Shown: in pieces, positions 1 to 64,000 of the stretch
How positions within the stretch are numbered: the stretch's first letter is position 1
Layout: every line of letters begins with the position of its first letter
DNA from: an uncultured Pelagibacteraceae bacterium
GTDB lineage: Bacteria; Pseudomonadota; Alphaproteobacteria; Pelagibacterales; Pelagibacteraceae
DNA length: 64,000 bases
Assembly: GCA_902589155.1 (NCBI GenBank)
Contig: CACIRV010000003.1
Location: 1-64,000, forward strand
Direction of reading: 5' to 3'
Notes under the pieces: generated by a model
Told to the model about the DNA's origin: nothing
The model's input: only the letters and a program-made list of their open reading frames with translations
Databases searched by the model: none
Made by a program: the position numbers and the translations under genes

Positions 1-1
1 A

Positions 2-763
2 TGCTCTATTCATGAGATATCAGATATTAAAAAGTTCCCAAAAGATTTATCAGTGGAGGATATATTGATTAGGTCATCAAATATAGGGACCTTAATGTTA
101 GCTAAAAAAATTGGCGAACAAGATTATAAAAATTTTATTAAAGAAACTAAATTATTAGACATTCCAGAACTCGAGCTAGAAGAATTAGGAACACCTCTTA
201 GTTTTAAATGGAATAAATGTAAACTGGAAACTATTTCTTATGGACATGGAATAGCAGTGACTCCTTTACAAGCCTCTGCAACATACGCTGCATTAACTAA
301 TGGCGGCAATATTGTAAAACCAACATTAATTAGCAATAAAGAACACCAAGAAAATAAAAAAATAATTTCTTCAGAAACTAGTAAAAAAATTAATACCATT
401 TTAAGAAAAGTGGTAACAGAAAAAGAAGGAACGGCTAGTTTGGCTGACATTTATGGTTACGATGTAGGAGGCAAAACTGGAACTTCGCAAAAATATGGAA
501 ATAAAAGCGAAAATTTGAACACTTTCATTTCAGTGTTTCCTTCTCAAAATCCAAAATATGTTTTACTTGTAATGTTAGAGAATCCACAAGTCGCTACTGA
601 TTTAATTTATAATTATCGAGGGATTAAGATTAAAGGAACTAGAAATGAAGCAGGCTGGAATTCCGTCTATATAGCTGGCAAAATTATAAAAAAAATTGGA
701 CCTATTTTAGCCATAAAGAACAAAGAGTTTTACAACAAACATGTTGCTAAAAAACTTAATTAA
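2..763 (+). CDS. ftsI: Peptidoglycan transpeptidase FtsI (PBP3), 3' part only
   Basis: C-terminal part of the septal peptidoglycan transpeptidase; the gene begins before the window. The frame is open from base 2, so the GTG at 53 is an internal codon and not a start. The penicillin-binding motifs SxN (SSN, nt 74-82) and KTG (KTGTS, from nt 473) are present; the SxxK serine lies upstream, outside the window. FtsI cross-links peptides of septal murein in the periplasm and works with FtsW, encoded downstream in the same cluster. Its 3' end overlaps the murE start by 23 nt, so the genes are probably translated together. The identity is supported by both motifs and the dcw context. Confidence 0.9.
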   Translation, partial: CSIHEISDIKKFPKDLSVEDILIRSSNIGTLMLAKKIGEQDYKNFIKETKLLDIPELELEELGTPLSFKWNKCKLETISYGHGIAVTPLQASATYAALTNGGNIVKPTLISNKEHQENKKIISSETSKKINTILRKVVTEKEGTASLADIYGYDVGGKTGTSQKYGNKSENLNTFISVFPSQNPKYVLLVMLENPQVATDLIYNYRGIKIKGTRNEAGWNSVYIAGKIIKKIGPILAIKNKEFYNKHVAKKLN

Positions 764-3503
764 AAATTCTCCTAAAAGTATGAAAAAGCTAAAAATCGAA
801 GGTTTAGCTTTAAATAGTAAAGACGTTAAAAAAGGATTTATTTTTTTTGCGATAAAAGGAACCAAACTCAATGGTGAAAGATATATTGATAAAGCTATTA
901 AAAATGGAGCAATAATCATTATTTGCTCAAAAAGCTGTAAATTTCAAAGCGCAAAAGTAAATGTAATTAAAACAAAAAAAGTAAGAAATTATTTGAGTGA
1001 AATTTCTTCTAAATTTTACAAATTAAAACCAAAAAATATTATTGCAGTTACAGGCACAAATGGAAAAACATCTGTAGCAGATTTTTTTTATCAAATATTA
1101 AATGCAAATAATATTCCAGTCGCATCTATTGGAACGTTAGGAATTAGATATAAAAAAAAATTTATTAAGACTAATCTTACGTCGCCAGATGTAATAACAC
1201 TACACAAAAATCTCCATCAATTAAAAAAAAATAAAATTGACAATGTTATTATAGAGGCCTCTAGTCATGGTTTAGATCAAAATAGACTAGATAATCTAAA
1301 TCTCAAAGCAGGGATTTTCACTAACTTTAGCCAGGATCACTTAGACTATCACAAAACAATGAAAGACTATTTAAGAGCAAAACTAATTTTATTTACGAAA
1401 TTATTACCTAAAAAAAGTTATGTTATAACTGATAAATTTATTAAAGAGTATTCAATTATAGAAAAAATTTCTAAAAATAGGCAGCTAAGACTACTGGATG
1501 TTAACAAAAAATTTAATAATATTAAAAATCTCTCTTTATCCTTGCCGGGGTCATTTCAGAAGAAAAATTTATCCATGGCAATTTTAGCAGCGCAATTATG
1601 TAATTTAAGTTATACTAAAATTAACATTGCATTAAAAAAGATTAAAAATGTTGATGGCAGGCTAGAATTAATTAAAAAATATCCAAATAATATAAGAGTA
1701 TTTATTGACTACGCTCATACTCCAGACGCGTTACAAGAAGTTCTAAAGTCACTAAAAAATATTTTAAATACAAATATTTCATTAGTATTTGGATGTGGAG
1801 GAGAAAGAGATTTTAAAAAAAGACCTTTAATGGCTAAAATTGCAAAATCTTTTTGTAAAAAAATTTATGTTACTGATGATAATCCTAGAAAAGAAAATCC
1901 AAAAAAAATTAGAAAAGAAATCATTAATCATCTTAAAGGAAGCAACTATTTTAATATAGGAAATAGATCAAAAGCGATTAAAGAAGCAATATCGAAAGCA
2001 GAGCCGAATGAAACAATTTTAATTGCTGGAAAAGGCCATGAAAACTACCAAGACTATGGAAATAAAATTATTTCTATTTCTGATAGAAAAATAATAAAAA
2101 AATTGAAGATAAATAAAGAAGTGATAAATCAAAAAAAACAAAACTATTCATTTAACTCAAAAATTTTAAATAGAATTATTAAAAATAAGAAGATTTATTT
2201 ATTCAATGGCCTTGCCATAGACTCAAGAGACGTAAAAAAAGATAATTTATTTTTAGCCATTAAAGGAAAATATAACGACGGAAATCAATATATTTCAAAA
2301 GCTATAAAAAAAGGTGCTCGATATGTAGTTTCGTCAAAAAATAATAGAAAATTTAAAAATAAAATAGTTAAAGTTGATAATCCAATTAATTTTCTTAATA
2401 AATTTGCTAAGATTAAAAGGGACAATTGTAACGCAAAAATTTTAGCAATAACTGGGAGTGCTGGAAAAACGTCATTAAAAAATATCCTTAATATCTTGCT
2501 TCAAAAATATGACACAACCTACGCTTCACCAAGGTCTTTTAATAATCATTATGGCGTTCCAATAAGTTTATCTAATCTTAACCCAAATCATAAATTTGGT
2601 GTATTTGAAGTAGGGATGAGCAAGGCAGGTGAAATTAATCAATTATCTAAAATGATAAAACCCAATTTAGCTATAATTACAAATATAGCCGAAGCACATA
2701 TAGAAAATTTTAAAAATATTAAAGGCATAGCTAAAGCAAAAAGTGAAATTATAAATAATATTCAAAATGATGGTACAATTGTATTAAACCGTGATGATAA
2801 ATTTTTTAATTATTTAAATGCAAAAGCAAGATTAAAAAATATTAAAGTAATTACTTTTGGTAAATCTAAAAAATCGGATGTTCGTTTAATTAGAATAAAA
2901 CAAAATAATGCAATAAAAAATATTACAATAAAAATTAAAGATGAGATTTTAAAATTTAGAATAAAAGATATTAATGTTTACAATGTTCTTGCTTCCATGG
3001 CTGTTTTGCAAGAATTAGATCTAAATCTTCAAAAATCAATTCAAGTATTTAAGAATTTTGAACCATCTGAAGGCAGAGGCAGAATACACAAAATTAAGAG
3101 ATATAATAAGTTTTTTAGGTTAATCGATGAAAGCTACAATGCGAATCCATTTTCAGTTAAAAATGCATTAAATAATTTTTCAGAAATAAAGAAAGATAAT
3201 TTTAAAAAATACTTTTTGTTAGGAGATATGCTTGAACTTGGAAAGAAATCGGAGATTTATCATAGAGAGCTATCAAGACTTATTAACAGCTCAGATATTG
3301 ATAAAGTTTTTGTTACGGGAAAAAAGACCCTTTTTACCTATAAAAATTTGAAGAAAGATAAAAGAGGAAACATTTTACAAAACAATGACGATGTTGATTT
3401 AATTTTAAAAAATATAATCGCTAATAATGATTATTTAATGATAAAAGGATCCAACGCAACTGGATTAAACATTATTAGTAACGCAATGATAAAAGGCATT
3501 TAG
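741..3503 (+). CDS. murE-murF: Bifunctional MurE-MurF fusion ligase
   Basis: One 920-residue frame holds two complete Mur ligases. Residues 1-460 are MurE (UDP-MurNAc-L-Ala-D-Glu plus meso-diaminopimelate): ATP loop GTNGKTS at about 105-111 and the DNPR motif at 380-383 that marks diaminopimelate rather than lysine addition. Residues about 470-920 are MurF (adds D-Ala-D-Ala): an N-terminal domain restarting with LAIDSRDVKKDNLF and a second ATP loop TGSAGKTS at 571-578. The join is a short lysine-rich linker and no stop or restart interrupts it. In most bacteria these are adjacent separate genes of roughly 480 and 450 codons. The ATG at 741 is preferred over the one at 780 because it supplies the usual MurE N-terminal helix. 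Overlaps ftsI and abuts mraY. Confidence 0.95.
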   Translation: MLLKNLIKNSPKSMKKLKIEGLALNSKDVKKGFIFFAIKGTKLNGERYIDKAIKNGAIIIICSKSCKFQSAKVNVIKTKKVRNYLSEISSKFYKLKPKNIIAVTGTNGKTSVADFFYQILNANNIPVASIGTLGIRYKKKFIKTNLTSPDVITLHKNLHQLKKNKIDNVIIEASSHGLDQNRLDNLNLKAGIFTNFSQDHLDYHKTMKDYLRAKLILFTKLLPKKSYVITDKFIKEYSIIEKISKNRQLRLLDVNKKFNNIKNLSLSLPGSFQKKNLSMAILAAQLCNLSYTKINIALKKIKNVDGRLELIKKYPNNIRVFIDYAHTPDALQEVLKSLKNILNTNISLVFGCGGERDFKKRPLMAKIAKSFCKKIYVTDDNPRKENPKKIRKEIINHLKGSNYFNIGNRSKAIKEAISKAEPNETILIAGKGHENYQDYGNKIISISDRKIIKKLKINKEVINQKKQNYSFNSKILNRIIKNKKIYLFNGLAIDSRDVKKDNLFLAIKGKYNDGNQYISKAIKKGARYVVSSKNNRKFKNKIVKVDNPINFLNKFAKIKRDNCNAKILAITGSAGKTSLKNILNILLQKYDTTYASPRSFNNHYGVPISLSNLNPNHKFGVFEVGMSKAGEINQLSKMIKPNLAIITNIAEAHIENFKNIKGIAKAKSEIINNIQNDGTIVLNRDDKFFNYLNAKARLKNIKVITFGKSKKSDVRLIRIKQNNAIKNITIKIKDEILKFRIKDINVYNVLASMAVLQELDLNLQKSIQVFKNFEPSEGRGRIHKIKRYNKFFRLIDESYNANPFSVKNALNNFSEIKKDNFKKYFLLGDMLELGKKSEIYHRELSRLINSSDIDKVFVTGKKTLFTYKNLKKDKRGNILQNNDDVDLILKNIIANNDYLMIKGSNATGLNIISNAMIKGI

Positions 3504-4589
3504 ATGTTATTTAATTTACTTACATCCTTTATAGAGCATTATTCTTTCCTTAATGTTTTTAAATACCTTACTTTCAGAACAGGGCTAGCAGTAGTTACAT
3601 CTCTGATTGTAGTTTTTATTATTGGAGGACCTCTCATTAGAATTTTTTCAGAAAATATGATTACTGGACCAATAAGACAAGATGGCCCTATAGATCATAT
3701 TATAAAGAAATCAGGAACACCTACGATGGGAGGAGTCATTATCATAATTGGTATGCTTACCAGCACTTTGTTATGGGCTGATTTAAATAATATTTATATT
3801 TGGACTTTAGTTTTTGTATCTCTAAGTTTAGCATTATTAGGCTTTAGTGACGATCTTCTTAAAATAAAATTTAAAAATTCTAGAGGACTTAACTCCAAAT
3901 TAAAATTTCTTGGTCAGTTAATTATTAGTGCTATAGCTTTATTAATTCTAATAAATTTTTCAGACCATGAGTACCTGTATAATCTTTACTTTCCTTTCTT
4001 TAAAAATTTAGTTTGGCAGATGGGTATTTTTTTTATTCCGTTTGGATTATTTGTAATAATTGGATCATCCAATGCTGTGAATTTAACTGATGGATTGGAT
4101 GGCTTAGCTACTGTTCCGGTTATGTTAGTGGCACTTTCATATACACTGATTTCTTATGTCGTTGGAAATACAATTTTTTCTGAATATCTCCAGCTACAAT
4201 ATATCCCTGACGTAGGTGAGCTTTCCATATTTTGTGGTTCAATAGTTGGATCTTGTTTAGGTTTTCTTTGGTATAATGCCCCGCCTGCTAAAATCTTTAT
4301 GGGGGATACGGGTTCATTATCTTTAGGAGGTTCGTTAGCTGCAGTAGCTATAATTGCAAAACACGAAATCGTACTTGCAATAGTTGGAGGATTATTTGTT
4401 TTGGAGACAGTATCAGTAATTATTCAAGTTATCTCTTTTAAACTTACTGGAAAAAGAATTTTTAAAATGGCACCTATTCATCATCATTTTGAGCAAAAAG
4501 GTTGGGCTGAGTCAACAATTGTAATTCGATTTTGGATAATTGCAATAATATTAGCTTTGGTTGGATTAGCGACATTAAAATTACGTTAG
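3504..4589 (+). CDS. mraY: Phospho-N-acetylmuramoyl-pentapeptide transferase MraY
   Basis: Integral membrane enzyme that transfers phospho-MurNAc-pentapeptide from UDP to undecaprenyl phosphate, giving lipid I. The 361-residue length and about ten hydrophobic segments are typical. Family signatures are visible: NLTDGLDGLA near residue 195, MGDTGSLSLGG near 268 (catalytic aspartates) and the histidine triad PIHHHFE near 325. The ATG follows the murE-murF stop codon directly, so the genes form one operon. Confidence 0.97.
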   Translation: MLFNLLTSFIEHYSFLNVFKYLTFRTGLAVVTSLIVVFIIGGPLIRIFSENMITGPIRQDGPIDHIIKKSGTPTMGGVIIIIGMLTSTLLWADLNNIYIWTLVFVSLSLALLGFSDDLLKIKFKNSRGLNSKLKFLGQLIISAIALLILINFSDHEYLYNLYFPFFKNLVWQMGIFFIPFGLFVIIGSSNAVNLTDGLDGLATVPVMLVALSYTLISYVVGNTIFSEYLQLQYIPDVGELSIFCGSIVGSCLGFLWYNAPPAKIFMGDTGSLSLGGSLAAVAIIAKHEIVLAIVGGLFVLETVSVIIQVISFKLTGKRIFKMAPIHHHFEQKGWAESTIVIRFWIIAIILALVGLATLKLR

Positions 4590-4592
4590 TGA

Positions 4593-5885
4593 ATGTCTCA
4601 CAAATTAAATTTAAAAAAACTTACTTTTTTGGTATATGGATTAGGCTCTACAGGGCTTTCAGTAATTAAATATTTTAAAAAAAGAAAAATATATAACTTT
4701 TCTGTTTGGGATGATGATCTCAAATTAAGGAAAAAATTTAAATCTAAAAGCACTTCAAATTTAAGAAATGCTTTAGAAAACTCTGATTATATTGTTTTAA
4801 GCCCTGGTATAAGTTTAAAAAAAACAAAATATAAAAAAGATTTATTTAAATTCAAAAAAAAAATTATAACAGATATAGATTTACTGTATTTAAGTAATTT
4901 AAAATTTAAATCTATTGTGGTTACAGGGTCAAACGGTAAATCAACAACCTGTAAACTTATATCTCACTTATTGAAAAAAAATAAATTCAAAGTTAACTTA
5001 GGTGGAAATATTGGAACACCAGTTTTGAATTTAAAAATAAAGAAAAATATTTTTTTTGTTATTGAAGCTTCTTCTTTTCAACTTTCTCACTCAAAATTTA
5101 TACATCCTGATTATGCAATTTTATTAAATATTGTTAATGATCATTTAGATTGGCATGGATCAAAACAAGCTTATATTAAGTCAAAGTTAAAAATATTTGA
5201 TTTACAAACTAGAAATAATTTTGCTTTAGTGAATGAGGATTTAAGAGACATTTTTAAAAGAAAAAAATATTTGAGTAAATTAATATCAATTAAATTTAAA
5301 GATTATAAAAAAATAAAATTTAAAATAGAAAATGATTATTTAAAATCTAATACAAATGATGAAAATATGAATTTTGTATATACATTGTCAAAACTACTTA
5401 AAATTAACAAAAGTTCTTTTATAAAATCTATGAATTCTTTTTTGGGATTACCTCATAGATATGAGGTTTTTTTAAAAAAAAAAGATATTACTTTTATTAA
5501 TGATTCCAAAGCAACAAGTTTACAAGCAACTAAGTTTGCCTTGGCTAGTAGTAAAAATATTTTTTGGATACTTGGTGGCCTGCCCAAAGATAAAGATAAA
5601 ATTGATCTCAGATATATCAAAAATAATATTATTAAATCTTATATAATTGGGAAAAATATTAATTTTTTTAAGAAACAATTAAAAAATAAAATACAATTTT
5701 CTGTCACAAAAAATTTAAAAAATTCAATAATAAGCGCTTTAAAAGATATAAAGTCATTAAAAAGAATTAATAATACGATTTTATTAAGTCCAGGAGCAGC
5801 ATCATTCGATCAATTTAAAAACTTTGAAAATAGGGGCAACAAGTTTAAGAAACTAAGTAGACTATATGCTAAAAAATTTATTTAA
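4593..5885 (+). CDS. murD: UDP-MurNAc-L-alanine:D-glutamate ligase MurD
   Basis: Cytoplasmic ATP-dependent ligase adding D-glutamate to UDP-MurNAc-L-Ala. The 430-residue product has an N-terminal Rossmann-like UDP-binding domain (VYGLGSTGLS), the ATP loop TGSNGKST at 111-118, the central HLDWHGS segment, and a C-terminal domain with a SPGAASFDQF segment typical of MurD. It starts 3 nt after mraY and overlaps ftsW by 20 nt. Confidence 0.95.
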   Translation: MSHKLNLKKLTFLVYGLGSTGLSVIKYFKKRKIYNFSVWDDDLKLRKKFKSKSTSNLRNALENSDYIVLSPGISLKKTKYKKDLFKFKKKIITDIDLLYLSNLKFKSIVVTGSNGKSTTCKLISHLLKKNKFKVNLGGNIGTPVLNLKIKKNIFFVIEASSFQLSHSKFIHPDYAILLNIVNDHLDWHGSKQAYIKSKLKIFDLQTRNNFALVNEDLRDIFKRKKYLSKLISIKFKDYKKIKFKIENDYLKSNTNDENMNFVYTLSKLLKINKSSFIKSMNSFLGLPHRYEVFLKKKDITFINDSKATSLQATKFALASSKNIFWILGGLPKDKDKIDLRYIKNNIIKSYIIGKNINFFKKQLKNKIQFSVTKNLKNSIISALKDIKSLKRINNTILLSPGAASFDQFKNFENRGNKFKKLSRLYAKKFI

Positions 5886-6993
5886 ATTTGAATTTAATAA
5901 TTACTGGAGAAACATTGATAAAAATATTCTTTTTGGTTTTTTTATTTTATTTTTTTTAGGGCTTTTTTTTTCATTTTCTTCCACTTCCTCATTGGCAGGT
6001 GAAAGATTAAATAAAGCTTACTACTTCTTTTTTTCCAAACATTTAATTTTTACAGTATTAGCTCTTTTTATAATGTTTGTTATTTCGGCAATGGAGACCT
6101 CATTACTAAAGAAAATAGTTATTCCGTTTTTTATAATATCTTTTCTATTATTAGTTTTAGTACCAATTGTCGGAGTAGAGGTTAAGGGAGCGAAAAGATG
6201 GTTAGATTTATATCTGTTTAGGTTGCAACCTATAGAACTTTTAAAACCTTTTTTTATTTTAACAACAGTTAAAATATTAACTTTAGATAAGTTAAAAAAT
6301 TCTCAAGTAAGATATTTGTTCAGTTTTCTTTTGTTGATTTCAGTAATAATTCTTTTAATTGATCAACCTGATTTAGGGCAATCAATTTTACTTACAGGGA
6401 GTTGGATCGCAACTGTCTTTATTTCAGGGGTTAGCATAATATATATTTTTAGTTTTTTTATTTTCTTTTCTATCTTAGTAGGCAGCCTTTTATTTTTAAT
6501 GCCCGAGAAATTTGGTTATATAATTGATCGTTTAGTTACATTTTTAGATCCTAGTAAAGGAGATGCTTTTCAGTCTTCAACTGCTTTAAATGCTATCAAG
6601 CAAGGAGGCATCAAAGGTCAAGGAATGGGAGAAGGAATATTAAAAGATAGTGTGCCAGAAGCTCACACGGATTATATTATTGCTATCATATCCGAAGAAT
6701 ATGGTTCAATTATTTCAATCTTAATTATCACTATTTTTTTATATATTGCTTTTAGAATTATTAAAAATTGTGTTTTAAAAGACGATGAATTTTTAAAACT
6801 TTCTTTATGCGGACTTTCTTCATTGCTTATATTTCAAACATTTATTCATATTGGAGTAAATACCAGCTTATTACCAACAACAGGAATGACATTACCTTTT
6901 TTAAGCTACGGAGGATCATCTCTTATAGGAAGTGCTGTTTTAGCTGGAATAATTTTAAATTATACAAAAATTAAATTAGAAATAGATGAATAA
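5866..6993 (+). CDS. ftsW: Septal peptidoglycan glycosyltransferase FtsW
   Basis: SEDS-family membrane glycosyltransferase that polymerises lipid II at the septum with FtsI. The 375-residue protein has about ten membrane segments. SEDS signatures are visible: GAKRWLDL after the third segment, QPDLGQSIL, and the C-terminal LPFLSYGGSSL. Position between murD and murG separates it from the elongation paralogue RodA at 48.9 kb. It overlaps murD by 20 nt and murG by 8 nt. Confidence 0.95.
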   Translation: MLKNLFKFEFNNYWRNIDKNILFGFFILFFLGLFFSFSSTSSLAGERLNKAYYFFFSKHLIFTVLALFIMFVISAMETSLLKKIVIPFFIISFLLLVLVPIVGVEVKGAKRWLDLYLFRLQPIELLKPFFILTTVKILTLDKLKNSQVRYLFSFLLLISVIILLIDQPDLGQSILLTGSWIATVFISGVSIIYIFSFFIFFSILVGSLLFLMPEKFGYIIDRLVTFLDPSKGDAFQSSTALNAIKQGGIKGQGMGEGILKDSVPEAHTDYIIAIISEEYGSIISILIITIFLYIAFRIIKNCVLKDDEFLKLSLCGLSSLLIFQTFIHIGVNTSLLPTTGMTLPFLSYGGSSLIGSAVLAGIILNYTKIKLEIDE

Positions 6994-8101
6994 CAAAATC
7001 AAAAAAATAATAATTGCAACAGGTGGTACAGGTGGGCATATTTTTCCTGCCTATAGTTTAGCCAAACATTTTCTTGACAAGAAGATATATGTTAAAATAA
7101 TTTCTGACGATCGAGGTTTAAAATATTTAAAAGATTACGATGATATAAAAGTAATTAAGATTAATTCCTCTACTGTTTTTAAAAAAAACATCATTCAAAT
7201 GTTTTTTTCTATGTGCATTATTTTTTACTCTGCAATAAAGTCATTTTTTTTTTTATTAAAAGATAGGCCAAGTTTAGTTTTTGGTATGGGCGGATACTCA
7301 TCTTTTCCTGTTTGTATTGCAGCTAAAATACTCAGAATTCCATTTATCATTTATGAAAATAATTTATATATTGGAAAGGCTAACAAATATTTATTGCCAT
7401 ACGCAAAAAAAATTTTCGTATCTCATGGAGAATTACAAGGAATTAATGAAAAATATAAAAAAAAGATTAATGTAATTGGCAACATAATTCGAAAAGAAAT
7501 ACTTAATTTTGAGGTTAAGACAAATAAGACTAAGACAAAGCCTAATGAAAGTAATAAAAAATTAAAAATATTAATTCTAGGAGGAAGTCAAGCGGCTAAA
7601 ATTTTTGCTGAGAGGCTTCCAGAAATTTTTAAAGAGTGTAAAAAAGCAGAAATATCTTTAAAGATTTACCAACAATGTTTACCTGGGCAGAGTAAATTTT
7701 TGATTTCTTTTTATGAAAGTTTAAATATTGATTGTGAAATTTTTAATTTTACAAACAATATTTTAAATTATTTTTCTAAAGTTAATTTAGCAATAACTCG
7801 CTCAGGATCCTCAATGCTAGCGGAGTTGATTAACGCTCGGATACCCTTTATTTCTGTTCCTTTGCCTTCCTCAGCAGACGATCATCAATTAAAAAACGCT
7901 ATTTATTATGAAAAAAATGGTTATAGCTATTTAATAGAAGAAAAAGACTTAAATACAAAATTATTCCAATTAATTAAAAAAATTAACCAGGACTTATCAT
8001 TACTAAGTCAAATAATAACCAAACAAAGACAATATTCTGACAAATCAGTATATGAAAATATCGACAAACAAATAGAAGAGATAATTAATGAAGAAAATTA
8101 G
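6986..8101 (+). CDS. murG: Lipid II synthase MurG (GlcNAc transferase)
   Basis: Peripheral membrane GT28-type glycosyltransferase adding GlcNAc to lipid I. The N-terminal GGTGGHIFPA loop (residues about 13-22), the second-domain GGSQAA loop, and the SGSSMLAEL donor-site segment are all clear. Length (371) fits the family. It overlaps ftsW by 8 nt and murC by 14 nt. Confidence 0.96.
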   Translation: MNNKIKKIIIATGGTGGHIFPAYSLAKHFLDKKIYVKIISDDRGLKYLKDYDDIKVIKINSSTVFKKNIIQMFFSMCIIFYSAIKSFFFLLKDRPSLVFGMGGYSSFPVCIAAKILRIPFIIYENNLYIGKANKYLLPYAKKIFVSHGELQGINEKYKKKINVIGNIIRKEILNFEVKTNKTKTKPNESNKKLKILILGGSQAAKIFAERLPEIFKECKKAEISLKIYQQCLPGQSKFLISFYESLNIDCEIFNFTNNILNYFSKVNLAITRSGSSMLAELINARIPFISVPLPSSADDHQLKNAIYYEKNGYSYLIEEKDLNTKLFQLIKKINQDLSLLSQIITKQRQYSDKSVYENIDKQIEEIINEEN

Positions 8102-9485
8102 AATAGGACAGAAAGAAATTATTCACTTTATAGGAATAGGAGGCATTGGCATGAGCGGTTTAGCTCAAGTTATGAAGAATATGGGTTTTAAAATTCAAGG
8201 AAGTGATCAAAATAAAAATAAAAGCACATCGGATTGTTTAAAAGCAGGTATCAAAATTTTTATGGGTCATGCTAAGAAAAATGTAAAAAATTCAACTCTT
8301 ATCGTTAAATCCTCTGCAATAAAAGATAATAATATAGAAATTAAACAAGCTAAAAAAAACAAAATACCAATTTATTCAAGAGCAGAAGTTTTGGCAAATG
8401 TAGTTTCATTAAAAAAAAATATAATAATAACTGGATCTCATGGAAAAACCACCACTACATCTTTGGTGGCAAAAATTTTATCTGATCAAAAATTAGATCC
8501 AACTATTATCAATGGAGGAGTTATTAATTCGTTTAATAGTAATGCTAAACTAGGAAAAGGGGAATGGGCAATCTTAGAAGCAGATGAGTCTGATGGTAGT
8601 TTTTTAAAGTTACCAATAAATTATTCAATAGTAACTAATATTGATTTTGAGCATATAGATTATTATAAAAAATATAAAAATTTAGAAAATGCGTTTATTC
8701 AATTTATAAATAAAACTCCACCAATCGGTAAATCAATGATTTGTATTGATAACAAAAATATCAAAAAAATTATAAAAAAGATAAAAAATAAAAATATACT
8801 AACATATGGCTTTAATCAAAAAGCTAATTACAGAATTAGTAATCCAAGATATTACGCTACCCACTCGCTGTTTAATTTACATTATAAGAATCTAGATAAT
8901 ACCAAAGCAACAATTAAAAATATTAATCTAAAACTAATAGGAGAACACAATATTCTTAATGCAACTGCTGCTGCAGCAGTTTGTATTAATCTAGGAGTAA
9001 AAATTGGCATTATTAAGAAAGCTTTAAAAAACTTTTCAGGAGTTCAAAGAAGAATGACTAAAGTATTTACAAAAAATGCAAATGAATTTTATGATGATTA
9101 TGCACATCATCCCACAGAAATTTCTTCAATTCTAGATGGAGTACATAAAGTCTATAATAAAAGAAAAATTATTTCAGTTTTTGAACCTCATCGATACTCT
9201 AGAGTAATGTCATTAAAATTAGATTTTTCTAGAGCATTTATAAAATCAGATTTAGTTTTAATTTGCCCTATATATGCAGCGGGTGAAAAAAGAAATTTAA
9301 ATTTTAATCTATTTAATTTTGCAAAACTAATCTCTAAAAATTCAAACACTCAGGTAGTGCTTGTAAAAAATCAAAAAGAACTATCAAATTACTTTAAAAA
9401 GAATTTAATAAACAATGAAATTATAATCGGTATGGGCGCTGGCACTATCTCCAAATGGATAAGGGAATTAAAATTTAGTTTATGA
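8088..9485 (+). CDS. murC: UDP-N-acetylmuramate:L-alanine ligase MurC
   Basis: Adds the first amino acid of the stem peptide. The 465-residue protein shows the N-terminal HFIGIGGIGMSGLA dinucleotide-type fold, the ATP loop GSHGKTTTT at 116-124, the EADESDGSF segment and the DDYAHHPTE motif near 340. The ATG lies inside the 3' end of murG and the stop overlaps murB by 4 nt (ATGA), suggesting translational coupling. Confidence 0.97.
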   Translation: MKKIRIGQKEIIHFIGIGGIGMSGLAQVMKNMGFKIQGSDQNKNKSTSDCLKAGIKIFMGHAKKNVKNSTLIVKSSAIKDNNIEIKQAKKNKIPIYSRAEVLANVVSLKKNIIITGSHGKTTTTSLVAKILSDQKLDPTIINGGVINSFNSNAKLGKGEWAILEADESDGSFLKLPINYSIVTNIDFEHIDYYKKYKNLENAFIQFINKTPPIGKSMICIDNKNIKKIIKKIKNKNILTYGFNQKANYRISNPRYYATHSLFNLHYKNLDNTKATIKNINLKLIGEHNILNATAAAAVCINLGVKIGIIKKALKNFSGVQRRMTKVFTKNANEFYDDYAHHPTEISSILDGVHKVYNKRKIISVFEPHRYSRVMSLKLDFSRAFIKSDLVLICPIYAAGEKRNLNFNLFNFAKLISKNSNTQVVLVKNQKELSNYFKKNLINNEIIIGMGAGTISKWIRELKFSL

Positions 9486-10390
9486 ATTTAAAAATAGATC
9501 ATTTAAAAAAGAAATTTGGCAAGAATTTAATTATTAATGAAAATTTATCAAAATATAGTTGGTTCAATCTCGGAGGCCCTGCTGAAATTTTCTTTAGACC
9601 AGAAAATAAAGATCAGCTTGTAAATTTTTTAAATGAAATAAATGAAAATAATTATAAGATTCATGTTTTGGGAGCTGGCTCAAACACTTTAATTAGAGAT
9701 TCTGGCGTAAGAGGCGTTGTGATTAAATTAGGCTCTAAGTTTTCAGATATTAAGTTATTAACAAAAGATACAATTGAAGTTGGCGCAGCTATATTAGATA
9801 GGAAGGTTTCTGATTTCGCAAAAAACAACAATATTGGCAGCATGGAATTTTTGTCTTGTATTCCAGGCTCTATAGGAGGAGCAGTAATAATGAACAGCGG
9901 ATGTTATGGAGCAGACATTTCTGAAATTTTATTGTCTATTAAAGTAATTGACGATAAAGGAAAAGAAAAAGAGATAAAAAATGATGAAATTGAATTTACT
10001 TACAGAGGCACAGATCTTCCGAGAAATTATATAATATTATCTGCAATACTGAAGGGATCTATTTCCAAGACACAATTGATTGCAAAAAAACAAGAAGAGC
10101 TAATTCAAAAAAAAAAAGACTCTCAACCTAGTCAAATAAAAACTGGTGGAAGTACATTTAAAAATATTAATGAAAAAAAAGCGTGGGTGTTAATAAAGGA
10201 AGCTGGCTGCGATAAATTTTTTGTTGGAGATGCGAAAATTTCTGAAAAACATTGTAATTTTTTTATAAATAATGGAACCGCTAAGGCGTCAGACATAGAA
10301 AAATTAATCAATAAAGTAAAAAAAGAAGTACAGCATAAGACTGGAATTAACCTCGAGCTAGAGATTAAAATTATTGGTGATGAAATATAA
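9482..10390 (+). CDS. murB: UDP-N-acetylenolpyruvoylglucosamine reductase MurB
   Basis: FAD/NADPH enzyme forming UDP-MurNAc. The 302-residue type I-like protein has the FAD-binding entry YSWFNLGGPAEIF, GAGSNTLIRDSGVRG, the SCIPGSIGGAVIMN segment and the catalytic serine region TGGSTFKN. Translation is coupled to murC (ATGA overlap), and the 3' end overlaps ddl by 17 nt. Confidence 0.96.
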   Translation: MNLKIDHLKKKFGKNLIINENLSKYSWFNLGGPAEIFFRPENKDQLVNFLNEINENNYKIHVLGAGSNTLIRDSGVRGVVIKLGSKFSDIKLLTKDTIEVGAAILDRKVSDFAKNNNIGSMEFLSCIPGSIGGAVIMNSGCYGADISEILLSIKVIDDKGKEKEIKNDEIEFTYRGTDLPRNYIILSAILKGSISKTQLIAKKQEELIQKKKDSQPSQIKTGGSTFKNINEKKAWVLIKEAGCDKFFVGDAKISEKHCNFFINNGTAKASDIEKLINKVKKEVQHKTGINLELEIKIIGDEI

Positions 10391-11309
10391 AAAAGTTTTA
10401 GTAGTGCGCGGAGGCCATTCTGGAGAAAGAGAAGTTAGTCTTGAAAGTGCAAAAGCATGTATAAAAGCATTAAAAAAGGCAGGCTACCAAGTCTCCACTT
10501 TTGATCCCCAAAAAAAAAAATATAATTTAATTGACAAAAATAAAGTAGATATAATTTTTAATGCTCTTCATGGAAAATATGGTGAAGATGGTGTTGCTCA
10601 AAGTTATTTTGAATGTTTAAGAATTCCCTATACTCATTCAGGAGTAATTAGTTCATATAATGCAATGAATAAGATTATTTCTAAAGAAATTTTTAAAAAA
10701 AATAAGATTAAATCTCCTAAATATTTTGTTCTTCAAAAGCAAAGTTATAATAAAACTAAATTGGTGAAATATATAAAAAGAAAAAAGATTAAATTTCCTA
10801 TTGTTGTTAAGCCTATAAATGAAGGATCTAGTATTGGAGTAAGAATTTGTGAAAATATGCTGGAACTTAATAAATCTGTCAAATTTCTTTTTAAGAAATA
10901 CCAAGAGTTAATTTTTGAGCCTTATATCGGTGGGCAAGAAATTCAAGTTGCAGTTATTAATGGTGAGCCATTAGGGGCCATTGAGTTGGAACCTAAGAGA
11001 AAGTTTTATGATTATAAAGCAAAGTATTCAAAAGCAGCTAAAACTAAACATATCATGCCAGCTAATTTAAAAAAATCTAAATATAAGCAGGCACTACAGA
11101 TTGCAAAAAAAGCACATGATGCCCTAGGGTGTAAAGGGGTAACTAGATCAGATTTTAAATTTTTCAAAAATCAATTTTACCTTTTAGAGACGAACACACA
11201 ACCTGGGATGACTAATTTATCATTAGTTCCTGAAATAGCTAACTATAAAGGGATTACTTTTGAAAATTTAGTAAAAAAAATTTTACTTAATGCTAGTTTA
11301 AATAGATGA
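10374..11309 (+). CDS. ddl: D-alanine:D-alanine ligase
   Basis: ATP-grasp ligase that makes the D-Ala-D-Ala dipeptide used by the MurF half of the fusion. The 311-residue length matches DdlB. Motifs: N-terminal GGHSGEREVSL, HGKYGEDG, the ATP-binding EGSSIGVRI segment and the C-terminal LLETNTQPGMTNLSLVPE with Mg-binding residues. It overlaps murB (17 nt) and ftsQ (4 nt). Confidence 0.96.
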   Translation: MVMKYKKVLVVRGGHSGEREVSLESAKACIKALKKAGYQVSTFDPQKKKYNLIDKNKVDIIFNALHGKYGEDGVAQSYFECLRIPYTHSGVISSYNAMNKIISKEIFKKNKIKSPKYFVLQKQSYNKTKLVKYIKRKKIKFPIVVKPINEGSSIGVRICENMLELNKSVKFLFKKYQELIFEPYIGGQEIQVAVINGEPLGAIELEPKRKFYDYKAKYSKAAKTKHIMPANLKKSKYKQALQIAKKAHDALGCKGVTRSDFKFFKNQFYLLETNTQPGMTNLSLVPEIANYKGITFENLVKKILLNASLNR

Positions 11310-11965
11310 AAAAATCGCTATTTGGATTAATTATACTTTTTATTTTTTTAACGACTTATACGCCAAGATTTAATTTTATAGCAAATTCAAATTTATATAT
11401 TCAAAAAATTGAAATTAAAAACACCTCTATTGTTAAACCTGATAAAATCAAAAAAAAATTAAACTTTTTATATAAAGAAAATTTATTCTTTTTAAATCTC
11501 AAAGATATTGAGAAAAATTTAAAAAAAGAAACATTCATAGAAAGTTTTAGTATTAAAAAAATTTACCCAAATACTCTAAAATTGATAATTGTAGAAAAAA
11601 AACCAATAGCAATCTTACATAAAAAAAAAGAAAAATTTTATATTTCAGATAAAGGTGATTTGATAAATTTTATAAATATAAAGATTTATAATGATTTACC
11701 AACAGTTTTTGGTAATGGAGAAAGCTTCTATTCTTTATATCAAGATCTTCAAAATATAAGGTTTCCTATAGAAAAAATAAAATCTTTTTATTTTTTCGAA
11801 TCTAACAGGTGGGATTTAGTTATGCATGATGGTAAAGTTATTAAACTGCCAATTAGAGATTACCTCTCTAGTTTAAAAAATTTTATGTTATCAAAAGCTA
11901 ATAGCAATTTTAACAACTACAAAATATTTGATTATAGAATTAAAGACCAACTGATTTTAAATTAG
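11306..11965 (+). CDS. ftsQ: Cell division protein FtsQ
   Basis: Bitopic division protein linking early and late divisome parts. It has a short cytoplasmic N-terminus, one membrane segment (residues about 5-20), then a POTRA domain (IQKIEIKN...KKLNFLYKENLFFLNL) and the beta domain with the WDLVMHDGKVIKLP stretch. At 219 residues it is short for an alphaproteobacterial FtsQ. It overlaps ddl by 4 nt; ftsA starts 3 nt after its stop. Sequence similarity is low but the domain pattern and location agree. Confidence 0.88.
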   Translation: MKKSLFGLIILFIFLTTYTPRFNFIANSNLYIQKIEIKNTSIVKPDKIKKKLNFLYKENLFFLNLKDIEKNLKKETFIESFSIKKIYPNTLKLIIVEKKPIAILHKKKEKFYISDKGDLINFINIKIYNDLPTVFGNGESFYSLYQDLQNIRFPIEKIKSFYFFESNRWDLVMHDGKVIKLPIRDYLSSLKNFMLSKANSNFNNYKIFDYRIKDQLILN

Positions 11966-11968
11966 TGT

Positions 11969-13174
11969 ATGCAAACAGATATCCCAACCCTTTTTGTCGA
12001 AATAAATGATTTAAATTATAATTTTGTTGTCGGAAAATATGATGAAAACCAAAACTTAAAGATTATAGAAAAAATCATTACACCTAATGAAGGAATTCAA
12101 AAGAATAAATTTATAAATATTGAGCTAGCACAGAAATCAATTAAAAAAAATATTCAAGTTATCGAAGATAAGATAAATTATGTCTTTAAAGAAGCAATTG
12201 TTATTATAGATACTTTTGAAAATTCTTGTATTAATATTTCTGGATTCAAAAAATTAAATGGGTCTCAAATTTTAAAAGAAAATATTTCTTATATTTTAAA
12301 TTCACTTAAATTGGCAATTTCAGAAAATGAAAAAAAGAAAACTATTTTACATATTTTTAACTCTAAAAGTGTTTTGGATGGAATTTGTATTGAAAATCTT
12401 CCAATAGGTTTGTTCGGAGACTTCTATAGTCATGAGCTTACATTTTTTTTAATTGATAACAATGATGTCAAAAATTTAAAAAAAATATTTAATAAAAATA
12501 ACTTAAGTATAAAAAAAATATTAATAAAAAACTTCATAGAAGGTACACAAATAATTAATCAGAATAACAATAAAGTTGAGACTTTTTTTAAAATTAAAAT
12601 AAATAAAAACAAATCCCACATAAGTTTTTTTGACAAAGCTTCATTTAGATATGAAGAATATTTCAATTTTGGCACAAGTATAATCTTAAAAGATATAGCT
12701 AAAGTTTGTTCTATCAAAAATGAAACTATTATAGAAATTTTATCAAATAATCTTTTTAAAAATAATAAATTAGAAGATGATAGTGAATTTTTAGAAGAAA
12801 AATATTTTACTAAAGGAAGTTATAGAAAAATAAGAAAGAAATTAATTATAGATATAGTTAACGCAAGAGTTGAAGAGATTGTTAATCTTATTTTGAATAG
12901 AAATATTAATATAAAGTCTCTTCAACAAAATAATGCAGTAATCTTTATTATTATCGAGGATCAGCTTATTTTTGATAATTTTCAGAAAAATTTTAAATTT
13001 TATATTTCTCAAAAATACAATTTTGTCTCGTATTTAATTGACAATTTTCAAATAGACTCAACAATTATGAGTGCAGCCTATTTGTCTGCCTATGGCTGGA
13101 AAAAAGAAGCAATACCTGTCGCTCAAACAAAAAACTCTTTAATTACTAGGATTTTTAAGTCTATATTTGAGTAA
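11969..13174 (+). CDS. ftsA: Degenerate FtsA-like divisome actin homologue
   Basis: Occupies the ftsA position right after ftsQ and has FtsA-like length (401) and layout, including the segment NFGTSIILKDIAKVCSIKNETIIEIL, which corresponds to the FtsA region ending in iT-D-IA...l...AE-lK. FtsA anchors FtsZ filaments to the membrane. The usual actin-fold signatures are absent or eroded: the N-terminal phosphate-1 DxGT appears only as VEINDLNYNF, no DIGGGTT loop is seen, and the GG of the adenosine motif is replaced in NAVIFIIIEDQL. The C-terminus ends in a basic/hydrophobic stretch (SLITRIFKSIFE) that could be the membrane-targeting helix. No ftsZ follows. Assignment rests mainly on position and spacing. 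Confidence 0.75.
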   Translation: MQTDIPTLFVEINDLNYNFVVGKYDENQNLKIIEKIITPNEGIQKNKFINIELAQKSIKKNIQVIEDKINYVFKEAIVIIDTFENSCINISGFKKLNGSQILKENISYILNSLKLAISENEKKKTILHIFNSKSVLDGICIENLPIGLFGDFYSHELTFFLIDNNDVKNLKKIFNKNNLSIKKILIKNFIEGTQIINQNNNKVETFFKIKINKNKSHISFFDKASFRYEEYFNFGTSIILKDIAKVCSIKNETIIEILSNNLFKNNKLEDDSEFLEEKYFTKGSYRKIRKKLIIDIVNARVEEIVNLILNRNINIKSLQQNNAVIFIIIEDQLIFDNFQKNFKFYISQKYNFVSYLIDNFQIDSTIMSAAYLSAYGWKKEAIPVAQTKNSLITRIFKSIFE

Positions 13175-13204
13175 TTCTTGTTATTTTTGGAAACATTTTT
13201 TGTT

Positions 13205-13233
13205 TTAATTAGAATTAATCTATTCTGTATATA
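13205..13233 (+). promoter_or_regulatory. Possible promoter for lpxC
   Basis: The 66-nt gap between ftsA and lpxC is the largest in the cluster. It holds a -10-like TATATA at 13228-13233, only 7 nt before the lpxC ATG, with a weak -35-like TTAATT 17 nt upstream. If used, the transcript would be nearly leaderless. The region is so AT-rich that chance matches are likely. Confidence 0.3.
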
Positions 13234-13240
13234 AGTTTCT

Positions 13241-14167
13241 ATGCCTCAACTTAATCAAAAAACTATCAATGACACAATTAAATTTCAAGGAGTTGGTTTA
13301 CATAATGGTATAAATGTTAATTTAACTGTAAAACCAGCAAAAGAAAATTTTGGAATAAAATTTTGCAGAACTGATATCAGCAATGAAAACTTAATAGAGG
13401 CTAATTATCAAAATGTTGTAGAGCCTGTTCTTTGTACTAAGATTAAGAATGATAAAGGTACTACAGTATCAACAGTTGAACATTTAATGGCAGCTTTTTT
13501 TGGCGAAGGTATTGATAACGCCTTAGTCGAGATCGACTCTTCCGAAGTACCAATATTAGATGGATCTGCAAGTGAATTTGTGGATGCCATAAGATCTGTT
13601 GGCTTAAAAGAACAAAAGGAATTAAGAAAATTTATAAAAATACTGAAGAAAGTAGAAGTTAAAGAAGGTTCAAAATATATATCTATAGAGCCACTTGATA
13701 ATGATTTAATAGTAGATTTTGAAATAGTTTACAGCAATCCACTAATAAGGACTAGAAGAAAAGAATTTAAACTTAGCGATGGAGACCTAACTAACATTTA
13801 TAATTCGAGAACTTTTTGTTTATACGAAGATATTGATTTCATAAAAAGTCAAGGATTAGCTAAAGGAGGCTCGCTTGAAAATGCTATTGTTGTTAAAGGA
13901 AATGAAATATTAAATGATGATGGTTTAAGAAATAGACATGAATTTGTTTATCATAAAATTTTAGATTGTCTTGGAGATTTAATGTTATCTGGGTATAGAA
14001 TTTTTGGTCATGTGAAAACCTCTCAGGGAGGACATGCTTTAACAAATAAATTGCTGCTTAAGCTTTTTTCTGAAAAATCTAATTGGTCATTAGAAAGCGG
14101 GAATTCATCAGAAAAAAATAATCAGATTGAAGAATCATTAAAAAAAACGTTTGCAGCGAGCATTTAG
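13241..14167 (+). CDS. lpxC: UDP-3-O-acyl-N-acetylglucosamine deacetylase LpxC
   Basis: Zinc hydrolase for the committed step of lipid A synthesis. The 308-residue protein carries the family zinc ligands His81 (VEHLMAAFFG), His238 and Asp242 (HKILDCLGDL), and the catalytic-base region GHVKTSQGGHALTNKL near 256-270. It sits directly after ftsA, where alphaproteobacteria normally have ftsZ first. It indicates an LPS-bearing outer membrane. Confidence 0.97.
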   Translation: MPQLNQKTINDTIKFQGVGLHNGINVNLTVKPAKENFGIKFCRTDISNENLIEANYQNVVEPVLCTKIKNDKGTTVSTVEHLMAAFFGEGIDNALVEIDSSEVPILDGSASEFVDAIRSVGLKEQKELRKFIKILKKVEVKEGSKYISIEPLDNDLIVDFEIVYSNPLIRTRRKEFKLSDGDLTNIYNSRTFCLYEDIDFIKSQGLAKGGSLENAIVVKGNEILNDDGLRNRHEFVYHKILDCLGDLMLSGYRIFGHVKTSQGGHALTNKLLLKLFSEKSNWSLESGNSSEKNNQIEESLKKTFAASI

Positions 14168-14213
14168 CAAGACAAAATTTTACCTACTATAGTTTATTTG
14201 ATATGTATAGAAA

Positions 14214-18777
<4,564 letters not shown>

Positions 18778-18790
<13 letters not shown>

Positions 18791-20826
18791 TTAAGAATTT
18801 TATTTTTTTTGTATCTATCCCATCCTGGACTCCTATATTCTTCTTCGAATTCGATGGAATTATCTTGATTAAACTCAAAGTCATCAATGGTCTTTTCAAT
18901 GTTTATTTCATTTCTTTCAATCCCTTCTTCTGGAATTTCATTTACAAATCTAGAAGGCAAAGCGTCCATCCAATCACCATGATAAGATCTCCTCATAGCA
19001 AAAGAAAGATAAGCTTCTTTTTTTGCCCTGGTGATTCCAACGTAAGCTAACCTTCTTTCTTCTTCTAAAGCAAAATCTCCCTTTTCCTCAAGAGACTTTT
19101 GATGAGGAAATAATCCTTCTTCCCATCCTGGCAAAAAAACAACATCAAACTCTAATCCTTTTGCTGCATGCATAGTCATTAAATTCACTTTGGCTCCTTT
19201 CCACTCCTGATCTATAGAAGTTGCTAAAGCAACATGTTCTAAAAAATTTTGTAAATTTTCATAATCTTGCATTGCCCTTAACAATTCCTTCAAATTTTCT
19301 AATCTATTCTCATTTTCCAAATCTTTTTTATTTTTCAACATTGCGGAATATCCAGATTCGTCTAAAACTAATTTAAGAAGGTCATAATGTTTCATCTTTG
19401 AGGAGTCTTTTCGCCATTTATGAATCATATTAATCAATTGTTTTAAAGTATTCTTAATTTTAGGTTTGAAATCTCCTTTTTCTAGAATTTTTATTATAGA
19501 GTCTTCTAAGCAAAGTTTGTTTTGATTACCAAAGAGATAAATTTGATTTAAAGTGCTGTCCCCAACACCTTTTTTTGGTGATCCTATAACTCTTTCTAAA
19601 GCTAAGTCATCGTATTTTTGATTAATAATTCTCAGATAGGAAACTGCGTCTTTTATTTCAGCTCTTTCATAAAATTTAATTCCACCTAAAACCCTATACC
19701 CAATACCTACTTGTAGAAATCTTTCTTCAAACTCTCTAGTTTGGTAAATAGCTCTAACTAATATTGAAACGTCGTTAAGAGAATATTTTTTTTTTAGGCT
19801 ATGTTCTATAACATCACTAATGCCTTGAGCTTCATCTTTTCCAGTTTTATAACAATTTAATTTAACCTTTTCTCCTTGAGTCGCAGAGGACCATAATTTT
19901 TTTCCTACCCTATTAGAATTATTAGAAATAAGTTTAGAAGCTGTTTCTAAAATGTTTTTTGTAGATCGATAATTTTGTTCTAATTTAAAGACTTTACAAT
20001 CTTTATAGATTTGGTCAAAGGTTAAAAAATTTTTAATTTCAGCCCCTCTCCAACTGTAAATAGATTGATCATCATCTCCAACACAACAAATATTTTTTTT
20101 CTCATTAACCAATAAATTTAACCATTTATTTTGAATAAAATTTGTATCTTGAAATTCATCAACCAAAATATATTTAAAATTCTTTTGGTAAATTTCTCTT
20201 ATATCTTTATGTTCTTCAAAAATCTTTACACAAAATAAAATTAAATCACCAAAATCAAAAGCATTTAAATCTTTTATCTTTTTTTGATAGATTTCATATA
20301 CCTTCAAAATTGATTTAATAATTGATCCTTGTTTTTGAATTTTTATATCTTTAGGTAAAAGACCTTTGTTTTTCCACTGATCAATATGGTACATGATTAG
20401 TTGAGGGGAGAATTTTTTTGCGTCTAAATCTTCACCTTTTACTATGTTTCTAATCAGTTTTTTTTGATCGTCAGTGTCCAAAATAGTGAAGTTACTTTTA
20501 TAGTCTAATGCTTCTGCGTGTCTTCTAAGAAATTTAACGCTAATAGAATGAAATGTTCCTAACCATGGAACTGCATTTGAATTGCCTTTTATATGGGCCA
20601 TGACTCTGTTCTGCATTTCTTTTGCAGCTTTGTTAGTAAAGGTCACACACAAAATTTGGTTTGGCCACGCTTTTTTTTGATTGATGATATGAATTAATCT
20701 TGTAGTTAATACTCTTGTTTTTCCGGATCCAGCTCCAGCAACTATTAGATTAGGTCCTTCTGTATTTAATACTGCTTCTTTTTGCTCTTTGTTTAAGTTT
20801 TCAATTAATTTATCTATGCTATTCAT
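18778..20826 (-). CDS. uvrD: UvrD/PcrA-type DNA helicase
   Basis: Superfamily 1A 3'-5' DNA helicase for excision and mismatch repair. The 682-residue protein shows motif I GAGSGKTR (31-38), motif Ia TFTNKAAKEM, motif II VDEFQDTNF, motif III GDDDQSIYSWRGA, motif IV-like EQNYRST, motif V TMHAAKGLEFD and motif VI EERRLAYVGITRAK. Divergent from the AsmA-like gene with a 44-nt spacer. Confidence 0.95.
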
Positions 20827-20870
20827 ATTAGAAAAGTTTCATTTATACACTAGTTATAAAAATAAAAAAA

Positions 20871-22277
20871 ATGATTAATAAAATCTACAAAAGAATCCAC
20901 AACAAGTATTCAAAATTTTTCAATTTTTTTTTCTTTTTAAGGCACGTATTTGGGATTTTTTTAATTGCTATAGTTTCATTTATTTTAATACCAAAATTTT
21001 TTGATTATGAAAAAAAACAAGAGATTTTAAAAGAGTATTTAGTTAATTATTATGATCTAGAACTTAATAATTTTAGCTCAATAAAATTTAAGGTTTTTCC
21101 ACTTCCAAATTTAGCTATTAAAGACGCAAATTTTAAAGTTAAAAATCAACCCGTACTCTTCACTACAAAAAATTTTAAAATTTTTTTAAAAATTAAAAAT
21201 TTTTATAACTACGATGATTTTATAGCAAGAAAAATATTACTAAACGATAGTAAAATTATTTTAGACATAGATAAAACCAAAGATTTATTTAATTATTTTG
21301 CAACATTAAAATATGAATTTGATATTCAAAAACTTAATTTGAATTTAAGGAGAAAAAAAAATTCTATTATAGTAATAAAAAAAATAAATTTCTCTAATTA
21401 TGGATATAAAAAAAATAAAATTAACGGAGAAATATTTGATAAGAAATTTGAAGCTTATTTAGATAATGACTACAAAAATTTAAAACTTAAGATTTTACAT
21501 ACTGGAATCAATGCAAATTTTAATTTTGATGAAATGATTAAAGCTGGTTCATTAGGTGGATCCTCAAAAATAAGTGTTTTAAATAATTATTTAAAATCAA
21601 AATTTCTAATCAAAAACAAACAGTTAGAAATCATAAAAGCTAACTTAAGAAGTAAAGATTTATCAGTTTCCTTTGATAGTTTGATTAAATTTGACCCTTA
21701 TTTCGAGATCAGCTCAGATATTAGTATTAATAAAATAGATAAAAAATTAATTAATAAACTAAGTTTAGAAAAAATTCTTAAAAACCCAGAGATGTTAAAA
21801 AAGTTTAACAGCAATAATAAAGTTACATATATAAAGAAAAGATCATTTAATAGTTTAATCAAAAGTCATTTTTCAGAGTTAAACCTTGCTCATGGAAGAC
21901 TAGTTTTTTTTAACAAAACATCTGTATCAGGAGGAGTCATTAACTGTAAAGGGGATAGTTTATTAGTTGAAGAATACCCGCGAATTTATTTTGACTGCTT
22001 TTTTGATTTAAAAAACAAAAAAGAATTTTTCAAAAAATTTTCTATTTCAGAAAAATTAGATAGAAATTCTTTAGAATTAAATGTTGTCGGGTCTCTTAAT
22101 CTGTTCAATAAAAAAATAAATTTTGAAAAAATTATTATCGACAAAACAAGTAGTACTATCAAGAAAGAAGATTTAAATTATTTTAAGGAAACTTTTGAAA
22201 ATGTTTTATTTGATGATAATTTTTTTAATATATTTAGAAAAGATAAAATTAAAGAATTTCTTCTTGAGATAATTTAA
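20871..22277 (+). CDS. AsmA-like envelope protein
   Basis: A 468-residue protein with one N-terminal membrane segment (about 24-42, after a basic and aromatic N-terminus), then a long region rich in beta-strand-like alternation. The start of the mature part (ELNNFSSIKFKVFPLPNLAIKDANFKV) matches the AsmA pattern of a bridge-like periplasmic protein anchored in the inner membrane. Known relatives affect outer-membrane lipid transport and assembly; the precise role here is inferred. Ends 2 nt from the convergent fumC stop. Confidence 0.75.
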   Translation: MINKIYKRIHNKYSKFFNFFFFLRHVFGIFLIAIVSFILIPKFFDYEKKQEILKEYLVNYYDLELNNFSSIKFKVFPLPNLAIKDANFKVKNQPVLFTTKNFKIFLKIKNFYNYDDFIARKILLNDSKIILDIDKTKDLFNYFATLKYEFDIQKLNLNLRRKKNSIIVIKKINFSNYGYKKNKINGEIFDKKFEAYLDNDYKNLKLKILHTGINANFNFDEMIKAGSLGGSSKISVLNNYLKSKFLIKNKQLEIIKANLRSKDLSVSFDSLIKFDPYFEISSDISINKIDKKLINKLSLEKILKNPEMLKKFNSNNKVTYIKKRSFNSLIKSHFSELNLAHGRLVFFNKTSVSGGVINCKGDSLLVEEYPRIYFDCFFDLKNKKEFFKKFSISEKLDRNSLELNVVGSLNLFNKKINFEKIIIDKTSSTIKKEDLNYFKETFENVLFDDNFFNIFRKDKIKEFLLEII

Positions 22278-22279
22278 TT

Positions 22280-23668
22280 CTATCTCGGTTTAGTCATTTT
22301 AATTGGACTCATTATTTTTTCGTATTCTTTTTCGTTAATTAGCCCAGCTTTAATGACTTCATGTTTTAAGGTTGTTCCATTCTTATGTGCTTTTTTTGCA
22401 ATAGATGCGGCTCGATCATATCCAATTTTTGGTGCCAAAGCAGTGACTAACATAAGTGAATTATCTAAAAGATATTTAATTCTTTTTTTATCTGCTTTAA
22501 TTCCTTTTATACAATATAGAGCAAATGCTTTTGATGAGTCGCTCATGATATTAATTGATTGTAAAATGTTGTGAATGATTAAAGGTTTAAAAACATTTAA
22601 TTCAAAATGACCGTGTGATCCAGCCATGGTGATACCATTGTGATTTCCTATTACTTTAACGCAAACCATTGTTACAGCTTCGGACTGAGTGGGATTAACT
22701 TTACCAGGCATAATAGATGAACCTGGCTCGTTAGAGGGTAAAATTAATTCGCCATAACCTGCTCTAGGGCCAGATCCTAAAAACCTAATATCATTAGCGA
22801 CTTTCATTAAACACACTGCTGTGGTGTTCAATGTTCCAGAAAAGTTAACTATTTCATCATGTGCTGCTAAAGCAGCAAATTTATTTGTTGCAGGTTTAAA
22901 TGGTAATTTAGTAATTTTACTAATTTCTTTTATGACTTTTTTATCAAAATTTTTTTTTGTATTTAGTCCTGTTCCTACTGCTGTACCACCTTGGGCCAAA
23001 TTGTGTATTTCTTTTAAGGCATTTTCAATTCTAATAATGCATTTTTTTAATTGAGTTTGATATCCTGAAAATTCTTGACCTAAAGTTAAAGGAGTAGCAT
23101 CTTGTAAATGAGTTCTACCAACTTTAACAATGTTTTTAAATTCTCTCGCTTTTTTTGCTAATTCTTTTTCTAATAATTTTAATGACGGTAGGAGTTTTTC
23201 TTTTGTTTTAATCGCAATAGCAATATGCATTGCCGTAGGAAAAACATCATTTGTAGATTGAGATTTATTTACATGATCATTTGGATGAATTGGTTTTTTT
23301 GTTCCCATTTTTCCACCTATCATTTCAATCGCTCTATTAGCTATAACTTCATTAACATTCATGTTTGTTTGAGTGCCTGACCCAGTCTGCCAAACTTTTA
23401 GAGGAAAATGATCATTGAGTTTTCCTTTAATGATTTCTTCTGCAGCTTTGACTACATATCTGCTTAATTTAGGATCTAGATCTTTATTTTTTGCATTTAC
23501 AATAGCAGCTGCCTTTTTCACTATAGCGATAGAACGAATAACTATTGGTCTTACAAGAATATCTCCTATATCAAAATATTTTCTTGATCTCTCGGTAGAA
23601 GCTCCCCAATACTTATCACCAGGCACCTTTATCTTTCCAATGCTATCGAATTCTATCCTATATTTCAT
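22280..23668 (-). CDS. fumC: Fumarate hydratase class II
   Basis: TCA-cycle enzyme interconverting fumarate and L-malate; iron-independent tetramer. The fumarase/aspartase signature [15 protein letters not shown] is present, as are [13 protein letters not shown] and [16 protein letters not shown]. The ATG at 23668 ([16 protein letters not shown]) is chosen over an in-frame GTG at 23692 because the family begins there and the extension adds residues without counterpart. About 462 residues, as usual for class II fumarase. Confidence 0.97.
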
Positions 23669-23721
23669 TTGTGATTCTTTGATATAATACACTTATATTA
23701 TAAAATTTATATGGAGAAAAT

Positions 23722-24093
23722 ATGACGAACTTTGAAAGTGTAAAAAAATTCATGCATACTTTCGGTCAAGAAGTAAGGACCAAAGCAGGATTCCCTAGTG
23801 ATAAAATAATTAGTTTAAGACTTGATCTTATTAGAGAGGAATTATCAGAATTAACAGAAGCATTAGAAAAAAAAGATATAAAAGAAGTTGCTGATGCTTT
23901 AACGGATATACTTTACGTTACTTATGGAGCTGGACATGCATTTGGTATAAATTTGGATAAATGTTTTGAGGAAGTACAAAATTCTAATATGAGCAAACTG
24001 GGACCAGATGGAAAACCTATTTATAATGAGCAAGGAAAGGTTATGAAAGGACCAGACTATTTTAAACCAGATCTCAATAAATTCGTTGCATAA
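23722..24093 (+). CDS. MazG-like nucleotide pyrophosphohydrolase
   Basis: A 123-residue all-alpha NTP-PPase-fold protein (PRA-PH/MazG superfamily). The metal-binding pattern is visible: EELSEL near residues 37-42 and EVADALTDILY near 55-65. Such enzymes hydrolyse NTPs or modified nucleotides to monophosphates; the substrate cannot be told from sequence. It has a good ribosome site (GGAG at 23713-23716, 5 nt before the ATG), unusual for this window. Divergent from fumC. A 26-codon ORF begins in its stop codon. Confidence 0.8.
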   Translation: MTNFESVKKFMHTFGQEVRTKAGFPSDKIISLRLDLIREELSELTEALEKKDIKEVADALTDILYVTYGAGHAFGINLDKCFEEVQNSNMSKLGPDGKPIYNEQGKVMKGPDYFKPDLNKFVA

Positions 24094-24173
24094 TGAAAGA
24101 AAATTATTTTTGGATATTAGTTGGAATTAGTGTTGGTCTTCTTATTTACTTAGCTGTTAAGTATATATTTTAA
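24093..24173 (+). CDS. 26-residue single-span membrane microprotein
   Basis: An ATG overlaps the preceding stop (TAATG) and opens 26 codons encoding a short polar N-terminus (MKENYF) and one continuous hydrophobic helix ending in a lysine- and tyrosine-containing tail. Overlapping start-stop arrangement suggests translational coupling to the MazG-like gene. Too short for domain assignment; could be chance, but hydrophobicity and coupling are consistent with a real small membrane protein. Confidence 0.4.
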   Translation: MKENYFWILVGISVGLLIYLAVKYIF

Positions 24174-24188
24174 AGTAAACAACTTTTA

Positions 24189-25649
24189 TCAAGTACCACA
24201 GTAAGTCATATAATTTTTTTCTGAAAATGGTGGCGATTGGTAGGCAGAATTTGTTGCTATATCATCATAAGGATTTTGCAAAACTTTAAGTAATTCACGA
24301 ACTTTACTCAAATCATTCTTTTCTGCTGCATAATTTAATGCCTCTTCTACAAAATGATTCCTTGGAATAATTAAAGGATTTACTTCACGCATGATCTTTA
24401 ATGATATGTTTTGAGAAACATTATTTAACTTAATTCGATTTTCCCATTTTTTCTTCCATAACATAAATTTTTTTTCATTATAAATTTCGTTTTCTTGTTT
24501 ATATTCTTTCATTAAATAACAAAAAGTATTTGTATAATCAGCTTTATTTTGATGCATCCAAGACAACAGCTCAATAATTAATTGTTCATCTTTAGGATCA
24601 TCTCCAATTAAACCTAATTTTTTTTTCATCATTTCTAACCACTTTTTTTTATATTTTTTTGGAAATTCTTTTAGTACCTCAGTCGCAATTTTTATGGCAA
24701 CTTCGCTGTCTTTATTAATTAAAGGAAGCAAAGATTCTGCAAATCTCTCTAAATTCCATTTGGCTACTCTTGGCTGGTTATAATAAGAGTATCTTCCTTG
24801 ATGATCTATTGAACTAAATACAGTATCAGGATTGTATTTATCCATGAATGCACAAGGCCCATAGTCAATAGTCTCGCCTGAAATTGTCATATTATCTGTA
24901 TTCATTACTCCATGAATAAAACCAACTCTCATCCAGTTGCAAATTAAATCAATTTGTTTTTCCAAAACAACTTTGAGAAGATCTACGGCAGGAGATTTTG
25001 ATTTTTTTAAATCAGGGTAGTGACGGTTGAGAGTATAATTAAATAAAGATTTTAAATCATTTTTATCTTTAGAAATTAATGCATACTGAAAAGTACCAAC
25101 TCTAATATGGCTAGAAGCTATACGAGTTAATATTGCTCCTTTTAAAATTGTTTCACGAACTACGTCTTCTCCAGTTTTAACTACAGCTAAACTTCTAGTA
25201 GTTGGAACTTTTAAACTATTCATTGCTTCGCTAATTATGTATTCTCTAATCATCGGTCCTAAAGCAGCTCTTCCATCAGCGTTTCTAGAATATGGAGTTT
25301 TTCCAGACCCTTTAAATTGAATATCATAGCGTTTTTTATTTTTGTCTAAATGTTCTCCTATCATAAGAGCTCGTCCATCACCCAAAATTGTAAAGTGTCC
25401 AAACTGGTGACCCGCATAAGCCTGAGCTATTGACTCTGACCCTTCAGGTAATTGATTACCAGAAAATATTAAAGCTAATTCTTTATTATTTATTTGAGAA
25501 AAATCTAAATCAATTTCTTTTGATAAATCATGATTAAAAAGAGCTAGTTCTGGAGCTTTAACAGGTATTGGATTTAATTTTGAAAACATACTTTGAGACA
25601 AGTTTGAGTATGTATTATCGAATTTCCAACCAATTTGTTTTCTTAACAT
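24189..25649 (-). CDS. selO: SelO family pseudokinase (protein AMPylase)
   Basis: SelO/YdiU (UPF0061) transfers AMP from ATP to Ser/Thr/Tyr of proteins and is linked to redox stress. The 486-residue protein has the family stretches AQAYAGHQFGHF, LGDGRALMIGE, FKGSGKTPYSRNADGRAALG, and the metal-binding DNMTISGETIDYGPCAF. The C-terminus ends in YCGT: cysteine near the place where some eukaryotic members carry selenocysteine. Its start codon lies 11 nt downstream (minus strand) of the first ssrA-like repeat. It marks the left edge of the accessory region. Confidence 0.93.
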   Translation of the reverse strand: MLRKQIGWKFDNTYSNLSQSMFSKLNPIPVKAPELALFNHDLSKEIDLDFSQINNKELALIFSGNQLPEGSESIAQAYAGHQFGHFTILGDGRALMIGEHLDKNKKRYDIQFKGSGKTPYSRNADGRAALGPMIREYIISEAMNSLKVPTTRSLAVVKTGEDVVRETILKGAILTRIASSHIRVGTFQYALISKDKNDLKSLFNYTLNRHYPDLKKSKSPAVDLLKVVLEKQIDLICNWMRVGFIHGVMNTDNMTISGETIDYGPCAFMDKYNPDTVFSSIDHQGRYSYYNQPRVAKWNLERFAESLLPLINKDSEVAIKIATEVLKEFPKKYKKKWLEMMKKKLGLIGDDPKDEQLIIELLSWMHQNKADYTNTFCYLMKEYKQENEIYNEKKFMLWKKKWENRIKLNNVSQNISLKIMREVNPLIIPRNHFVEEALNYAAEKNDLSKVRELLKVLQNPYDDIATNSAYQSPPFSEKNYMTYCGT

Positions 25650-25660
25650 ATATTACAATA

Positions 25661-25685
25661 GGAGCGTTCTATTGCCAGGTACCCT
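25661..25685 (-). repeat. ssrA 3'-end-like hairpin repeat, copy 1
   Basis: Read on the minus strand it is a degenerate copy of the terminal ssrA hairpin: core CACCTGGCAACAGAAC appears as TACCTGGCAATAGAAC, flanked by GGG and CTCC. The core change C to T turns a C-G pair of the inner stem (CTG-GCAA-CAG) into a G-U pair, so the fold is kept. It lies between selO and the next minus-strand gene. Confidence 0.8.
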
Positions 25686-25715
25686 TATCTTTTAAAATTA
25701 TTCAACATTTTTATA

Positions 25716-26291
25716 CTAACGATATGCTTCATTATCCACGAATTTATGAAATTCATTTGATCCTAATCCTACCATTAATTTATCGGCAATGTTTTCTTCT
25801 ATTTTTTTACTCCAATCATGACATTCTATCGAAGCTTTACCACCACCTTTTAATTCAAATCTTGTATGCCATACAAAGCTTTTTCCTGATTTATCATAAC
25901 CGTGTTTAACTTTTTCATATCTTTTTATTGATGCTGATGGAAAAACTTTAGAAATTTCTTTTTCAATTTCTTTTCTTTTAGATAAACAATCTTCAATATT
26001 ATCTATGAAAATTCTACCAGCTAACGAATGAATAGTGTATTTATCGTCATTATTTTTATAGGCAAGTTGAATATCGTCATAGTTAGTACTTTTCTTTTCT
26101 CTCAAAACAATACCTTTATATTTTCCAGAATAATCAAATTTTTTAATTTTTTTTATTTCTTTTGCTGACATGAAATCTAATAGACTATCTCCAATACTCA
26201 TCCCTTCAATCTGAAAGTCTCTAATATCATCTGCTTGAGCTGAGGATATAAAATATAAGCTCAGAATTAATATTTTCATTATCTTTTTCAT
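25716..26291 (-). CDS. Secreted SIGDSLLD-family protein, paralogue 1
   Basis: A 191-residue protein of unknown function with a clear signal peptide (MKKIMKILILSLYFISSAQA, cleavage after AQA). The mature start reads DDIRDFQIEGMSIGDSLLDF, a motif shared with the two genes at 27137 and 27716. A C-terminal block (KGGGKASIECHDW) matches CYDW and CENW in the paralogues; two cysteines (in DCLSK and ECHDW) are conserved in the family and could form a disulfide. Probably periplasmic. The start codon lies 10 nt downstream of repeat copy 2. No function can be assigned. Confidence 0.8.
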   Translation of the reverse strand: MKKIMKILILSLYFISSAQADDIRDFQIEGMSIGDSLLDFMSAKEIKKIKKFDYSGKYKGIVLREKKSTNYDDIQLAYKNNDDKYTIHSLAGRIFIDNIEDCLSKRKEIEKEISKVFPSASIKRYEKVKHGYDKSGKSFVWHTRFELKGGGKASIECHDWSKKIEENIADKLMVGLGSNEFHKFVDNEAYR

Positions 26292-26301
26292 AGTTTTGTT
26301 A

Positions 26302-26326
26302 GGGGGGGTTCTGTTGCCAGGTGCTG
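26302..26326 (-). repeat. ssrA 3'-end-like hairpin repeat, copy 2
   Basis: Minus-strand core GCACCTGGCAACAGAAC is intact, but the outer stem is damaged: the 3' arm is a run of C (CCCCCCC) and the 5' arm reads AACAGC, so the GGGGC/GCCCC pairing of ssrA is lost while the inner CTG-GCAA-CAG stem remains. Located 10 nt upstream of the start of the minus-strand gene ending at 26291. Confidence 0.8.
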
Positions 26327-26332
26327 TTAACG

Positions 26333-26707
26333 TTAAAGTTTTATTGGTTTACCGTATTTATTTTTCTTTTTCTCACCTTCTGTACAATACCAAACAAGTA
26401 GAACTATTCCGCCTATAATTCCAACATAAGGTATACCTGATATTAACTGCCACCATCCAGATCTACCTATGTCGTGCAGACGTCTTGCAGTTACAGCAAT
26501 CGTGGGAAAAAATATTACTAGGATAAAAATTATACCTAAAATCAAAGCAGAGTTTCCTGAGATAATTGAAAGCAAAATTAATAAATATAATAAAGCAATT
26601 GTTCCATAGCTAAATAAATAAAAATACCAAAACTCTGATCTAGAAGCTCTACCTTGAAAAGTAGCATATTTTTTAAAACAAGTTTCTACAGATTTTTTAA
26701 AGTTCAT
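26333..26707 (-). CDS. DUF805 family membrane protein
   Basis: 124 residues with the DUF805 hallmarks: an N-terminal FKKYATFQGRASRSEFWYF segment, three to four membrane helices, and ARRLHDIGRSGWW preceding the last helices. DUF805 proteins are small inner-membrane proteins of unknown activity found widely in bacteria. A cytoplasmic lysine-rich tail follows (GEKKKNKYGKPIKL). It sits between ssrA-like repeats 2 and 3 as a single-gene unit. Confidence 0.85.
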   Translation of the reverse strand: MNFKKSVETCFKKYATFQGRASRSEFWYFYLFSYGTIALLYLLILLSIISGNSALILGIIFILVIFFPTIAVTARRLHDIGRSGWWQLISGIPYVGIIGGIVLLVWYCTEGEKKKNKYGKPIKL

Positions 26708-26741
26708 AACCCAACCTAACTAAAAACTAACTTCTTTACAA

Positions 26742-26766
26742 GGGAGCGTTCTGTTGCCAGGTGCCC
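26742..26766 (-). repeat. ssrA 3'-end-like hairpin repeat, copy 3
   Basis: Minus-strand core GCACCTGGCAACAGAACGC is identical to ssrA; the outer arms read AAGGG and CCCTT instead of GGGGC/GCCCC, still able to pair. Located 34 nt before the DUF805 start. On the plus strand its CAGGTGCCCTTA end is directly followed by TTAAGGACACCTG, making a second, longer inverted repeat (26759-26783). Confidence 0.85.
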
Positions 26767-26769
26767 TTA

Positions 26770-26784
26770 TTAAGGACACCTGAC
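26770..26784 (+). repeat. Left terminal inverted repeat of a 1.56-kb block
   Basis: TTAAGGACACCTGAC on the plus strand. The inverted complement of 28313-28327 is TTAAGGGGACCTGAC, 13 of 15 matches. The pair encloses the genes at 26790-28309. Both ends also resemble half of the ssrA hairpin (AAGGGCACCTGGC), so they may be truncated, oppositely oriented copies of it. Confidence 0.6.
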
Positions 26785-26789
26785 TTTGT

Positions 26790-27026
26790 CTATCTCGAAA
26801 ATATACTCTCTAAAATGGCTCTGATCAAACCAAACGCAAACAGCGCAAGAAAAATTACTATTGGTATGGCAAGCCACATTCCTAATGTACTTAATACGCA
26901 AAAATCACTAATAGTGAAATCAAAAGGTACTGGACACTCGTTTACATTAATAACTCTTGCATGTGCATAATTGCTCAAAGAAAAAAAGTATATAAGCAAG
27001 ATCCATTTATTTATTTTATTTTTCAT
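26790..27026 (-). CDS. Small secreted or membrane protein, unknown
   Basis: About 78 residues from the ATG at 27026 (an ATG at 27029 is equally possible; a longer frame to 27101 adds a non-signal-like region). Starts with a signal peptide (MKNKINKWILLIYFFSLSNYAHA), followed by a short exported segment with two cysteines (NECPVPFDFTISDFC) and a C-terminal membrane helix (LGMWLAIPIVIFLALFAFGLI). Topology suggests a protein anchored in the inner membrane with a disulfide-bonded periplasmic loop. No family recognised. Confidence 0.6.
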   Translation of the reverse strand: MKNKINKWILLIYFFSLSNYAHARVINVNECPVPFDFTISDFCVLSTLGMWLAIPIVIFLALFAFGLIRAILESIFSR

Positions 27027-27095
27027 CATGATCTCAATATAAGATCTAATAAAAAATTGTCTTGTCCAAGATTTTTCATAAATTTGGACAATAAC

Positions 27096-27123
27096 TTGCA
27101 TTCATTTCGGCAAGATTTATGTT
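27096..27123 (+). promoter_or_regulatory. Likely promoter for the 27137-28309 gene pair
   Basis: TTGCAT at 27096-27101 and TATGTT at 27118-27123 are separated by 16 nt and lie 13 nt before the ATG at 27137. This is the only spacing of this kind in the divergent region. The same TTGCAT -35 occurs before leuA. Confidence 0.4.
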
Positions 27124-27136
27124 AGATTTATAGAAA

Positions 27137-27715
27137 ATGAAAAAAACTTTAGCGATATTAGTTTTAATCCTGTGCTTCATAACCCCATCTCAGGCTGATG
27201 ATATCCATGAGTTTGAGATAGATGGAATGAGTATAGGTGATAGTTTGCTTGATTATTTTTCTAAAGATAAAATTCTTAATGCTAGAAATTATGATGAATT
27301 TCCTTCTGATATGAAATTTAGAATTATAGATATTTATCTAGAGAATAAATTTTATGAGGGTGTTCAATTTTATTACATTCCTGAAGATGAAAAATTTATT
27401 ATACAAGCTTTAAATGGTAGAAAATTTTTTACTAATATTGAAAACTGCTACACTGAAAAGAAAAAAATTGAGAAAATATTATCAGGTGAATTTGATAATG
27501 CTAGAATAGATCGTCAAAAAAAATTAAAACATTTAGATGATCCAACTGGAAAATCTACCTACACTGCTACCTTTTTTAACTTAGGTAGCGGAGGGAGAGG
27601 ATCGGTTACTTGTTATGATTGGCATTTAAATACTGGTAACAGAATAAGTATTGGAGTTTCTATTCAATCTGAAACAGTTTCTAATTGGGTAGATAGTAAT
27701 TTTGGTATAAATTAA
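27137..27715 (+). CDS. Secreted SIGDSLLD-family protein, paralogue 2
   Basis: 192 residues, signal peptide MKKTLAILVLILCFITPSQA, then DDIHEFEIDGMSIGDSLLDY as in the paralogues at 25716 and 27716. The C-terminal block reads GSGGRGSVTCYDW. Two family cysteines are kept (ENCYTEK and TCYDW). Likely periplasmic; function unknown. The next paralogue starts directly after its TAA stop, so the two are co-transcribed. Confidence 0.8.
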   Translation: MKKTLAILVLILCFITPSQADDIHEFEIDGMSIGDSLLDYFSKDKILNARNYDEFPSDMKFRIIDIYLENKFYEGVQFYYIPEDEKFIIQALNGRKFFTNIENCYTEKKKIEKILSGEFDNARIDRQKKLKHLDDPTGKSTYTATFFNLGSGGRGSVTCYDWHLNTGNRISIGVSIQSETVSNWVDSNFGIN

Positions 27716-28309
27716 ATGAAGAAACTTTTAGCGATCATAGTTTCAAGCTTATGCTTTTTGAGCAATTCCCAGGCGAATAATATTAAAGACTTTCAGATTG
27801 ATGGAATAAGTATAGGAGATAGTTTATTAGATCATTATACCTTGGATCAAATACAAAAAGCTCAGAAGATAAGAACTCCCTACTATCATAAAGATAAGTT
27901 TGTTGAATTCGAAACAAAACCAAAAAAATCACAACTTTATGATTCTATAAAATTTACATATAAACAAAATGACAAAGATTTTAAATTATATGGAATAGCT
28001 GGAATAATAGATTTTCCAAAAGATTTTAATAAGTGTATCGAAACCAAAAAAAATGCAGTAACAGATATAGAAAAAGTTTTTCCAGATGCAGTAAAAACAG
28101 ATTATGGCAAAACTCTATCTGTTTACGACAAAAGCAAAAAATCTTATTTTATTGAAACAAATTTTTTATTAAAAGGGGGAAGTCGAATTAGAATATATTG
28201 TGAAAATTGGAGCGATGAATTAACAAAAAAAAACCTATGGCGGGATAATTTGAGTATAATTTTAAACGATGTTATTTTTTTAAATTTTTTACGCTCAACT
28301 TATAATTAA
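27716..28309 (+). CDS. Secreted SIGDSLLD-family protein, paralogue 3
   Basis: 197 residues, signal peptide ending SNSQA, mature start NNIKDFQIDGISIGDSLLDH, C-terminal block KGGSRIRIYCENW. Same cysteine pair (NKCIETK, YCENW). The ATG abuts the stop of paralogue 2, an arrangement expected of a tandem duplication. Sequence between motifs has diverged strongly, so the duplication is not recent. Function unknown. Confidence 0.8.
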   Translation: MKKLLAIIVSSLCFLSNSQANNIKDFQIDGISIGDSLLDHYTLDQIQKAQKIRTPYYHKDKFVEFETKPKKSQLYDSIKFTYKQNDKDFKLYGIAGIIDFPKDFNKCIETKKNAVTDIEKVFPDAVKTDYGKTLSVYDKSKKSYFIETNFLLKGGSRIRIYCENWSDELTKKNLWRDNLSIILNDVIFLNFLRSTYN

Positions 28310-28312
28310 TTA

Positions 28313-28327
28313 GTCAGGTCCCCTTAA
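28313..28327 (-). repeat. Right terminal inverted repeat / truncated ssrA-like copy
   Basis: On the minus strand TTAAGGGGACCTGAC, the partner of 26770-26784. It has the orientation of the ssrA-like copies and resembles their first half, but lacks the CAACAGAAC half. It directly abuts the stop codon of the minus-strand gene at 28328. Confidence 0.55.
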
Positions 28328-28516
28328 CTATTTTCCAAGTGTACCAAATTTAGCCATATCCAAACATTTTTTCATCTGTTTTGGTCTATCTTTGTAATAT
28401 GTTTCACAAGCTTTTAGTTGCTCACGAAATTTTTTCGTTGTGCCCATATAAACCGAGATAGAAATTATAATTGCACCAATTAAAATTGATAAAGCTGTTA
28501 AGTACTCTTTTTTCAT
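28328..28516 (-). CDS. 62-residue single-span membrane protein
   Basis: Starts at the ATG 28516 (MKKEYLTALS); a longer frame to 28573 runs through the ssrA-like repeat and gives the nonsense peptide GAPGNRTPL, so it is rejected. One membrane helix (residues 7-24) is followed by a charged tail with two cysteines (KACETYYKDRPKQMKKC, CX13C) resembling a small CX(n)C domain. Start codon 8 nt downstream of repeat copy 4. Function unknown. Confidence 0.6.
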   Translation of the reverse strand: MKKEYLTALSILIGAIIISISVYMGTTKKFREQLKACETYYKDRPKQMKKCLDMAKFGTLGK

Positions 28517-28524
28517 AATTTTAA

Positions 28525-28549
28525 GGGGCGTTCTGTTGCCAGGTGCCCC
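28525..28549 (-). repeat. ssrA 3'-end-like hairpin repeat, copy 4
   Basis: All 25 bases are identical to the terminal ssrA hairpin (outer stem GGGGC/GCCCC, core ACCTGGCAACAGAAC). Similarity continues on the 5' side: GGTTAAACGGTTT here against GGTAACGGGGTTT in ssrA. Identity stops two T after the hairpin, exactly at the presumed ssrA end. Confidence 0.9.
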
Positions 28550-28655
28550 AAACCGTTTAACCTTATACAACAATTCTAGATCATAAAAAACGTCAATTTC
28601 TTTGCTGGGTGTGTCCTTATTGTATCCAACGGTGTGACAGGCTATAGTTAATTCA

Positions 28656-29192
28656 ATGAAAAATAAAAAAATTAAAGTTGAAAAATTTCACCCTTATACA
28701 GCTTTATGTATCTTTTCCGTTATCTTAGGTTTATTAGTCGGTGGTTTTTTTCTTTTTCAAATTAAAGAATATCTGCCTTTGCCAATGACAAACTTTTTTG
28801 GTGAAGCAGGTATGAAAGATGTATTTGGAACTCCTCAACCTTATAATGATGGTGATATATTCAGACCATTTTTCGCAGGTATATCTTGGGTCCTAGGAAC
28901 TTTGGCATGCCTATTTGTTTTTAATTTTTTTAAAAAAGGCTTTGCATATAGTTTTTTGTATTCCCTAGATATTTTTCCAAAAAATAATTTAAATAATATT
29001 ATGGGTTGGATTGTTTTGTTATTAGGACTCCCTATTTTTTGGGCGATCATAGTGACGTTTATTCAAGGAAGTATACATTTAATAAATATCAATTTTGATA
29101 CATCTTTTTCAAACGACAATATTTTTCTTATCTTGCTGTCTATTTGGATATTTTTTTTAGTCTATGGTTGGGTTCAAGGTAAATCAAGGTAA
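28656..29192 (+). CDS. Four-helix membrane protein, unknown
   Basis: 178 residues with four predicted membrane helices (about 16-36, 70-92, 112-135, 152-172) and a short extracytoplasmic loop (GEAGMKDVFGTPQPYNDGDIF) between the first two. Begins 106 nt after repeat copy 4 and lies opposite in direction to ssrA. No recognised family or motif. It is the unit nearest the intact tmRNA gene, hence perhaps the newest insertion. Confidence 0.7.
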   Translation: MKNKKIKVEKFHPYTALCIFSVILGLLVGGFFLFQIKEYLPLPMTNFFGEAGMKDVFGTPQPYNDGDIFRPFFAGISWVLGTLACLFVFNFFKKGFAYSFLYSLDIFPKNNLNNIMGWIVLLLGLPIFWAIIVTFIQGSIHLININFDTSFSNDNIFLILLSIWIFFLVYGWVQGKSR

Positions 29193-29235
29193 AGTATCTA
29201 AGTTTTAATTCTCTATACACTAAAATTTCTTTTCT

Positions 29236-29251
29236 CACTGTGACCACAGTG
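29236..29251. promoter_or_regulatory. 16-bp palindrome, operator-like
   Basis: CACTGTGACCACAGTG: perfect 7-bp arms around a 2-nt centre. GC-rich for this region and not followed by a T run on either strand, so it is not an ordinary terminator. Located between the 178-residue membrane protein and the ssrA end. Could be a regulator binding site or recombination-related site; nothing in the window identifies a binder. Confidence 0.45.
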
Positions 29252-29302
29252 TGCCCACTTTTTCAAAAAATATTGTTTAACGGAAGTTTTGAGTCTTTGG
29301 AA

Positions 29303-29327
29303 GGGGCGTTCTGTTGCCAGGTGCCCC
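29303..29327 (-). repeat. Terminal ssrA hairpin, parent of the repeat family (copy 5)
   Basis: Outer stem GGGGC/GCCCC and inner stem CTG/CAG closed by a GCAA tetraloop. This is the functional copy inside the tmRNA gene; copies at 28525, 26742, 26302 and 25661 have the same orientation without the rest of the tmRNA. Confidence 0.9.
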
Positions 29328-29558
29328 AAACCCCGTTACCTAATTAACAAAGTTAATTAAGCTGCAAGTGCGTAACTTTCGTTAGCATTTGTAAATTGGC
29401 CCGTTACGTCGGAACCATCTCGTACGAAAGAATAGCCTTTAGACATCCGTCGATCCTAATTCACCCCCGTAAGTTGTAAATGGTGGAGGTGGTGGGTACT
29501 GCCCCCACGTCCGTAATGTTTATTACGAAATTCGTTTATCGTCATAGTTGGAAAACCA
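29303..29558 (-). ncRNA. ssrA: Two-piece (permuted) tmRNA
   Basis: Read on the minus strand: an acceptor piece with T-arm stem GTGGG/CCCAC (29492-29508), acceptor strand CACCTCC and encoded ACCA (29481-29484); a 12-nt intervening segment (29469-29480); then the coding piece starting GGGGGTGA (29468), whose first 7 bases pair with CACCTCC. Downstream is the conserved AGGATCGACGG, and the tag reading frame ANESYALAA followed by TAA (about 29360-29389). The stop codon sits in a hairpin (TTAATTAAC/GTTAATTA). The piece ends with hairpin GGGGC-(ACCTGGCAACAGAAC)-GCCCC at 29303-29327. The permuted layout is the alphaproteobacterial form. The T-loop reads GGCAGTA instead of TTCRANY. tmRNA rescues stalled ribosomes with SmpB. 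The outer ends are approximate. Confidence 0.93.
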
Positions 29559-29566
29559 ACACTATT

Positions 29567-29594
29567 AATATAAAACTCTTATAAAGAGATTCAA
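29567..29594 (-). promoter_or_regulatory. Probable ssrA promoter
   Basis: On the minus strand TTGAAT (29589-29594) and TATATT (29567-29572) are spaced 16 nt, predicting a start near 29560, just upstream of the acceptor piece. It overlaps the thyX 5' region. Any read-through beyond ssrA would enter the minus-strand accessory genes. Confidence 0.45.
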
Positions 29595-29608
29595 TAAGTT
29601 TATTCAAA

Positions 29609-30556
29609 ATGAAACTAACAAATGAACAGAAGCAAGAAATTGCAGATCAACAGTCGCAGAAAAACCAAACAAAAAGGGTAACTTCACCTGAATTAGAAAA
29701 AATACTCTACGAAGCTCTTCCTGTTTTAGACCATGGATTTGTTAGAGTAGTTGACTATATGGGTGACGATACTTCTATAGTTCAATCGGCTAGAGTTTCT
29801 TACGGAAAAGGAACTAAAAAAGTTTCAACAGACGAAGGACTAATTAAATATTTAATGAGACACTGGCATTCAACTCCCTTTGAAATGTGTGAAATTAAAT
29901 ACCATGTTAAGCTTCCAATATTTATTGCTCGCCAATGGATAAGACACAGAACAGCGAATGTTAATGAATATTCAGCAAGATATTCGATTTTAGATAAAGA
30001 ATTTTATATTCCATCAAAAGAACAGTTATCAGCACAATCAACAATAAACAGACAAGGAAGAGGAGACCTAATAACTGGTGAACAAGCAGATGAAGTTCTT
30101 AAAATTTTAAAAGATGATGCTACTAGAACTTACGATAACTATGAAAAAATGCTTAATGAAAAATTTGATGGAACAACAATAGATGAAAATAAATCTGGTC
30201 TTGCAAGAGAATTGGCAAGAATGAATTTAACTTTAAATTCTTACACACAGTGGTACTGGAAAACAGATTTATTAAACTTATTAAATTTTTTATTTTTAAG
30301 AGCGGATAAGCATGCTCAATATGAAATTAGAGTTTACGCAGATACAATGTTAGACACGGTTAAGAAATGGGTGCCAATTACACACGCTGCTTTTTTAGAC
30401 TATAGAGTGGGAGCAGTTCATGTTTCCTCTAAAGGAAAAAAAGTAATTCAAAAGATGATTAAAGGCGAAAAATGTGAATTTGAAAACTCTGATCTATCTA
30501 AAAGAGAGTGGAATGAGTTAATGAACTCTTTCAGTTTTAAAGATAAAATCGTATAG
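29609..30556 (+). CDS. thyX: Flavin-dependent thymidylate synthase ThyX
   Basis: Makes dTMP from dUMP with methylene-THF and reduced FAD/NADPH. The ThyX motif RHRx7S is present as [11 protein letters not shown] (112-122), with upstream HWHSTPFEM. At 315 residues it is longer than the roughly 220-250 residue forms, mostly by an N-terminal extension and an insert, as in other alphaproteobacteria. Divergent from ssrA. It implies that no folate-oxidising ThyA is needed. Confidence 0.95.
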
Positions 30557-30593
30557 TTTATTTCACATGGCAATTATTTAGTGGCCATAAAAT

Positions 30594-31895
30594 ATGAAAA
30601 AAAATAAAAAAAAAATTGTTTATGTTGGATTGTCAGCAGACATACTTCATGAAGGACATATAAATATATTAAAAACTGCTAATAAATACGGCAAAGTGGT
30701 CGTTGGCTTATTAACTGATAAAGCAATTGCCTCTTATAAAAATATACCCACATTAACATATAAACAAAGAGAAGTGGTTTTAAAAAATATTAAGCTAGTA
30801 AAAAAAGTAATTCCTCAGCATACCTTAGATTACAGACCTAATCTCAAAATTATCAAACCAAATTTTGTAGTTCACGGAGATGATTGGAAAACTGGAGTTC
30901 AAAAAAAAACAAGAACCCAGGTAATTAAAACTCTTAAATTGTGGAAAGGCAAATTAATTGAACCTAAATACACAAAAAATATTTCATCTTCTTCAATAAA
31001 ATCTGAGCTAATAAATAAATTTACCCCAACTTCAAGAGTATCGTTTTTAAAAAGAATTTTAGAAAATAAAAAAATTATAAGGGTTCTAGAGTCTCATAGC
31101 CCATTGTCTGGCTTAATTGTTGAAAATATGAAAATAAGAAAAAACAAAAACATAGAACAATTTGATGCAATGTGGTCCTCAAGCCTAACTGACTCGAGCA
31201 TTAAAGGAAAACCTGATAATCAAGCTTTAGATTTTTCTTCAAGATTTAATGGATTAGGAGATTTACTAGATGTTACAACAAAACCTTTAATTTTTGATGC
31301 AGATAATGGAGGCAGGTTAGAACATCTTCCATTTACCATTAGAACATTAGAGCGTTTGGGAGTTTCAGCAGTAATGATCGAAGATAAAGTTGGTTTAAAA
31401 AAAAACTCACTTTTTAAAGATCAATCGGACGCAAAGCAGGACACTATTAATGATTTTTGTAAAAAAATTGATTTAATTAAAAAAACAAGAAGTTCAAAAG
31501 ATTTTTTAATAGGAGCAAGAATTGAAAGTTTTATACTTGGAAAAGGCTTACAAGACAGTTTAAAAAGAGCAAAAGCATACTCTGAGGCTGGGGCCGATTT
31601 AATTTTAATTCATAGTAAAGAAAAAACGCCAAAGGAAATTTTTTCATTTTCCAAAATTTTCAAAAAAACAAAATGGTATAAACCATTAGTTTCTGTTCCA
31701 TCGACTTACTCAAAAACAAAAGAGTCTGAATTAATAAAAAATGGATTTAAAATAGTCATCTATGCAAACCATATGTTGAGAGCAGCATATCCAGCTATGC
31801 AAAATGTTGGACTTACAATCTTAAAAAACCAAAGATCTTTTGAGCTAGAAAAAAAAATCAGCTCTGTAAAAGAGGTAATTAACCTAATTAAATAA
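30594..31895 (+). CDS. pepM: Cytidylyltransferase-phosphoenolpyruvate mutase fusion
   Basis: 433 residues in two domains. Residues 1-140 are a nucleotidyltransferase of the cytidylyltransferase superfamily (HxGH as HEGH 19-22, and a C-terminal SSSSIKS motif). Residues about 150-433 are PEP mutase, which makes the C-P bond (PEP to phosphonopyruvate): EDKVGLKKNS (263-272) matches the EDKx5NS signature that separates the mutase from isocitrate lyase relatives, with DADNGG (235-240). The same domain order occurs in Fom1 of fosfomycin synthesis, where the cytidylyl domain acts on 2-hydroxyethylphosphonate. First of three genes of a phosphonate operon. Confidence 0.92.
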   Translation: MKKNKKKIVYVGLSADILHEGHINILKTANKYGKVVVGLLTDKAIASYKNIPTLTYKQREVVLKNIKLVKKVIPQHTLDYRPNLKIIKPNFVVHGDDWKTGVQKKTRTQVIKTLKLWKGKLIEPKYTKNISSSSIKSELINKFTPTSRVSFLKRILENKKIIRVLESHSPLSGLIVENMKIRKNKNIEQFDAMWSSSLTDSSIKGKPDNQALDFSSRFNGLGDLLDVTTKPLIFDADNGGRLEHLPFTIRTLERLGVSAVMIEDKVGLKKNSLFKDQSDAKQDTINDFCKKIDLIKKTRSSKDFLIGARIESFILGKGLQDSLKRAKAYSEAGADLILIHSKEKTPKEIFSFSKIFKKTKWYKPLVSVPSTYSKTKESELIKNGFKIVIYANHMLRAAYPAMQNVGLTILKNQRSFELEKKISSVKEVINLIK

Positions 31896-31897
31896 AA

Positions 31898-32998
31898 ATG
31901 ATACAAGTGAAAAATTTAATTAAGGTCTTAGAGAGAAATAAAATAAATTTTTTTACTGGTGTTCCTGATAGTATATTAAAAGGTATATCCAATTATCTTG
32001 AGAAATATCCCCATAAAAAACATGTAATTGCAACAAACGAGGGGGCAGCTATTTCAATGGGTATTGGCAATTATTTATCAACCAAAAAGATTCCATGTAT
32101 TTACTTACAAAACTCAGGTTTAAGCAATGCTATTAATCCTTTGATATCAATTGCCAGCAAAGATGTTTACTCAATACCACTATTTTTAATTATTGGTTGG
32201 AGAGGTTCACCAAAAAAACCAGATGAACCTCAACATAAAGCTAAAGGTAAAATTACTTTAAATCTTCTAAAACTTTTAAAGATAGATTATTGCATATTGA
32301 GAAATGAAAAAGATTTAAAAAAAATTAAAAAACTAATTCTTAAATCTAAAAAAAATAAATCTATAGTTGCTTGTTTGATTGAAAAAGATACTCTTGAGAT
32401 ATTTAAAAAGAATAAAGAAAAAACAAACGGAAATTTATTTAGATCTGATTTTATAAAAAATTTCATAAGCTTAATACCAAATAAAAGCAAAGTTATATCT
32501 ACGACTGGTTATACATCTAGAGAATTAATGGAGTTAAGAAAAAAATTTAATTTAAATAAAGGAAAAGACTTTTATATGGTGGGCGGTATGGGACATGCAT
32601 CAAGTGTTGCTGCCGGTTATGCTTTAAATTCAAAAAAACAAGTATATTGTTTAGATGGTGACGGGTCTATATTAATGCACCTTGGTTCATTAAGAACTGC
32701 AGGTTATTTAAAGAATAATAATTTTAAGCATATTATTTTAAATAATAATTCTCATGAGTCCGTTGGTGGACAACCAACAAATGCTAAGGGTATAAATTTT
32801 AGACAACTAAGTTATAGCGTTGGTTATAAAAAGTACTTTCAAATTACTAATTTAATTGGGATACAAGGTAATATTAAAAAATTTATTAAGTCAAAAGGAC
32901 CAAGCCTTTTGGAAGTAAGAATTAGAAATGGATCTTTAAAAAATCTATCCAGGCCGAAAAATTTAACTAAGATTAAAGAAAAATTTATGGTCAATTAA
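31898..32998 (+). CDS. ppd: Phosphonopyruvate decarboxylase
   Basis: Thiamine-diphosphate enzyme converting phosphonopyruvate to phosphonoacetaldehyde, which pulls the unfavourable PEP mutase reaction forward. The 366-residue protein has the N-terminal Pyr domain (FFTGVPDSILKG, TNEGAAISMGIGNYL) and the C-terminal TPP-binding motif GDGSILMHLGSLRTAG...NNNSHESVGGQPT. Starts 2 nt after pepM; its stop overlaps the next start (TAATG). Confidence 0.93.
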   Translation: MIQVKNLIKVLERNKINFFTGVPDSILKGISNYLEKYPHKKHVIATNEGAAISMGIGNYLSTKKIPCIYLQNSGLSNAINPLISIASKDVYSIPLFLIIGWRGSPKKPDEPQHKAKGKITLNLLKLLKIDYCILRNEKDLKKIKKLILKSKKNKSIVACLIEKDTLEIFKKNKEKTNGNLFRSDFIKNFISLIPNKSKVISTTGYTSRELMELRKKFNLNKGKDFYMVGGMGHASSVAAGYALNSKKQVYCLDGDGSILMHLGSLRTAGYLKNNNFKHIILNNNSHESVGGQPTNAKGINFRQLSYSVGYKKYFQITNLIGIQGNIKKFIKSKGPSLLEVRIRNGSLKNLSRPKNLTKIKEKFMVN

Positions 32999-34116
32999 TG
33001 TCTAATATTTCCTTCTCATCTGTAAATGAACTTAAAGTTTTGCTTAAAGAAAAAAATTTACAAAAAATCTTGTTGATATGCGGGGAAAATTCATTTGAAG
33101 CATCAGGCGCAAGTAAAATATTGAAAGATTTATTAAAAAACAAAGAGTTAAAAATATTTAAGAAAAAATTTTCATATCCTGAATTAAATGAATTAAATCA
33201 AATTATAGAAAGCTTAAAAGATTTTTCTCCAGATTTAATGTTAGCCGTAGGAGGTGGATCAGTTATTGATTACGCCAAAACAGCAAATGTTTTAACTGAA
33301 AGCAAAAACCTAAAAAATGAAATTTTAAATTCTAATTATGAGATTAAAAAAAAATTTACTAAATTAGCTGTAATTCCGACTACTGCTGGATCTGGTGCTG
33401 AAGTTACCGCTAATGCAGTTATATATATTGATAAAGTAAAATATTCTGTTGAGGGAAACTTTTTGAGACCTGACTTTTTTTTCTTAATACCGGAATTAGT
33501 TATAACAGGATCAAATAAAATAAAATCTTCTGCTGGATTTGATGCTATAGCACAAGCTATAGAGTCATTAATTTCAAAAAAATCTAATGATAAAAGTGTA
33601 AGCTTTGCGAAACAATCACTTGAGATTTCTTTTGAGAACTATTTAAATTATTTAAATAATCCAAATATTGAAAATACTTCAGCAATGTGTTTCGCAGCAA
33701 ATTTAGCGGGAGAGGCAATTAGTATTTCAAAAACAACAGCGCCACATGCAGTTTCTTATCCTTTTACGTCTATATACGGTGTAAGTCATGGTCATGCAGT
33801 TTCCCTTACTCTAAATAAATTTTTAAAATTTAATTATGTAAATATAAAAGATGCAAATTGTAATTTTGATTTAAAGGAAAGATTTAAAATAATATTTGAT
33901 ATAGCAAAACTAAATAATATTAACGATTTTGATAAGTTTTTAGACAACTTAAAAAGTAAAGCAAAGTTAGAAAATAATTTTAAAAATTTAGGTATTGATA
34001 TTAAAAACGATTATTCAAAAATTATCTCAGGTGTAAACATGCTTAGGCTTTCAAATAATCCTATAGAACTAAATCCGTCGGATCTTAAAAAAATTATTAT
34101 AGATAAGAGTCTTTAA
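32998..34116 (+). CDS. phpC: Iron-type alcohol dehydrogenase, likely phosphonoacetaldehyde reductase
   Basis: Group III metal-dependent alcohol dehydrogenase fold: NAD-binding GGGSVIDYAK, the TTAGSGAEVT motif, and metal ligands in DAIAQAIES and GVSHGHAVSLT. In other phosphonate clusters a homologue (PhpC/FomC) reduces phosphonoacetaldehyde to 2-hydroxyethylphosphonate; overlap with ppd by 1 nt makes that role likely here. Tail-to-tail overlap of 20 nt with mrp. Substrate is inferred from context. Confidence 0.85.
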   Translation: MSNISFSSVNELKVLLKEKNLQKILLICGENSFEASGASKILKDLLKNKELKIFKKKFSYPELNELNQIIESLKDFSPDLMLAVGGGSVIDYAKTANVLTESKNLKNEILNSNYEIKKKFTKLAVIPTTAGSGAEVTANAVIYIDKVKYSVEGNFLRPDFFFLIPELVITGSNKIKSSAGFDAIAQAIESLISKKSNDKSVSFAKQSLEISFENYLNYLNNPNIENTSAMCFAANLAGEAISISKTTAPHAVSYPFTSIYGVSHGHAVSLTLNKFLKFNYVNIKDANCNFDLKERFKIIFDIAKLNNINDFDKFLDNLKSKAKLENNFKNLGIDIKNDYSKIISGVNMLRLSNNPIELNPSDLKKIIIDKSL

Positions 34117-34924
34117 TTTTTTTTGCTATACTTTTAAATATTACAGACACCTCATGATTTGGTTCAGCATGAGTTAATGGATTACCTTTATCAGCAGAAT
34201 TTCTTAAGTCCTGACTTAATGGAATGCTACCTAAAAAATCTTTATTAAATTCTTTTGCTGTTTTTTCGACACCGCTCTCTCCAAAAATTTTATATTCCTT
34301 ACCGTCATCACCTTTAAAAAAACTCATGTTATCTATAAGACCTAATGTTTTCACTCCAGTTTTATCGAACATCTGTATGCCTCTTTTTACATCCAACAAA
34401 GCTAAGTCTTGCGGAGTTGAAATTATAATAGCGCCATCAACCTTTACTTCTTGAGCGAAAGTTAATTGAGTGTCTCCCGTACCTGGCGGCATATCAATTA
34501 CGATAATATCTAAATCTTTCCATAAAACTTTTTGTGTCATAGTCTTAAGAGCACTAATGACCATAGGTCCCCGCCATATCATTGGAGTTTGCTCTTCAAC
34601 TAAAAAACCCATGGACATACATTGAGCTTTATACTTTTCAAGAGGAATTAAAGCTTTACCATCTTCACTCTTAGGTTTTTCATTTAAATCAACTAATTTT
34701 GGAAGAGAAGGCCCATAAACATCTGCATCCAATATACCAATTTTTAATCCTAGACTCTGCAAAGCGAAAGCTAAGTTTACCGCAACTGTAGATTTGCCAA
34801 CTCCACCTTTCGCACTTGAAATTAACAAAGTAAACTTTGTTCCATTAATGGGATTTTTAACGAATTGCTTCGGCTTTAGCTTTTCTTTAATCGCTCGGTC
34901 TATATCTTCTTTTTTTTCGGTCAT
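34097..34924 (-). CDS. mrp: Mrp/ApbC-type Fe-S cluster carrier ATPase
   Basis: P-loop ATPase that carries Fe-S clusters. The deviant Walker A SSAKGGVGKSTVAVNLA, the DADVYGPSLPKL switch and the PPGTGDTQLT segment are typical. The start is set at 34924 (MTEKKED): AAGGAG lies 7-12 nt upstream, while a longer frame to 35011 runs into the hflK promoter region. The usual N-terminal DUF59 domain is absent and the CxxC region is reduced (no CPHC motif visible), so this is a short Mrp form. Confidence 0.9.
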   Translation of the reverse strand: MTEKKEDIDRAIKEKLKPKQFVKNPINGTKFTLLISSAKGGVGKSTVAVNLAFALQSLGLKIGILDADVYGPSLPKLVDLNEKPKSEDGKALIPLEKYKAQCMSMGFLVEEQTPMIWRGPMVISALKTMTQKVLWKDLDIIVIDMPPGTGDTQLTFAQEVKVDGAIIISTPQDLALLDVKRGIQMFDKTGVKTLGLIDNMSFFKGDDGKEYKIFGESGVEKTAKEFNKDFLGSIPLSQDLRNSADKGNPLTHAEPNHEVSVIFKSIAKKIKDSYL

Positions 34925-34978
34925 AATACCGCTCCTTCTTAACTTGTTTTTGTATAAAAAGTCACTATATAAAGTGTA

Positions 34979-36085
34979 ATGAGTTTTAAAGACAAAATTT
35001 TGAATAATCAATCTCCATGGGGAACACCTCCTGGCGGAGGAGGACCTAGTGGTAATGGATCAGGTACAAGAAGAGAACCTCCTAGCTTAGACGATATCAT
35101 AAAAAATTTTCAAAAAACAATTAATAAATTTTCTGGAGGAAAATCGGGTGGATCTAAGCCTTTTGTTTTAGGCTTTATAATTTTAGCTTTACTTTATGTT
35201 GCTAGCGGTCTTTACAGAGTTTTACCTGATGAACAGGGTGTAGTTTTAAGATTTGGAAAATACGTACATACAACTCAACCAGGTTTACACTACCATTTAC
35301 CTTTACCTTTTGAACGTGTTTTAACTCCTAAGGTTACAAAAGTTAATAGAGTTGATGTTGGTTTTAGACCGGCAAGCGATAGTGGGAGATCAACTGGTGT
35401 AGGAAACGTTCCTGAAGAGAGTCTTATGTTAACAGGAGATGAAAATATTGTTGATATAAACTATTCAGTATTTTGGGTAATCAAAGACGCACAAAAGTTT
35501 TTATTTAATATTCAAAGCCCAGTAGAAACAGTAAAAGCTACTTCAGAAACTGCTATGAGAGAGGTGATAGCAAAAAATGAAATCCAAACAATTTTAACTG
35601 AAGGTAGATCAAACATTGAAATAGAAGTTCAAGAAATCACTCAACAAATTTTAGATGAATACGGTTCTGGAATTCAAATTACACAAGTTCAAACGCAACA
35701 AGCTGACCCTCCTGCACAAGTTATTGATGCTTTTAGAGATGTACAAGCTGCAAGAGCAGATAGAGAGAGATCTAAAAATGAGGCCGAAGCTTATGCCAAC
35801 GATGTAATACCAAGAGCTCGAGGTGAAGCAGAGCAAGTGTTACAACAAGCTGAAGCTTATAAAAAAGAAGTTGTAGCAAAAGCTGAAGGTGAAGCAAGCA
35901 GATTTTTAGCAATTTATAATGAATACAAAAATGCAAAACAAGTAACGCAAGAAAGAATGTATTTAGAAACAATGGAGAAAGTTTTGGCGGACATTGATAA
36001 AGTAATCATAGATAAAAATTCAGGCTCAGGGGTAGTACCTTATTTACCTTTACCGGAATTAAAAAAATCAGGAGCTCAAAATTAA
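34979..36085 (+). CDS. hflK: FtsH modulator HflK
   Basis: SPFH/band-7 membrane protein forming with HflC a periplasmic cage around the FtsH protease. 368 residues: glycine/proline-rich N-terminus (WGTPPGGGGPSGNGSG), one membrane helix (about 62-80), then the SPFH domain (YRVLPDEQGVVLRFGKY) and a long coiled coil. Divergent from mrp with a 54-nt spacer; overlaps hflC by 1 nt (TAATG). Confidence 0.95.
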   Translation: MSFKDKILNNQSPWGTPPGGGGPSGNGSGTRREPPSLDDIIKNFQKTINKFSGGKSGGSKPFVLGFIILALLYVASGLYRVLPDEQGVVLRFGKYVHTTQPGLHYHLPLPFERVLTPKVTKVNRVDVGFRPASDSGRSTGVGNVPEESLMLTGDENIVDINYSVFWVIKDAQKFLFNIQSPVETVKATSETAMREVIAKNEIQTILTEGRSNIEIEVQEITQQILDEYGSGIQITQVQTQQADPPAQVIDAFRDVQAARADRERSKNEAEAYANDVIPRARGEAEQVLQQAEAYKKEVVAKAEGEASRFLAIYNEYKNAKQVTQERMYLETMEKVLADIDKVIIDKNSGSGVVPYLPLPELKKSGAQN

Positions 36086-36954
36086 TGAGACTTATCGTTC
36101 CTATAATTATTATAATTGGTGTTGTTATATTTCAATCTGTATTTATTGTTCAAGAGATCAGCCAAGCCATAGTACTTCAATTTGGAGATCCTAAAAAGAT
36201 TATAACTAAAGCTGGTTTAAACTTTAAATTACCTTTTATTCAAAACGTAGTTTATTTAGATAAAAGAATTTTAAATCTAGATAGTGCTCCGGAGGAAGTG
36301 ATAGCTGCAGACCAAAAAAGACTAATCGTAGATGCAATTGCAAGATTTAAAATTGTAGATCCTTTAAAGTTTTATATCTCAGTTGGTAATGAAAGAGTTG
36401 CAAGATCTAGACTCTCAACAATTATAAATTCTAGAATTAGAGGTGTGTTGGGAAAACAAGAACTAGCAACCTTACTGTCAACTGATAGAGCAAAACAAAT
36501 GTCAATTATTCAAAACGATGTTAATACTGAGGCAGAAAATTTTGGTATTCAGATAGTAGATGTAAGAATTAAAAGAGCTGATTTACCTCCAGCTAATAGT
36601 GAAGCTATCTATTCAAGAATGCAAACTGAAAGACAAAGAGAAGCAAAAGAATTCAGAGCGCAAGGAGCTGAGATAGCACAAAAAATACGATCAACTGCTG
36701 ACAAAGACGTGACCGTAATTTTAGCTAACGCAAACAAAAAATCAGAAATCATGAAAGGTGAAGGAGACGGAAAAAGAAATAACATATTTGCTAGTGCTTT
36801 TGGAAGAGACCCTGAATTTTTTGCTTTCTACCGAGCAATGCAGGCTTATGAAAAAGCTTTGATAGGTGGAGAAACCTCTTTAGTTTTATCTCCTGACAGT
36901 GAATTCTTCAAATTTTTTGGAAAATCCGCTGGAACAGCCATTAAAAAAAGATAA
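36085..36954 (+). CDS. hflC: FtsH modulator HflC
   Basis: 289-residue SPFH protein with N-terminal signal anchor (residues 1-22) and the band-7 pattern (SQAIVLQFGDPKKIITKAGLNFKLPF), then coiled coil and a conserved FFAFYRAMQAYEKAL segment near the end. Partner of HflK, translated from an overlapping start. Confidence 0.95.
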   Translation: MRLIVPIIIIIGVVIFQSVFIVQEISQAIVLQFGDPKKIITKAGLNFKLPFIQNVVYLDKRILNLDSAPEEVIAADQKRLIVDAIARFKIVDPLKFYISVGNERVARSRLSTIINSRIRGVLGKQELATLLSTDRAKQMSIIQNDVNTEAENFGIQIVDVRIKRADLPPANSEAIYSRMQTERQREAKEFRAQGAEIAQKIRSTADKDVTVILANANKKSEIMKGEGDGKRNNIFASAFGRDPEFFAFYRAMQAYEKALIGGETSLVLSPDSEFFKFFGKSAGTAIKKR

Positions 36955-36966
36955 CTTAATTCAATC

Positions 36967-37152
36967 GTGAAAGATCTTATTACTGCTATAGGATTAATCC
37001 TTTTTATAGAAGGTTTGCTAATTGCCATTTTCCCGTCAAGAATGAAAAGTATGTTAGAACTAATCAAAAACACACCAGAAAACAAGCTAAGGACCTTTGG
37101 CGTTGTTTTTTTGATTATAGGTTTTTTAATAATTTGGTATATAAAAAATTAA
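36967..37152 (+). CDS. DUF2065 small inner-membrane protein
   Basis: 61 codons from GTG at 36967, read as MKDLITAIGLILFIEGLLIAIFPSRMKSMLEL in two pieces around FPSRM, then a second helix (LRTFGVVFLIIGFLIIWYI). The two-helix pattern and location between hflC and a DegP-type protease are characteristic of DUF2065 in alphaproteobacteria. Function unknown; probably linked to the HflKC-FtsH or HtrA quality-control set. htrA starts directly after its stop. Confidence 0.85.
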   Translation: MKDLITAIGLILFIEGLLIAIFPSRMKSMLELIKNTPENKLRTFGVVFLIIGFLIIWYIKN

Positions 37153-38562
37153 ATGAAATCCTTTAAAAAAATATTTTTTATTTTATTTATTTTTAATGTT
37201 AGCTCTTTTACCAATGTTAAGGCCGTTCCAGAATCATTTGCTGACTTAGCAGAAAAATTAATGCCTTCTGTTGTTAATATTTCAACAACTCAGACAGTAA
37301 GAACATCTTCAAACCAGTTTCCATTTCAATTTCCACCGGGTTCTCCATTTGAAGAAATGTTTAAAGAATTTCAAAAACCAACTGAGAGGAAAGCCTCATC
37401 TTTAGGATCAGGATTTATTATTAAAGAGAATGGAATAGTTATTACTAACAATCATGTCATTGCAAATGCAGATGATATTTTAGTGAGAGTGGACACTAAA
37501 GAATACAAAGCAAAAGTTATTGGTGCTGACCCTTATATGGATATAGCGGTCTTAAAAATGGAAACAACAGACAAATTTAAGCCTGTAAACTTTGGCGACT
37601 CAGATAAAGCAAGAGTTGGAGATTGGGTAGTAGCTATTGGTAATCCTTTTGGATTAGGCGGAACAGTAACCTCAGGGATTATTTCTGCTAGAAATAGAGA
37701 TATTAATTTAACTCGTTACGATGATTTCATTCAAACAGATGCTTCAATTAATCAGGGAAATTCGGGAGGACCGTTATTTAATTTAAAAGGTGAGGTCGTC
37801 GGAATCAATACAGCTATCATTGCACCAGGTCAGGCAGGATCAATAGGAATTGGTTTTGCAATACCAGCTAATGCAGCTTCAAATGTAATTGATCAATTAA
37901 TTAACTTTGGAGAGACAAGAAGAGGTTGGCTTGGAGTTCGTATTCAAGAAGTAACAAAAGAAATTGCTGAAGCTGTCAAACTTAAAAAAACAGAAGGGGC
38001 TCTAGTCGCTAGTGTTGGAGAAAAAAGTCCTGCTGATAAGGCTGGAATAAAAGCAGGTGATATCATCTTAGAATTTGATGGAAAAAAAATAGATGTCATG
38101 AGAACTTTACCAAAAGTAGTAGCCGGAACAAAAGTTGGGAAAAATGTTCAAATTAAAATTTGGAGAAATAAAAAATTAATTACTAAAAAATTAACATTAG
38201 GAAGATTAGAATCTTCTCAAGAATTTAAAGCAAAAAGTCCTAAAATTAAAAAAACTAAAGAAGTAGAAATTGAAAATTTAAAAATTACAGTTAGAGATTT
38301 AAATGAGGAAGATATATCTTCAAGAAAATTAAATAAAAATACCAAAGGAGTAGTTATTATGGAAATTTCTAACATAAGTCCTTTAAAAGGGTTATTAAAT
38401 GTAAATGATATTATAATTGAAGTTCAAAAAACAAAAATTACAAAATCTTCTGATTTAAATAATGTAGTAAATCAAGTTAAAAAAAGAGGTGATAAAAATT
38501 TACTACTCTCTGTAATTGATAAAAATAATCAAAGTAGATATCTTGGTGTAAAATTAAAATAA
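37153..38562 (+). CDS. degP: Periplasmic serine protease HtrA/DegP family
   Basis: Signal peptide of about 24 residues (ends VKA), trypsin-like domain with triad His101 (NNHVIA), Asp130 (MDIAVL) and Ser204 (GNSGGPL), followed by two PDZ domains (RRGWLGVRIQEV from about 255, GVVIMEISNISPLKG from about 395). 469 residues is the Do/DegP two-PDZ size. It removes misfolded periplasmic proteins; its place after hflKC forms an envelope quality-control operon. Confidence 0.93.
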   Translation: MKSFKKIFFILFIFNVSSFTNVKAVPESFADLAEKLMPSVVNISTTQTVRTSSNQFPFQFPPGSPFEEMFKEFQKPTERKASSLGSGFIIKENGIVITNNHVIANADDILVRVDTKEYKAKVIGADPYMDIAVLKMETTDKFKPVNFGDSDKARVGDWVVAIGNPFGLGGTVTSGIISARNRDINLTRYDDFIQTDASINQGNSGGPLFNLKGEVVGINTAIIAPGQAGSIGIGFAIPANAASNVIDQLINFGETRRGWLGVRIQEVTKEIAEAVKLKKTEGALVASVGEKSPADKAGIKAGDIILEFDGKKIDVMRTLPKVVAGTKVGKNVQIKIWRNKKLITKKLTLGRLESSQEFKAKSPKIKKTKEVEIENLKITVRDLNEEDISSRKLNKNTKGVVIMEISNISPLKGLLNVNDIIIEVQKTKITKSSDLNNVVNQVKKRGDKNLLLSVIDKNNQSRYLGVKLK

Positions 38563-38563
38563 T

Positions 38564-39481
38564 TTGCCTAAAAAAATAATTCTCTTAGCAGGGCCTACAG
38601 CATCAGGAAAATCTGGACTAGCAATACAGTTAGCTAAAAAATTAAATGGTGAAATCATTAATGCAGATAGTATGCAGATTTATAAAGAATTTAAGATTTT
38701 ATCATCTAGACCCATTAATAAAGAAACTAAAAAAGTCAAACATCATTTGTATGGAGTCATTTCAGTAAAAAAGTATTTTTCAGCAGGAGATTGGTTAAAG
38801 GCAGCTAAAAGTAAAATAAATCAATGCCTCAAAACTAAAAAGACTCCAATAATAGTTGGTGGCACTGGCTTATATTTTAATACTATTACAAAGGGTATAA
38901 GCAAAATACCTAATATAGATATAAAAACTAGATACATTGTAAGGACTCTTTTTAAAAAATTAGGTTATAAAAAATTTTACAAAAAACTATTGGATATTGA
39001 TCCAAAAGTTAAAAATAGAATTTTACCCACTGACTCTCAGAGAGCTCAAAGAGCTTATGAGGTAATATTAAAAACTAAAAAATCATTATTTGATTGGACT
39101 ATAAATACTAAATCAGATTTCATTAACTATGAAATTAAGAAAATCTTTATTGATATTCCAAGAGAAGAATTGTTAAAAAAAATTTCTAAAAGAACAGAAT
39201 CAATGTTTAAAAATAAGTGCATAGAAGAAGTTAAAAAATTTAATTCACTTAGAATAAATAAAGTTCTTTCCGCCAATAAATTAATTGGGGTTCAAGAGAT
39301 AAGCACCTTTTTAAAAGGATCGATTTCAAAGGATCAATGTAAAGAACTTATAAATATCAAAACAAGGCAATATGCTAAGAGACAAAATACTTGGGCCAGA
39401 GGCCACATGAAGAACTGGGATAAGCTTTATTCTAAAGATTTTTCTGTACTTTTAAAAAAAACTTTAAAAGTCATCAGCTAA
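38564..39481 (+). CDS. miaA: tRNA dimethylallyltransferase MiaA
   Basis: Prenylates A37 of UNN-reading tRNAs. P-loop GPTASGKSGLA near the start, DSMQIYKEFKILSSRP, and the C-terminal RQYAKRQNTWARG segment are family marks. 305 residues. The start is a TTG at 38564, 1 nt after the htrA stop; no ATG fits since the P-loop follows at residue 9. Confidence 0.95.
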   Translation: MPKKIILLAGPTASGKSGLAIQLAKKLNGEIINADSMQIYKEFKILSSRPINKETKKVKHHLYGVISVKKYFSAGDWLKAAKSKINQCLKTKKTPIIVGGTGLYFNTITKGISKIPNIDIKTRYIVRTLFKKLGYKKFYKKLLDIDPKVKNRILPTDSQRAQRAYEVILKTKKSLFDWTINTKSDFINYEIKKIFIDIPREELLKKISKRTESMFKNKCIEEVKKFNSLRINKVLSANKLIGVQEISTFLKGSISKDQCKELINIKTRQYAKRQNTWARGHMKNWDKLYSKDFSVLLKKTLKVIS

Positions 39482-39484
39482 AAC

Positions 39485-39512
39485 TTGACGGGAGGTATTT
39501 CTAGGCTAGATT
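39485..39512 (+). promoter_or_regulatory. Likely promoter of the ilvB-ilvH-ilvC genes
   Basis: TTGACG at 39485-39490 and TAGATT at 39507-39512 with 16-nt spacing. The predicted start point falls at about the A of the ilvB ATG (39519), so the mRNA would be leaderless. The GGGAGG at 39490-39495 is 24 nt upstream of the ATG, too far for a ribosome site. Confidence 0.5.
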
Positions 39513-39518
39513 GTATCT

Positions 39519-41285
39519 ATGCCTAAATTAATTAGTGGTGCAGAAATAGTTTTTAAAGCTTTGGAGGATCAAAAAGTGGAATATATTTTTGGTTATCCCG
39601 GTGGCGCTGTTCTACCTATTTATGATGAATTAAAAAATCATAAATCTATTAAGCATATTTTAGCTCGACACGAACAAGGAGCTGGTCATGCAGCAGAAGG
39701 CTACGCAAGATCTAGCGGTAAACCCGGAGTGTTACTTGTTACTTCTGGTCCTGGTGCAACGAATGCAGTGACTGCTTTAACAGATGCTTACATGGACTCA
39801 GTTCCGTTAGTTTGTATTTCAGGACAAGTTCCAACTCATTTAATTGGAACGGATGCATTTCAAGAATGTGATACAACAGGAATTACTCGACCATGTACAA
39901 AACACAATTGGTTAGTAAAAGACGCAAATGATCTTTCAAGAGTTTTACATTTAGCTTTTGAAGTTGCTACTACAGGAAGACCTGGTCCGGTTTTAGTTGA
40001 TATTCCTAAAGATATACAATTTAAAAAAGGTAAATATAAATTTATAAAAAATAGCTTAAAGAAAAAACTTAATGGTAAAGCTACGCACAAGTTATCTAAT
40101 AAAGAGTTAGATAAATTTATTGAGCTGATGAAAAAATCATCGAAACCAATTTTTTATACTGGAGGAGGCGTTATAAACTCTGGTCCTAATGCTAGTAAAT
40201 ATTTAAGAGAGCTAGTATCTCTAACAGGTTTTCCTATTACTTCAACTTTACAAGGACTAGGGTCATATCCTGGAGACGATCCTCAATTCTTAGGAATGTT
40301 GGGAATGCATGGAACTTTCGAAGCAAACAATGCAATGCATGATTGTGATTTGATGATAAATATTGGAGCAAGATTTGATGACAGGATCACGGGAAAGGTT
40401 GATGAGTTTTCACCTAAGTCCACAAAGATACATGTTGATATAGATCCTTCCTCAATAGGAAAAAATATTAAAGTTGATTTAGCCGTAGTAAGTGATGTTT
40501 CAGAACTTTTAAAAAGTTTAATCAAAAGATTTAAGGAAAAAAATAAAAACTTTTTAAACTCTAATAAACAAAAAACATCTAAATGGTGGGAACAGATCGA
40601 CAAATGGAGAGAAAAAAAATCTTTAAATTTTATTAATAGTAATAAAATAATAAAACCTCAACATGCAGTTCAAAGACTTTATGAACTAACAAAAGATCAA
40701 GACACTTTTATTACCACTGAAGTTGGTCAACACCAAATGTGGGCAGCACAGCATTATAAATTTAACAAACCTAATCGATGGATGACATCTGGTGGGCTAG
40801 GTACAATGGGTTATGGGCTTCCAGCAGCGATCGGAGTTCAAATAGCAAATCCTGGTAAGTTAGTTGTTGATATAGCAGGCGAAGCATCAGTTTTAATGAC
40901 TATGCAAGAAATGTCGACAGCAGTTCAGTATGGATTACCAATAAAAATATTTATCTTAAATAATGAATATATGGGTATGGTAAGACAATGGCAGGAACTT
41001 TTGCATGAAAAAAACTACTCTGAAAGCTATACCGCAGCTCTCCCTGATTTTGTAAAGCTTGCAGAGTCTTATGGCTGCGTTGGTATTAGAGCTAAAACGC
41101 CAGACGAATTAGACGAAAAGATAAAAGAAATGATTAATGTTCAAAAGCCAGTAATATTTGATTGTGTAGTAGATAAATCAGAAAATTGTTTCCCAATGAT
41201 ACCATCAGGAAAACCACATAACCAAATGATTTTAGGCCCTGAAGAAGATGAAGAAATTTCTGACGAAGGAAAGATCTTAGTTTAA
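39519..41285 (+). CDS. ilvB: Acetolactate synthase, large subunit
   Basis: First common step of valine, leucine and isoleucine synthesis; TPP/FAD enzyme. 588 residues with the catalytic Glu region ARHEQGAGHAAEGYARSSG, FAD-domain segments, and the TPP motif GEASVLMTMQEMSTAVQYGLPIKIFILNNEYMGMVRQWQEL (the usual GD pair reads GE here). Stop overlaps the ilvH start by 1 nt. Confidence 0.96.
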   Translation: MPKLISGAEIVFKALEDQKVEYIFGYPGGAVLPIYDELKNHKSIKHILARHEQGAGHAAEGYARSSGKPGVLLVTSGPGATNAVTALTDAYMDSVPLVCISGQVPTHLIGTDAFQECDTTGITRPCTKHNWLVKDANDLSRVLHLAFEVATTGRPGPVLVDIPKDIQFKKGKYKFIKNSLKKKLNGKATHKLSNKELDKFIELMKKSSKPIFYTGGGVINSGPNASKYLRELVSLTGFPITSTLQGLGSYPGDDPQFLGMLGMHGTFEANNAMHDCDLMINIGARFDDRITGKVDEFSPKSTKIHVDIDPSSIGKNIKVDLAVVSDVSELLKSLIKRFKEKNKNFLNSNKQKTSKWWEQIDKWREKKSLNFINSNKIIKPQHAVQRLYELTKDQDTFITTEVGQHQMWAAQHYKFNKPNRWMTSGGLGTMGYGLPAAIGVQIANPGKLVVDIAGEASVLMTMQEMSTAVQYGLPIKIFILNNEYMGMVRQWQELLHEKNYSESYTAALPDFVKLAESYGCVGIRAKTPDELDEKIKEMINVQKPVIFDCVVDKSENCFPMIPSGKPHNQMILGPEEDEEISDEGKILV

Positions 41286-41833
41286 TGCCAAAATCAAAAT
41301 CAGCATACAGTATCCCGGGTAAAATTGGTAAAACTGAACGTCATATAATTGTTGTCTGGGTTGATAATGAAGCAGGTGTACTTGCAAGAATAGCAGGTTT
41401 ATTTTCTGGAAGGGGTTACAATATTGAGTCACTAGCAGTTGCTGAAGTTGATAAAAAGAAACATATATCAAGAATTACAATTGTAACAGAGGGAACACCA
41501 CAAGTAATTGAGCAGATAAATTTGCAATTAAAGAAACTTGTTCCTGTTCATAAAGTAGCTGACTTTAAACGTGGTGAAAAAGATATTTTATTTAGAGAAC
41601 TAGCATTATTTAAAATGCTAGCAAATTCAAAAAAACAAGAAAAAATAAAAAAATTGTGTAAAAAATTCAATCCTGTAGTCTTAGATAAAACAAAAAAATC
41701 TTTTGTCATACAAGTTACTGCTCTTAGAGCTGAAATTGATAAATTAGCTCTTGATTTAAAAAGATTTGGCCTTATAAGCACCTCTAGAACAGGTTCAGTA
41801 GCAATGACAAAAGGTGCAAAAATATTTAATTAG
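41285..41833 (+). CDS. ilvH: Acetolactate synthase, small regulatory subunit
   Basis: 182 residues with an N-terminal ACT domain (HIIVVWVDNEAGVLARIAGLFSGRGYNIESLAV) that binds valine for feedback inhibition and activates the large subunit. Start overlaps the ilvB stop (TAATG). Length is slightly above IlvH due to an N-terminal extension with no known function. Confidence 0.96.
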   Translation: MPKSKSAYSIPGKIGKTERHIIVVWVDNEAGVLARIAGLFSGRGYNIESLAVAEVDKKKHISRITIVTEGTPQVIEQINLQLKKLVPVHKVADFKRGEKDILFRELALFKMLANSKKQEKIKKLCKKFNPVVLDKTKKSFVIQVTALRAEIDKLALDLKRFGLISTSRTGSVAMTKGAKIFN

Positions 41834-42859
<1,026 letters not shown>

Positions 42860-42901
42860 CCCAATCTGATCAAAAAAATAAAGTGATATTAGTATAAGTA
42901 T

Positions 42902-42929
42902 TTGCATATTCTCGTTTTACTTGTAATAT
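42902..42929 (+). promoter_or_regulatory. Likely promoter for leuA
   Basis: TTGCAT (42902-42907) and TAATAT (42924-42929) spaced 16 nt in the 83-nt gap between ilvC and leuA. The predicted start near 42936 lies after the first in-frame ATG (42928), which supports the second ATG at 42943 as the true leuA start. Confidence 0.5.
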
Positions 42930-42942
42930 GCTTATTCAGTAT

Positions 42943-45550
<2,608 letters not shown>

Positions 45551-45567
45551 TTTATCTAAAAAGATAG

Positions 45568-46416
45568 ATGTCCTCTAGCAGAGATGATTTTGGTATTGCT
45601 TTTCGTTCAGCCCTTTTACAGAGGGGGGCGGCACAAAAATTTTCTTTAGTTTTTTTAATAGTAATAGCAAGTATTGTTTTTTTCTTAGATGTCTATGGTT
45701 TTGGTTTTATGAAACCAGTAAGAGCTATTATTAACGATGGGATATATAGAGTCACATTAGTAGCTTCGTCCCCCTCTAGATTTGTTCCTCAATTTACCGG
45801 GGGCCTTACAAATTTATTTAATATAAAAAAAGAAAACGAAAAATTAAAACAAGAACTTGAAGCCTTTAAACAAAAAGAACTTAGTGTTGAGTATTTAACA
45901 AATCAAAACAAGAATTTAAGAAAAATTTTAGAATCAGAAGAGTCTTACTTAAAAAAAGAAAATATGATTCTATCAAAAGTTCTTATTGATAAAAGCAGTC
46001 CATATTTGAAATCTATTATTATAAATAGAGGATCAAAGTCAGGTGTTTTAAAAGGAATGCCAGTCATGGATAAAGATTATTTAGTAGGAAGAGTGGTTGA
46101 AACTAATTATCTTTCTTCAAGAGTTTTGCTTTTAAATGATTTAAACAGCAGAATACCTGTTACATTCGGCGAAGATGGTGTTCAAGCAATTTTAAAAGGT
46201 AGTGGAGGATCTAGACCGGTTTTAGAATATTTACCTGAAGGTTACATAGTTGAAGAGGGAATAGATGTGTTTACATCTGGAAAAGATGGAATATTTTCTC
46301 CAGGGTCTCCGATTGGAATTACAACTCAAAAAGGACAAGTAAAACTATTTTCTGAGTCTAGTCAACTTTCATTTGTTAAAGTTGACCTTACACAAAACGA
46401 AGGAGCAGTTTTTTAA
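45568..46416 (+). CDS. mreC: Rod-shape protein MreC
   Basis: Bitopic protein with one N-terminal helix (about 27-48), a coiled coil (KENEKLKQELEAFKQKEL) and the two-barrel periplasmic domain (INRGSKSGVLKGMPV, then LVGRVVE). 282 residues. It links MreB to PBP2 and RodA encoded next. Confidence 0.93.
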   Translation: MSSSRDDFGIAFRSALLQRGAAQKFSLVFLIVIASIVFFLDVYGFGFMKPVRAIINDGIYRVTLVASSPSRFVPQFTGGLTNLFNIKKENEKLKQELEAFKQKELSVEYLTNQNKNLRKILESEESYLKKENMILSKVLIDKSSPYLKSIIINRGSKSGVLKGMPVMDKDYLVGRVVETNYLSSRVLLLNDLNSRIPVTFGEDGVQAILKGSGGSRPVLEYLPEGYIVEEGIDVFTSGKDGIFSPGSPIGITTQKGQVKLFSESSQLSFVKVDLTQNEGAVF

Positions 46417-46929
46417 ATGTTAAACTTTAAAACGATAAACAAAATTATAAACCTAGGACCACTTATTCTGCTATATTATTTATCTGTTAGTGAAATAGAC
46501 AGTCATTTTGAAAATTATTTTGAAATTTTATCTTTTAATATTCAGTTAATCATAATTTATTTTTGGGTATCAAAAAGACCGGAAGTACTTGGAAGTGGGC
46601 ATATATTTTTTGCAGGTTTGATAAACGATGTTGTTATGGGATTTCCTTTAGGTATAAGCTCATTAGCTTATTTAACAGTATCTTTAGTAGCTACTTATGT
46701 AAAAAATATGACTGTTAATACAAGAATAACAACCGATTGGTTTACCTTTTTTATTGGGATCTTCTTTTCAAATTTAATATTTTATATTTTGTTAACTAAT
46801 TTTTCAGAGATAGCAATAAATCTTACAGAAATATCATATAATACTTTCTTTACTTTGATTTTTTTTCCATTTTTTTGGTTTTTATTTACTTTTTACAACT
46901 CAATTATAACAACTGGAAGAAATGTTTAG
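46417..46929 (+). CDS. mreD: Rod-shape protein MreD
   Basis: 170-residue polytopic protein with five to six membrane segments and the MreD-typical GLINDVVMGFPLGISSLAYL stretch. Starts right after mreC and overlaps mrdA by 8 nt. The family is recognised from context and that motif. Confidence 0.88.
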   Translation: MLNFKTINKIINLGPLILLYYLSVSEIDSHFENYFEILSFNIQLIIIYFWVSKRPEVLGSGHIFFAGLINDVVMGFPLGISSLAYLTVSLVATYVKNMTVNTRITTDWFTFFIGIFFSNLIFYILLTNFSEIAINLTEISYNTFFTLIFFPFFWFLFTFYNSIITTGRNV

Positions 46930-48856
46930 TTCTGGCTCTGGCAATACTGTTATAAAATCTAAATTAATAAGCAGAAGAATGTTTTTGTTAACTGTTAGCA
47001 AAGCTGTCGTAGTTGTAGGAGTTCTTGGTCGTTTAATTTCACTTCAAATTAATGAAAGCAGTAAATATAAGACATTATCAGATAAGAATAGATTTAGAGA
47101 ATGGAAATTAGCCCCTGAAAGAGGGATAATAAAAGATTATTTTAATACTGAAATAGCCTCAAACAAACAAGTTTATCAGATACATCTAATACCTGAAAAC
47201 ACTCAAAGTATTGAAGAAATATTTGTTAGATTAAAAACAATATTAAATATAAGTGACAAAAAGATATTTTCATTAAAGAAAAAAATTGCAAAACAAAAAC
47301 CATGGGAACCTATTATTATCTCAGATAATTTGAATTGGTCTGAGTTCTCTAGAATAAATTTATTTTTGCATGAATTACAGGGAGTCGAGCCTATAGTATC
47401 GGTTGCGCGAGTTTATAAAGATAGCTCGTCCGCCCATGTCCTAGGCTATGTTTCACAAGTAAGCGCTAAGGATTTAAAAAACAAAAAGTATTTAAAAGAA
47501 ATGTCTGTTCCTGGCATGGCGGTAGGCAAGACAGGATTAGAGCGTAGACTAGATGAACAAATAATAGGGGAAGTTGGCTTCCAAAGATACGAAGTTAATG
47601 CATTTGGAAAAAGAATTAAACAAATAAAAGTAGATCCTGGAAAAGCTGGAGAACATTTTAAAACTACTTTAGATTTAGAAATTCAAAAGTATACAGCACA
47701 AATATTAGGAGACAAAGCTGCATCTGTGTGCGTTATGGATATTTACAATGGAGATATTGTATCTCTAGTTTCTTCACCTTCTTATGATCCAAATGCATTT
47801 GTTCATGGGGTGGATCGAGATTATTGGAACAATTTAATAAATAATGACAAGAAACCTTTAACTAATAAAGCTGTATCGGGTTTATACCCACCGGGATCGA
47901 CTATTAAAACGCTCGTAGCTCTTAGTGCCTTGGAAAATAAAATAATTCGACCTTTAGATACTGTTAAATGTAAAGGCAAGATTGAATTGTTTGGTGAAAA
48001 ATTTCATTGCTGGAAAAAGAAAGGTCACGGCATAATGAATATGAGAACAGGAATTAAAAGATCATGTGATGTGTATTTTTATGAAGTTGCAAGAAGACTA
48101 GGTGTAGATCGCTTATCGGAAACAGCAAAAAAATTTGGTCTTGGAAAAAAAGTACTTCGAGATTTTTTTGAAGAACGATCTGGAGTAGTACCTAGCACAT
48201 CTTGGAAAAAAAAATATATAGGCCAAAACTGGTACTTAGGAGAAACATTACACTCAGGAATTGGACAAGGTTATTTTCAAAGCACCCCAATTCAATTATG
48301 TTTGATGACAGCTCAAATTGCTAATGGAGGATTTGAAATTAAACCTAGAATATTATTTGATAAAAGAAAAAATAGTCTAAAAGAATATTTAAAATTTAAA
48401 AATGAAAACCCTGGCCAACCATTACCTGCAGATTTATTAGTTTCAAATTTTGATTTAAAACCATTATTTAAAAATCAAGAAAATATAAAGATTATAAAAG
48501 ATGCAATGTATTCATCTTCTAATGAGCCGGGAGGAACATCATATAGATCAAGATTAGAAGATAAAAGATTTACTTTTGCAGGTAAAACTGGATCCTCTCA
48601 GATAAGAAAGTTTACCGAGGCACAACGGGAGGCTGAAGTTAAGCAAGAGCAGTTAAAGTATGAAAATCGAGACCACGCTTTGTTTATTGCTTTTGCCCCA
48701 GTTAGTGATCCAAAATATGCAATTAGTGTTGTTGTAGAACATGGGGGAACTGGAAGTTCAGCTGCAGCTCCAATAGCAAAAAAGGTTATCAAAAAAGTTT
48801 TAGAGCGACATAGTTTAAGACAATCTATTCATAGCTTACCTGGAGATTCTATTTAA
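46922..48856 (+). CDS. mrdA: Elongasome transpeptidase PBP2 (MrdA)
   Basis: Class B penicillin-binding protein for lateral wall cross-linking. One N-terminal membrane helix (about 20-42), dimerisation domain (PERGIIKDYFNTEIASN), and transpeptidase domain with SxxK as Ser326-Thr-Ile-Lys329, SxD (SCDVYF) and KTG (AGKTGSSQ). 644 residues, typical. Partner of RodA, whose start overlaps its stop by 1 nt. Confidence 0.96.
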   Translation: MFSSGSGNTVIKSKLISRRMFLLTVSKAVVVVGVLGRLISLQINESSKYKTLSDKNRFREWKLAPERGIIKDYFNTEIASNKQVYQIHLIPENTQSIEEIFVRLKTILNISDKKIFSLKKKIAKQKPWEPIIISDNLNWSEFSRINLFLHELQGVEPIVSVARVYKDSSSAHVLGYVSQVSAKDLKNKKYLKEMSVPGMAVGKTGLERRLDEQIIGEVGFQRYEVNAFGKRIKQIKVDPGKAGEHFKTTLDLEIQKYTAQILGDKAASVCVMDIYNGDIVSLVSSPSYDPNAFVHGVDRDYWNNLINNDKKPLTNKAVSGLYPPGSTIKTLVALSALENKIIRPLDTVKCKGKIELFGEKFHCWKKKGHGIMNMRTGIKRSCDVYFYEVARRLGVDRLSETAKKFGLGKKVLRDFFEERSGVVPSTSWKKKYIGQNWYLGETLHSGIGQGYFQSTPIQLCLMTAQIANGGFEIKPRILFDKRKNSLKEYLKFKNENPGQPLPADLLVSNFDLKPLFKNQENIKIIKDAMYSSSNEPGGTSYRSRLEDKRFTFAGKTGSSQIRKFTEAQREAEVKQEQLKYENRDHALFIAFAPVSDPKYAISVVVEHGGTGSSAAAPIAKKVIKKVLERHSLRQSIHSLPGDSI

Positions 48857-49980
48857 TGTTTCAACCAAGATCCATACAATCATCTTTAAGTTTCAGGGAT
48901 AAACTTTTTTCTATCGATTATGTTCTAGTATTGAGTATTTTAATTTTAGGAGTAGTAAGTATGTTTGCTATGTATTCAACAGATGGAGGTCAAATAAAAT
49001 ATCATACTGAAAGTCATATCATAAGATTTTTTGTTTTCTTCTTAATGTTTTTTATTTTATCTTTCGTTCAAATTAGATTTTGGCATGACACTAGTTATTT
49101 GATTTATTTTGCTTTTCTCATTCTTCTTATAGGAGTTAAATATTTTGGATTAACGTCTTCTGGATCTCAACGATGGTTAAATTTTTACTTTATGAATCTT
49201 CAACCTTCAGAATTAATGAAGATAGGGTTAATTTTATTTTTAGCAAAATATTATCACCGTATTCCAATTGAAAGTGTTAATAGGTTAAAATTTCTATTTC
49301 TTCCAATTTTTGTTTTAATTTGTCCTGTGCTTTTAGTTGTGATGCAGCCTGATCTTGGAACTTCTATTCTGATTGCCTCAGGTGGTTTAGTAGTAGCTTG
49401 GCTAGCCGGGGTAAGAGTAAAATTTTTCGCTTACTCTATTTTAGTTTTTATTGCACTATTACCAATTGCTATTTCTTTCTTGAAGCCATACCAAAAAGCA
49501 AGGATATTAACTTTTTTAAACCCTGAAAAGGACCCTTTAGGAGCTGGATACCAAATTATACAGTCTAAAATTGCAATAGGATCAGGAGGTCTCTTCGGCA
49601 AAGGTTTTTTGAATGGATCTCAAAGCTATCTTGATTATTTACCCGAAAAACATACTGATTTTATATTTACTTTATTTTCAGAGGAATTTGGTTTTGCCGG
49701 ATCAATATTTATTTTGTCGCTTTACGCACTAATTGTCTCAAGAATAGTTAAAATAGGAAACATAACTAGAAGTAATTTTGGAAAACTTTACTGTTATAGT
49801 TTTGCAACAGCATTTTTCATATATGTAGTTGTAAATATGGGTATGGTATTAGGCTTACTGCCAATCGTCGGCTCCCCTTTGCCTATAATGTCTTACGGCG
49901 GGTCTTCTATGATGGCAATTATGCTTGGTTTAGGCATCGCAATGTCCTGTAAGATTTATAAAGACACGCCAGTTAACTAA
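48856..49980 (+). CDS. rodA: Elongasome glycosyltransferase RodA
   Basis: SEDS-family lipid II polymerase. 374 residues, about ten helices, with GSQRWLNFYFMNLQPSE, MQPDLGTSIL and PLPIMSYGGSSM. Its position after mrdA separates it from FtsW (5.9 kb). Confidence 0.95.
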   Translation: MFQPRSIQSSLSFRDKLFSIDYVLVLSILILGVVSMFAMYSTDGGQIKYHTESHIIRFFVFFLMFFILSFVQIRFWHDTSYLIYFAFLILLIGVKYFGLTSSGSQRWLNFYFMNLQPSELMKIGLILFLAKYYHRIPIESVNRLKFLFLPIFVLICPVLLVVMQPDLGTSILIASGGLVVAWLAGVRVKFFAYSILVFIALLPIAISFLKPYQKARILTFLNPEKDPLGAGYQIIQSKIAIGSGGLFGKGFLNGSQSYLDYLPEKHTDFIFTLFSEEFGFAGSIFILSLYALIVSRIVKIGNITRSNFGKLYCYSFATAFFIYVVVNMGMVLGLLPIVGSPLPIMSYGGSSMMAIMLGLGIAMSCKIYKDTPVN

Positions 49981-50064
49981 AAAAAAAGACCTATAATGGA
50001 GATAAATTTATATTAAAAAAGACTTGTTAATATAACTCATTGATGATTAGATTATAAAAAATAT

Positions 50065-50526
50065 ATGTTCGGTGATAAAAAAAATAAAATCAAAGATACT
50101 GAAAGATCGCTTATAAGTGAAACAGTAAGCATTGAAGGAACAATTAATAGTTCTGGAGCAATTGACGTTGCAGGTTTAATCAAAGGACCTGTTATTTCAA
50201 AAGAGATTATAATCAGAGAGACAGGCTCAGTTACAGGAACAATCGAAGGAGACAGAGTTGAAATTCACGGTCACATGGACGGTAAAATATCAGGTGATGA
50301 TGTAATTGTTGGAAGCACAGGTACTGTTAAAGGAGATATAGAGTTTGGTAATAATTTAAGAACTGAAAATGGTGCTGACATTGATGGATACATAAAGAAA
50401 ACTCATGGCTCAAAATCTAAACTTGCACCTGATTTCTTATTTAGTAAATCAAAAGAGGAAAAAAAACCTAAAGAAAATGGTGGCTCTGAAACATCATTAA
50501 ACAAAGATTCAGAAATTTTAGCCTAA
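50065..50526 (+). CDS. Bactofilin (polymer-forming cytoskeletal protein)
   Basis: 153 residues with a central bactofilin beta-helix: repeated short strands rich in G, V and I (GTINSSGAIDVAGLIKGPVISKEIIIRETGSV...). Bactofilins self-assemble into filaments on membranes and localise wall enzymes; next to the rod operon it probably belongs to shape control. Disordered lysine-rich tail. An 84-nt gap separates it from rodA. Confidence 0.88.
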   Translation: MFGDKKNKIKDTERSLISETVSIEGTINSSGAIDVAGLIKGPVISKEIIIRETGSVTGTIEGDRVEIHGHMDGKISGDDVIVGSTGTVKGDIEFGNNLRTENGADIDGYIKKTHGSKSKLAPDFLFSKSKEEKKPKENGGSETSLNKDSEILA

Positions 50527-50571
50527 TCTACCGCACTATAAAATCCTCAAAGTTTGCATTATAAATTTCTT

Positions 50572-51831
50572 ATGGAGAAATATAAATGTAAATCCGTTGG
50601 AATTATTGGATCCGGGATTCAGGGTGTCTGTATCGGACTTCAATTAATTAAAAAAGGTATTCCAGTAACTATATTTGATCGTCACGATCCGCTATCCACA
50701 AACTTTCATCCTGCTTCATATGGAAATGCTGGTCACTTTTCTCCTTACGCAGTTTTACAATTTAACCGAACAGATATTTTATATGATGTTCCTAAAATGT
50801 TGTTCAGTTCTTATGGACCTTTAGCATTAAAGTGGAACTATATACCAAAAATGATTCCATGGCTTTTACATTACTTAAAAAACTGTAATAAAAAATCAAT
50901 GCTACATACTGCAAAGTATATGAATCAAATTTTAAGTCTATCCAATGATGCTTATGAGGAAATTTTTAAAGAGATTGATACAACTAACTTAATTAAAAAA
51001 GAAGGAATTATCTATGTTTGGACAAACAAAAATCTTAAAAGCAGGGAACTTGAAATCAAAACAAGAAAAAATCTTGGTATAGAACAAAAACTTTTAACAC
51101 AAAAAGAAATTTTAGAATTAGAGCCTAATTTAAAACCAGTTTTTGACTCAGGAGTAATTTATGAAAACGCTATACATGCTAGAGATCCTCAAGGAATTTT
51201 GAAAAAAATATTTAAGCTTTTTATAGATAAAGGCGGAAAATTTATACAAGAGAATATCATAAGTTTAAAACAAATTAGCGAGAGTCAAACTATAATTAAT
51301 TCAGAAAGTGAAGAGTATAGTTTTGAAAAAACTGTTATCGCCTCAGGTGCTTTTTCAAAAAATTTAACAGATCAATTAGGAGAAAATATTCCTTTGGACA
51401 CTGAGAGAGGGTATCATGTTCATTTTAAAGGTATGGAGCATTTAATTTCTAGACCGGTAATCTTTTTAGACAGAGGTTTTGGGTTGACCCCCATGAATCA
51501 AGGATTGAGAGCTGTTGGAACAGTAGAGTTAGGTGGTTTAGAAAACCCTCCATCAAAAAAACGTATAGATTACATTATTAAATGTGCGAAAGAGCTTTTA
51601 CCTCAACTTACAAGCCACGAAGATGAATGGTTAGGTTTTAGACCTACTCTACCAGACTTTTTACCTATTCTTGGACCTTCATTAAAAAATAAAAATATTA
51701 TTTATGCATTTGGCCATCATCATTTAGGCTGGACTCTGGGTGCTATAACAGGCAAAATTATTTCAGGAATAGTTGCAGGAGAGAAAACTAATTTAGATTT
51801 ATCTCCTTACAGCTCAAAAAGATTTAATTAG
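50572..51831 (+). CDS. FAD-dependent D-amino-acid dehydrogenase-like oxidoreductase
   Basis: DAO/DadA-family flavoprotein with the N-terminal FAD motif GIIGSGIQGVCIGLQLIKKGIPVTIFDR and the second family stretch ERGYHVHFKG, ending in YAFGHHHLGWTLGAITGKI. DadA oxidises D-amino acids to 2-oxo acids, feeding the respiratory chain; the exact substrate is not determined. The ATG at 50572 (MEKYKCKS) is preferred; a TTG at 50554 adds six residues. About 419 residues. Confidence 0.75.
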   Translation: MEKYKCKSVGIIGSGIQGVCIGLQLIKKGIPVTIFDRHDPLSTNFHPASYGNAGHFSPYAVLQFNRTDILYDVPKMLFSSYGPLALKWNYIPKMIPWLLHYLKNCNKKSMLHTAKYMNQILSLSNDAYEEIFKEIDTTNLIKKEGIIYVWTNKNLKSRELEIKTRKNLGIEQKLLTQKEILELEPNLKPVFDSGVIYENAIHARDPQGILKKIFKLFIDKGGKFIQENIISLKQISESQTIINSESEEYSFEKTVIASGAFSKNLTDQLGENIPLDTERGYHVHFKGMEHLISRPVIFLDRGFGLTPMNQGLRAVGTVELGGLENPPSKKRIDYIIKCAKELLPQLTSHEDEWLGFRPTLPDFLPILGPSLKNKNIIYAFGHHHLGWTLGAITGKIISGIVAGEKTNLDLSPYSSKRFN

Positions 51832-51838
51832 GAGTTTT

Positions 51839-52732
51839 TTGTCAAAAAATTATTTAGCCTATCTATTTTTAGTGTTAGCAGCATTGTTTTGGTCAGGGAA
51901 TTTTATTGTTGGGAAATTTGCTACACTATTTCAAATTCCTCCATTAACACTTAATGTTTTAAGATGGATTTCAGTTTGGTTTATATTAATGCCTTTTACC
52001 TACAAAGAAATTTATAACAATTTACCGTATATTAAAAAGAATTGGCTTGTTATTAGCTTTATGGGAGTAATTACAATAAGCACTTTCAACTCCGTTGTCT
52101 ATTATGCACTTAACTATACACAAGTAATAAATGCAGTTCTAATGTTAGCTGCTATTCCTGCAGCAACAATTGTGCTTTCGTCTTTAATGAAAATTGAAAA
52201 AACAAATATTTTTCAAATTCTTGGACTGTTGTTATCAATTATAGGAATTGGATCAATCATTTCCAACGGTGATATTCAAAAAATTATTTCTTTAAGTTTT
52301 AACAAAGGTGACTTATGGATGCTAGTTTGTGTAGTTACGTGGTCTCTTTATACTACTTTACTTAAAAAACATAAATTTAAATTTTCACAGTTTACTTTAA
52401 TTCAGTTAATGGTTTCCGTTGGAATACTTTTTTTGATACCTCAATTTTTTTATGAAAAATCTATTGGTCTAGAACTAAATTTAAATAAAGCATTTTTTTT
52501 GATTCTTTTTTATGTGGTTGTGTTTCCAGCTATTGCTGCTTATTACTGCTGGCAAAAAGGTGTTCAGATAATTGGCCCAAATAGATCTACCATGTTTGTT
52601 CAATTGATGCCTTTATTCAGTGCAGTAATGGCGATCATAATCTTTAAAGAAAAATTTGAATTATACCATTTTACTGGAGCAGCTTTTATATTAACTGGAA
52701 TTTATCTATCCAATAAGAAAATTAATGATTAA
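51839..52732 (+). CDS. EamA/DMT-family transporter
   Basis: 297 residues with ten membrane helices in two EamA repeats (WSGNFIVGKFA early; LPYIKKNWL; second repeat from about residue 155). Such proteins export or import metabolites such as amino acids; substrate not known. Start is TTG at 51839, preceded by AGGAG at 51831-51835; the dehydrogenase stop is within this ribosome site. Overlaps the next gene by 8 nt. Confidence 0.85.
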   Translation: MSKNYLAYLFLVLAALFWSGNFIVGKFATLFQIPPLTLNVLRWISVWFILMPFTYKEIYNNLPYIKKNWLVISFMGVITISTFNSVVYYALNYTQVINAVLMLAAIPAATIVLSSLMKIEKTNIFQILGLLLSIIGIGSIISNGDIQKIISLSFNKGDLWMLVCVVTWSLYTTLLKKHKFKFSQFTLIQLMVSVGILFLIPQFFYEKSIGLELNLNKAFFLILFYVVVFPAIAAYYCWQKGVQIIGPNRSTMFVQLMPLFSAVMAIIIFKEKFELYHFTGAAFILTGIYLSNKKIND

Positions 52733-53675
52733 AATTGCTGTACTAGATGATTATCAAGATGCTTTTAGACAAATAGTCGATATTGATAAGTACAAAGATA
52801 AATTTGAATTTACAGTATTCAATAATCCATTTTCTGATGAAAAAGAAGCTATTGTAGAATTAGAAGATTTTGAAGTTTTATTTATCATGAGAGAAAGAAC
52901 GCCAATAACTAAATCATTAATAGAAAACTTACCAAAACTTAAATATATAATGACTTCAGGGATGAGAAATAAATCAATTGATTTAGAAATAATTAAGAAA
53001 AAAAAAATAATAGTTTGTGGAACAGAAATTAACCCTAATCCAGCAGCTGAAATAACTTGGGCGTTAATTTTAGGACTTTATCGAAATATGAGACAGGAAA
53101 TTGATAATATGTTTCAAGGTTATTGGCAGACCACAATAGGCTTTGAATTAAAAGGAAAATTATTAGGTTTGATGGGTCTTGGAAAAATTGGAACACAAGT
53201 TGCTAAAGTTGCACAATCATTTGGAATGGAAGTTTGTGCATGGAGTGAAAATTTAGATTTGACCCATGCTAATAAGATTGGCGTTTTACCAATGAATAAA
53301 GAAGATTTGTTAAAAACAGCTGATATTATTTCAATACACTTAGTGCTAGGAGATAGGTATAAAAATTTAATTACAAAAAAAGAATTTGGATTGATGAAAA
53401 AATCATCTTTCTTGATAAATACTTCACGTGGTCAAATTATTAATGAAGATGATTTAATTGAAGCTCTTAAAGATGAAAAAATTGCAGGCGTAGGCTTAGA
53501 TGTTTATGACAAAGAACCTCTTCCTCAAGATCATAAATTAAGATTTCTCCCGAATGCTCTTTTATTACCTCACATAGGATACGTAACCGCAGAAAATTAC
53601 TCAAAATTTTATCTACAAATGGTAGAAAATCTTGAGCGATGTCTAGATAACAGGCCTTTAAGGGTAATTTCATAA
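52725..53675 (+). CDS. D-2-hydroxyacid dehydrogenase
   Basis: NAD-dependent dehydrogenase of the phosphoglycerate/glycerate dehydrogenase family, 316 residues. NAD motif GLMGLGKIGTQVAKVAQ, catalytic Arg (INTSRGQII), Glu (DKEPLP) and His (PHIGYVT) all present. Linked to a DadA-like oxidase that makes 2-oxo acids, it could reduce them to D-2-hydroxy acids; this is inferred from overlap and order. Confidence 0.88.
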   Translation: MIKIAVLDDYQDAFRQIVDIDKYKDKFEFTVFNNPFSDEKEAIVELEDFEVLFIMRERTPITKSLIENLPKLKYIMTSGMRNKSIDLEIIKKKKIIVCGTEINPNPAAEITWALILGLYRNMRQEIDNMFQGYWQTTIGFELKGKLLGLMGLGKIGTQVAKVAQSFGMEVCAWSENLDLTHANKIGVLPMNKEDLLKTADIISIHLVLGDRYKNLITKKEFGLMKKSSFLINTSRGQIINEDDLIEALKDEKIAGVGLDVYDKEPLPQDHKLRFLPNALLLPHIGYVTAENYSKFYLQMVENLERCLDNRPLRVIS

Positions 53676-53782
53676 CATAATAACTTCCATTACAGGTTGT
53701 ATTTGATATACTCATAATGAACGGAGTGATTGTATTTAAATTTATATAAATTCAATAACTTAAAATTAATTTAGAAAGAAGT

Positions 53783-54184
53783 ATGAGAAAAATTTTTGTT
53801 TTATTAACAACAATGTTGTTACTTAATGGTTGCGCTGAATCGGTTGCTTTACTTGGCACTTCAGCTGGATCCGCTTCAAACGGAAAAATGCTTCAGTCTT
53901 CTATTAATTCAGCAATAAGTTATGGAATTAAACAACAAACAGGCAAAGGCCCGATACAGCATGTAATAGCTTATGCTGAAAAAATAAATCCAGAAAAAGA
54001 AAAAGAACCTTGTTTATCTTTTGTTGAAAAAACTAATTCAGAAATTTGCGCAGTTGTAAAAAAGCAAATAAATATAACCAAATCTAAAATTATAAATGAA
54101 ACAAGTGATGCGTCTTTAGAAGACCTTGCCTCATCACTACAACCTAGCATTGATAAAAATTCTAAAATTAAATACTTAGATTAA
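53783..54184 (+). CDS. Small lipoprotein, tandem paralogue A
   Basis: 133 residues starting with a lipoprotein signal (MRKIFVLLTTMLLLNGC; lipidated Cys17). The mature protein has a glycine/serine-rich stretch, then a segment (nt 53881-53943) identical in DNA to the next paralogue, and a pair of cysteines (EPCLSFVEKTNSEIC). Function unknown. The next gene is its paralogue 143 nt downstream. Confidence 0.8.
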   Translation: MRKIFVLLTTMLLLNGCAESVALLGTSAGSASNGKMLQSSINSAISYGIKQQTGKGPIQHVIAYAEKINPEKEKEPCLSFVEKTNSEICAVVKKQINITKSKIINETSDASLEDLASSLQPSIDKNSKIKYLD

Positions 54185-54326
54185 CCACTCTCAGAAGAAA
54201 ACTAAGCTAGAAAACTTAAATATTAACTATCATAGGTTGTGTTAATAAAAATCATTTCATTCACAATTGACTTTTATTTAAAGAAGAAGCAGATATATGA
54301 AATCAATCAAGACAAGCCAATAAATT

Positions 54327-54833
54327 ATGAAAAAAGGATTTTTTTTACTAACAGTTCTATTTTTGCTCAATGGATGTGCAGAATCCGTTGCTTTATTAGG
54401 TAGTTCTGTTGGAGGAGCGTCTAGCGGAAAAATGCTTCAGTCTTCTATTAATTCAGCAATAAGTTATGGAATTAAACAACAAACAGGAAAAACTCCCTTA
54501 GGCCATGTTCTTGCATACGCAGATGAAAAAAATCCTGAGAAAAGAAAAGAAACCTGCTTTTCATTTATTGAAAGAACAAGATCAGAATTTTGTACTATTG
54601 TAAAAAAACAAATGTCTTTGACAAATACTGTTGTAAAGAAGAAAACATTAGAAATTGTGAAACAATATCCTAAAAATAATAAAACTAAAGATATAGCCTT
54701 GAGGATAGAAAAAAATTTTTTGAATGGTTTTTTTCAAATAAAAAATTCTCCTAGAAAGCTTGCCATAGATTTTCAAGCTAAAATAGAAGAGTCAAACAAC
54801 AAAAAAATTAATCAATATTTAATTAGAAGATAA
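54327..54833 (+). CDS. Small lipoprotein, tandem paralogue B
   Basis: 168 residues; lipobox LNGC (Cys17). Shares with the previous gene CAESVALLG, the 21-residue segment encoded by nt 54425-54487 and the ETCFSF...SEFC cysteine pair, then differs: a longer helical basic C-terminus (about 60 residues). A gene duplication followed by divergence except for one conserved core. Function unknown. Confidence 0.8.
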   Translation: MKKGFFLLTVLFLLNGCAESVALLGSSVGGASSGKMLQSSINSAISYGIKQQTGKTPLGHVLAYADEKNPEKRKETCFSFIERTRSEFCTIVKKQMSLTNTVVKKKTLEIVKQYPKNNKTKDIALRIEKNFLNGFFQIKNSPRKLAIDFQAKIEESNNKKINQYLIRR

Positions 54834-54860
54834 TCAGGAATTTTTGCCATTGAGATGTAA

Positions 54861-54886
54861 CGGCCCCAATAAAATTAATTGGGACC
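54861..54886. terminator. Bidirectional hairpin between convergent genes
   Basis: CGGCCCCAAT-aaaatta-ATTGGGACCG, a 10-bp stem with one mismatch, between the lipoprotein and the convergent metY gene. No long T run follows on either strand, so it may act as a weak terminator or a 3'-end protecting structure. Confidence 0.5.
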
Positions 54887-54898
54887 GTAAATTAATTA

Positions 54899-56191
54899 TT
54901 AAGCTGCTAACGCTTGTTTAATATCAGCAATGATATCGTCTGGATGTTCTATACCAATTGATAGCCTTACATAGCCTGGTGTGACACCAGCAGCTAATAA
55001 CTCTTCGTCATTAAGCTGACTATGGGTTGTAGTAGCAGGGTGTATTGCTAAACTTCTAGCATCACCAATGTTAGCGACATGATAAAGCAATTTTAAATTA
55101 TCGATAAATTTAGAACCTGCTTCTCTAGTACCAACGTCCATTCCAACTAATGAACCATAACCACCTTGCATATATTTCTTAGCTCTTTCTTTGATCTCGC
55201 CCTGATGATTTGTAGGGTAGATTACATTTTTAACTTTCTTTTGTGTTTCTAAGAAAGAGACAACTTTTTCTGCGTTACTGCAATGTTGTTTCATTCTAAG
55301 AGCAACAGTTTCCAAACCTTGAATAATTTGAAAAGCATTGAATGGGCTTAATGGAGCACCTAAATCTCTAAGTAAAACCACTCTTGCTCTGATTGCAAAA
55401 GGAATGTTAGCTCCTGTTAATTGAGGAACTGCATCTGCCCAGATAGCACCACCATAACTTTGATCAGGTTCGTTCATTAATGGTTGTCTTTTTCTGTCTT
55501 TTGTCCAGTCGAAGTTACCACCATCAACAATGATTCCACCAATCGTAGTTCCGTGACCACCAATGTATTTAGTCAAAGAGTGACACACAACGGCCGCTCC
55601 ATGAGTTAAAGGTTTGCATATCACAGGTGAAGCCGTGTTATCGATGATTAAAGGTATACCTTTTTTCTTACCGATATCTGCAACCTCTTTAATTGGAAAA
55701 ACTCGAAGATAAGGATTTGGACAAGATTCACCGTAATAAGCTCTTGTTTTATCATCAGTTAATTTCTCGAAGTTTTTTGGGTCCGCAGGATCTGCAAATC
55801 TAACTTCAATACCCTGTTGTCTTAAGGTATTTTTAAATAAATTTACTGTTCCTCCGTATAGATCTGTTGAAGCAACGATGTTGTCGCCAGCTTGTGCTAC
55901 GTTTTGTACACAAAACGCTGAGGCAGCTTGACCTGAACCAACTGCCACCGCAGCCAATCCTGACTCTAAAGCCGCTACTCTTTTTTCAAGAACATCACAT
56001 GTCGGATTCATGATCCTTGTGTAAATATTTCCAAATTCTTTCAAACCAAATAAATTTGCAGCTGTTTCAGCATTTTTAAATTGATAAGAAGAAGTTTGAT
56101 AAATCGGAACTGCTACTGCTGTAGTTGCAGGGTCGCTTCTATAGTCACCACCATGCAAACCAATAGTTTCCGGATGTTTAAAATTAGCCAT
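54899..56191 (-). CDS. metY: O-acetylhomoserine sulfhydrylase / Cys-Met PLP enzyme
   Basis: PLP enzyme making homocysteine from O-acetylhomoserine and sulfide (or methanethiol). About 430 residues from ATG 56191 (MANFKHPETIGLHGG): AAGGAGG 8 nt upstream; a longer frame to 56305 runs through the SAM-V-type leader and is rejected. The PLP-lysine region CHSLTKYIGGHGTTIGG and the NPTCDVLEKRVAALE, YGGTVNLF stretches mark the family. Regulated by a leader with a SAM-II riboswitch, terminator and a second SAM element. Confidence 0.94.
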   Translation of the reverse strand: MANFKHPETIGLHGGDYRSDPATTAVAVPIYQTSSYQFKNAETAANLFGLKEFGNIYTRIMNPTCDVLEKRVAALESGLAAVAVGSGQAASAFCVQNVAQAGDNIVASTDLYGGTVNLFKNTLRQQGIEVRFADPADPKNFEKLTDDKTRAYYGESCPNPYLRVFPIKEVADIGKKKGIPLIIDNTASPVICKPLTHGAAVVCHSLTKYIGGHGTTIGGIIVDGGNFDWTKDRKRQPLMNEPDQSYGGAIWADAVPQLTGANIPFAIRARVVLLRDLGAPLSPFNAFQIIQGLETVALRMKQHCSNAEKVVSFLETQKKVKNVIYPTNHQGEIKERAKKYMQGGYGSLVGMDVGTREAGSKFIDNLKLLYHVANIGDARSLAIHPATTTHSQLNDEELLAAGVTPGYVRLSIGIEHPDDIIADIKQALAA

Positions 56192-56197
56192 TTTTTC

Positions 56198-56272
56198 CTC
56201 CTTTTTAGTACTTCGACAGTATGTCGGGTGTACAATATAGTTCAAATACCCGGTTTTAATTTGAGAATATTT
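56198..56272 (-). promoter_or_regulatory. SAM-V-type riboswitch next to the metY ribosome site
   Basis: On the minus strand CGGGT/ACCCG pair (around 56250 and 56225) enclose ATTTGAACTATATTGTAC; CAAAT upstream pairs with ATTTG; a GTCGAAGTACTAAAAAGGAGG tract follows and includes the metY Shine-Dalgarno. This fits the SAM-V class known from marine bacteria, including Candidatus Pelagibacter, which controls translation. Identification relies on recalled features and context. Confidence 0.65.
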
Positions 56273-56273
56273 C

Positions 56274-56302
56274 AAAAAAAAACCACCGGCTAAAGCGGTG
56301 GT
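56274..56302 (-). terminator. Riboswitch-controlled intrinsic terminator
   Basis: Minus strand: ACCACCG-CTTTAGC-CGGTGGT followed by eight or more T, a classic intrinsic terminator between the SAM-II aptamer and the metY start. The CGCTTTAGC inside it is the exact complement of GCTAAAGCG at the 3' end of the SAM-II aptamer, giving an antiterminator pairing when SAM is absent. Confidence 0.88.
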
Positions 56303-56315
56303 CATAAGACTTAAT

Positions 56316-56366
56316 CGCTTTAGCTGGATTTATTAAGCGCTCAGCAATTTGAATTAAATCAGCGCT
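56316..56366 (-). promoter_or_regulatory. SAM-II riboswitch aptamer
   Basis: Minus strand reads AGCGCTGATTTAATTCAAA, TTGCTGAGCGCTTAATAAA, TCCAGCTAAAGCG. This matches the SAM-II consensus: P1 stem AGCGC(T)/(A)GCGCT, conserved CTGATTTAA loop, the ATAAA connector, and the pseudoknot strand GCTAAAG. SAM binding should bury GCTAAAG and let the terminator form, turning metY off. Confidence 0.92.
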
Positions 56367-56372
56367 AAAAAC

Positions 56373-56401
56373 ACTTAACTACCTTTCTTATTTGCTGTCA
56401 A
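56373..56401 (-). promoter_or_regulatory. Promoter of the metY leader
   Basis: Minus strand consensus -35 TTGACA (56396-56401), 17-nt spacer, -10-like TTAAGT (56373-56378). Predicted start is just upstream of the SAM-II aptamer. Confidence 0.55.
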
Positions 56402-56505
56402 GTTGTATATAAATACTAGAATATTAAGCTTAATAGCCTCACTTACTGATACCTTTTTGCCTTGGAATCATTTTGTTATTTTCTACTTTTTTGCTAGTTT
56501 GAGAT

Positions 56506-57756
56506 GTGAAAAAAAAATATTCAATTTTTACCCTTATAAAAAATGCCTTGTCCAATAATGAAAATTGGCAAAAAATGTGGAAGAGTCCTGAACCCAAAAA
56601 GACTTACGATGTGATCATAGTAGGTGGCGGAGGTCATGGACTAGGAACTGCTTATTATTTAGCTAAAGAACACGGTATAAAAAATATTGCTGTAATAGAA
56701 AAAGGATGGTTAGGAAGTGGAAATACCGGTCGAAACACTACGATTATAAGATCTAATTATTTGTGGAATGAAAGTGCTTTTCTTTATGATCACTCAGTAA
56801 AGTTATGGGAAAATTTATCTCAAGAATTAAATTACAACATGATGTTTAGTCAAAGAGGTGTAATGAATTTGGCTCACAACGAGCACGATATAAAAGAAAT
56901 GAAAAGAAGAATAAGTGCAAACAGACTTAACGGTCTTGACACTCAATGGTTAGAGACAAAAGAAATTAAAAGATTAGTTCCTATAATGAATACTGACAAT
57001 TTAAGATATCCTGTATTAGGCGCCGCTTATCAACCAAGAGGAGGAGTAGCAAGACATGACGCTATCGCTTGGGGTTTTGCAATGAGAGCAGATGAAATGG
57101 GAGTTGATATTATTCAAAATTGTGAAGTTCATAGTATTAAAACAAAGAATGGAAAAGTTGAAGGAGTTAAAACTTCTAAAGGCTTAATTAATGCTAAAAA
57201 GATAGCAGTAGTAGCATCAGGTCATACAAGCGTACTAGCAAAAACTGCAGGAGTAAGATTGCCGTTACAAAGTAGACCTTTACAAGCTTTAGTTTCTGAA
57301 CCTATTAAACCTGTAATTAATACAGTTGTAATGTCCAATGCAGTTCATGCTTATGTTAGCCAATCGGATAAAGGCGAATTAGTTATTGGAGCAGGAACTG
57401 ATGGATATAATTCGTTTACTCAAAGAGGTGGATACGATGTTATCGAAGAAACTGTAAGAGCTATAGTTGAATTGTATCCAATATTTGGAAAAATGAAAAT
57501 GTTACGTCAATGGGGAGGCATAGTAGATATTTGCCCTGATGCCAGCCCAATAATAAGTAAGTGTGAAGTAAAAGGATTATATTTTAATTGTGGTTGGGGA
57601 ACAGGTGGTTTTAAAGCAACGCCTGGCAGTGCTAATGTTTTTGCACATACTGTTGCTAATGATGAGCCACACAGAATAAACGCTCCTTTCAATTTAGAGA
57701 GATTTTCTGACGGTAGACTTATAGATGAACATGGAGCAGCTGCAGTAGCACATTAG
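56506..57756 (+). CDS. soxB: Sarcosine oxidase, beta subunit
   Basis: Subunit with the sarcosine-oxidising FAD. 416 residues with FAD motif [23 protein letters not shown], the [14 protein letters not shown] segment where heterotetrameric enzymes link FMN covalently, and a C-terminal [14 protein letters not shown] stretch. GTG start at 56506, the only start upstream of the motif with the right length. First gene of soxBDAG, converting sarcosine and O2 with THF to glycine, methylene-THF and peroxide. Confidence 0.95.
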
Positions 57757-57758
57757 AT

Positions 57759-58109
57759 ATGATTTTAATAAATTGTCCATATTGTGGAGAAAGAGATCAA
57801 TCAGAGTTTTCAAATGGAGGTGAAGCCCACGTAGCAAGACCAGAAAATTCTGAAAATCTTAATGATAAAGACTGGGGGCGGTATGTTTTTTATCGAGACA
57901 ATCCTAAAGGAATTTTTTATGAGCGCTGGGTTCATACGCATGGATGCAGAAAATGGTTTAATGCTGTTAGAAATACATCTACAGACGAAATATTAAAAAT
58001 TTATAAATTGGATGAAAATCCACCAAGTAAAGAAAGTTTTACAAACACTTTAAAAACACCTTCAGGAGAACCAAAGGTTGGTTCAGGAAACTTTACGGTA
58101 AAAAAATAA
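57759..58109 (+). CDS. soxD: Sarcosine oxidase, delta subunit
   Basis: Zinc-binding small subunit of the same enzyme; 116 residues with CPYCGERDQSEF (Cys pair), HVARP and HTHGCRKWFNAVRNT (His and Cys ligands). Starts 2 nt after soxB; soxA follows by 3 nt. Confidence 0.94.
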   Translation: MILINCPYCGERDQSEFSNGGEAHVARPENSENLNDKDWGRYVFYRDNPKGIFYERWVHTHGCRKWFNAVRNTSTDEILKIYKLDENPPSKESFTNTLKTPSGEPKVGSGNFTVKK

Positions 58110-58112
58110 TTT

Positions 58113-61100
58113 ATGAGCGCAGCTGATAACAAAAAATCTCATTATATAAATGCTAAAGAAATCTCATTTAAATTTGATGGAAAAAAATATCTTGGTTATA
58201 AAGGAGATACAATAGCCTCAGCTTTATTAAGAAATAATGTAAGATTGGTTGCTAGAAGTTTTAAATATCATAGACCTAGAGGCTTATACACTTGTGGAAT
58301 AGAAGAGCCTAATGGCATTGTCCAGATATTAAACGAACACAACGAACCCAACACTAGGGCAACCGTAAAACAAATCTATGAAGGGATAAGAGTAAACAGC
58401 CAAAATCGTTGGCCATCTCTTAATCTAGATGTTGGTTCTATTAACAATTTATTATCACCTATGTTTTCTGCAGGTTTTTATTATAAAACTTTTATGGGTC
58501 CCAAAGGTTTTTGGAAAAAAATTTATGAGCCTGTAATTAGAAGAACGGCAGGACTTGGAAAACCACCTAAAGAATTTAGATCCAAAAGCGTTCATCAAAA
58601 TCACAACGTTGATATTGTTATAGTTGGAGGAGGTTTAAGCGGTTTAATTGCAGCAAGAAAACTAATTGATACTGAATATGACGTTTTGCTTTTAGAGCAA
58701 GATAGTTTTTTAGGAGGTATATTAAAAAACTCAAACAAAATTAAAAAGATTAATAATATAGATGTAAATAAGTGGATCAAAGAAACGGAAAAACTTTTAA
58801 AAGCCTCAAAAAATATTAAAATATTTAAAAACTCTCTAGTAACCTCATACAATTTTACAAATCATTTAATTGCTTTAGAGGATAAATGTGCTGGAAAAGA
58901 AATTAATAAAGATAAATCAGAGTTAACTCTTCACAAAATTAGAACAACTCATACTATTTTGGCTAATGGGCATATAGAGAGATTTATTTCATTTAGAAAC
59001 AACGACTTACCAGGTGTAATGTTAGCCTCATCTTTTGAAAAATATATACATAGATATGGAGTAGTTCCTGAAACCAGCCCAGTAATTTTTACTAACAATT
59101 CAACAACAGCTACTCTTTTAAAATCTTTGATTGATCTTGGCCATAAGCCAGCAGCCTATGTAGATGCCAGAGATAAAGATAAAATAGGAAAAAAACTTTT
59201 AGATTATTTAAAAAAAAGCAACATCCCTTTTTATATAAATTCTGAAGTAGAGGGGTGTGATGGAAGTAAAAAGATTAAAACTATATCAATTAGAAAAAAT
59301 AAAAATAAAATTATTAAAGTAAAATCTTCAATGCTTTGTGTATCTGGAGGAATCAATCCTGATATTCATTTATTTACTCAATCAAAAGGATTGGTTAAAT
59401 GGGATGATAAACTCGTCACTTTTAAACCAGATGTTCCTTTTCAAAATACTATCACTTTAGGATCTGTTAGTGGAAATTATAACTATGAAAAAACAATTGA
59501 TGAAATTGATCAAAAATTGTCTTTTTTAAAAGCAAAAAATATAAGATTTAATTTAGAACTAAATGATAGCAATAATTTTAATATTCAGGAGCTTTGGGAA
59601 ACAAAGCATGAAAAAAAATCTAATTGGTCAAAATCTTTTATAGATTTGCATAATGATGTAACAACAAAAGATTTAAAACAAGCAGTTAAAGAGGGGTTTG
59701 ATAGAATTGAACATTTAAAACGTTTTACTACTAACAGCATGGGTACTGATCAAGGAAAAATTAGCAGTATTAATTCACTAGGTATAGTCTCAAAAATTTT
59801 AAAAAAGAAAATCTCAGAAGTAGGAACAACAACTTATAGACCTCCTTATGCTCCACTTAGTTTTTCGGCTATTGCTGGAAGAAACACTTATGAATTTTAT
59901 GACCCACAAAGAAAAACTCCAATTCATTATTGGCACATAGAAAATAAAGCTGTTTTTGAAGATGTTGGCCAATGGAAAAGACCTTGGTATTTTAAAAAAT
60001 TTGAAACGGAAAGTATGCACTTAGCCGTACAACGAGAGTCCGCGCAAACAAGAAAGACTGCTGGAATTTTAGATGGGAGCACTCTTGGAAAAATAGAAGT
60101 TAAAGGGAAAGATGCATTGGAATTTATGAATCTTATGTACACAAATGCATTCACTAAAATGAAACCAATGACTTCGAGGTATGCTCTTATGCTTGGCGAA
60201 GATGGAATGATAAAAGATGACGGCATAGTATGCAAATTTAATGATAAACATTTTATAGCGACTACTACATCAGGCGGTGCTCCAAAAGTTCTAGCTGATA
60301 TGGAAGAGTATCTTCAAACTGAATGGCCGCACCTTCAAGTTTTTGTGAACTCAATCACAGAACAATTTAGTACTTTTAATATTAGCGGCCCTAAATCAAG
60401 AGAGATAGTAAGCAAAGTGTTTACCGATGTTGACTTTAGTAATGAAAACTTTCCTTTTATGACTTTTAAAGTTTTTGATTACAAGGATACGGAAGTTAGA
60501 ATTATGAGAGCTAGTTTTACCGGAGAACTTGGTTATGAAATTTATATAACTCCTAATCATGCTTTAGAACTTTGGAAAAAAATATTTCATTACGGAAAAG
60601 CATATGACCTTGTTCCTTACGGAACAGAAACCATGCATTTGTTAAGAGCAGAAAAAGGTTATGTTGTAATTGGCCAAGAAACGGATGGAACCGTGACACC
60701 TATAGATCTTAATTTTAATTGGATGATTGGTAAAAAGAAAAAAGATTTTATAGGCAAAAGATCCTTAACTAGAAGTGACACTTCAAGAGAGGATCGAAAA
60801 CAATTAGTTGGAATAATTCCTTTAGATAAGTCTGAATTTATTGAAGAAGGACAACATGTTGTAGAATGCGAAAGATTGCCAAAACCAATTAAAACTCCAG
60901 TGGAATATCTTGGTCATGTTTCCTCTAGCTATCATAGTCCTAATTTAAATCATTGTATTGCAATGGCTATGCTCAAAGGAGGCAACAAACTGATGGGTAG
61001 AAAATTATTTGTCTCTTCAACCTATGGAAATAAAAATATACCGGTCGAGGTTGTTAGTCCGGTTTTTATTGATCCAGAAAACAAGAGGTTAGTATCATGA
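58113..61100 (+). CDS. soxA: Sarcosine oxidase, alpha subunit
   Basis: 995 residues: an N-terminal ferredoxin-like segment (GDTIASALLRNNVRLVARSFKYHRPRG), an NAD/FAD-binding domain (VDIVIVGGGLSGLIAARKL near 168), and a C-terminal folate-binding half related to glycine-cleavage T protein (from about residue 610). It traps formaldehyde as methylene-THF. Overlaps soxG by 4 nt. Confidence 0.95.
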   Translation: MSAADNKKSHYINAKEISFKFDGKKYLGYKGDTIASALLRNNVRLVARSFKYHRPRGLYTCGIEEPNGIVQILNEHNEPNTRATVKQIYEGIRVNSQNRWPSLNLDVGSINNLLSPMFSAGFYYKTFMGPKGFWKKIYEPVIRRTAGLGKPPKEFRSKSVHQNHNVDIVIVGGGLSGLIAARKLIDTEYDVLLLEQDSFLGGILKNSNKIKKINNIDVNKWIKETEKLLKASKNIKIFKNSLVTSYNFTNHLIALEDKCAGKEINKDKSELTLHKIRTTHTILANGHIERFISFRNNDLPGVMLASSFEKYIHRYGVVPETSPVIFTNNSTTATLLKSLIDLGHKPAAYVDARDKDKIGKKLLDYLKKSNIPFYINSEVEGCDGSKKIKTISIRKNKNKIIKVKSSMLCVSGGINPDIHLFTQSKGLVKWDDKLVTFKPDVPFQNTITLGSVSGNYNYEKTIDEIDQKLSFLKAKNIRFNLELNDSNNFNIQELWETKHEKKSNWSKSFIDLHNDVTTKDLKQAVKEGFDRIEHLKRFTTNSMGTDQGKISSINSLGIVSKILKKKISEVGTTTYRPPYAPLSFSAIAGRNTYEFYDPQRKTPIHYWHIENKAVFEDVGQWKRPWYFKKFETESMHLAVQRESAQTRKTAGILDGSTLGKIEVKGKDALEFMNLMYTNAFTKMKPMTSRYALMLGEDGMIKDDGIVCKFNDKHFIATTTSGGAPKVLADMEEYLQTEWPHLQVFVNSITEQFSTFNISGPKSREIVSKVFTDVDFSNENFPFMTFKVFDYKDTEVRIMRASFTGELGYEIYITPNHALELWKKIFHYGKAYDLVPYGTETMHLLRAEKGYVVIGQETDGTVTPIDLNFNWMIGKKKKDFIGKRSLTRSDTSREDRKQLVGIIPLDKSEFIEEGQHVVECERLPKPIKTPVEYLGHVSSSYHSPNLNHCIAMAMLKGGNKLMGRKLFVSSTYGNKNIPVEVVSPVFIDPENKRLVS

Positions 61101-61618
61101 CACAGTTATTATCATCGAAAGGTGTAAATATTTCTCAAAGAAATTTTCAACAGATCATCATTAGAGGGGACGGGAAAGAACAATTTAATCAATTAATAAA
61201 TAGCGAAATATCTTCACTTCCGCCTTCTAACAATCTTGAAGTAACAATAAATGATAAATTTATATTTGCGAAAAATTCTTTTGATCAATGGAGTTTGATC
61301 TATTTGGTAGAACAGAACTATAAAGAAATTTTAAAGTTTATTTCTAACGTTAATTTAAAAGACGAAATTCTTGCTTCAGATTATTCTTATGGACAAGTTT
61401 ATTTTGAAATTTCTGGAAAAAATAGAAATGAATTTTTAAATAAATTAACGCATTTTGATTTACGTTTAAAAAAATTTCCAGCCTTTTCAATGGCTCAAAC
61501 TTTAATAGCTAAAATAGATTGCTCCATCTACAATTTGAAAGACAAGTATATTGTGACTTGCAATAGATCTTTTGAAGATTATTTTAAAGAGCGTCTTCAA
61601 GATACAGCTAACATTTAA
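61097..61618 (+). CDS. soxG: Sarcosine oxidase, gamma subunit
   Basis: 173 residues, fourth gene of the operon, with the DLRLKKFPAFSMAQTLIAKIDCSIY stretch typical of the family. Structural subunit of the heterotetramer. Next start (61620) follows 2 nt after its stop. Confidence 0.88.
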   Translation: MTQLLSSKGVNISQRNFQQIIIRGDGKEQFNQLINSEISSLPPSNNLEVTINDKFIFAKNSFDQWSLIYLVEQNYKEILKFISNVNLKDEILASDYSYGQVYFEISGKNRNEFLNKLTHFDLRLKKFPAFSMAQTLIAKIDCSIYNLKDKYIVTCNRSFEDYFKERLQDTANI

Positions 61619-61619
61619 A

Positions 61620-62402
61620 ATGAAAAAAATTTTAGGGATCGTGGTTCTGGGTCTGTTGTGGTGCAATACTACACAGGCAGAAACTAATTGGATAAAAAAA
61701 AAAAGTGATAAATCTTCTAAAGTAACGATAAAAAGAGAAAAAGTTGAGGCATCAAAAACATTAGGAATAAATGGAAAGTATGTAGGTAAAAATTTATTAG
61801 ATTTTTATAAATTTAAAAATAAAAAAACAAGAGATGATTATAAGCTAGAAGACAGGCTCAAATATCTAGAAGACAGGCTTAAAAATAATTCTAGTGGAAA
61901 TAAATATAAATATTATGAAATGGAGCTAAGTAGTTGCAGGCCGCCAGGAAGGGGATTCACATCAAGAGTTCAGCAAGAATATTTATCTGATAAAATAAGA
62001 GAAGCAGAGATATTAGATGATCTTGATTTTTGCATAGAATTTGTTCAATTATTATCTGATGATGGCAATTTAATAATTCGGTCAATTGTTGGAGGATTTT
62101 ACACTTATACAAATTGTGTAGGACCTCTAAATGAAATTTATATTAATTTTAAAAAATCATATCGGAATTGGGGTATAAAAAAAACTAATGATCGAGGCAC
62201 AAGATCCGTATCTAATAATGAATTGGTGTATGCATATAAACAGGATTGGTTTACAAAAAACACTCCGGGGAAATTATGGGAGAAATATATTCGTTTAAAC
62301 TCTGGTCATGAAATTAATTTTAAATGTTTAATCTTTGAAAGTACAATCAATAAAGAAAAAACAAATCTTATTTTAATAAGAATTAATAAATGGAAAATTT
62401 AA
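61620..62402 (+). CDS. Secreted protein of unknown function
   Basis: 260 residues from ATG 61620; a longer frame from 61572 overlaps soxG and lacks a proper signal. Signal peptide MKKILGIVVLGLLWCNTTQA, lysine-rich start, a helical repeat (KLEDRLKYLEDRLK), and cysteines in pairs. The segment GINGKYVGKNLLDFYKF resembles GMSIGDSLLD of the family near 26-28 kb, and the C-terminus has a similar GHEINFKC block, so a distant relation is possible. Last gene downstream of sox; overlaps the exporter by 13 nt. Confidence 0.65.
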   Translation: MKKILGIVVLGLLWCNTTQAETNWIKKKSDKSSKVTIKREKVEASKTLGINGKYVGKNLLDFYKFKNKKTRDDYKLEDRLKYLEDRLKNNSSGNKYKYYEMELSSCRPPGRGFTSRVQQEYLSDKIREAEILDDLDFCIEFVQLLSDDGNLIIRSIVGGFYTYTNCVGPLNEIYINFKKSYRNWGIKKTNDRGTRSVSNNELVYAYKQDWFTKNTPGKLWEKYIRLNSGHEINFKCLIFESTINKEKTNLILIRINKWKI

Positions 62403-63007
62403 TACTGGGTTTCTTGACTGGTGGAAGCCTAATATTAGCAATAGGTCCTCAAAATCTTTTTGTCATTGAACAAGGACTAAAAAGAAATTTCGTATTTACC
62501 ATCACAACAATTTGCGCTGCTTCAGATATATTGTTAATTTTTCTTGGCATATTTATTTATCATATTTTTGATTCTATATCTTTAGAGGTAGAAGTAATTT
62601 TAAATATCATATTAATTGTATTTTTGATTAATTACATCAAGGATAAGATTGGTAATTTAAAAAAAGAATATAAAATTAAGAATATAGAACGATCTCAAAA
62701 TTTTAAAAATATAATCTTAAAAACATTGGGTTTTACCTATCTAAACCCCCATGTTTATTCTGATACTGTTTTTATTTTAGGAAACATATCAAAAAATTTT
62801 GCACTACAAGACAAATTTTATTTTGCTTTTGGAGCATCATTTGCCTCCATTATATTTTTTTATTCTTTGGGTTATATGTCCAGTATGTTTGCAAATTTTA
62901 TTAAAAAGAAAAATACCTGGAAATATATAAACAGTTTTATTATATCTTTTATGTCAGTTTTAGTAATATTTATAATTTATGATACTTACGACCGTTTATT
63001 CTCATAA
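62390..63007 (+). CDS. LysE/ArgO-family amino acid exporter
   Basis: 205 residues, six membrane segments, with the LysE N-terminal signature LTGGSLILAIGPQNLFVIEQGLKR. This family exports basic amino acids and other small molecules; the specific substrate is unclear. Convergent, with a 22-nt overlap, to the HD-domain gene. Confidence 0.88.
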   Translation: MENLILGFLTGGSLILAIGPQNLFVIEQGLKRNFVFTITTICAASDILLIFLGIFIYHIFDSISLEVEVILNIILIVFLINYIKDKIGNLKKEYKIKNIERSQNFKNIILKTLGFTYLNPHVYSDTVFILGNISKNFALQDKFYFAFGASFASIIFFYSLGYMSSMFANFIKKKNTWKYINSFIISFMSVLVIFIIYDTYDRLFS

Positions 63008-63549
63008 GGTGTTCTACTAAAAATTTTTCTTACGTAAGGTTCAAAGTCTTTTAAACTTAATGATTCATAATTAGGATCAAAAGATTTTTGATCCCATTTT
63101 TCACAAAAATTAACAGTATCTTTAAAATATTTATGATCCTTAAATTTGTCTCTTTCATTTTTATTTCCACCAAGATGATGAGCGTAATAATACATCTGAA
63201 ATACACCGTGATTAGCAACTATCCAATAAGTTTTTTCACTCACGTAAGGTTTTAAAACTGCAGCTGCATATTCTGCATGATTTAATGGAGCTAATTCATC
63301 CCCTATATCATGTAGTAAGGCGGCTACGATCATCTCATCGCTTGCACCATCTTTTAATGCTCTAGTGGCAGTTTGCAAAGAGTGCTCTAACCTTGAAACT
63401 TGGTAGCCTTCTAAAGTTTTTGTGAGAGTACTCATAAAATTTAATACTCTGTCTGCTGTTCCCTCAATAAATTTTTTTTCATGTTTATCTAGAAGAAGGT
63501 AATCTTCTTTTGTTCCTTTTTTCATTTCTTTAAAACTTACTTTGCTCAT
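62986..63549 (-). CDS. TmpB/PhnZ-like HD-domain oxygenase
   Basis: 187-residue HD-domain protein of the mixed-valent di-iron oxygenase type: EGYQVSRLEHSLQTATRAL and VAALLHDIGDEL. Candidate iron ligands His56, His80-Asp81, His91, His114 and Asp153 have the H-24-HD spacing of PhnZ and MIOX. Such enzymes cut the C-P bond of 1-hydroxy-phosphonates made by a partner dioxygenase. The partner gene is directly upstream with a 4-nt ATGA overlap. Substrate (TMAEP, AEP or another) is inferred; a hydrolytic HD phosphatase cannot be fully excluded. Confidence 0.72.
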   Translation of the reverse strand: MSKVSFKEMKKGTKEDYLLLDKHEKKFIEGTADRVLNFMSTLTKTLEGYQVSRLEHSLQTATRALKDGASDEMIVAALLHDIGDELAPLNHAEYAAAVLKPYVSEKTYWIVANHGVFQMYYYAHHLGGNKNERDKFKDHKYFKDTVNFCEKWDQKSFDPNYESLSLKDFEPYVRKIFSRTPYENKRS

Positions 63550-64000
63550 ATATTGAATTTTCTTTTTAAATTTTTCATATTACTTTCAACAGAGTCGTGA
63601 TCAACATAACAACCTTGTAAATGTCTTTCTCCTACGGACATATTGTATGAAGTTCTGCCATGAAGAGTTCTATAATTATCCATGATCATTATATCACCTG
63701 GCTTTAGTTTAAATTCGATCATAAAATTTTTTGAATTACATAATTTTATGAAGAGAGATCTTGCTTTATAGAATTGATTTAATTTGTCTTTTTTTAAAAC
63801 TGGCACATAGTCTAATCGAGGGCTTAGTCTTACTCTTTTTATCGTGTTGTCTGAGTTTAATTCAATAGTTTCACCCCAGTTCTCTAAAATAGTTTTGCTA
63901 TCCTGATAAGTAAATCTAATTTTTATTGAACTTAGTAATTGGAAATATTTTGGATATCTTTTTCTTAAATGATTAGCTATTGAAAAACCATCGGATAAGG
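63546..64000 (-). CDS. Gamma-butyrobetaine-hydroxylase-like dioxygenase (TmpA-type), 3' part
   Basis: The frame is open to the window edge, so only the C-terminal about 150 residues are visible. The DGFSIANHLRKRYPKYF region, PGDIMIMDNYRTLHGR (last His of the Fe facial triad and the 2-oxoglutarate-binding Arg) and GERHLQGCYVDHDS are characteristic of the BBOX/TmpA family. Coupled to an HD oxygenase, it fits TmpA, which hydroxylates 2-(trimethylamino)ethylphosphonate, rather than carnitine synthesis. N-terminus lies outside. Confidence 0.75.
   Translation of the reverse strand, partial: LSDGFSIANHLRKRYPKYFQLLSSIKIRFTYQDSKTILENWGETIELNSDNTIKRVRLSPRLDYVPVLKKDKLNQFYKARSLFIKLCNSKNFMIEFKLKPGDIMIMDNYRTLHGRTSYNMSVGERHLQGCYVDHDSVESNMKNLKRKFNI

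Follow-up and report, generated by a model that had tools for sequence, protein, structure and literature searches.

The copies of the ssrA 3′ end that line the interval between selO and ssrA in this SAR11 genome are likely to be att junctions of successive site-specific insertions of small gene cassettes, most likely mobilised in trans, that have since decayed. We analysed a 64,000-nt stretch of an uncultured Pelagibacteraceae bacterium (contig CACIRV010000003.1, positions 1 to 64,000; hereafter the window). In the explanation that we favor, each unit would be a small gene cassette bounded by the ssrA-end core, and the ssrA 3′ end would act as the insertion site (attB). An entering cassette would bring a fresh ssrA 3′ end beside the gene by a presumed crossover, and the previous end would be shifted outward to become the far junction of the new cassette. 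Older junctions would wear away through ordinary mutation, so that distance from ssrA would reflect insertion age in a statistical sense. For the question of how flexible genes arrive in streamlined SAR11 genomes, this locus supplies a definite point of entry, a repeat marking every event, and an event order open to checking in single-cell genomes. A search by title and abstract in the open-licence literature returned no prior description of ssrA cassette arrays in SAR11.

Four copies of the ssrA 3′ end, all in one orientation, lie between selO and ssrA (Table 1). No further copies were found elsewhere in the 778-kb assembly (70% complete), where a search allowing up to two mismatches gave five matches, all at this locus and on one strand. 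With a 14-mer and up to three mismatches, the window has 10 matches compared to a shuffle mean of 3.86, and 10 was reached in 0 of 100 shuffles. Each repeat was scored in three parts (left 5, core 16, and right 4 bases) against the window's own ssrA. Mismatches in the left/core/right parts are 0/0/0 in copy 4, 1/0/1 in copy 3, 1/0/3 in copy 2, and 1/2/1 in copy 1, the only copy with core changes. These counts bear out the copy-by-copy account of the preliminary description (copy 4 identical, copy 3 altered in its arms, copy 2 without its outer stem, copy 1 changed in core and arm). Among the window units only unit D has both a canonical head and a canonical tail, units A to C being without canonical ends, and unit C is possibly a composite. 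The cargo of unit A clusters with one unit of another locus (L133), and that of unit B with one unit of L115 and one flank segment of L071. Two features had been overlooked earlier: a probable half-repeat inside unit C, and the fact that what follows copies 2 and 4 on their right side belongs to unit-head families known from other genomes.

Table 1. Features of the ssrA locus in the window (positions in the window; rank counted from ssrA).
Feature	Position	Strand	Rank	Description
selO	24189..25649	-		PF02696; flanks the array distally in this genome
Repeat copy 1	25661..25685	+	4	2 core changes
Unit A	25682..26302	-		ORF 25716-26291, signal-peptide-like start
Repeat copy 2	26303..26327	+	3	core intact; right arm CTGT, part of unit B head
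Unit B	26324..26742	-		DUF805 gene 26333-26707
Repeat copy 3	26743..26767	+	2	core intact; arms GGAGC and CCCT
Unit C	26764..28524			ORFs 26790-27101 (-), 27137-27715 (+), 27716-28309 (+), and one on - from 28328
Probable degenerate half-repeat	28313..28328 (approx.)	+		CAGGTCCCCTTAAC, inside unit C; by eye
Repeat copy 4	28525..28549	+	1	matches ssrA without change over 32 nt (28523-28554)
Unit D	28546..29302	+	1	ORF 28656-29192, 178 aa, without Pfam match
Unit D head pair	28610..28627	+		TGTGTCC / TGTATCC, 11 bp apart, 1 mismatch; putative arm-type sites
Unit D tail pair	29239..29256	+		TGTGACC / TGTGCCC, 11 bp apart, 1 mismatch; putative arm-type sites
ssrA	29299..29598	-		permuted two-piece tmRNA; Rfam alpha_tmRNA RF01849, 221.6 bits; ARAGORN
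ssrA 3′-end copy (reference repeat)	29303..29327	+	0	GGGGC-GTTCTGTTGCCAGGTG-CCCC on the + strand
thyX	29609..30556	+		PF02511; proximal flank

Similar arrays are widespread in the genus of the window, where two or more copies are present in 89 of the 169 genomes; this hand-copied count allowed one mismatch on both strands and pooled all contigs, so that some of the copies lie off-site. We compared 81 loci (80 fetched and the window), 76 of which include the ssrA body. The 80 were picked from genomes with listed matches, largely for having at least two copies, and copies per locus are therefore biased. Once each locus had been oriented to the strand carrying more matches, a 21-mer scan with up to six mismatches gave 281 forward matches and 1 reverse match. 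In 57 of the 81 loci, thyX lies on the ssrA side and at least one of fumC, a PRA-PH/MazG-like gene, and selO lies opposite. The inferred insertions thus lie between conserved flanks, with empty-type sites elsewhere, as is characteristic of ssrA genomic islands. In one such site (L081), selO is followed 10 nt on by a single repeat and then by ssrA, a spacing comparable to that of copy 1 in the window, which is ~12 nt from the selO start; in three others (L129, L136, and L145), a MazG-like gene lies 83-84 nt from the single repeat. Cores were also seen away from ssrA, at one tRNA-Thr and near one tRNA-Leu. Among 53 genomes of the sister family, the core was found 0 times in 13 and once in 40, in a search that would miss decayed copies since it allowed one mismatch and the family's own core is already one base off.

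The preliminary description proposed that decay with distance from ssrA records the order of insertion, which could be checked by counting substitutions against position in many genomes and would be contradicted by the lack of a distance trend. Over the 76 loci with an ssrA body, the core and left arm do show this trend, and the contradicting outcome was not encountered. The fraction of intact cores falls from 0.71 at rank 1 through 0.57, 0.47, 0.36, and 0.17 to 0.12 at rank 6 (192 non-ssrA copies at 65 of the 76 loci), and is 0.20 at rank 7 (n = 5) and 0.00 at rank 8 (n = 2). Five of the 81 loci (L067, L077, L098, L100, and L133), which have no ssrA body, and two six-mismatch matches past ssrA (L090, L138) are excluded. 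Within-locus permutation across the 44 loci that have two or more non-ssrA copies, ignoring kinship, gave p = 0.0012 for the core and p = 0.0018 for the left arm; a second run gave p = 0.005 for the core, and p = 0.0005 under either of two filters. With increasing rank, canonical unit ends also become rarer (p = 0.0005) and cargo sharing commoner (p = 0.02). The growing damage to core and left arm is what entry of new units beside ssrA would produce. On the other hand, the altered outer arm is not a sign of decay: the right arm has no trend with rank (114 concordant and 114 discordant pairs, p = 0.56) because it is the head sequence of the inserted unit, and the outer stem that copy 2 was said to have lost is part of that head. 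The decay order is statistical and not a clean clock, with per-locus slopes up in 26 loci, flat in 11, and down in 7.

Cassettes might instead enter at whichever copies are still intact, in the manner of integrons, with the freshness of proximal copies having another cause such as more frequent exchange. The slopes that run the wrong way in 7 of 44 loci fit such entry, as do two loci (L071 and L103, with four listed copies each) in which every listed copy has a perfect core, and the occurrence of the same cargo cluster at differing ranks among genomes. However, the rank trends in core decay, in the loss of canonical ends, and in shared cargo all fit entry at ssrA, and we consider entry at any copy rather unlikely. 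It seems highly improbable to us that the copies are retained for a function of their own, as RNA elements or terminators: the core is the ssrA 3′ end and might contribute to a hairpin, but it decays with rank, and the right arm differs from that of ssrA, on average, at every rank.

Returning to the cassette explanation, the units have recognizable ends. One head family (single linkage, with several subtypes) occurs in 86 of 197 units and spans 70 cargo clusters, and two units judged by eye to be head plus tail are just 99 and 128 nt long. Such defined ends, unrelated cargo behind one head family, and empty sites are left unexplained if the array was built by duplication or homologous recombination between short repeats without an integrase. 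The repeats could indeed recombine and a signal-peptide protein family recurs in several units, yet we judge this origin quite improbable.

Exact 7-mer pairs with a 10-13-bp period were detected in 56 heads and 47 tails, and at both ends of 25 units, among 167 units not reduced by cargo; mononucleotide shuffles predict 2.5 and 2.75 for heads and tails, respectively, and mid-unit windows have such pairs in 5 of 136 cases. From their sequence and position, the paired repeats spaced by 11-12 bp near one or both ends of many cassettes seem to be placed like the arm-type sites of tyrosine integrases. The motif differs from cassette to cassette; of the two main head types, one has clearly matching motifs at head and tail. 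These comparisons used one unit per cargo cluster (68), and then the 45 units in four main tail families. Within type B units (n = 16), head and tail have 76 6-mers in common vs. 28 when permuted (p = 0.0004), and within type A units (n = 29) 84 vs. 64 (p = 0.016); the number of type A units with a common 6-mer (21 of 29) is not above permutation (p = 0.38). Among 9 tRNA-bearing integrase loci used as a control, 5 have an exact pair no more than 160 nt from the tRNA 3′ end, compared to ~0.14 expected from density, although four of the five are tRNA-Leu(tag) loci and hence not independent (L181, which has no tRNA, was dropped). The pairs could alternatively be operators for transcription activators. 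Head pairs sit just upstream of the cassette ORF, and by hand count the first ORF of 45 aa or more with an ATG start begins 97-129 nt from the distal repeat in 56 of 70 heads. Nevertheless, tail pairs often have the same motif, and pairs also occur beside integrase genes and beside the tRNA genes of integrase loci; operators in place of arm sites thus appear improbable, whereas a dual role as operator and arm site is possible.

The window units and nearly all other units lack an integrase of their own. Of the 197 units searched by tblastn with 14 integrases, one (G035) has a full gene of the P0001 type and another has a 36-aa fragment; integrase-encoding elements at ssrA are G035 and G338. The P0001 family occurs in 1 of 169 genomes of the genus and 6 of 397 of the family. 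It has no match of note in Pfam, PHROG, NCBIfam, or PDB sequences, its single-sequence structure model is poor (pLDDT 39), and no relatives were detected in INPHARED, plasmids, or, in a search for close relatives, viral contigs. Residues such as R235, R345, and Y377, conserved by eye in a four-sequence alignment, suggest that it is a tyrosine recombinase. PF00589 proteins are encoded in 120 of the 169 genomes outside the fetched arrays, usually one of about 309-325 aa, which we take to be Xer. No listed PF00589 match falls inside a fetched array, and two of the matches (G056, G109) lie ~100 kb from the array on its contig; an integrase gene adjoining the array, as in integrons, was thus not found except in G035 and G338 and for the 36-aa fragment. 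Serine recombinases were considered as the driver and rejected (PF00239 in 2 of 169 genomes, one being the G035 element).

In the G035 element, three copies of GGTACATAGT lie 53-86 nt from the ssrA core, and two more adjoin the integrase stop. In G338, CAACGAAGTT is likewise present in three copies at about 50-75 nt from the core, with one exact and one partial copy beside its integrase gene. Three integrase-less cassettes (L085, L093, and L096), with cargo that includes DNA methylase, ResIII, or PD-(D/E)XK genes, have AACTTCGTG three times per end, and their tail sites (50, 62, and 73 nt from att) match the G338 layout to within a base or so. Because integrase-bearing elements at ssrA have sites of the same layout, and motifs identical or similar to theirs recur in some integrase-less cassettes, the integrases of such elements in related genomes would most likely mobilise the cassettes in trans. 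In addition, the 9-mer CAACGAAGT has two to three exact copies in each of five segments without an integrase. For the 10-mer CAACGAAGTT, no unit end had two exact copies within 250 nt; for GGTACATAGT, this was so in the G035 element alone, its three copies in L110 lying 530-588 nt from the proximal att. No integrases matching the two commonest head types were found. A full-length distal core of G338 was not found at up to three mismatches, only a 12-nt half by eye (ACAGAACGCCCC). This half-site and the type A count weigh against both the cassette explanation and borrowed integrases; the missing canonical ends of window units A to C, the small share of units with exact pairs at both ends (25 of 167), and the cores away from ssrA likewise speak against the cassette explanation.

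Taken further, SAR11 would have an integron-like system with no resident integrase, in which cassettes probably carry their own promoters, the integrases of passing elements are borrowed and chosen by arm repeats, and the array is an acquisition log, a reading that we put forward tentatively as close to evenly balanced. The arrays appear to be a rough record of gene acquisition in this SAR11 group. If they are such a log, array order would record gene gain in a bacterial group that is among the most abundant in the ocean, and the arm-motif classes would be a means to predict which cassettes pair with which integrases. Among the cargo are DNA methylases, restriction subunits, and trypsin-like proteases (Pfam matches for 105 of 186 representative ORFs, with the 25 commonest families listed), and some of the array may thus be a response to phage pressure. 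A phage origin of the cassettes was not retained: one 32-nt head pattern, the only one searched, had 0 exact matches in IMG/VR. The 16-nt core is present in 61 viral stretches, mostly with an ssrA-like flank by eye, consistent with phage-borne tmRNA genes such as those in the available text of PMC9004378; the ssrA end had no match in INPHARED.

Several known systems resemble these arrays in part. Integrons hold small gene cassettes in an array with a repeated recombination site between them and apparent entry at one end. The SAR11 arrays have the same arrangement, but their repeat is the ssrA 3′ end, an integrase beside the array was not found, and in each cassette a head region of its own precedes the ORF. 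Williams reportedly described, in 2003, integration at the non-tRNA-like end of the permuted cyanobacterial ssrA. There, too, the 3′ end of a permuted ssrA is the attachment site, whereas the SAR11 insertions are repeated many times and involve integrase-less units. The accessible part of Wilhelm et al. (2007; PMC2217521) describes hypervariable regions of SAR11, with which integron attC sites were not found; its HVR3 was considered as the same locus, but in that part the table ends in osmC-like and betaine-homocysteine methyltransferase genes, and we do not claim identity. Tycheposons, according to the portion of PMC10872708 available, are likewise cargo elements at RNA genes of streamlined aquatic bacteria, but span 4-200 kb, use tRNA genes, and have a tyrosine recombinase.

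By analogy, the closest relatives of the putative SAR11 cassettes are the ssrA islands of Dehalococcoides and cis-mobilisable elements, both as presented in the accessible sections of PMC3146451. The Dehalococcoides islands also lie in tandem downstream of ssrA, with direct repeats of its 3′ end as their boundaries, and 15 are without an integration module. They differ in that they insert in the T-loop region and have serine recombinase (CcrB-like) modules, whereas the SAR11 arrays use the 3′ end of a permuted ssrA, have units mostly <2 kb with arm-like repeats, and have a putative tyrosine recombinase in a few genomes. Cis-mobilisable elements, which figure in accretion, have att sites at both ends and no integrase in the unit, much like the putative att-flanked cassettes here; in SAR11, such units would make up almost the entire array, and they show conserved heads and tails and several classes of arm motif.

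Repeat copies of the ssrA 3' end had been proposed, in the preliminary description, to decay with distance from ssrA, and its copy-by-copy account of the repeats in the window proved accurate on recheck. Mismatches counted against position across many genomes revealed a trend with rank (a copy's order outward from ssrA, whose own 3' end is rank 0) for the 16-base core: mean core mismatches were 0.77, 0.89, 1.24, 1.68, 2.17, and 2.25 at ranks 1-6, and 1.80 (n = 5) and 2.50 (n = 2) at ranks 7 and 8 (within-locus permutation, p = 0.0012 with 5000 shuffles and 0.005 with 2000 shuffles in a separate run). The most frequent core changes are mainly transitions. Left-arm mismatches also increase with rank (p = 0.0018), so that decay ordered by distance holds for the core and left arm but fails for the outer stem, given no increase with rank in the right arm (p = 0.56, within-locus permutation). 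The outer stem is no record of age: at insertion it is replaced by the unit's own head, the ssrA-distal end of the DNA between successive copies. The fraction of units with both canonical ends drops as rank increases (30/65, 14/43, 6/34, 4/22, 1/12, 1/8, 0/5, and 0/2 at ranks 1-8; p = 0.0005), and cargo is increasingly held in common with another locus (24/65, 20/43, 18/34, 15/22, 7/12, 4/8, 2/5, and 2/2; p = 0.02). Therefore, in aggregate, distance from ssrA records age.

Coordinates of the features discussed
Feature	Position	Strand or orientation	Stretch
Permuted ssrA	29299-29598	minus	window
Four additional copies of the ssrA 3' end	starts 25661, 26303, 26743, 28525	one orientation	window
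selO	24189-25649		window
SAM-V riboswitch	56195-56260	minus	window
DDIRDFQI-like small-protein family	25716-28309		window
DDIRDFQI-like small-protein family	4394-16719		L133
Unit with a 36-aa match to the G338 integrase	2907-6583	oriented	L095
GGTACATAGT near ssrA att	15379, 15391, 15402		G035
GGTACATAGT beside integrase stop	7950, 7962		G035
CAACGAAGTT near ssrA att	839, 851, 862		G338
CAACGAAGTT beside integrase	10122; partial copy 10134		G338

The four copies and ssrA are the sole sites at ≤2 mismatches in the 70%-complete assembly searched, and the array's flanking genes in the window are fumC, a PRA-PH/MazG-like gene, selO, and thyX. Because copy 1 adjoins selO, as does the single copy in locus L081, we infer from sequence that the 3.6 kb from copy 1 to ssrA is inserted DNA. 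At only 8 of the 81 loci does selO border the array; the gene could therefore be an old insertion or part of the variable cargo. Elsewhere in the window, a SAM-V riboswitch scores above the Rfam gathering threshold.

The 81 loci comprise 80 fetched loci and the window; all 76 with an ssrA body have a copy at the ssrA 3' end, and their other copies lie beyond it in the same orientation, except two 6-mismatch hits. Flanking genes are present on both sides in 57/81 loci, the remainder often ending at contig ends or fetch limits. Four sites are of empty type (L081, L129, L136, and L145). A single copy is likewise found at seven more loci, of which four show a wider gap and three have no left gene within reach. 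Across the genus, the core occurs at ≤1 mismatch in 138 of 169 genomes, with at least two copies in 89 and a maximum of eight (hand count); the sister family has at most one core in each of 53 genomes (order sample, with lower sensitivity there). All 30 named contigs with an exact cassette-head pattern belong to Pelagibacteraceae or Candidatus Pelagibacter. The window's genome is probably a member of Pelagibacteraceae, the SAR11 clade, as well.

Cores also occur away from ssrA. One genome (G109) has a second array with like cassettes (L133 and L179, contig C1), whose last core copy (3 mismatches) overlaps a tRNA-Thr 3' end; its ssrA is located elsewhere (L189), with one core match in the fetched stretch. 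A 251-bp unit flanked by two cores sits ~150 nt from tRNA-Leu(taa) in L098 and L100 and occurs at ssrA in L095 and L121. The core was also observed in 61 viral contig stretches (L006-L066), most with ssrA-like flanks by eye, suggesting that phages carry permuted tmRNA genes.

A total of 245 units and flank segments, each ≥60 bp, fall into 158 cargo clusters. One head family is common to 86/197 units, spans 70 cargo clusters, and has partner tail families; the first ATG ORF begins at 97-129 nt in 56 of 70 heads (hand count). Tandem junctions and conserved ends with variable cargo are established, as are the rank trends. Most of the cargo ORFs that reach 80 aa (223/291) are oriented towards ssrA, opposite to window units A and B. 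Of 186 representative cargo ORFs, 105 were scanned; five of these match trypsin-like models and four match DNA-methylase models; restriction subunits were confirmed in L096 and L120. Several units encode members of a recurrent family of small proteins that begin like a signal peptide and continue into a DDIRDFQI-like stretch; the members in the window have no Pfam match.

Paired repeats are established at unit ends: of 167 units, 56 have exact 7-mer pairs in the head, 47 in the tail, and 25 at both ends, against 2.5 (heads) and 2.75 (tails) expected from mononucleotide shuffles and 5/136 in mid-unit windows. An 11- or 12-bp period is seen in 290/305 pairs. In type B, one of two main head types, head and tail motifs match within the unit (p = 0.0002 when units are counted and 0.0004 when 6-mers are counted). 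In type A, the head-tail 6-mer total is raised (p = 0.016) and the number of units with a head-tail match is not (p = 0.38).

Integrase genes are established at the same site. Genes of the putative integrase family P0001 were found in 6/397 genomes of the bacterial family, three of them near ssrA (G035, G338, and G330, the last broken). In G035, GGTACATAGT recurs near the ssrA attachment-site junction (att) and beside the integrase stop, ~365 nt from the far att; CAACGAAGTT is similarly placed in G338, whose far att is visible only as a 12-nt half. Cassettes L085, L093, and L096 carry AACTTCGTG, similar to CAACGAAGTT, three times per end, with tail spacing resembling that of G338. For the commonest head types, these data yielded no integrase. 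In L095, a unit that lacks an intact integrase contains 36 aa matching the G338 integrase at 61%, possibly a relic. Nine loci with a PF00589-type integrase include a tRNA, a candidate target; in five of them an exact pair lies ≤160 nt from the tRNA 3' end, four at tRNA-Leu(tag).

P0001-type proteins would be tyrosine recombinases that act in trans on cassettes; the paired arm-type repeats would bind them, and the ssrA end would be restored at each insertion event. No account of ssrA cassette arrays in SAR11 was found in the open-licence literature searched, and the nearest precedent found is the ssrA islands of Dehalococcoides (PMC3146451).
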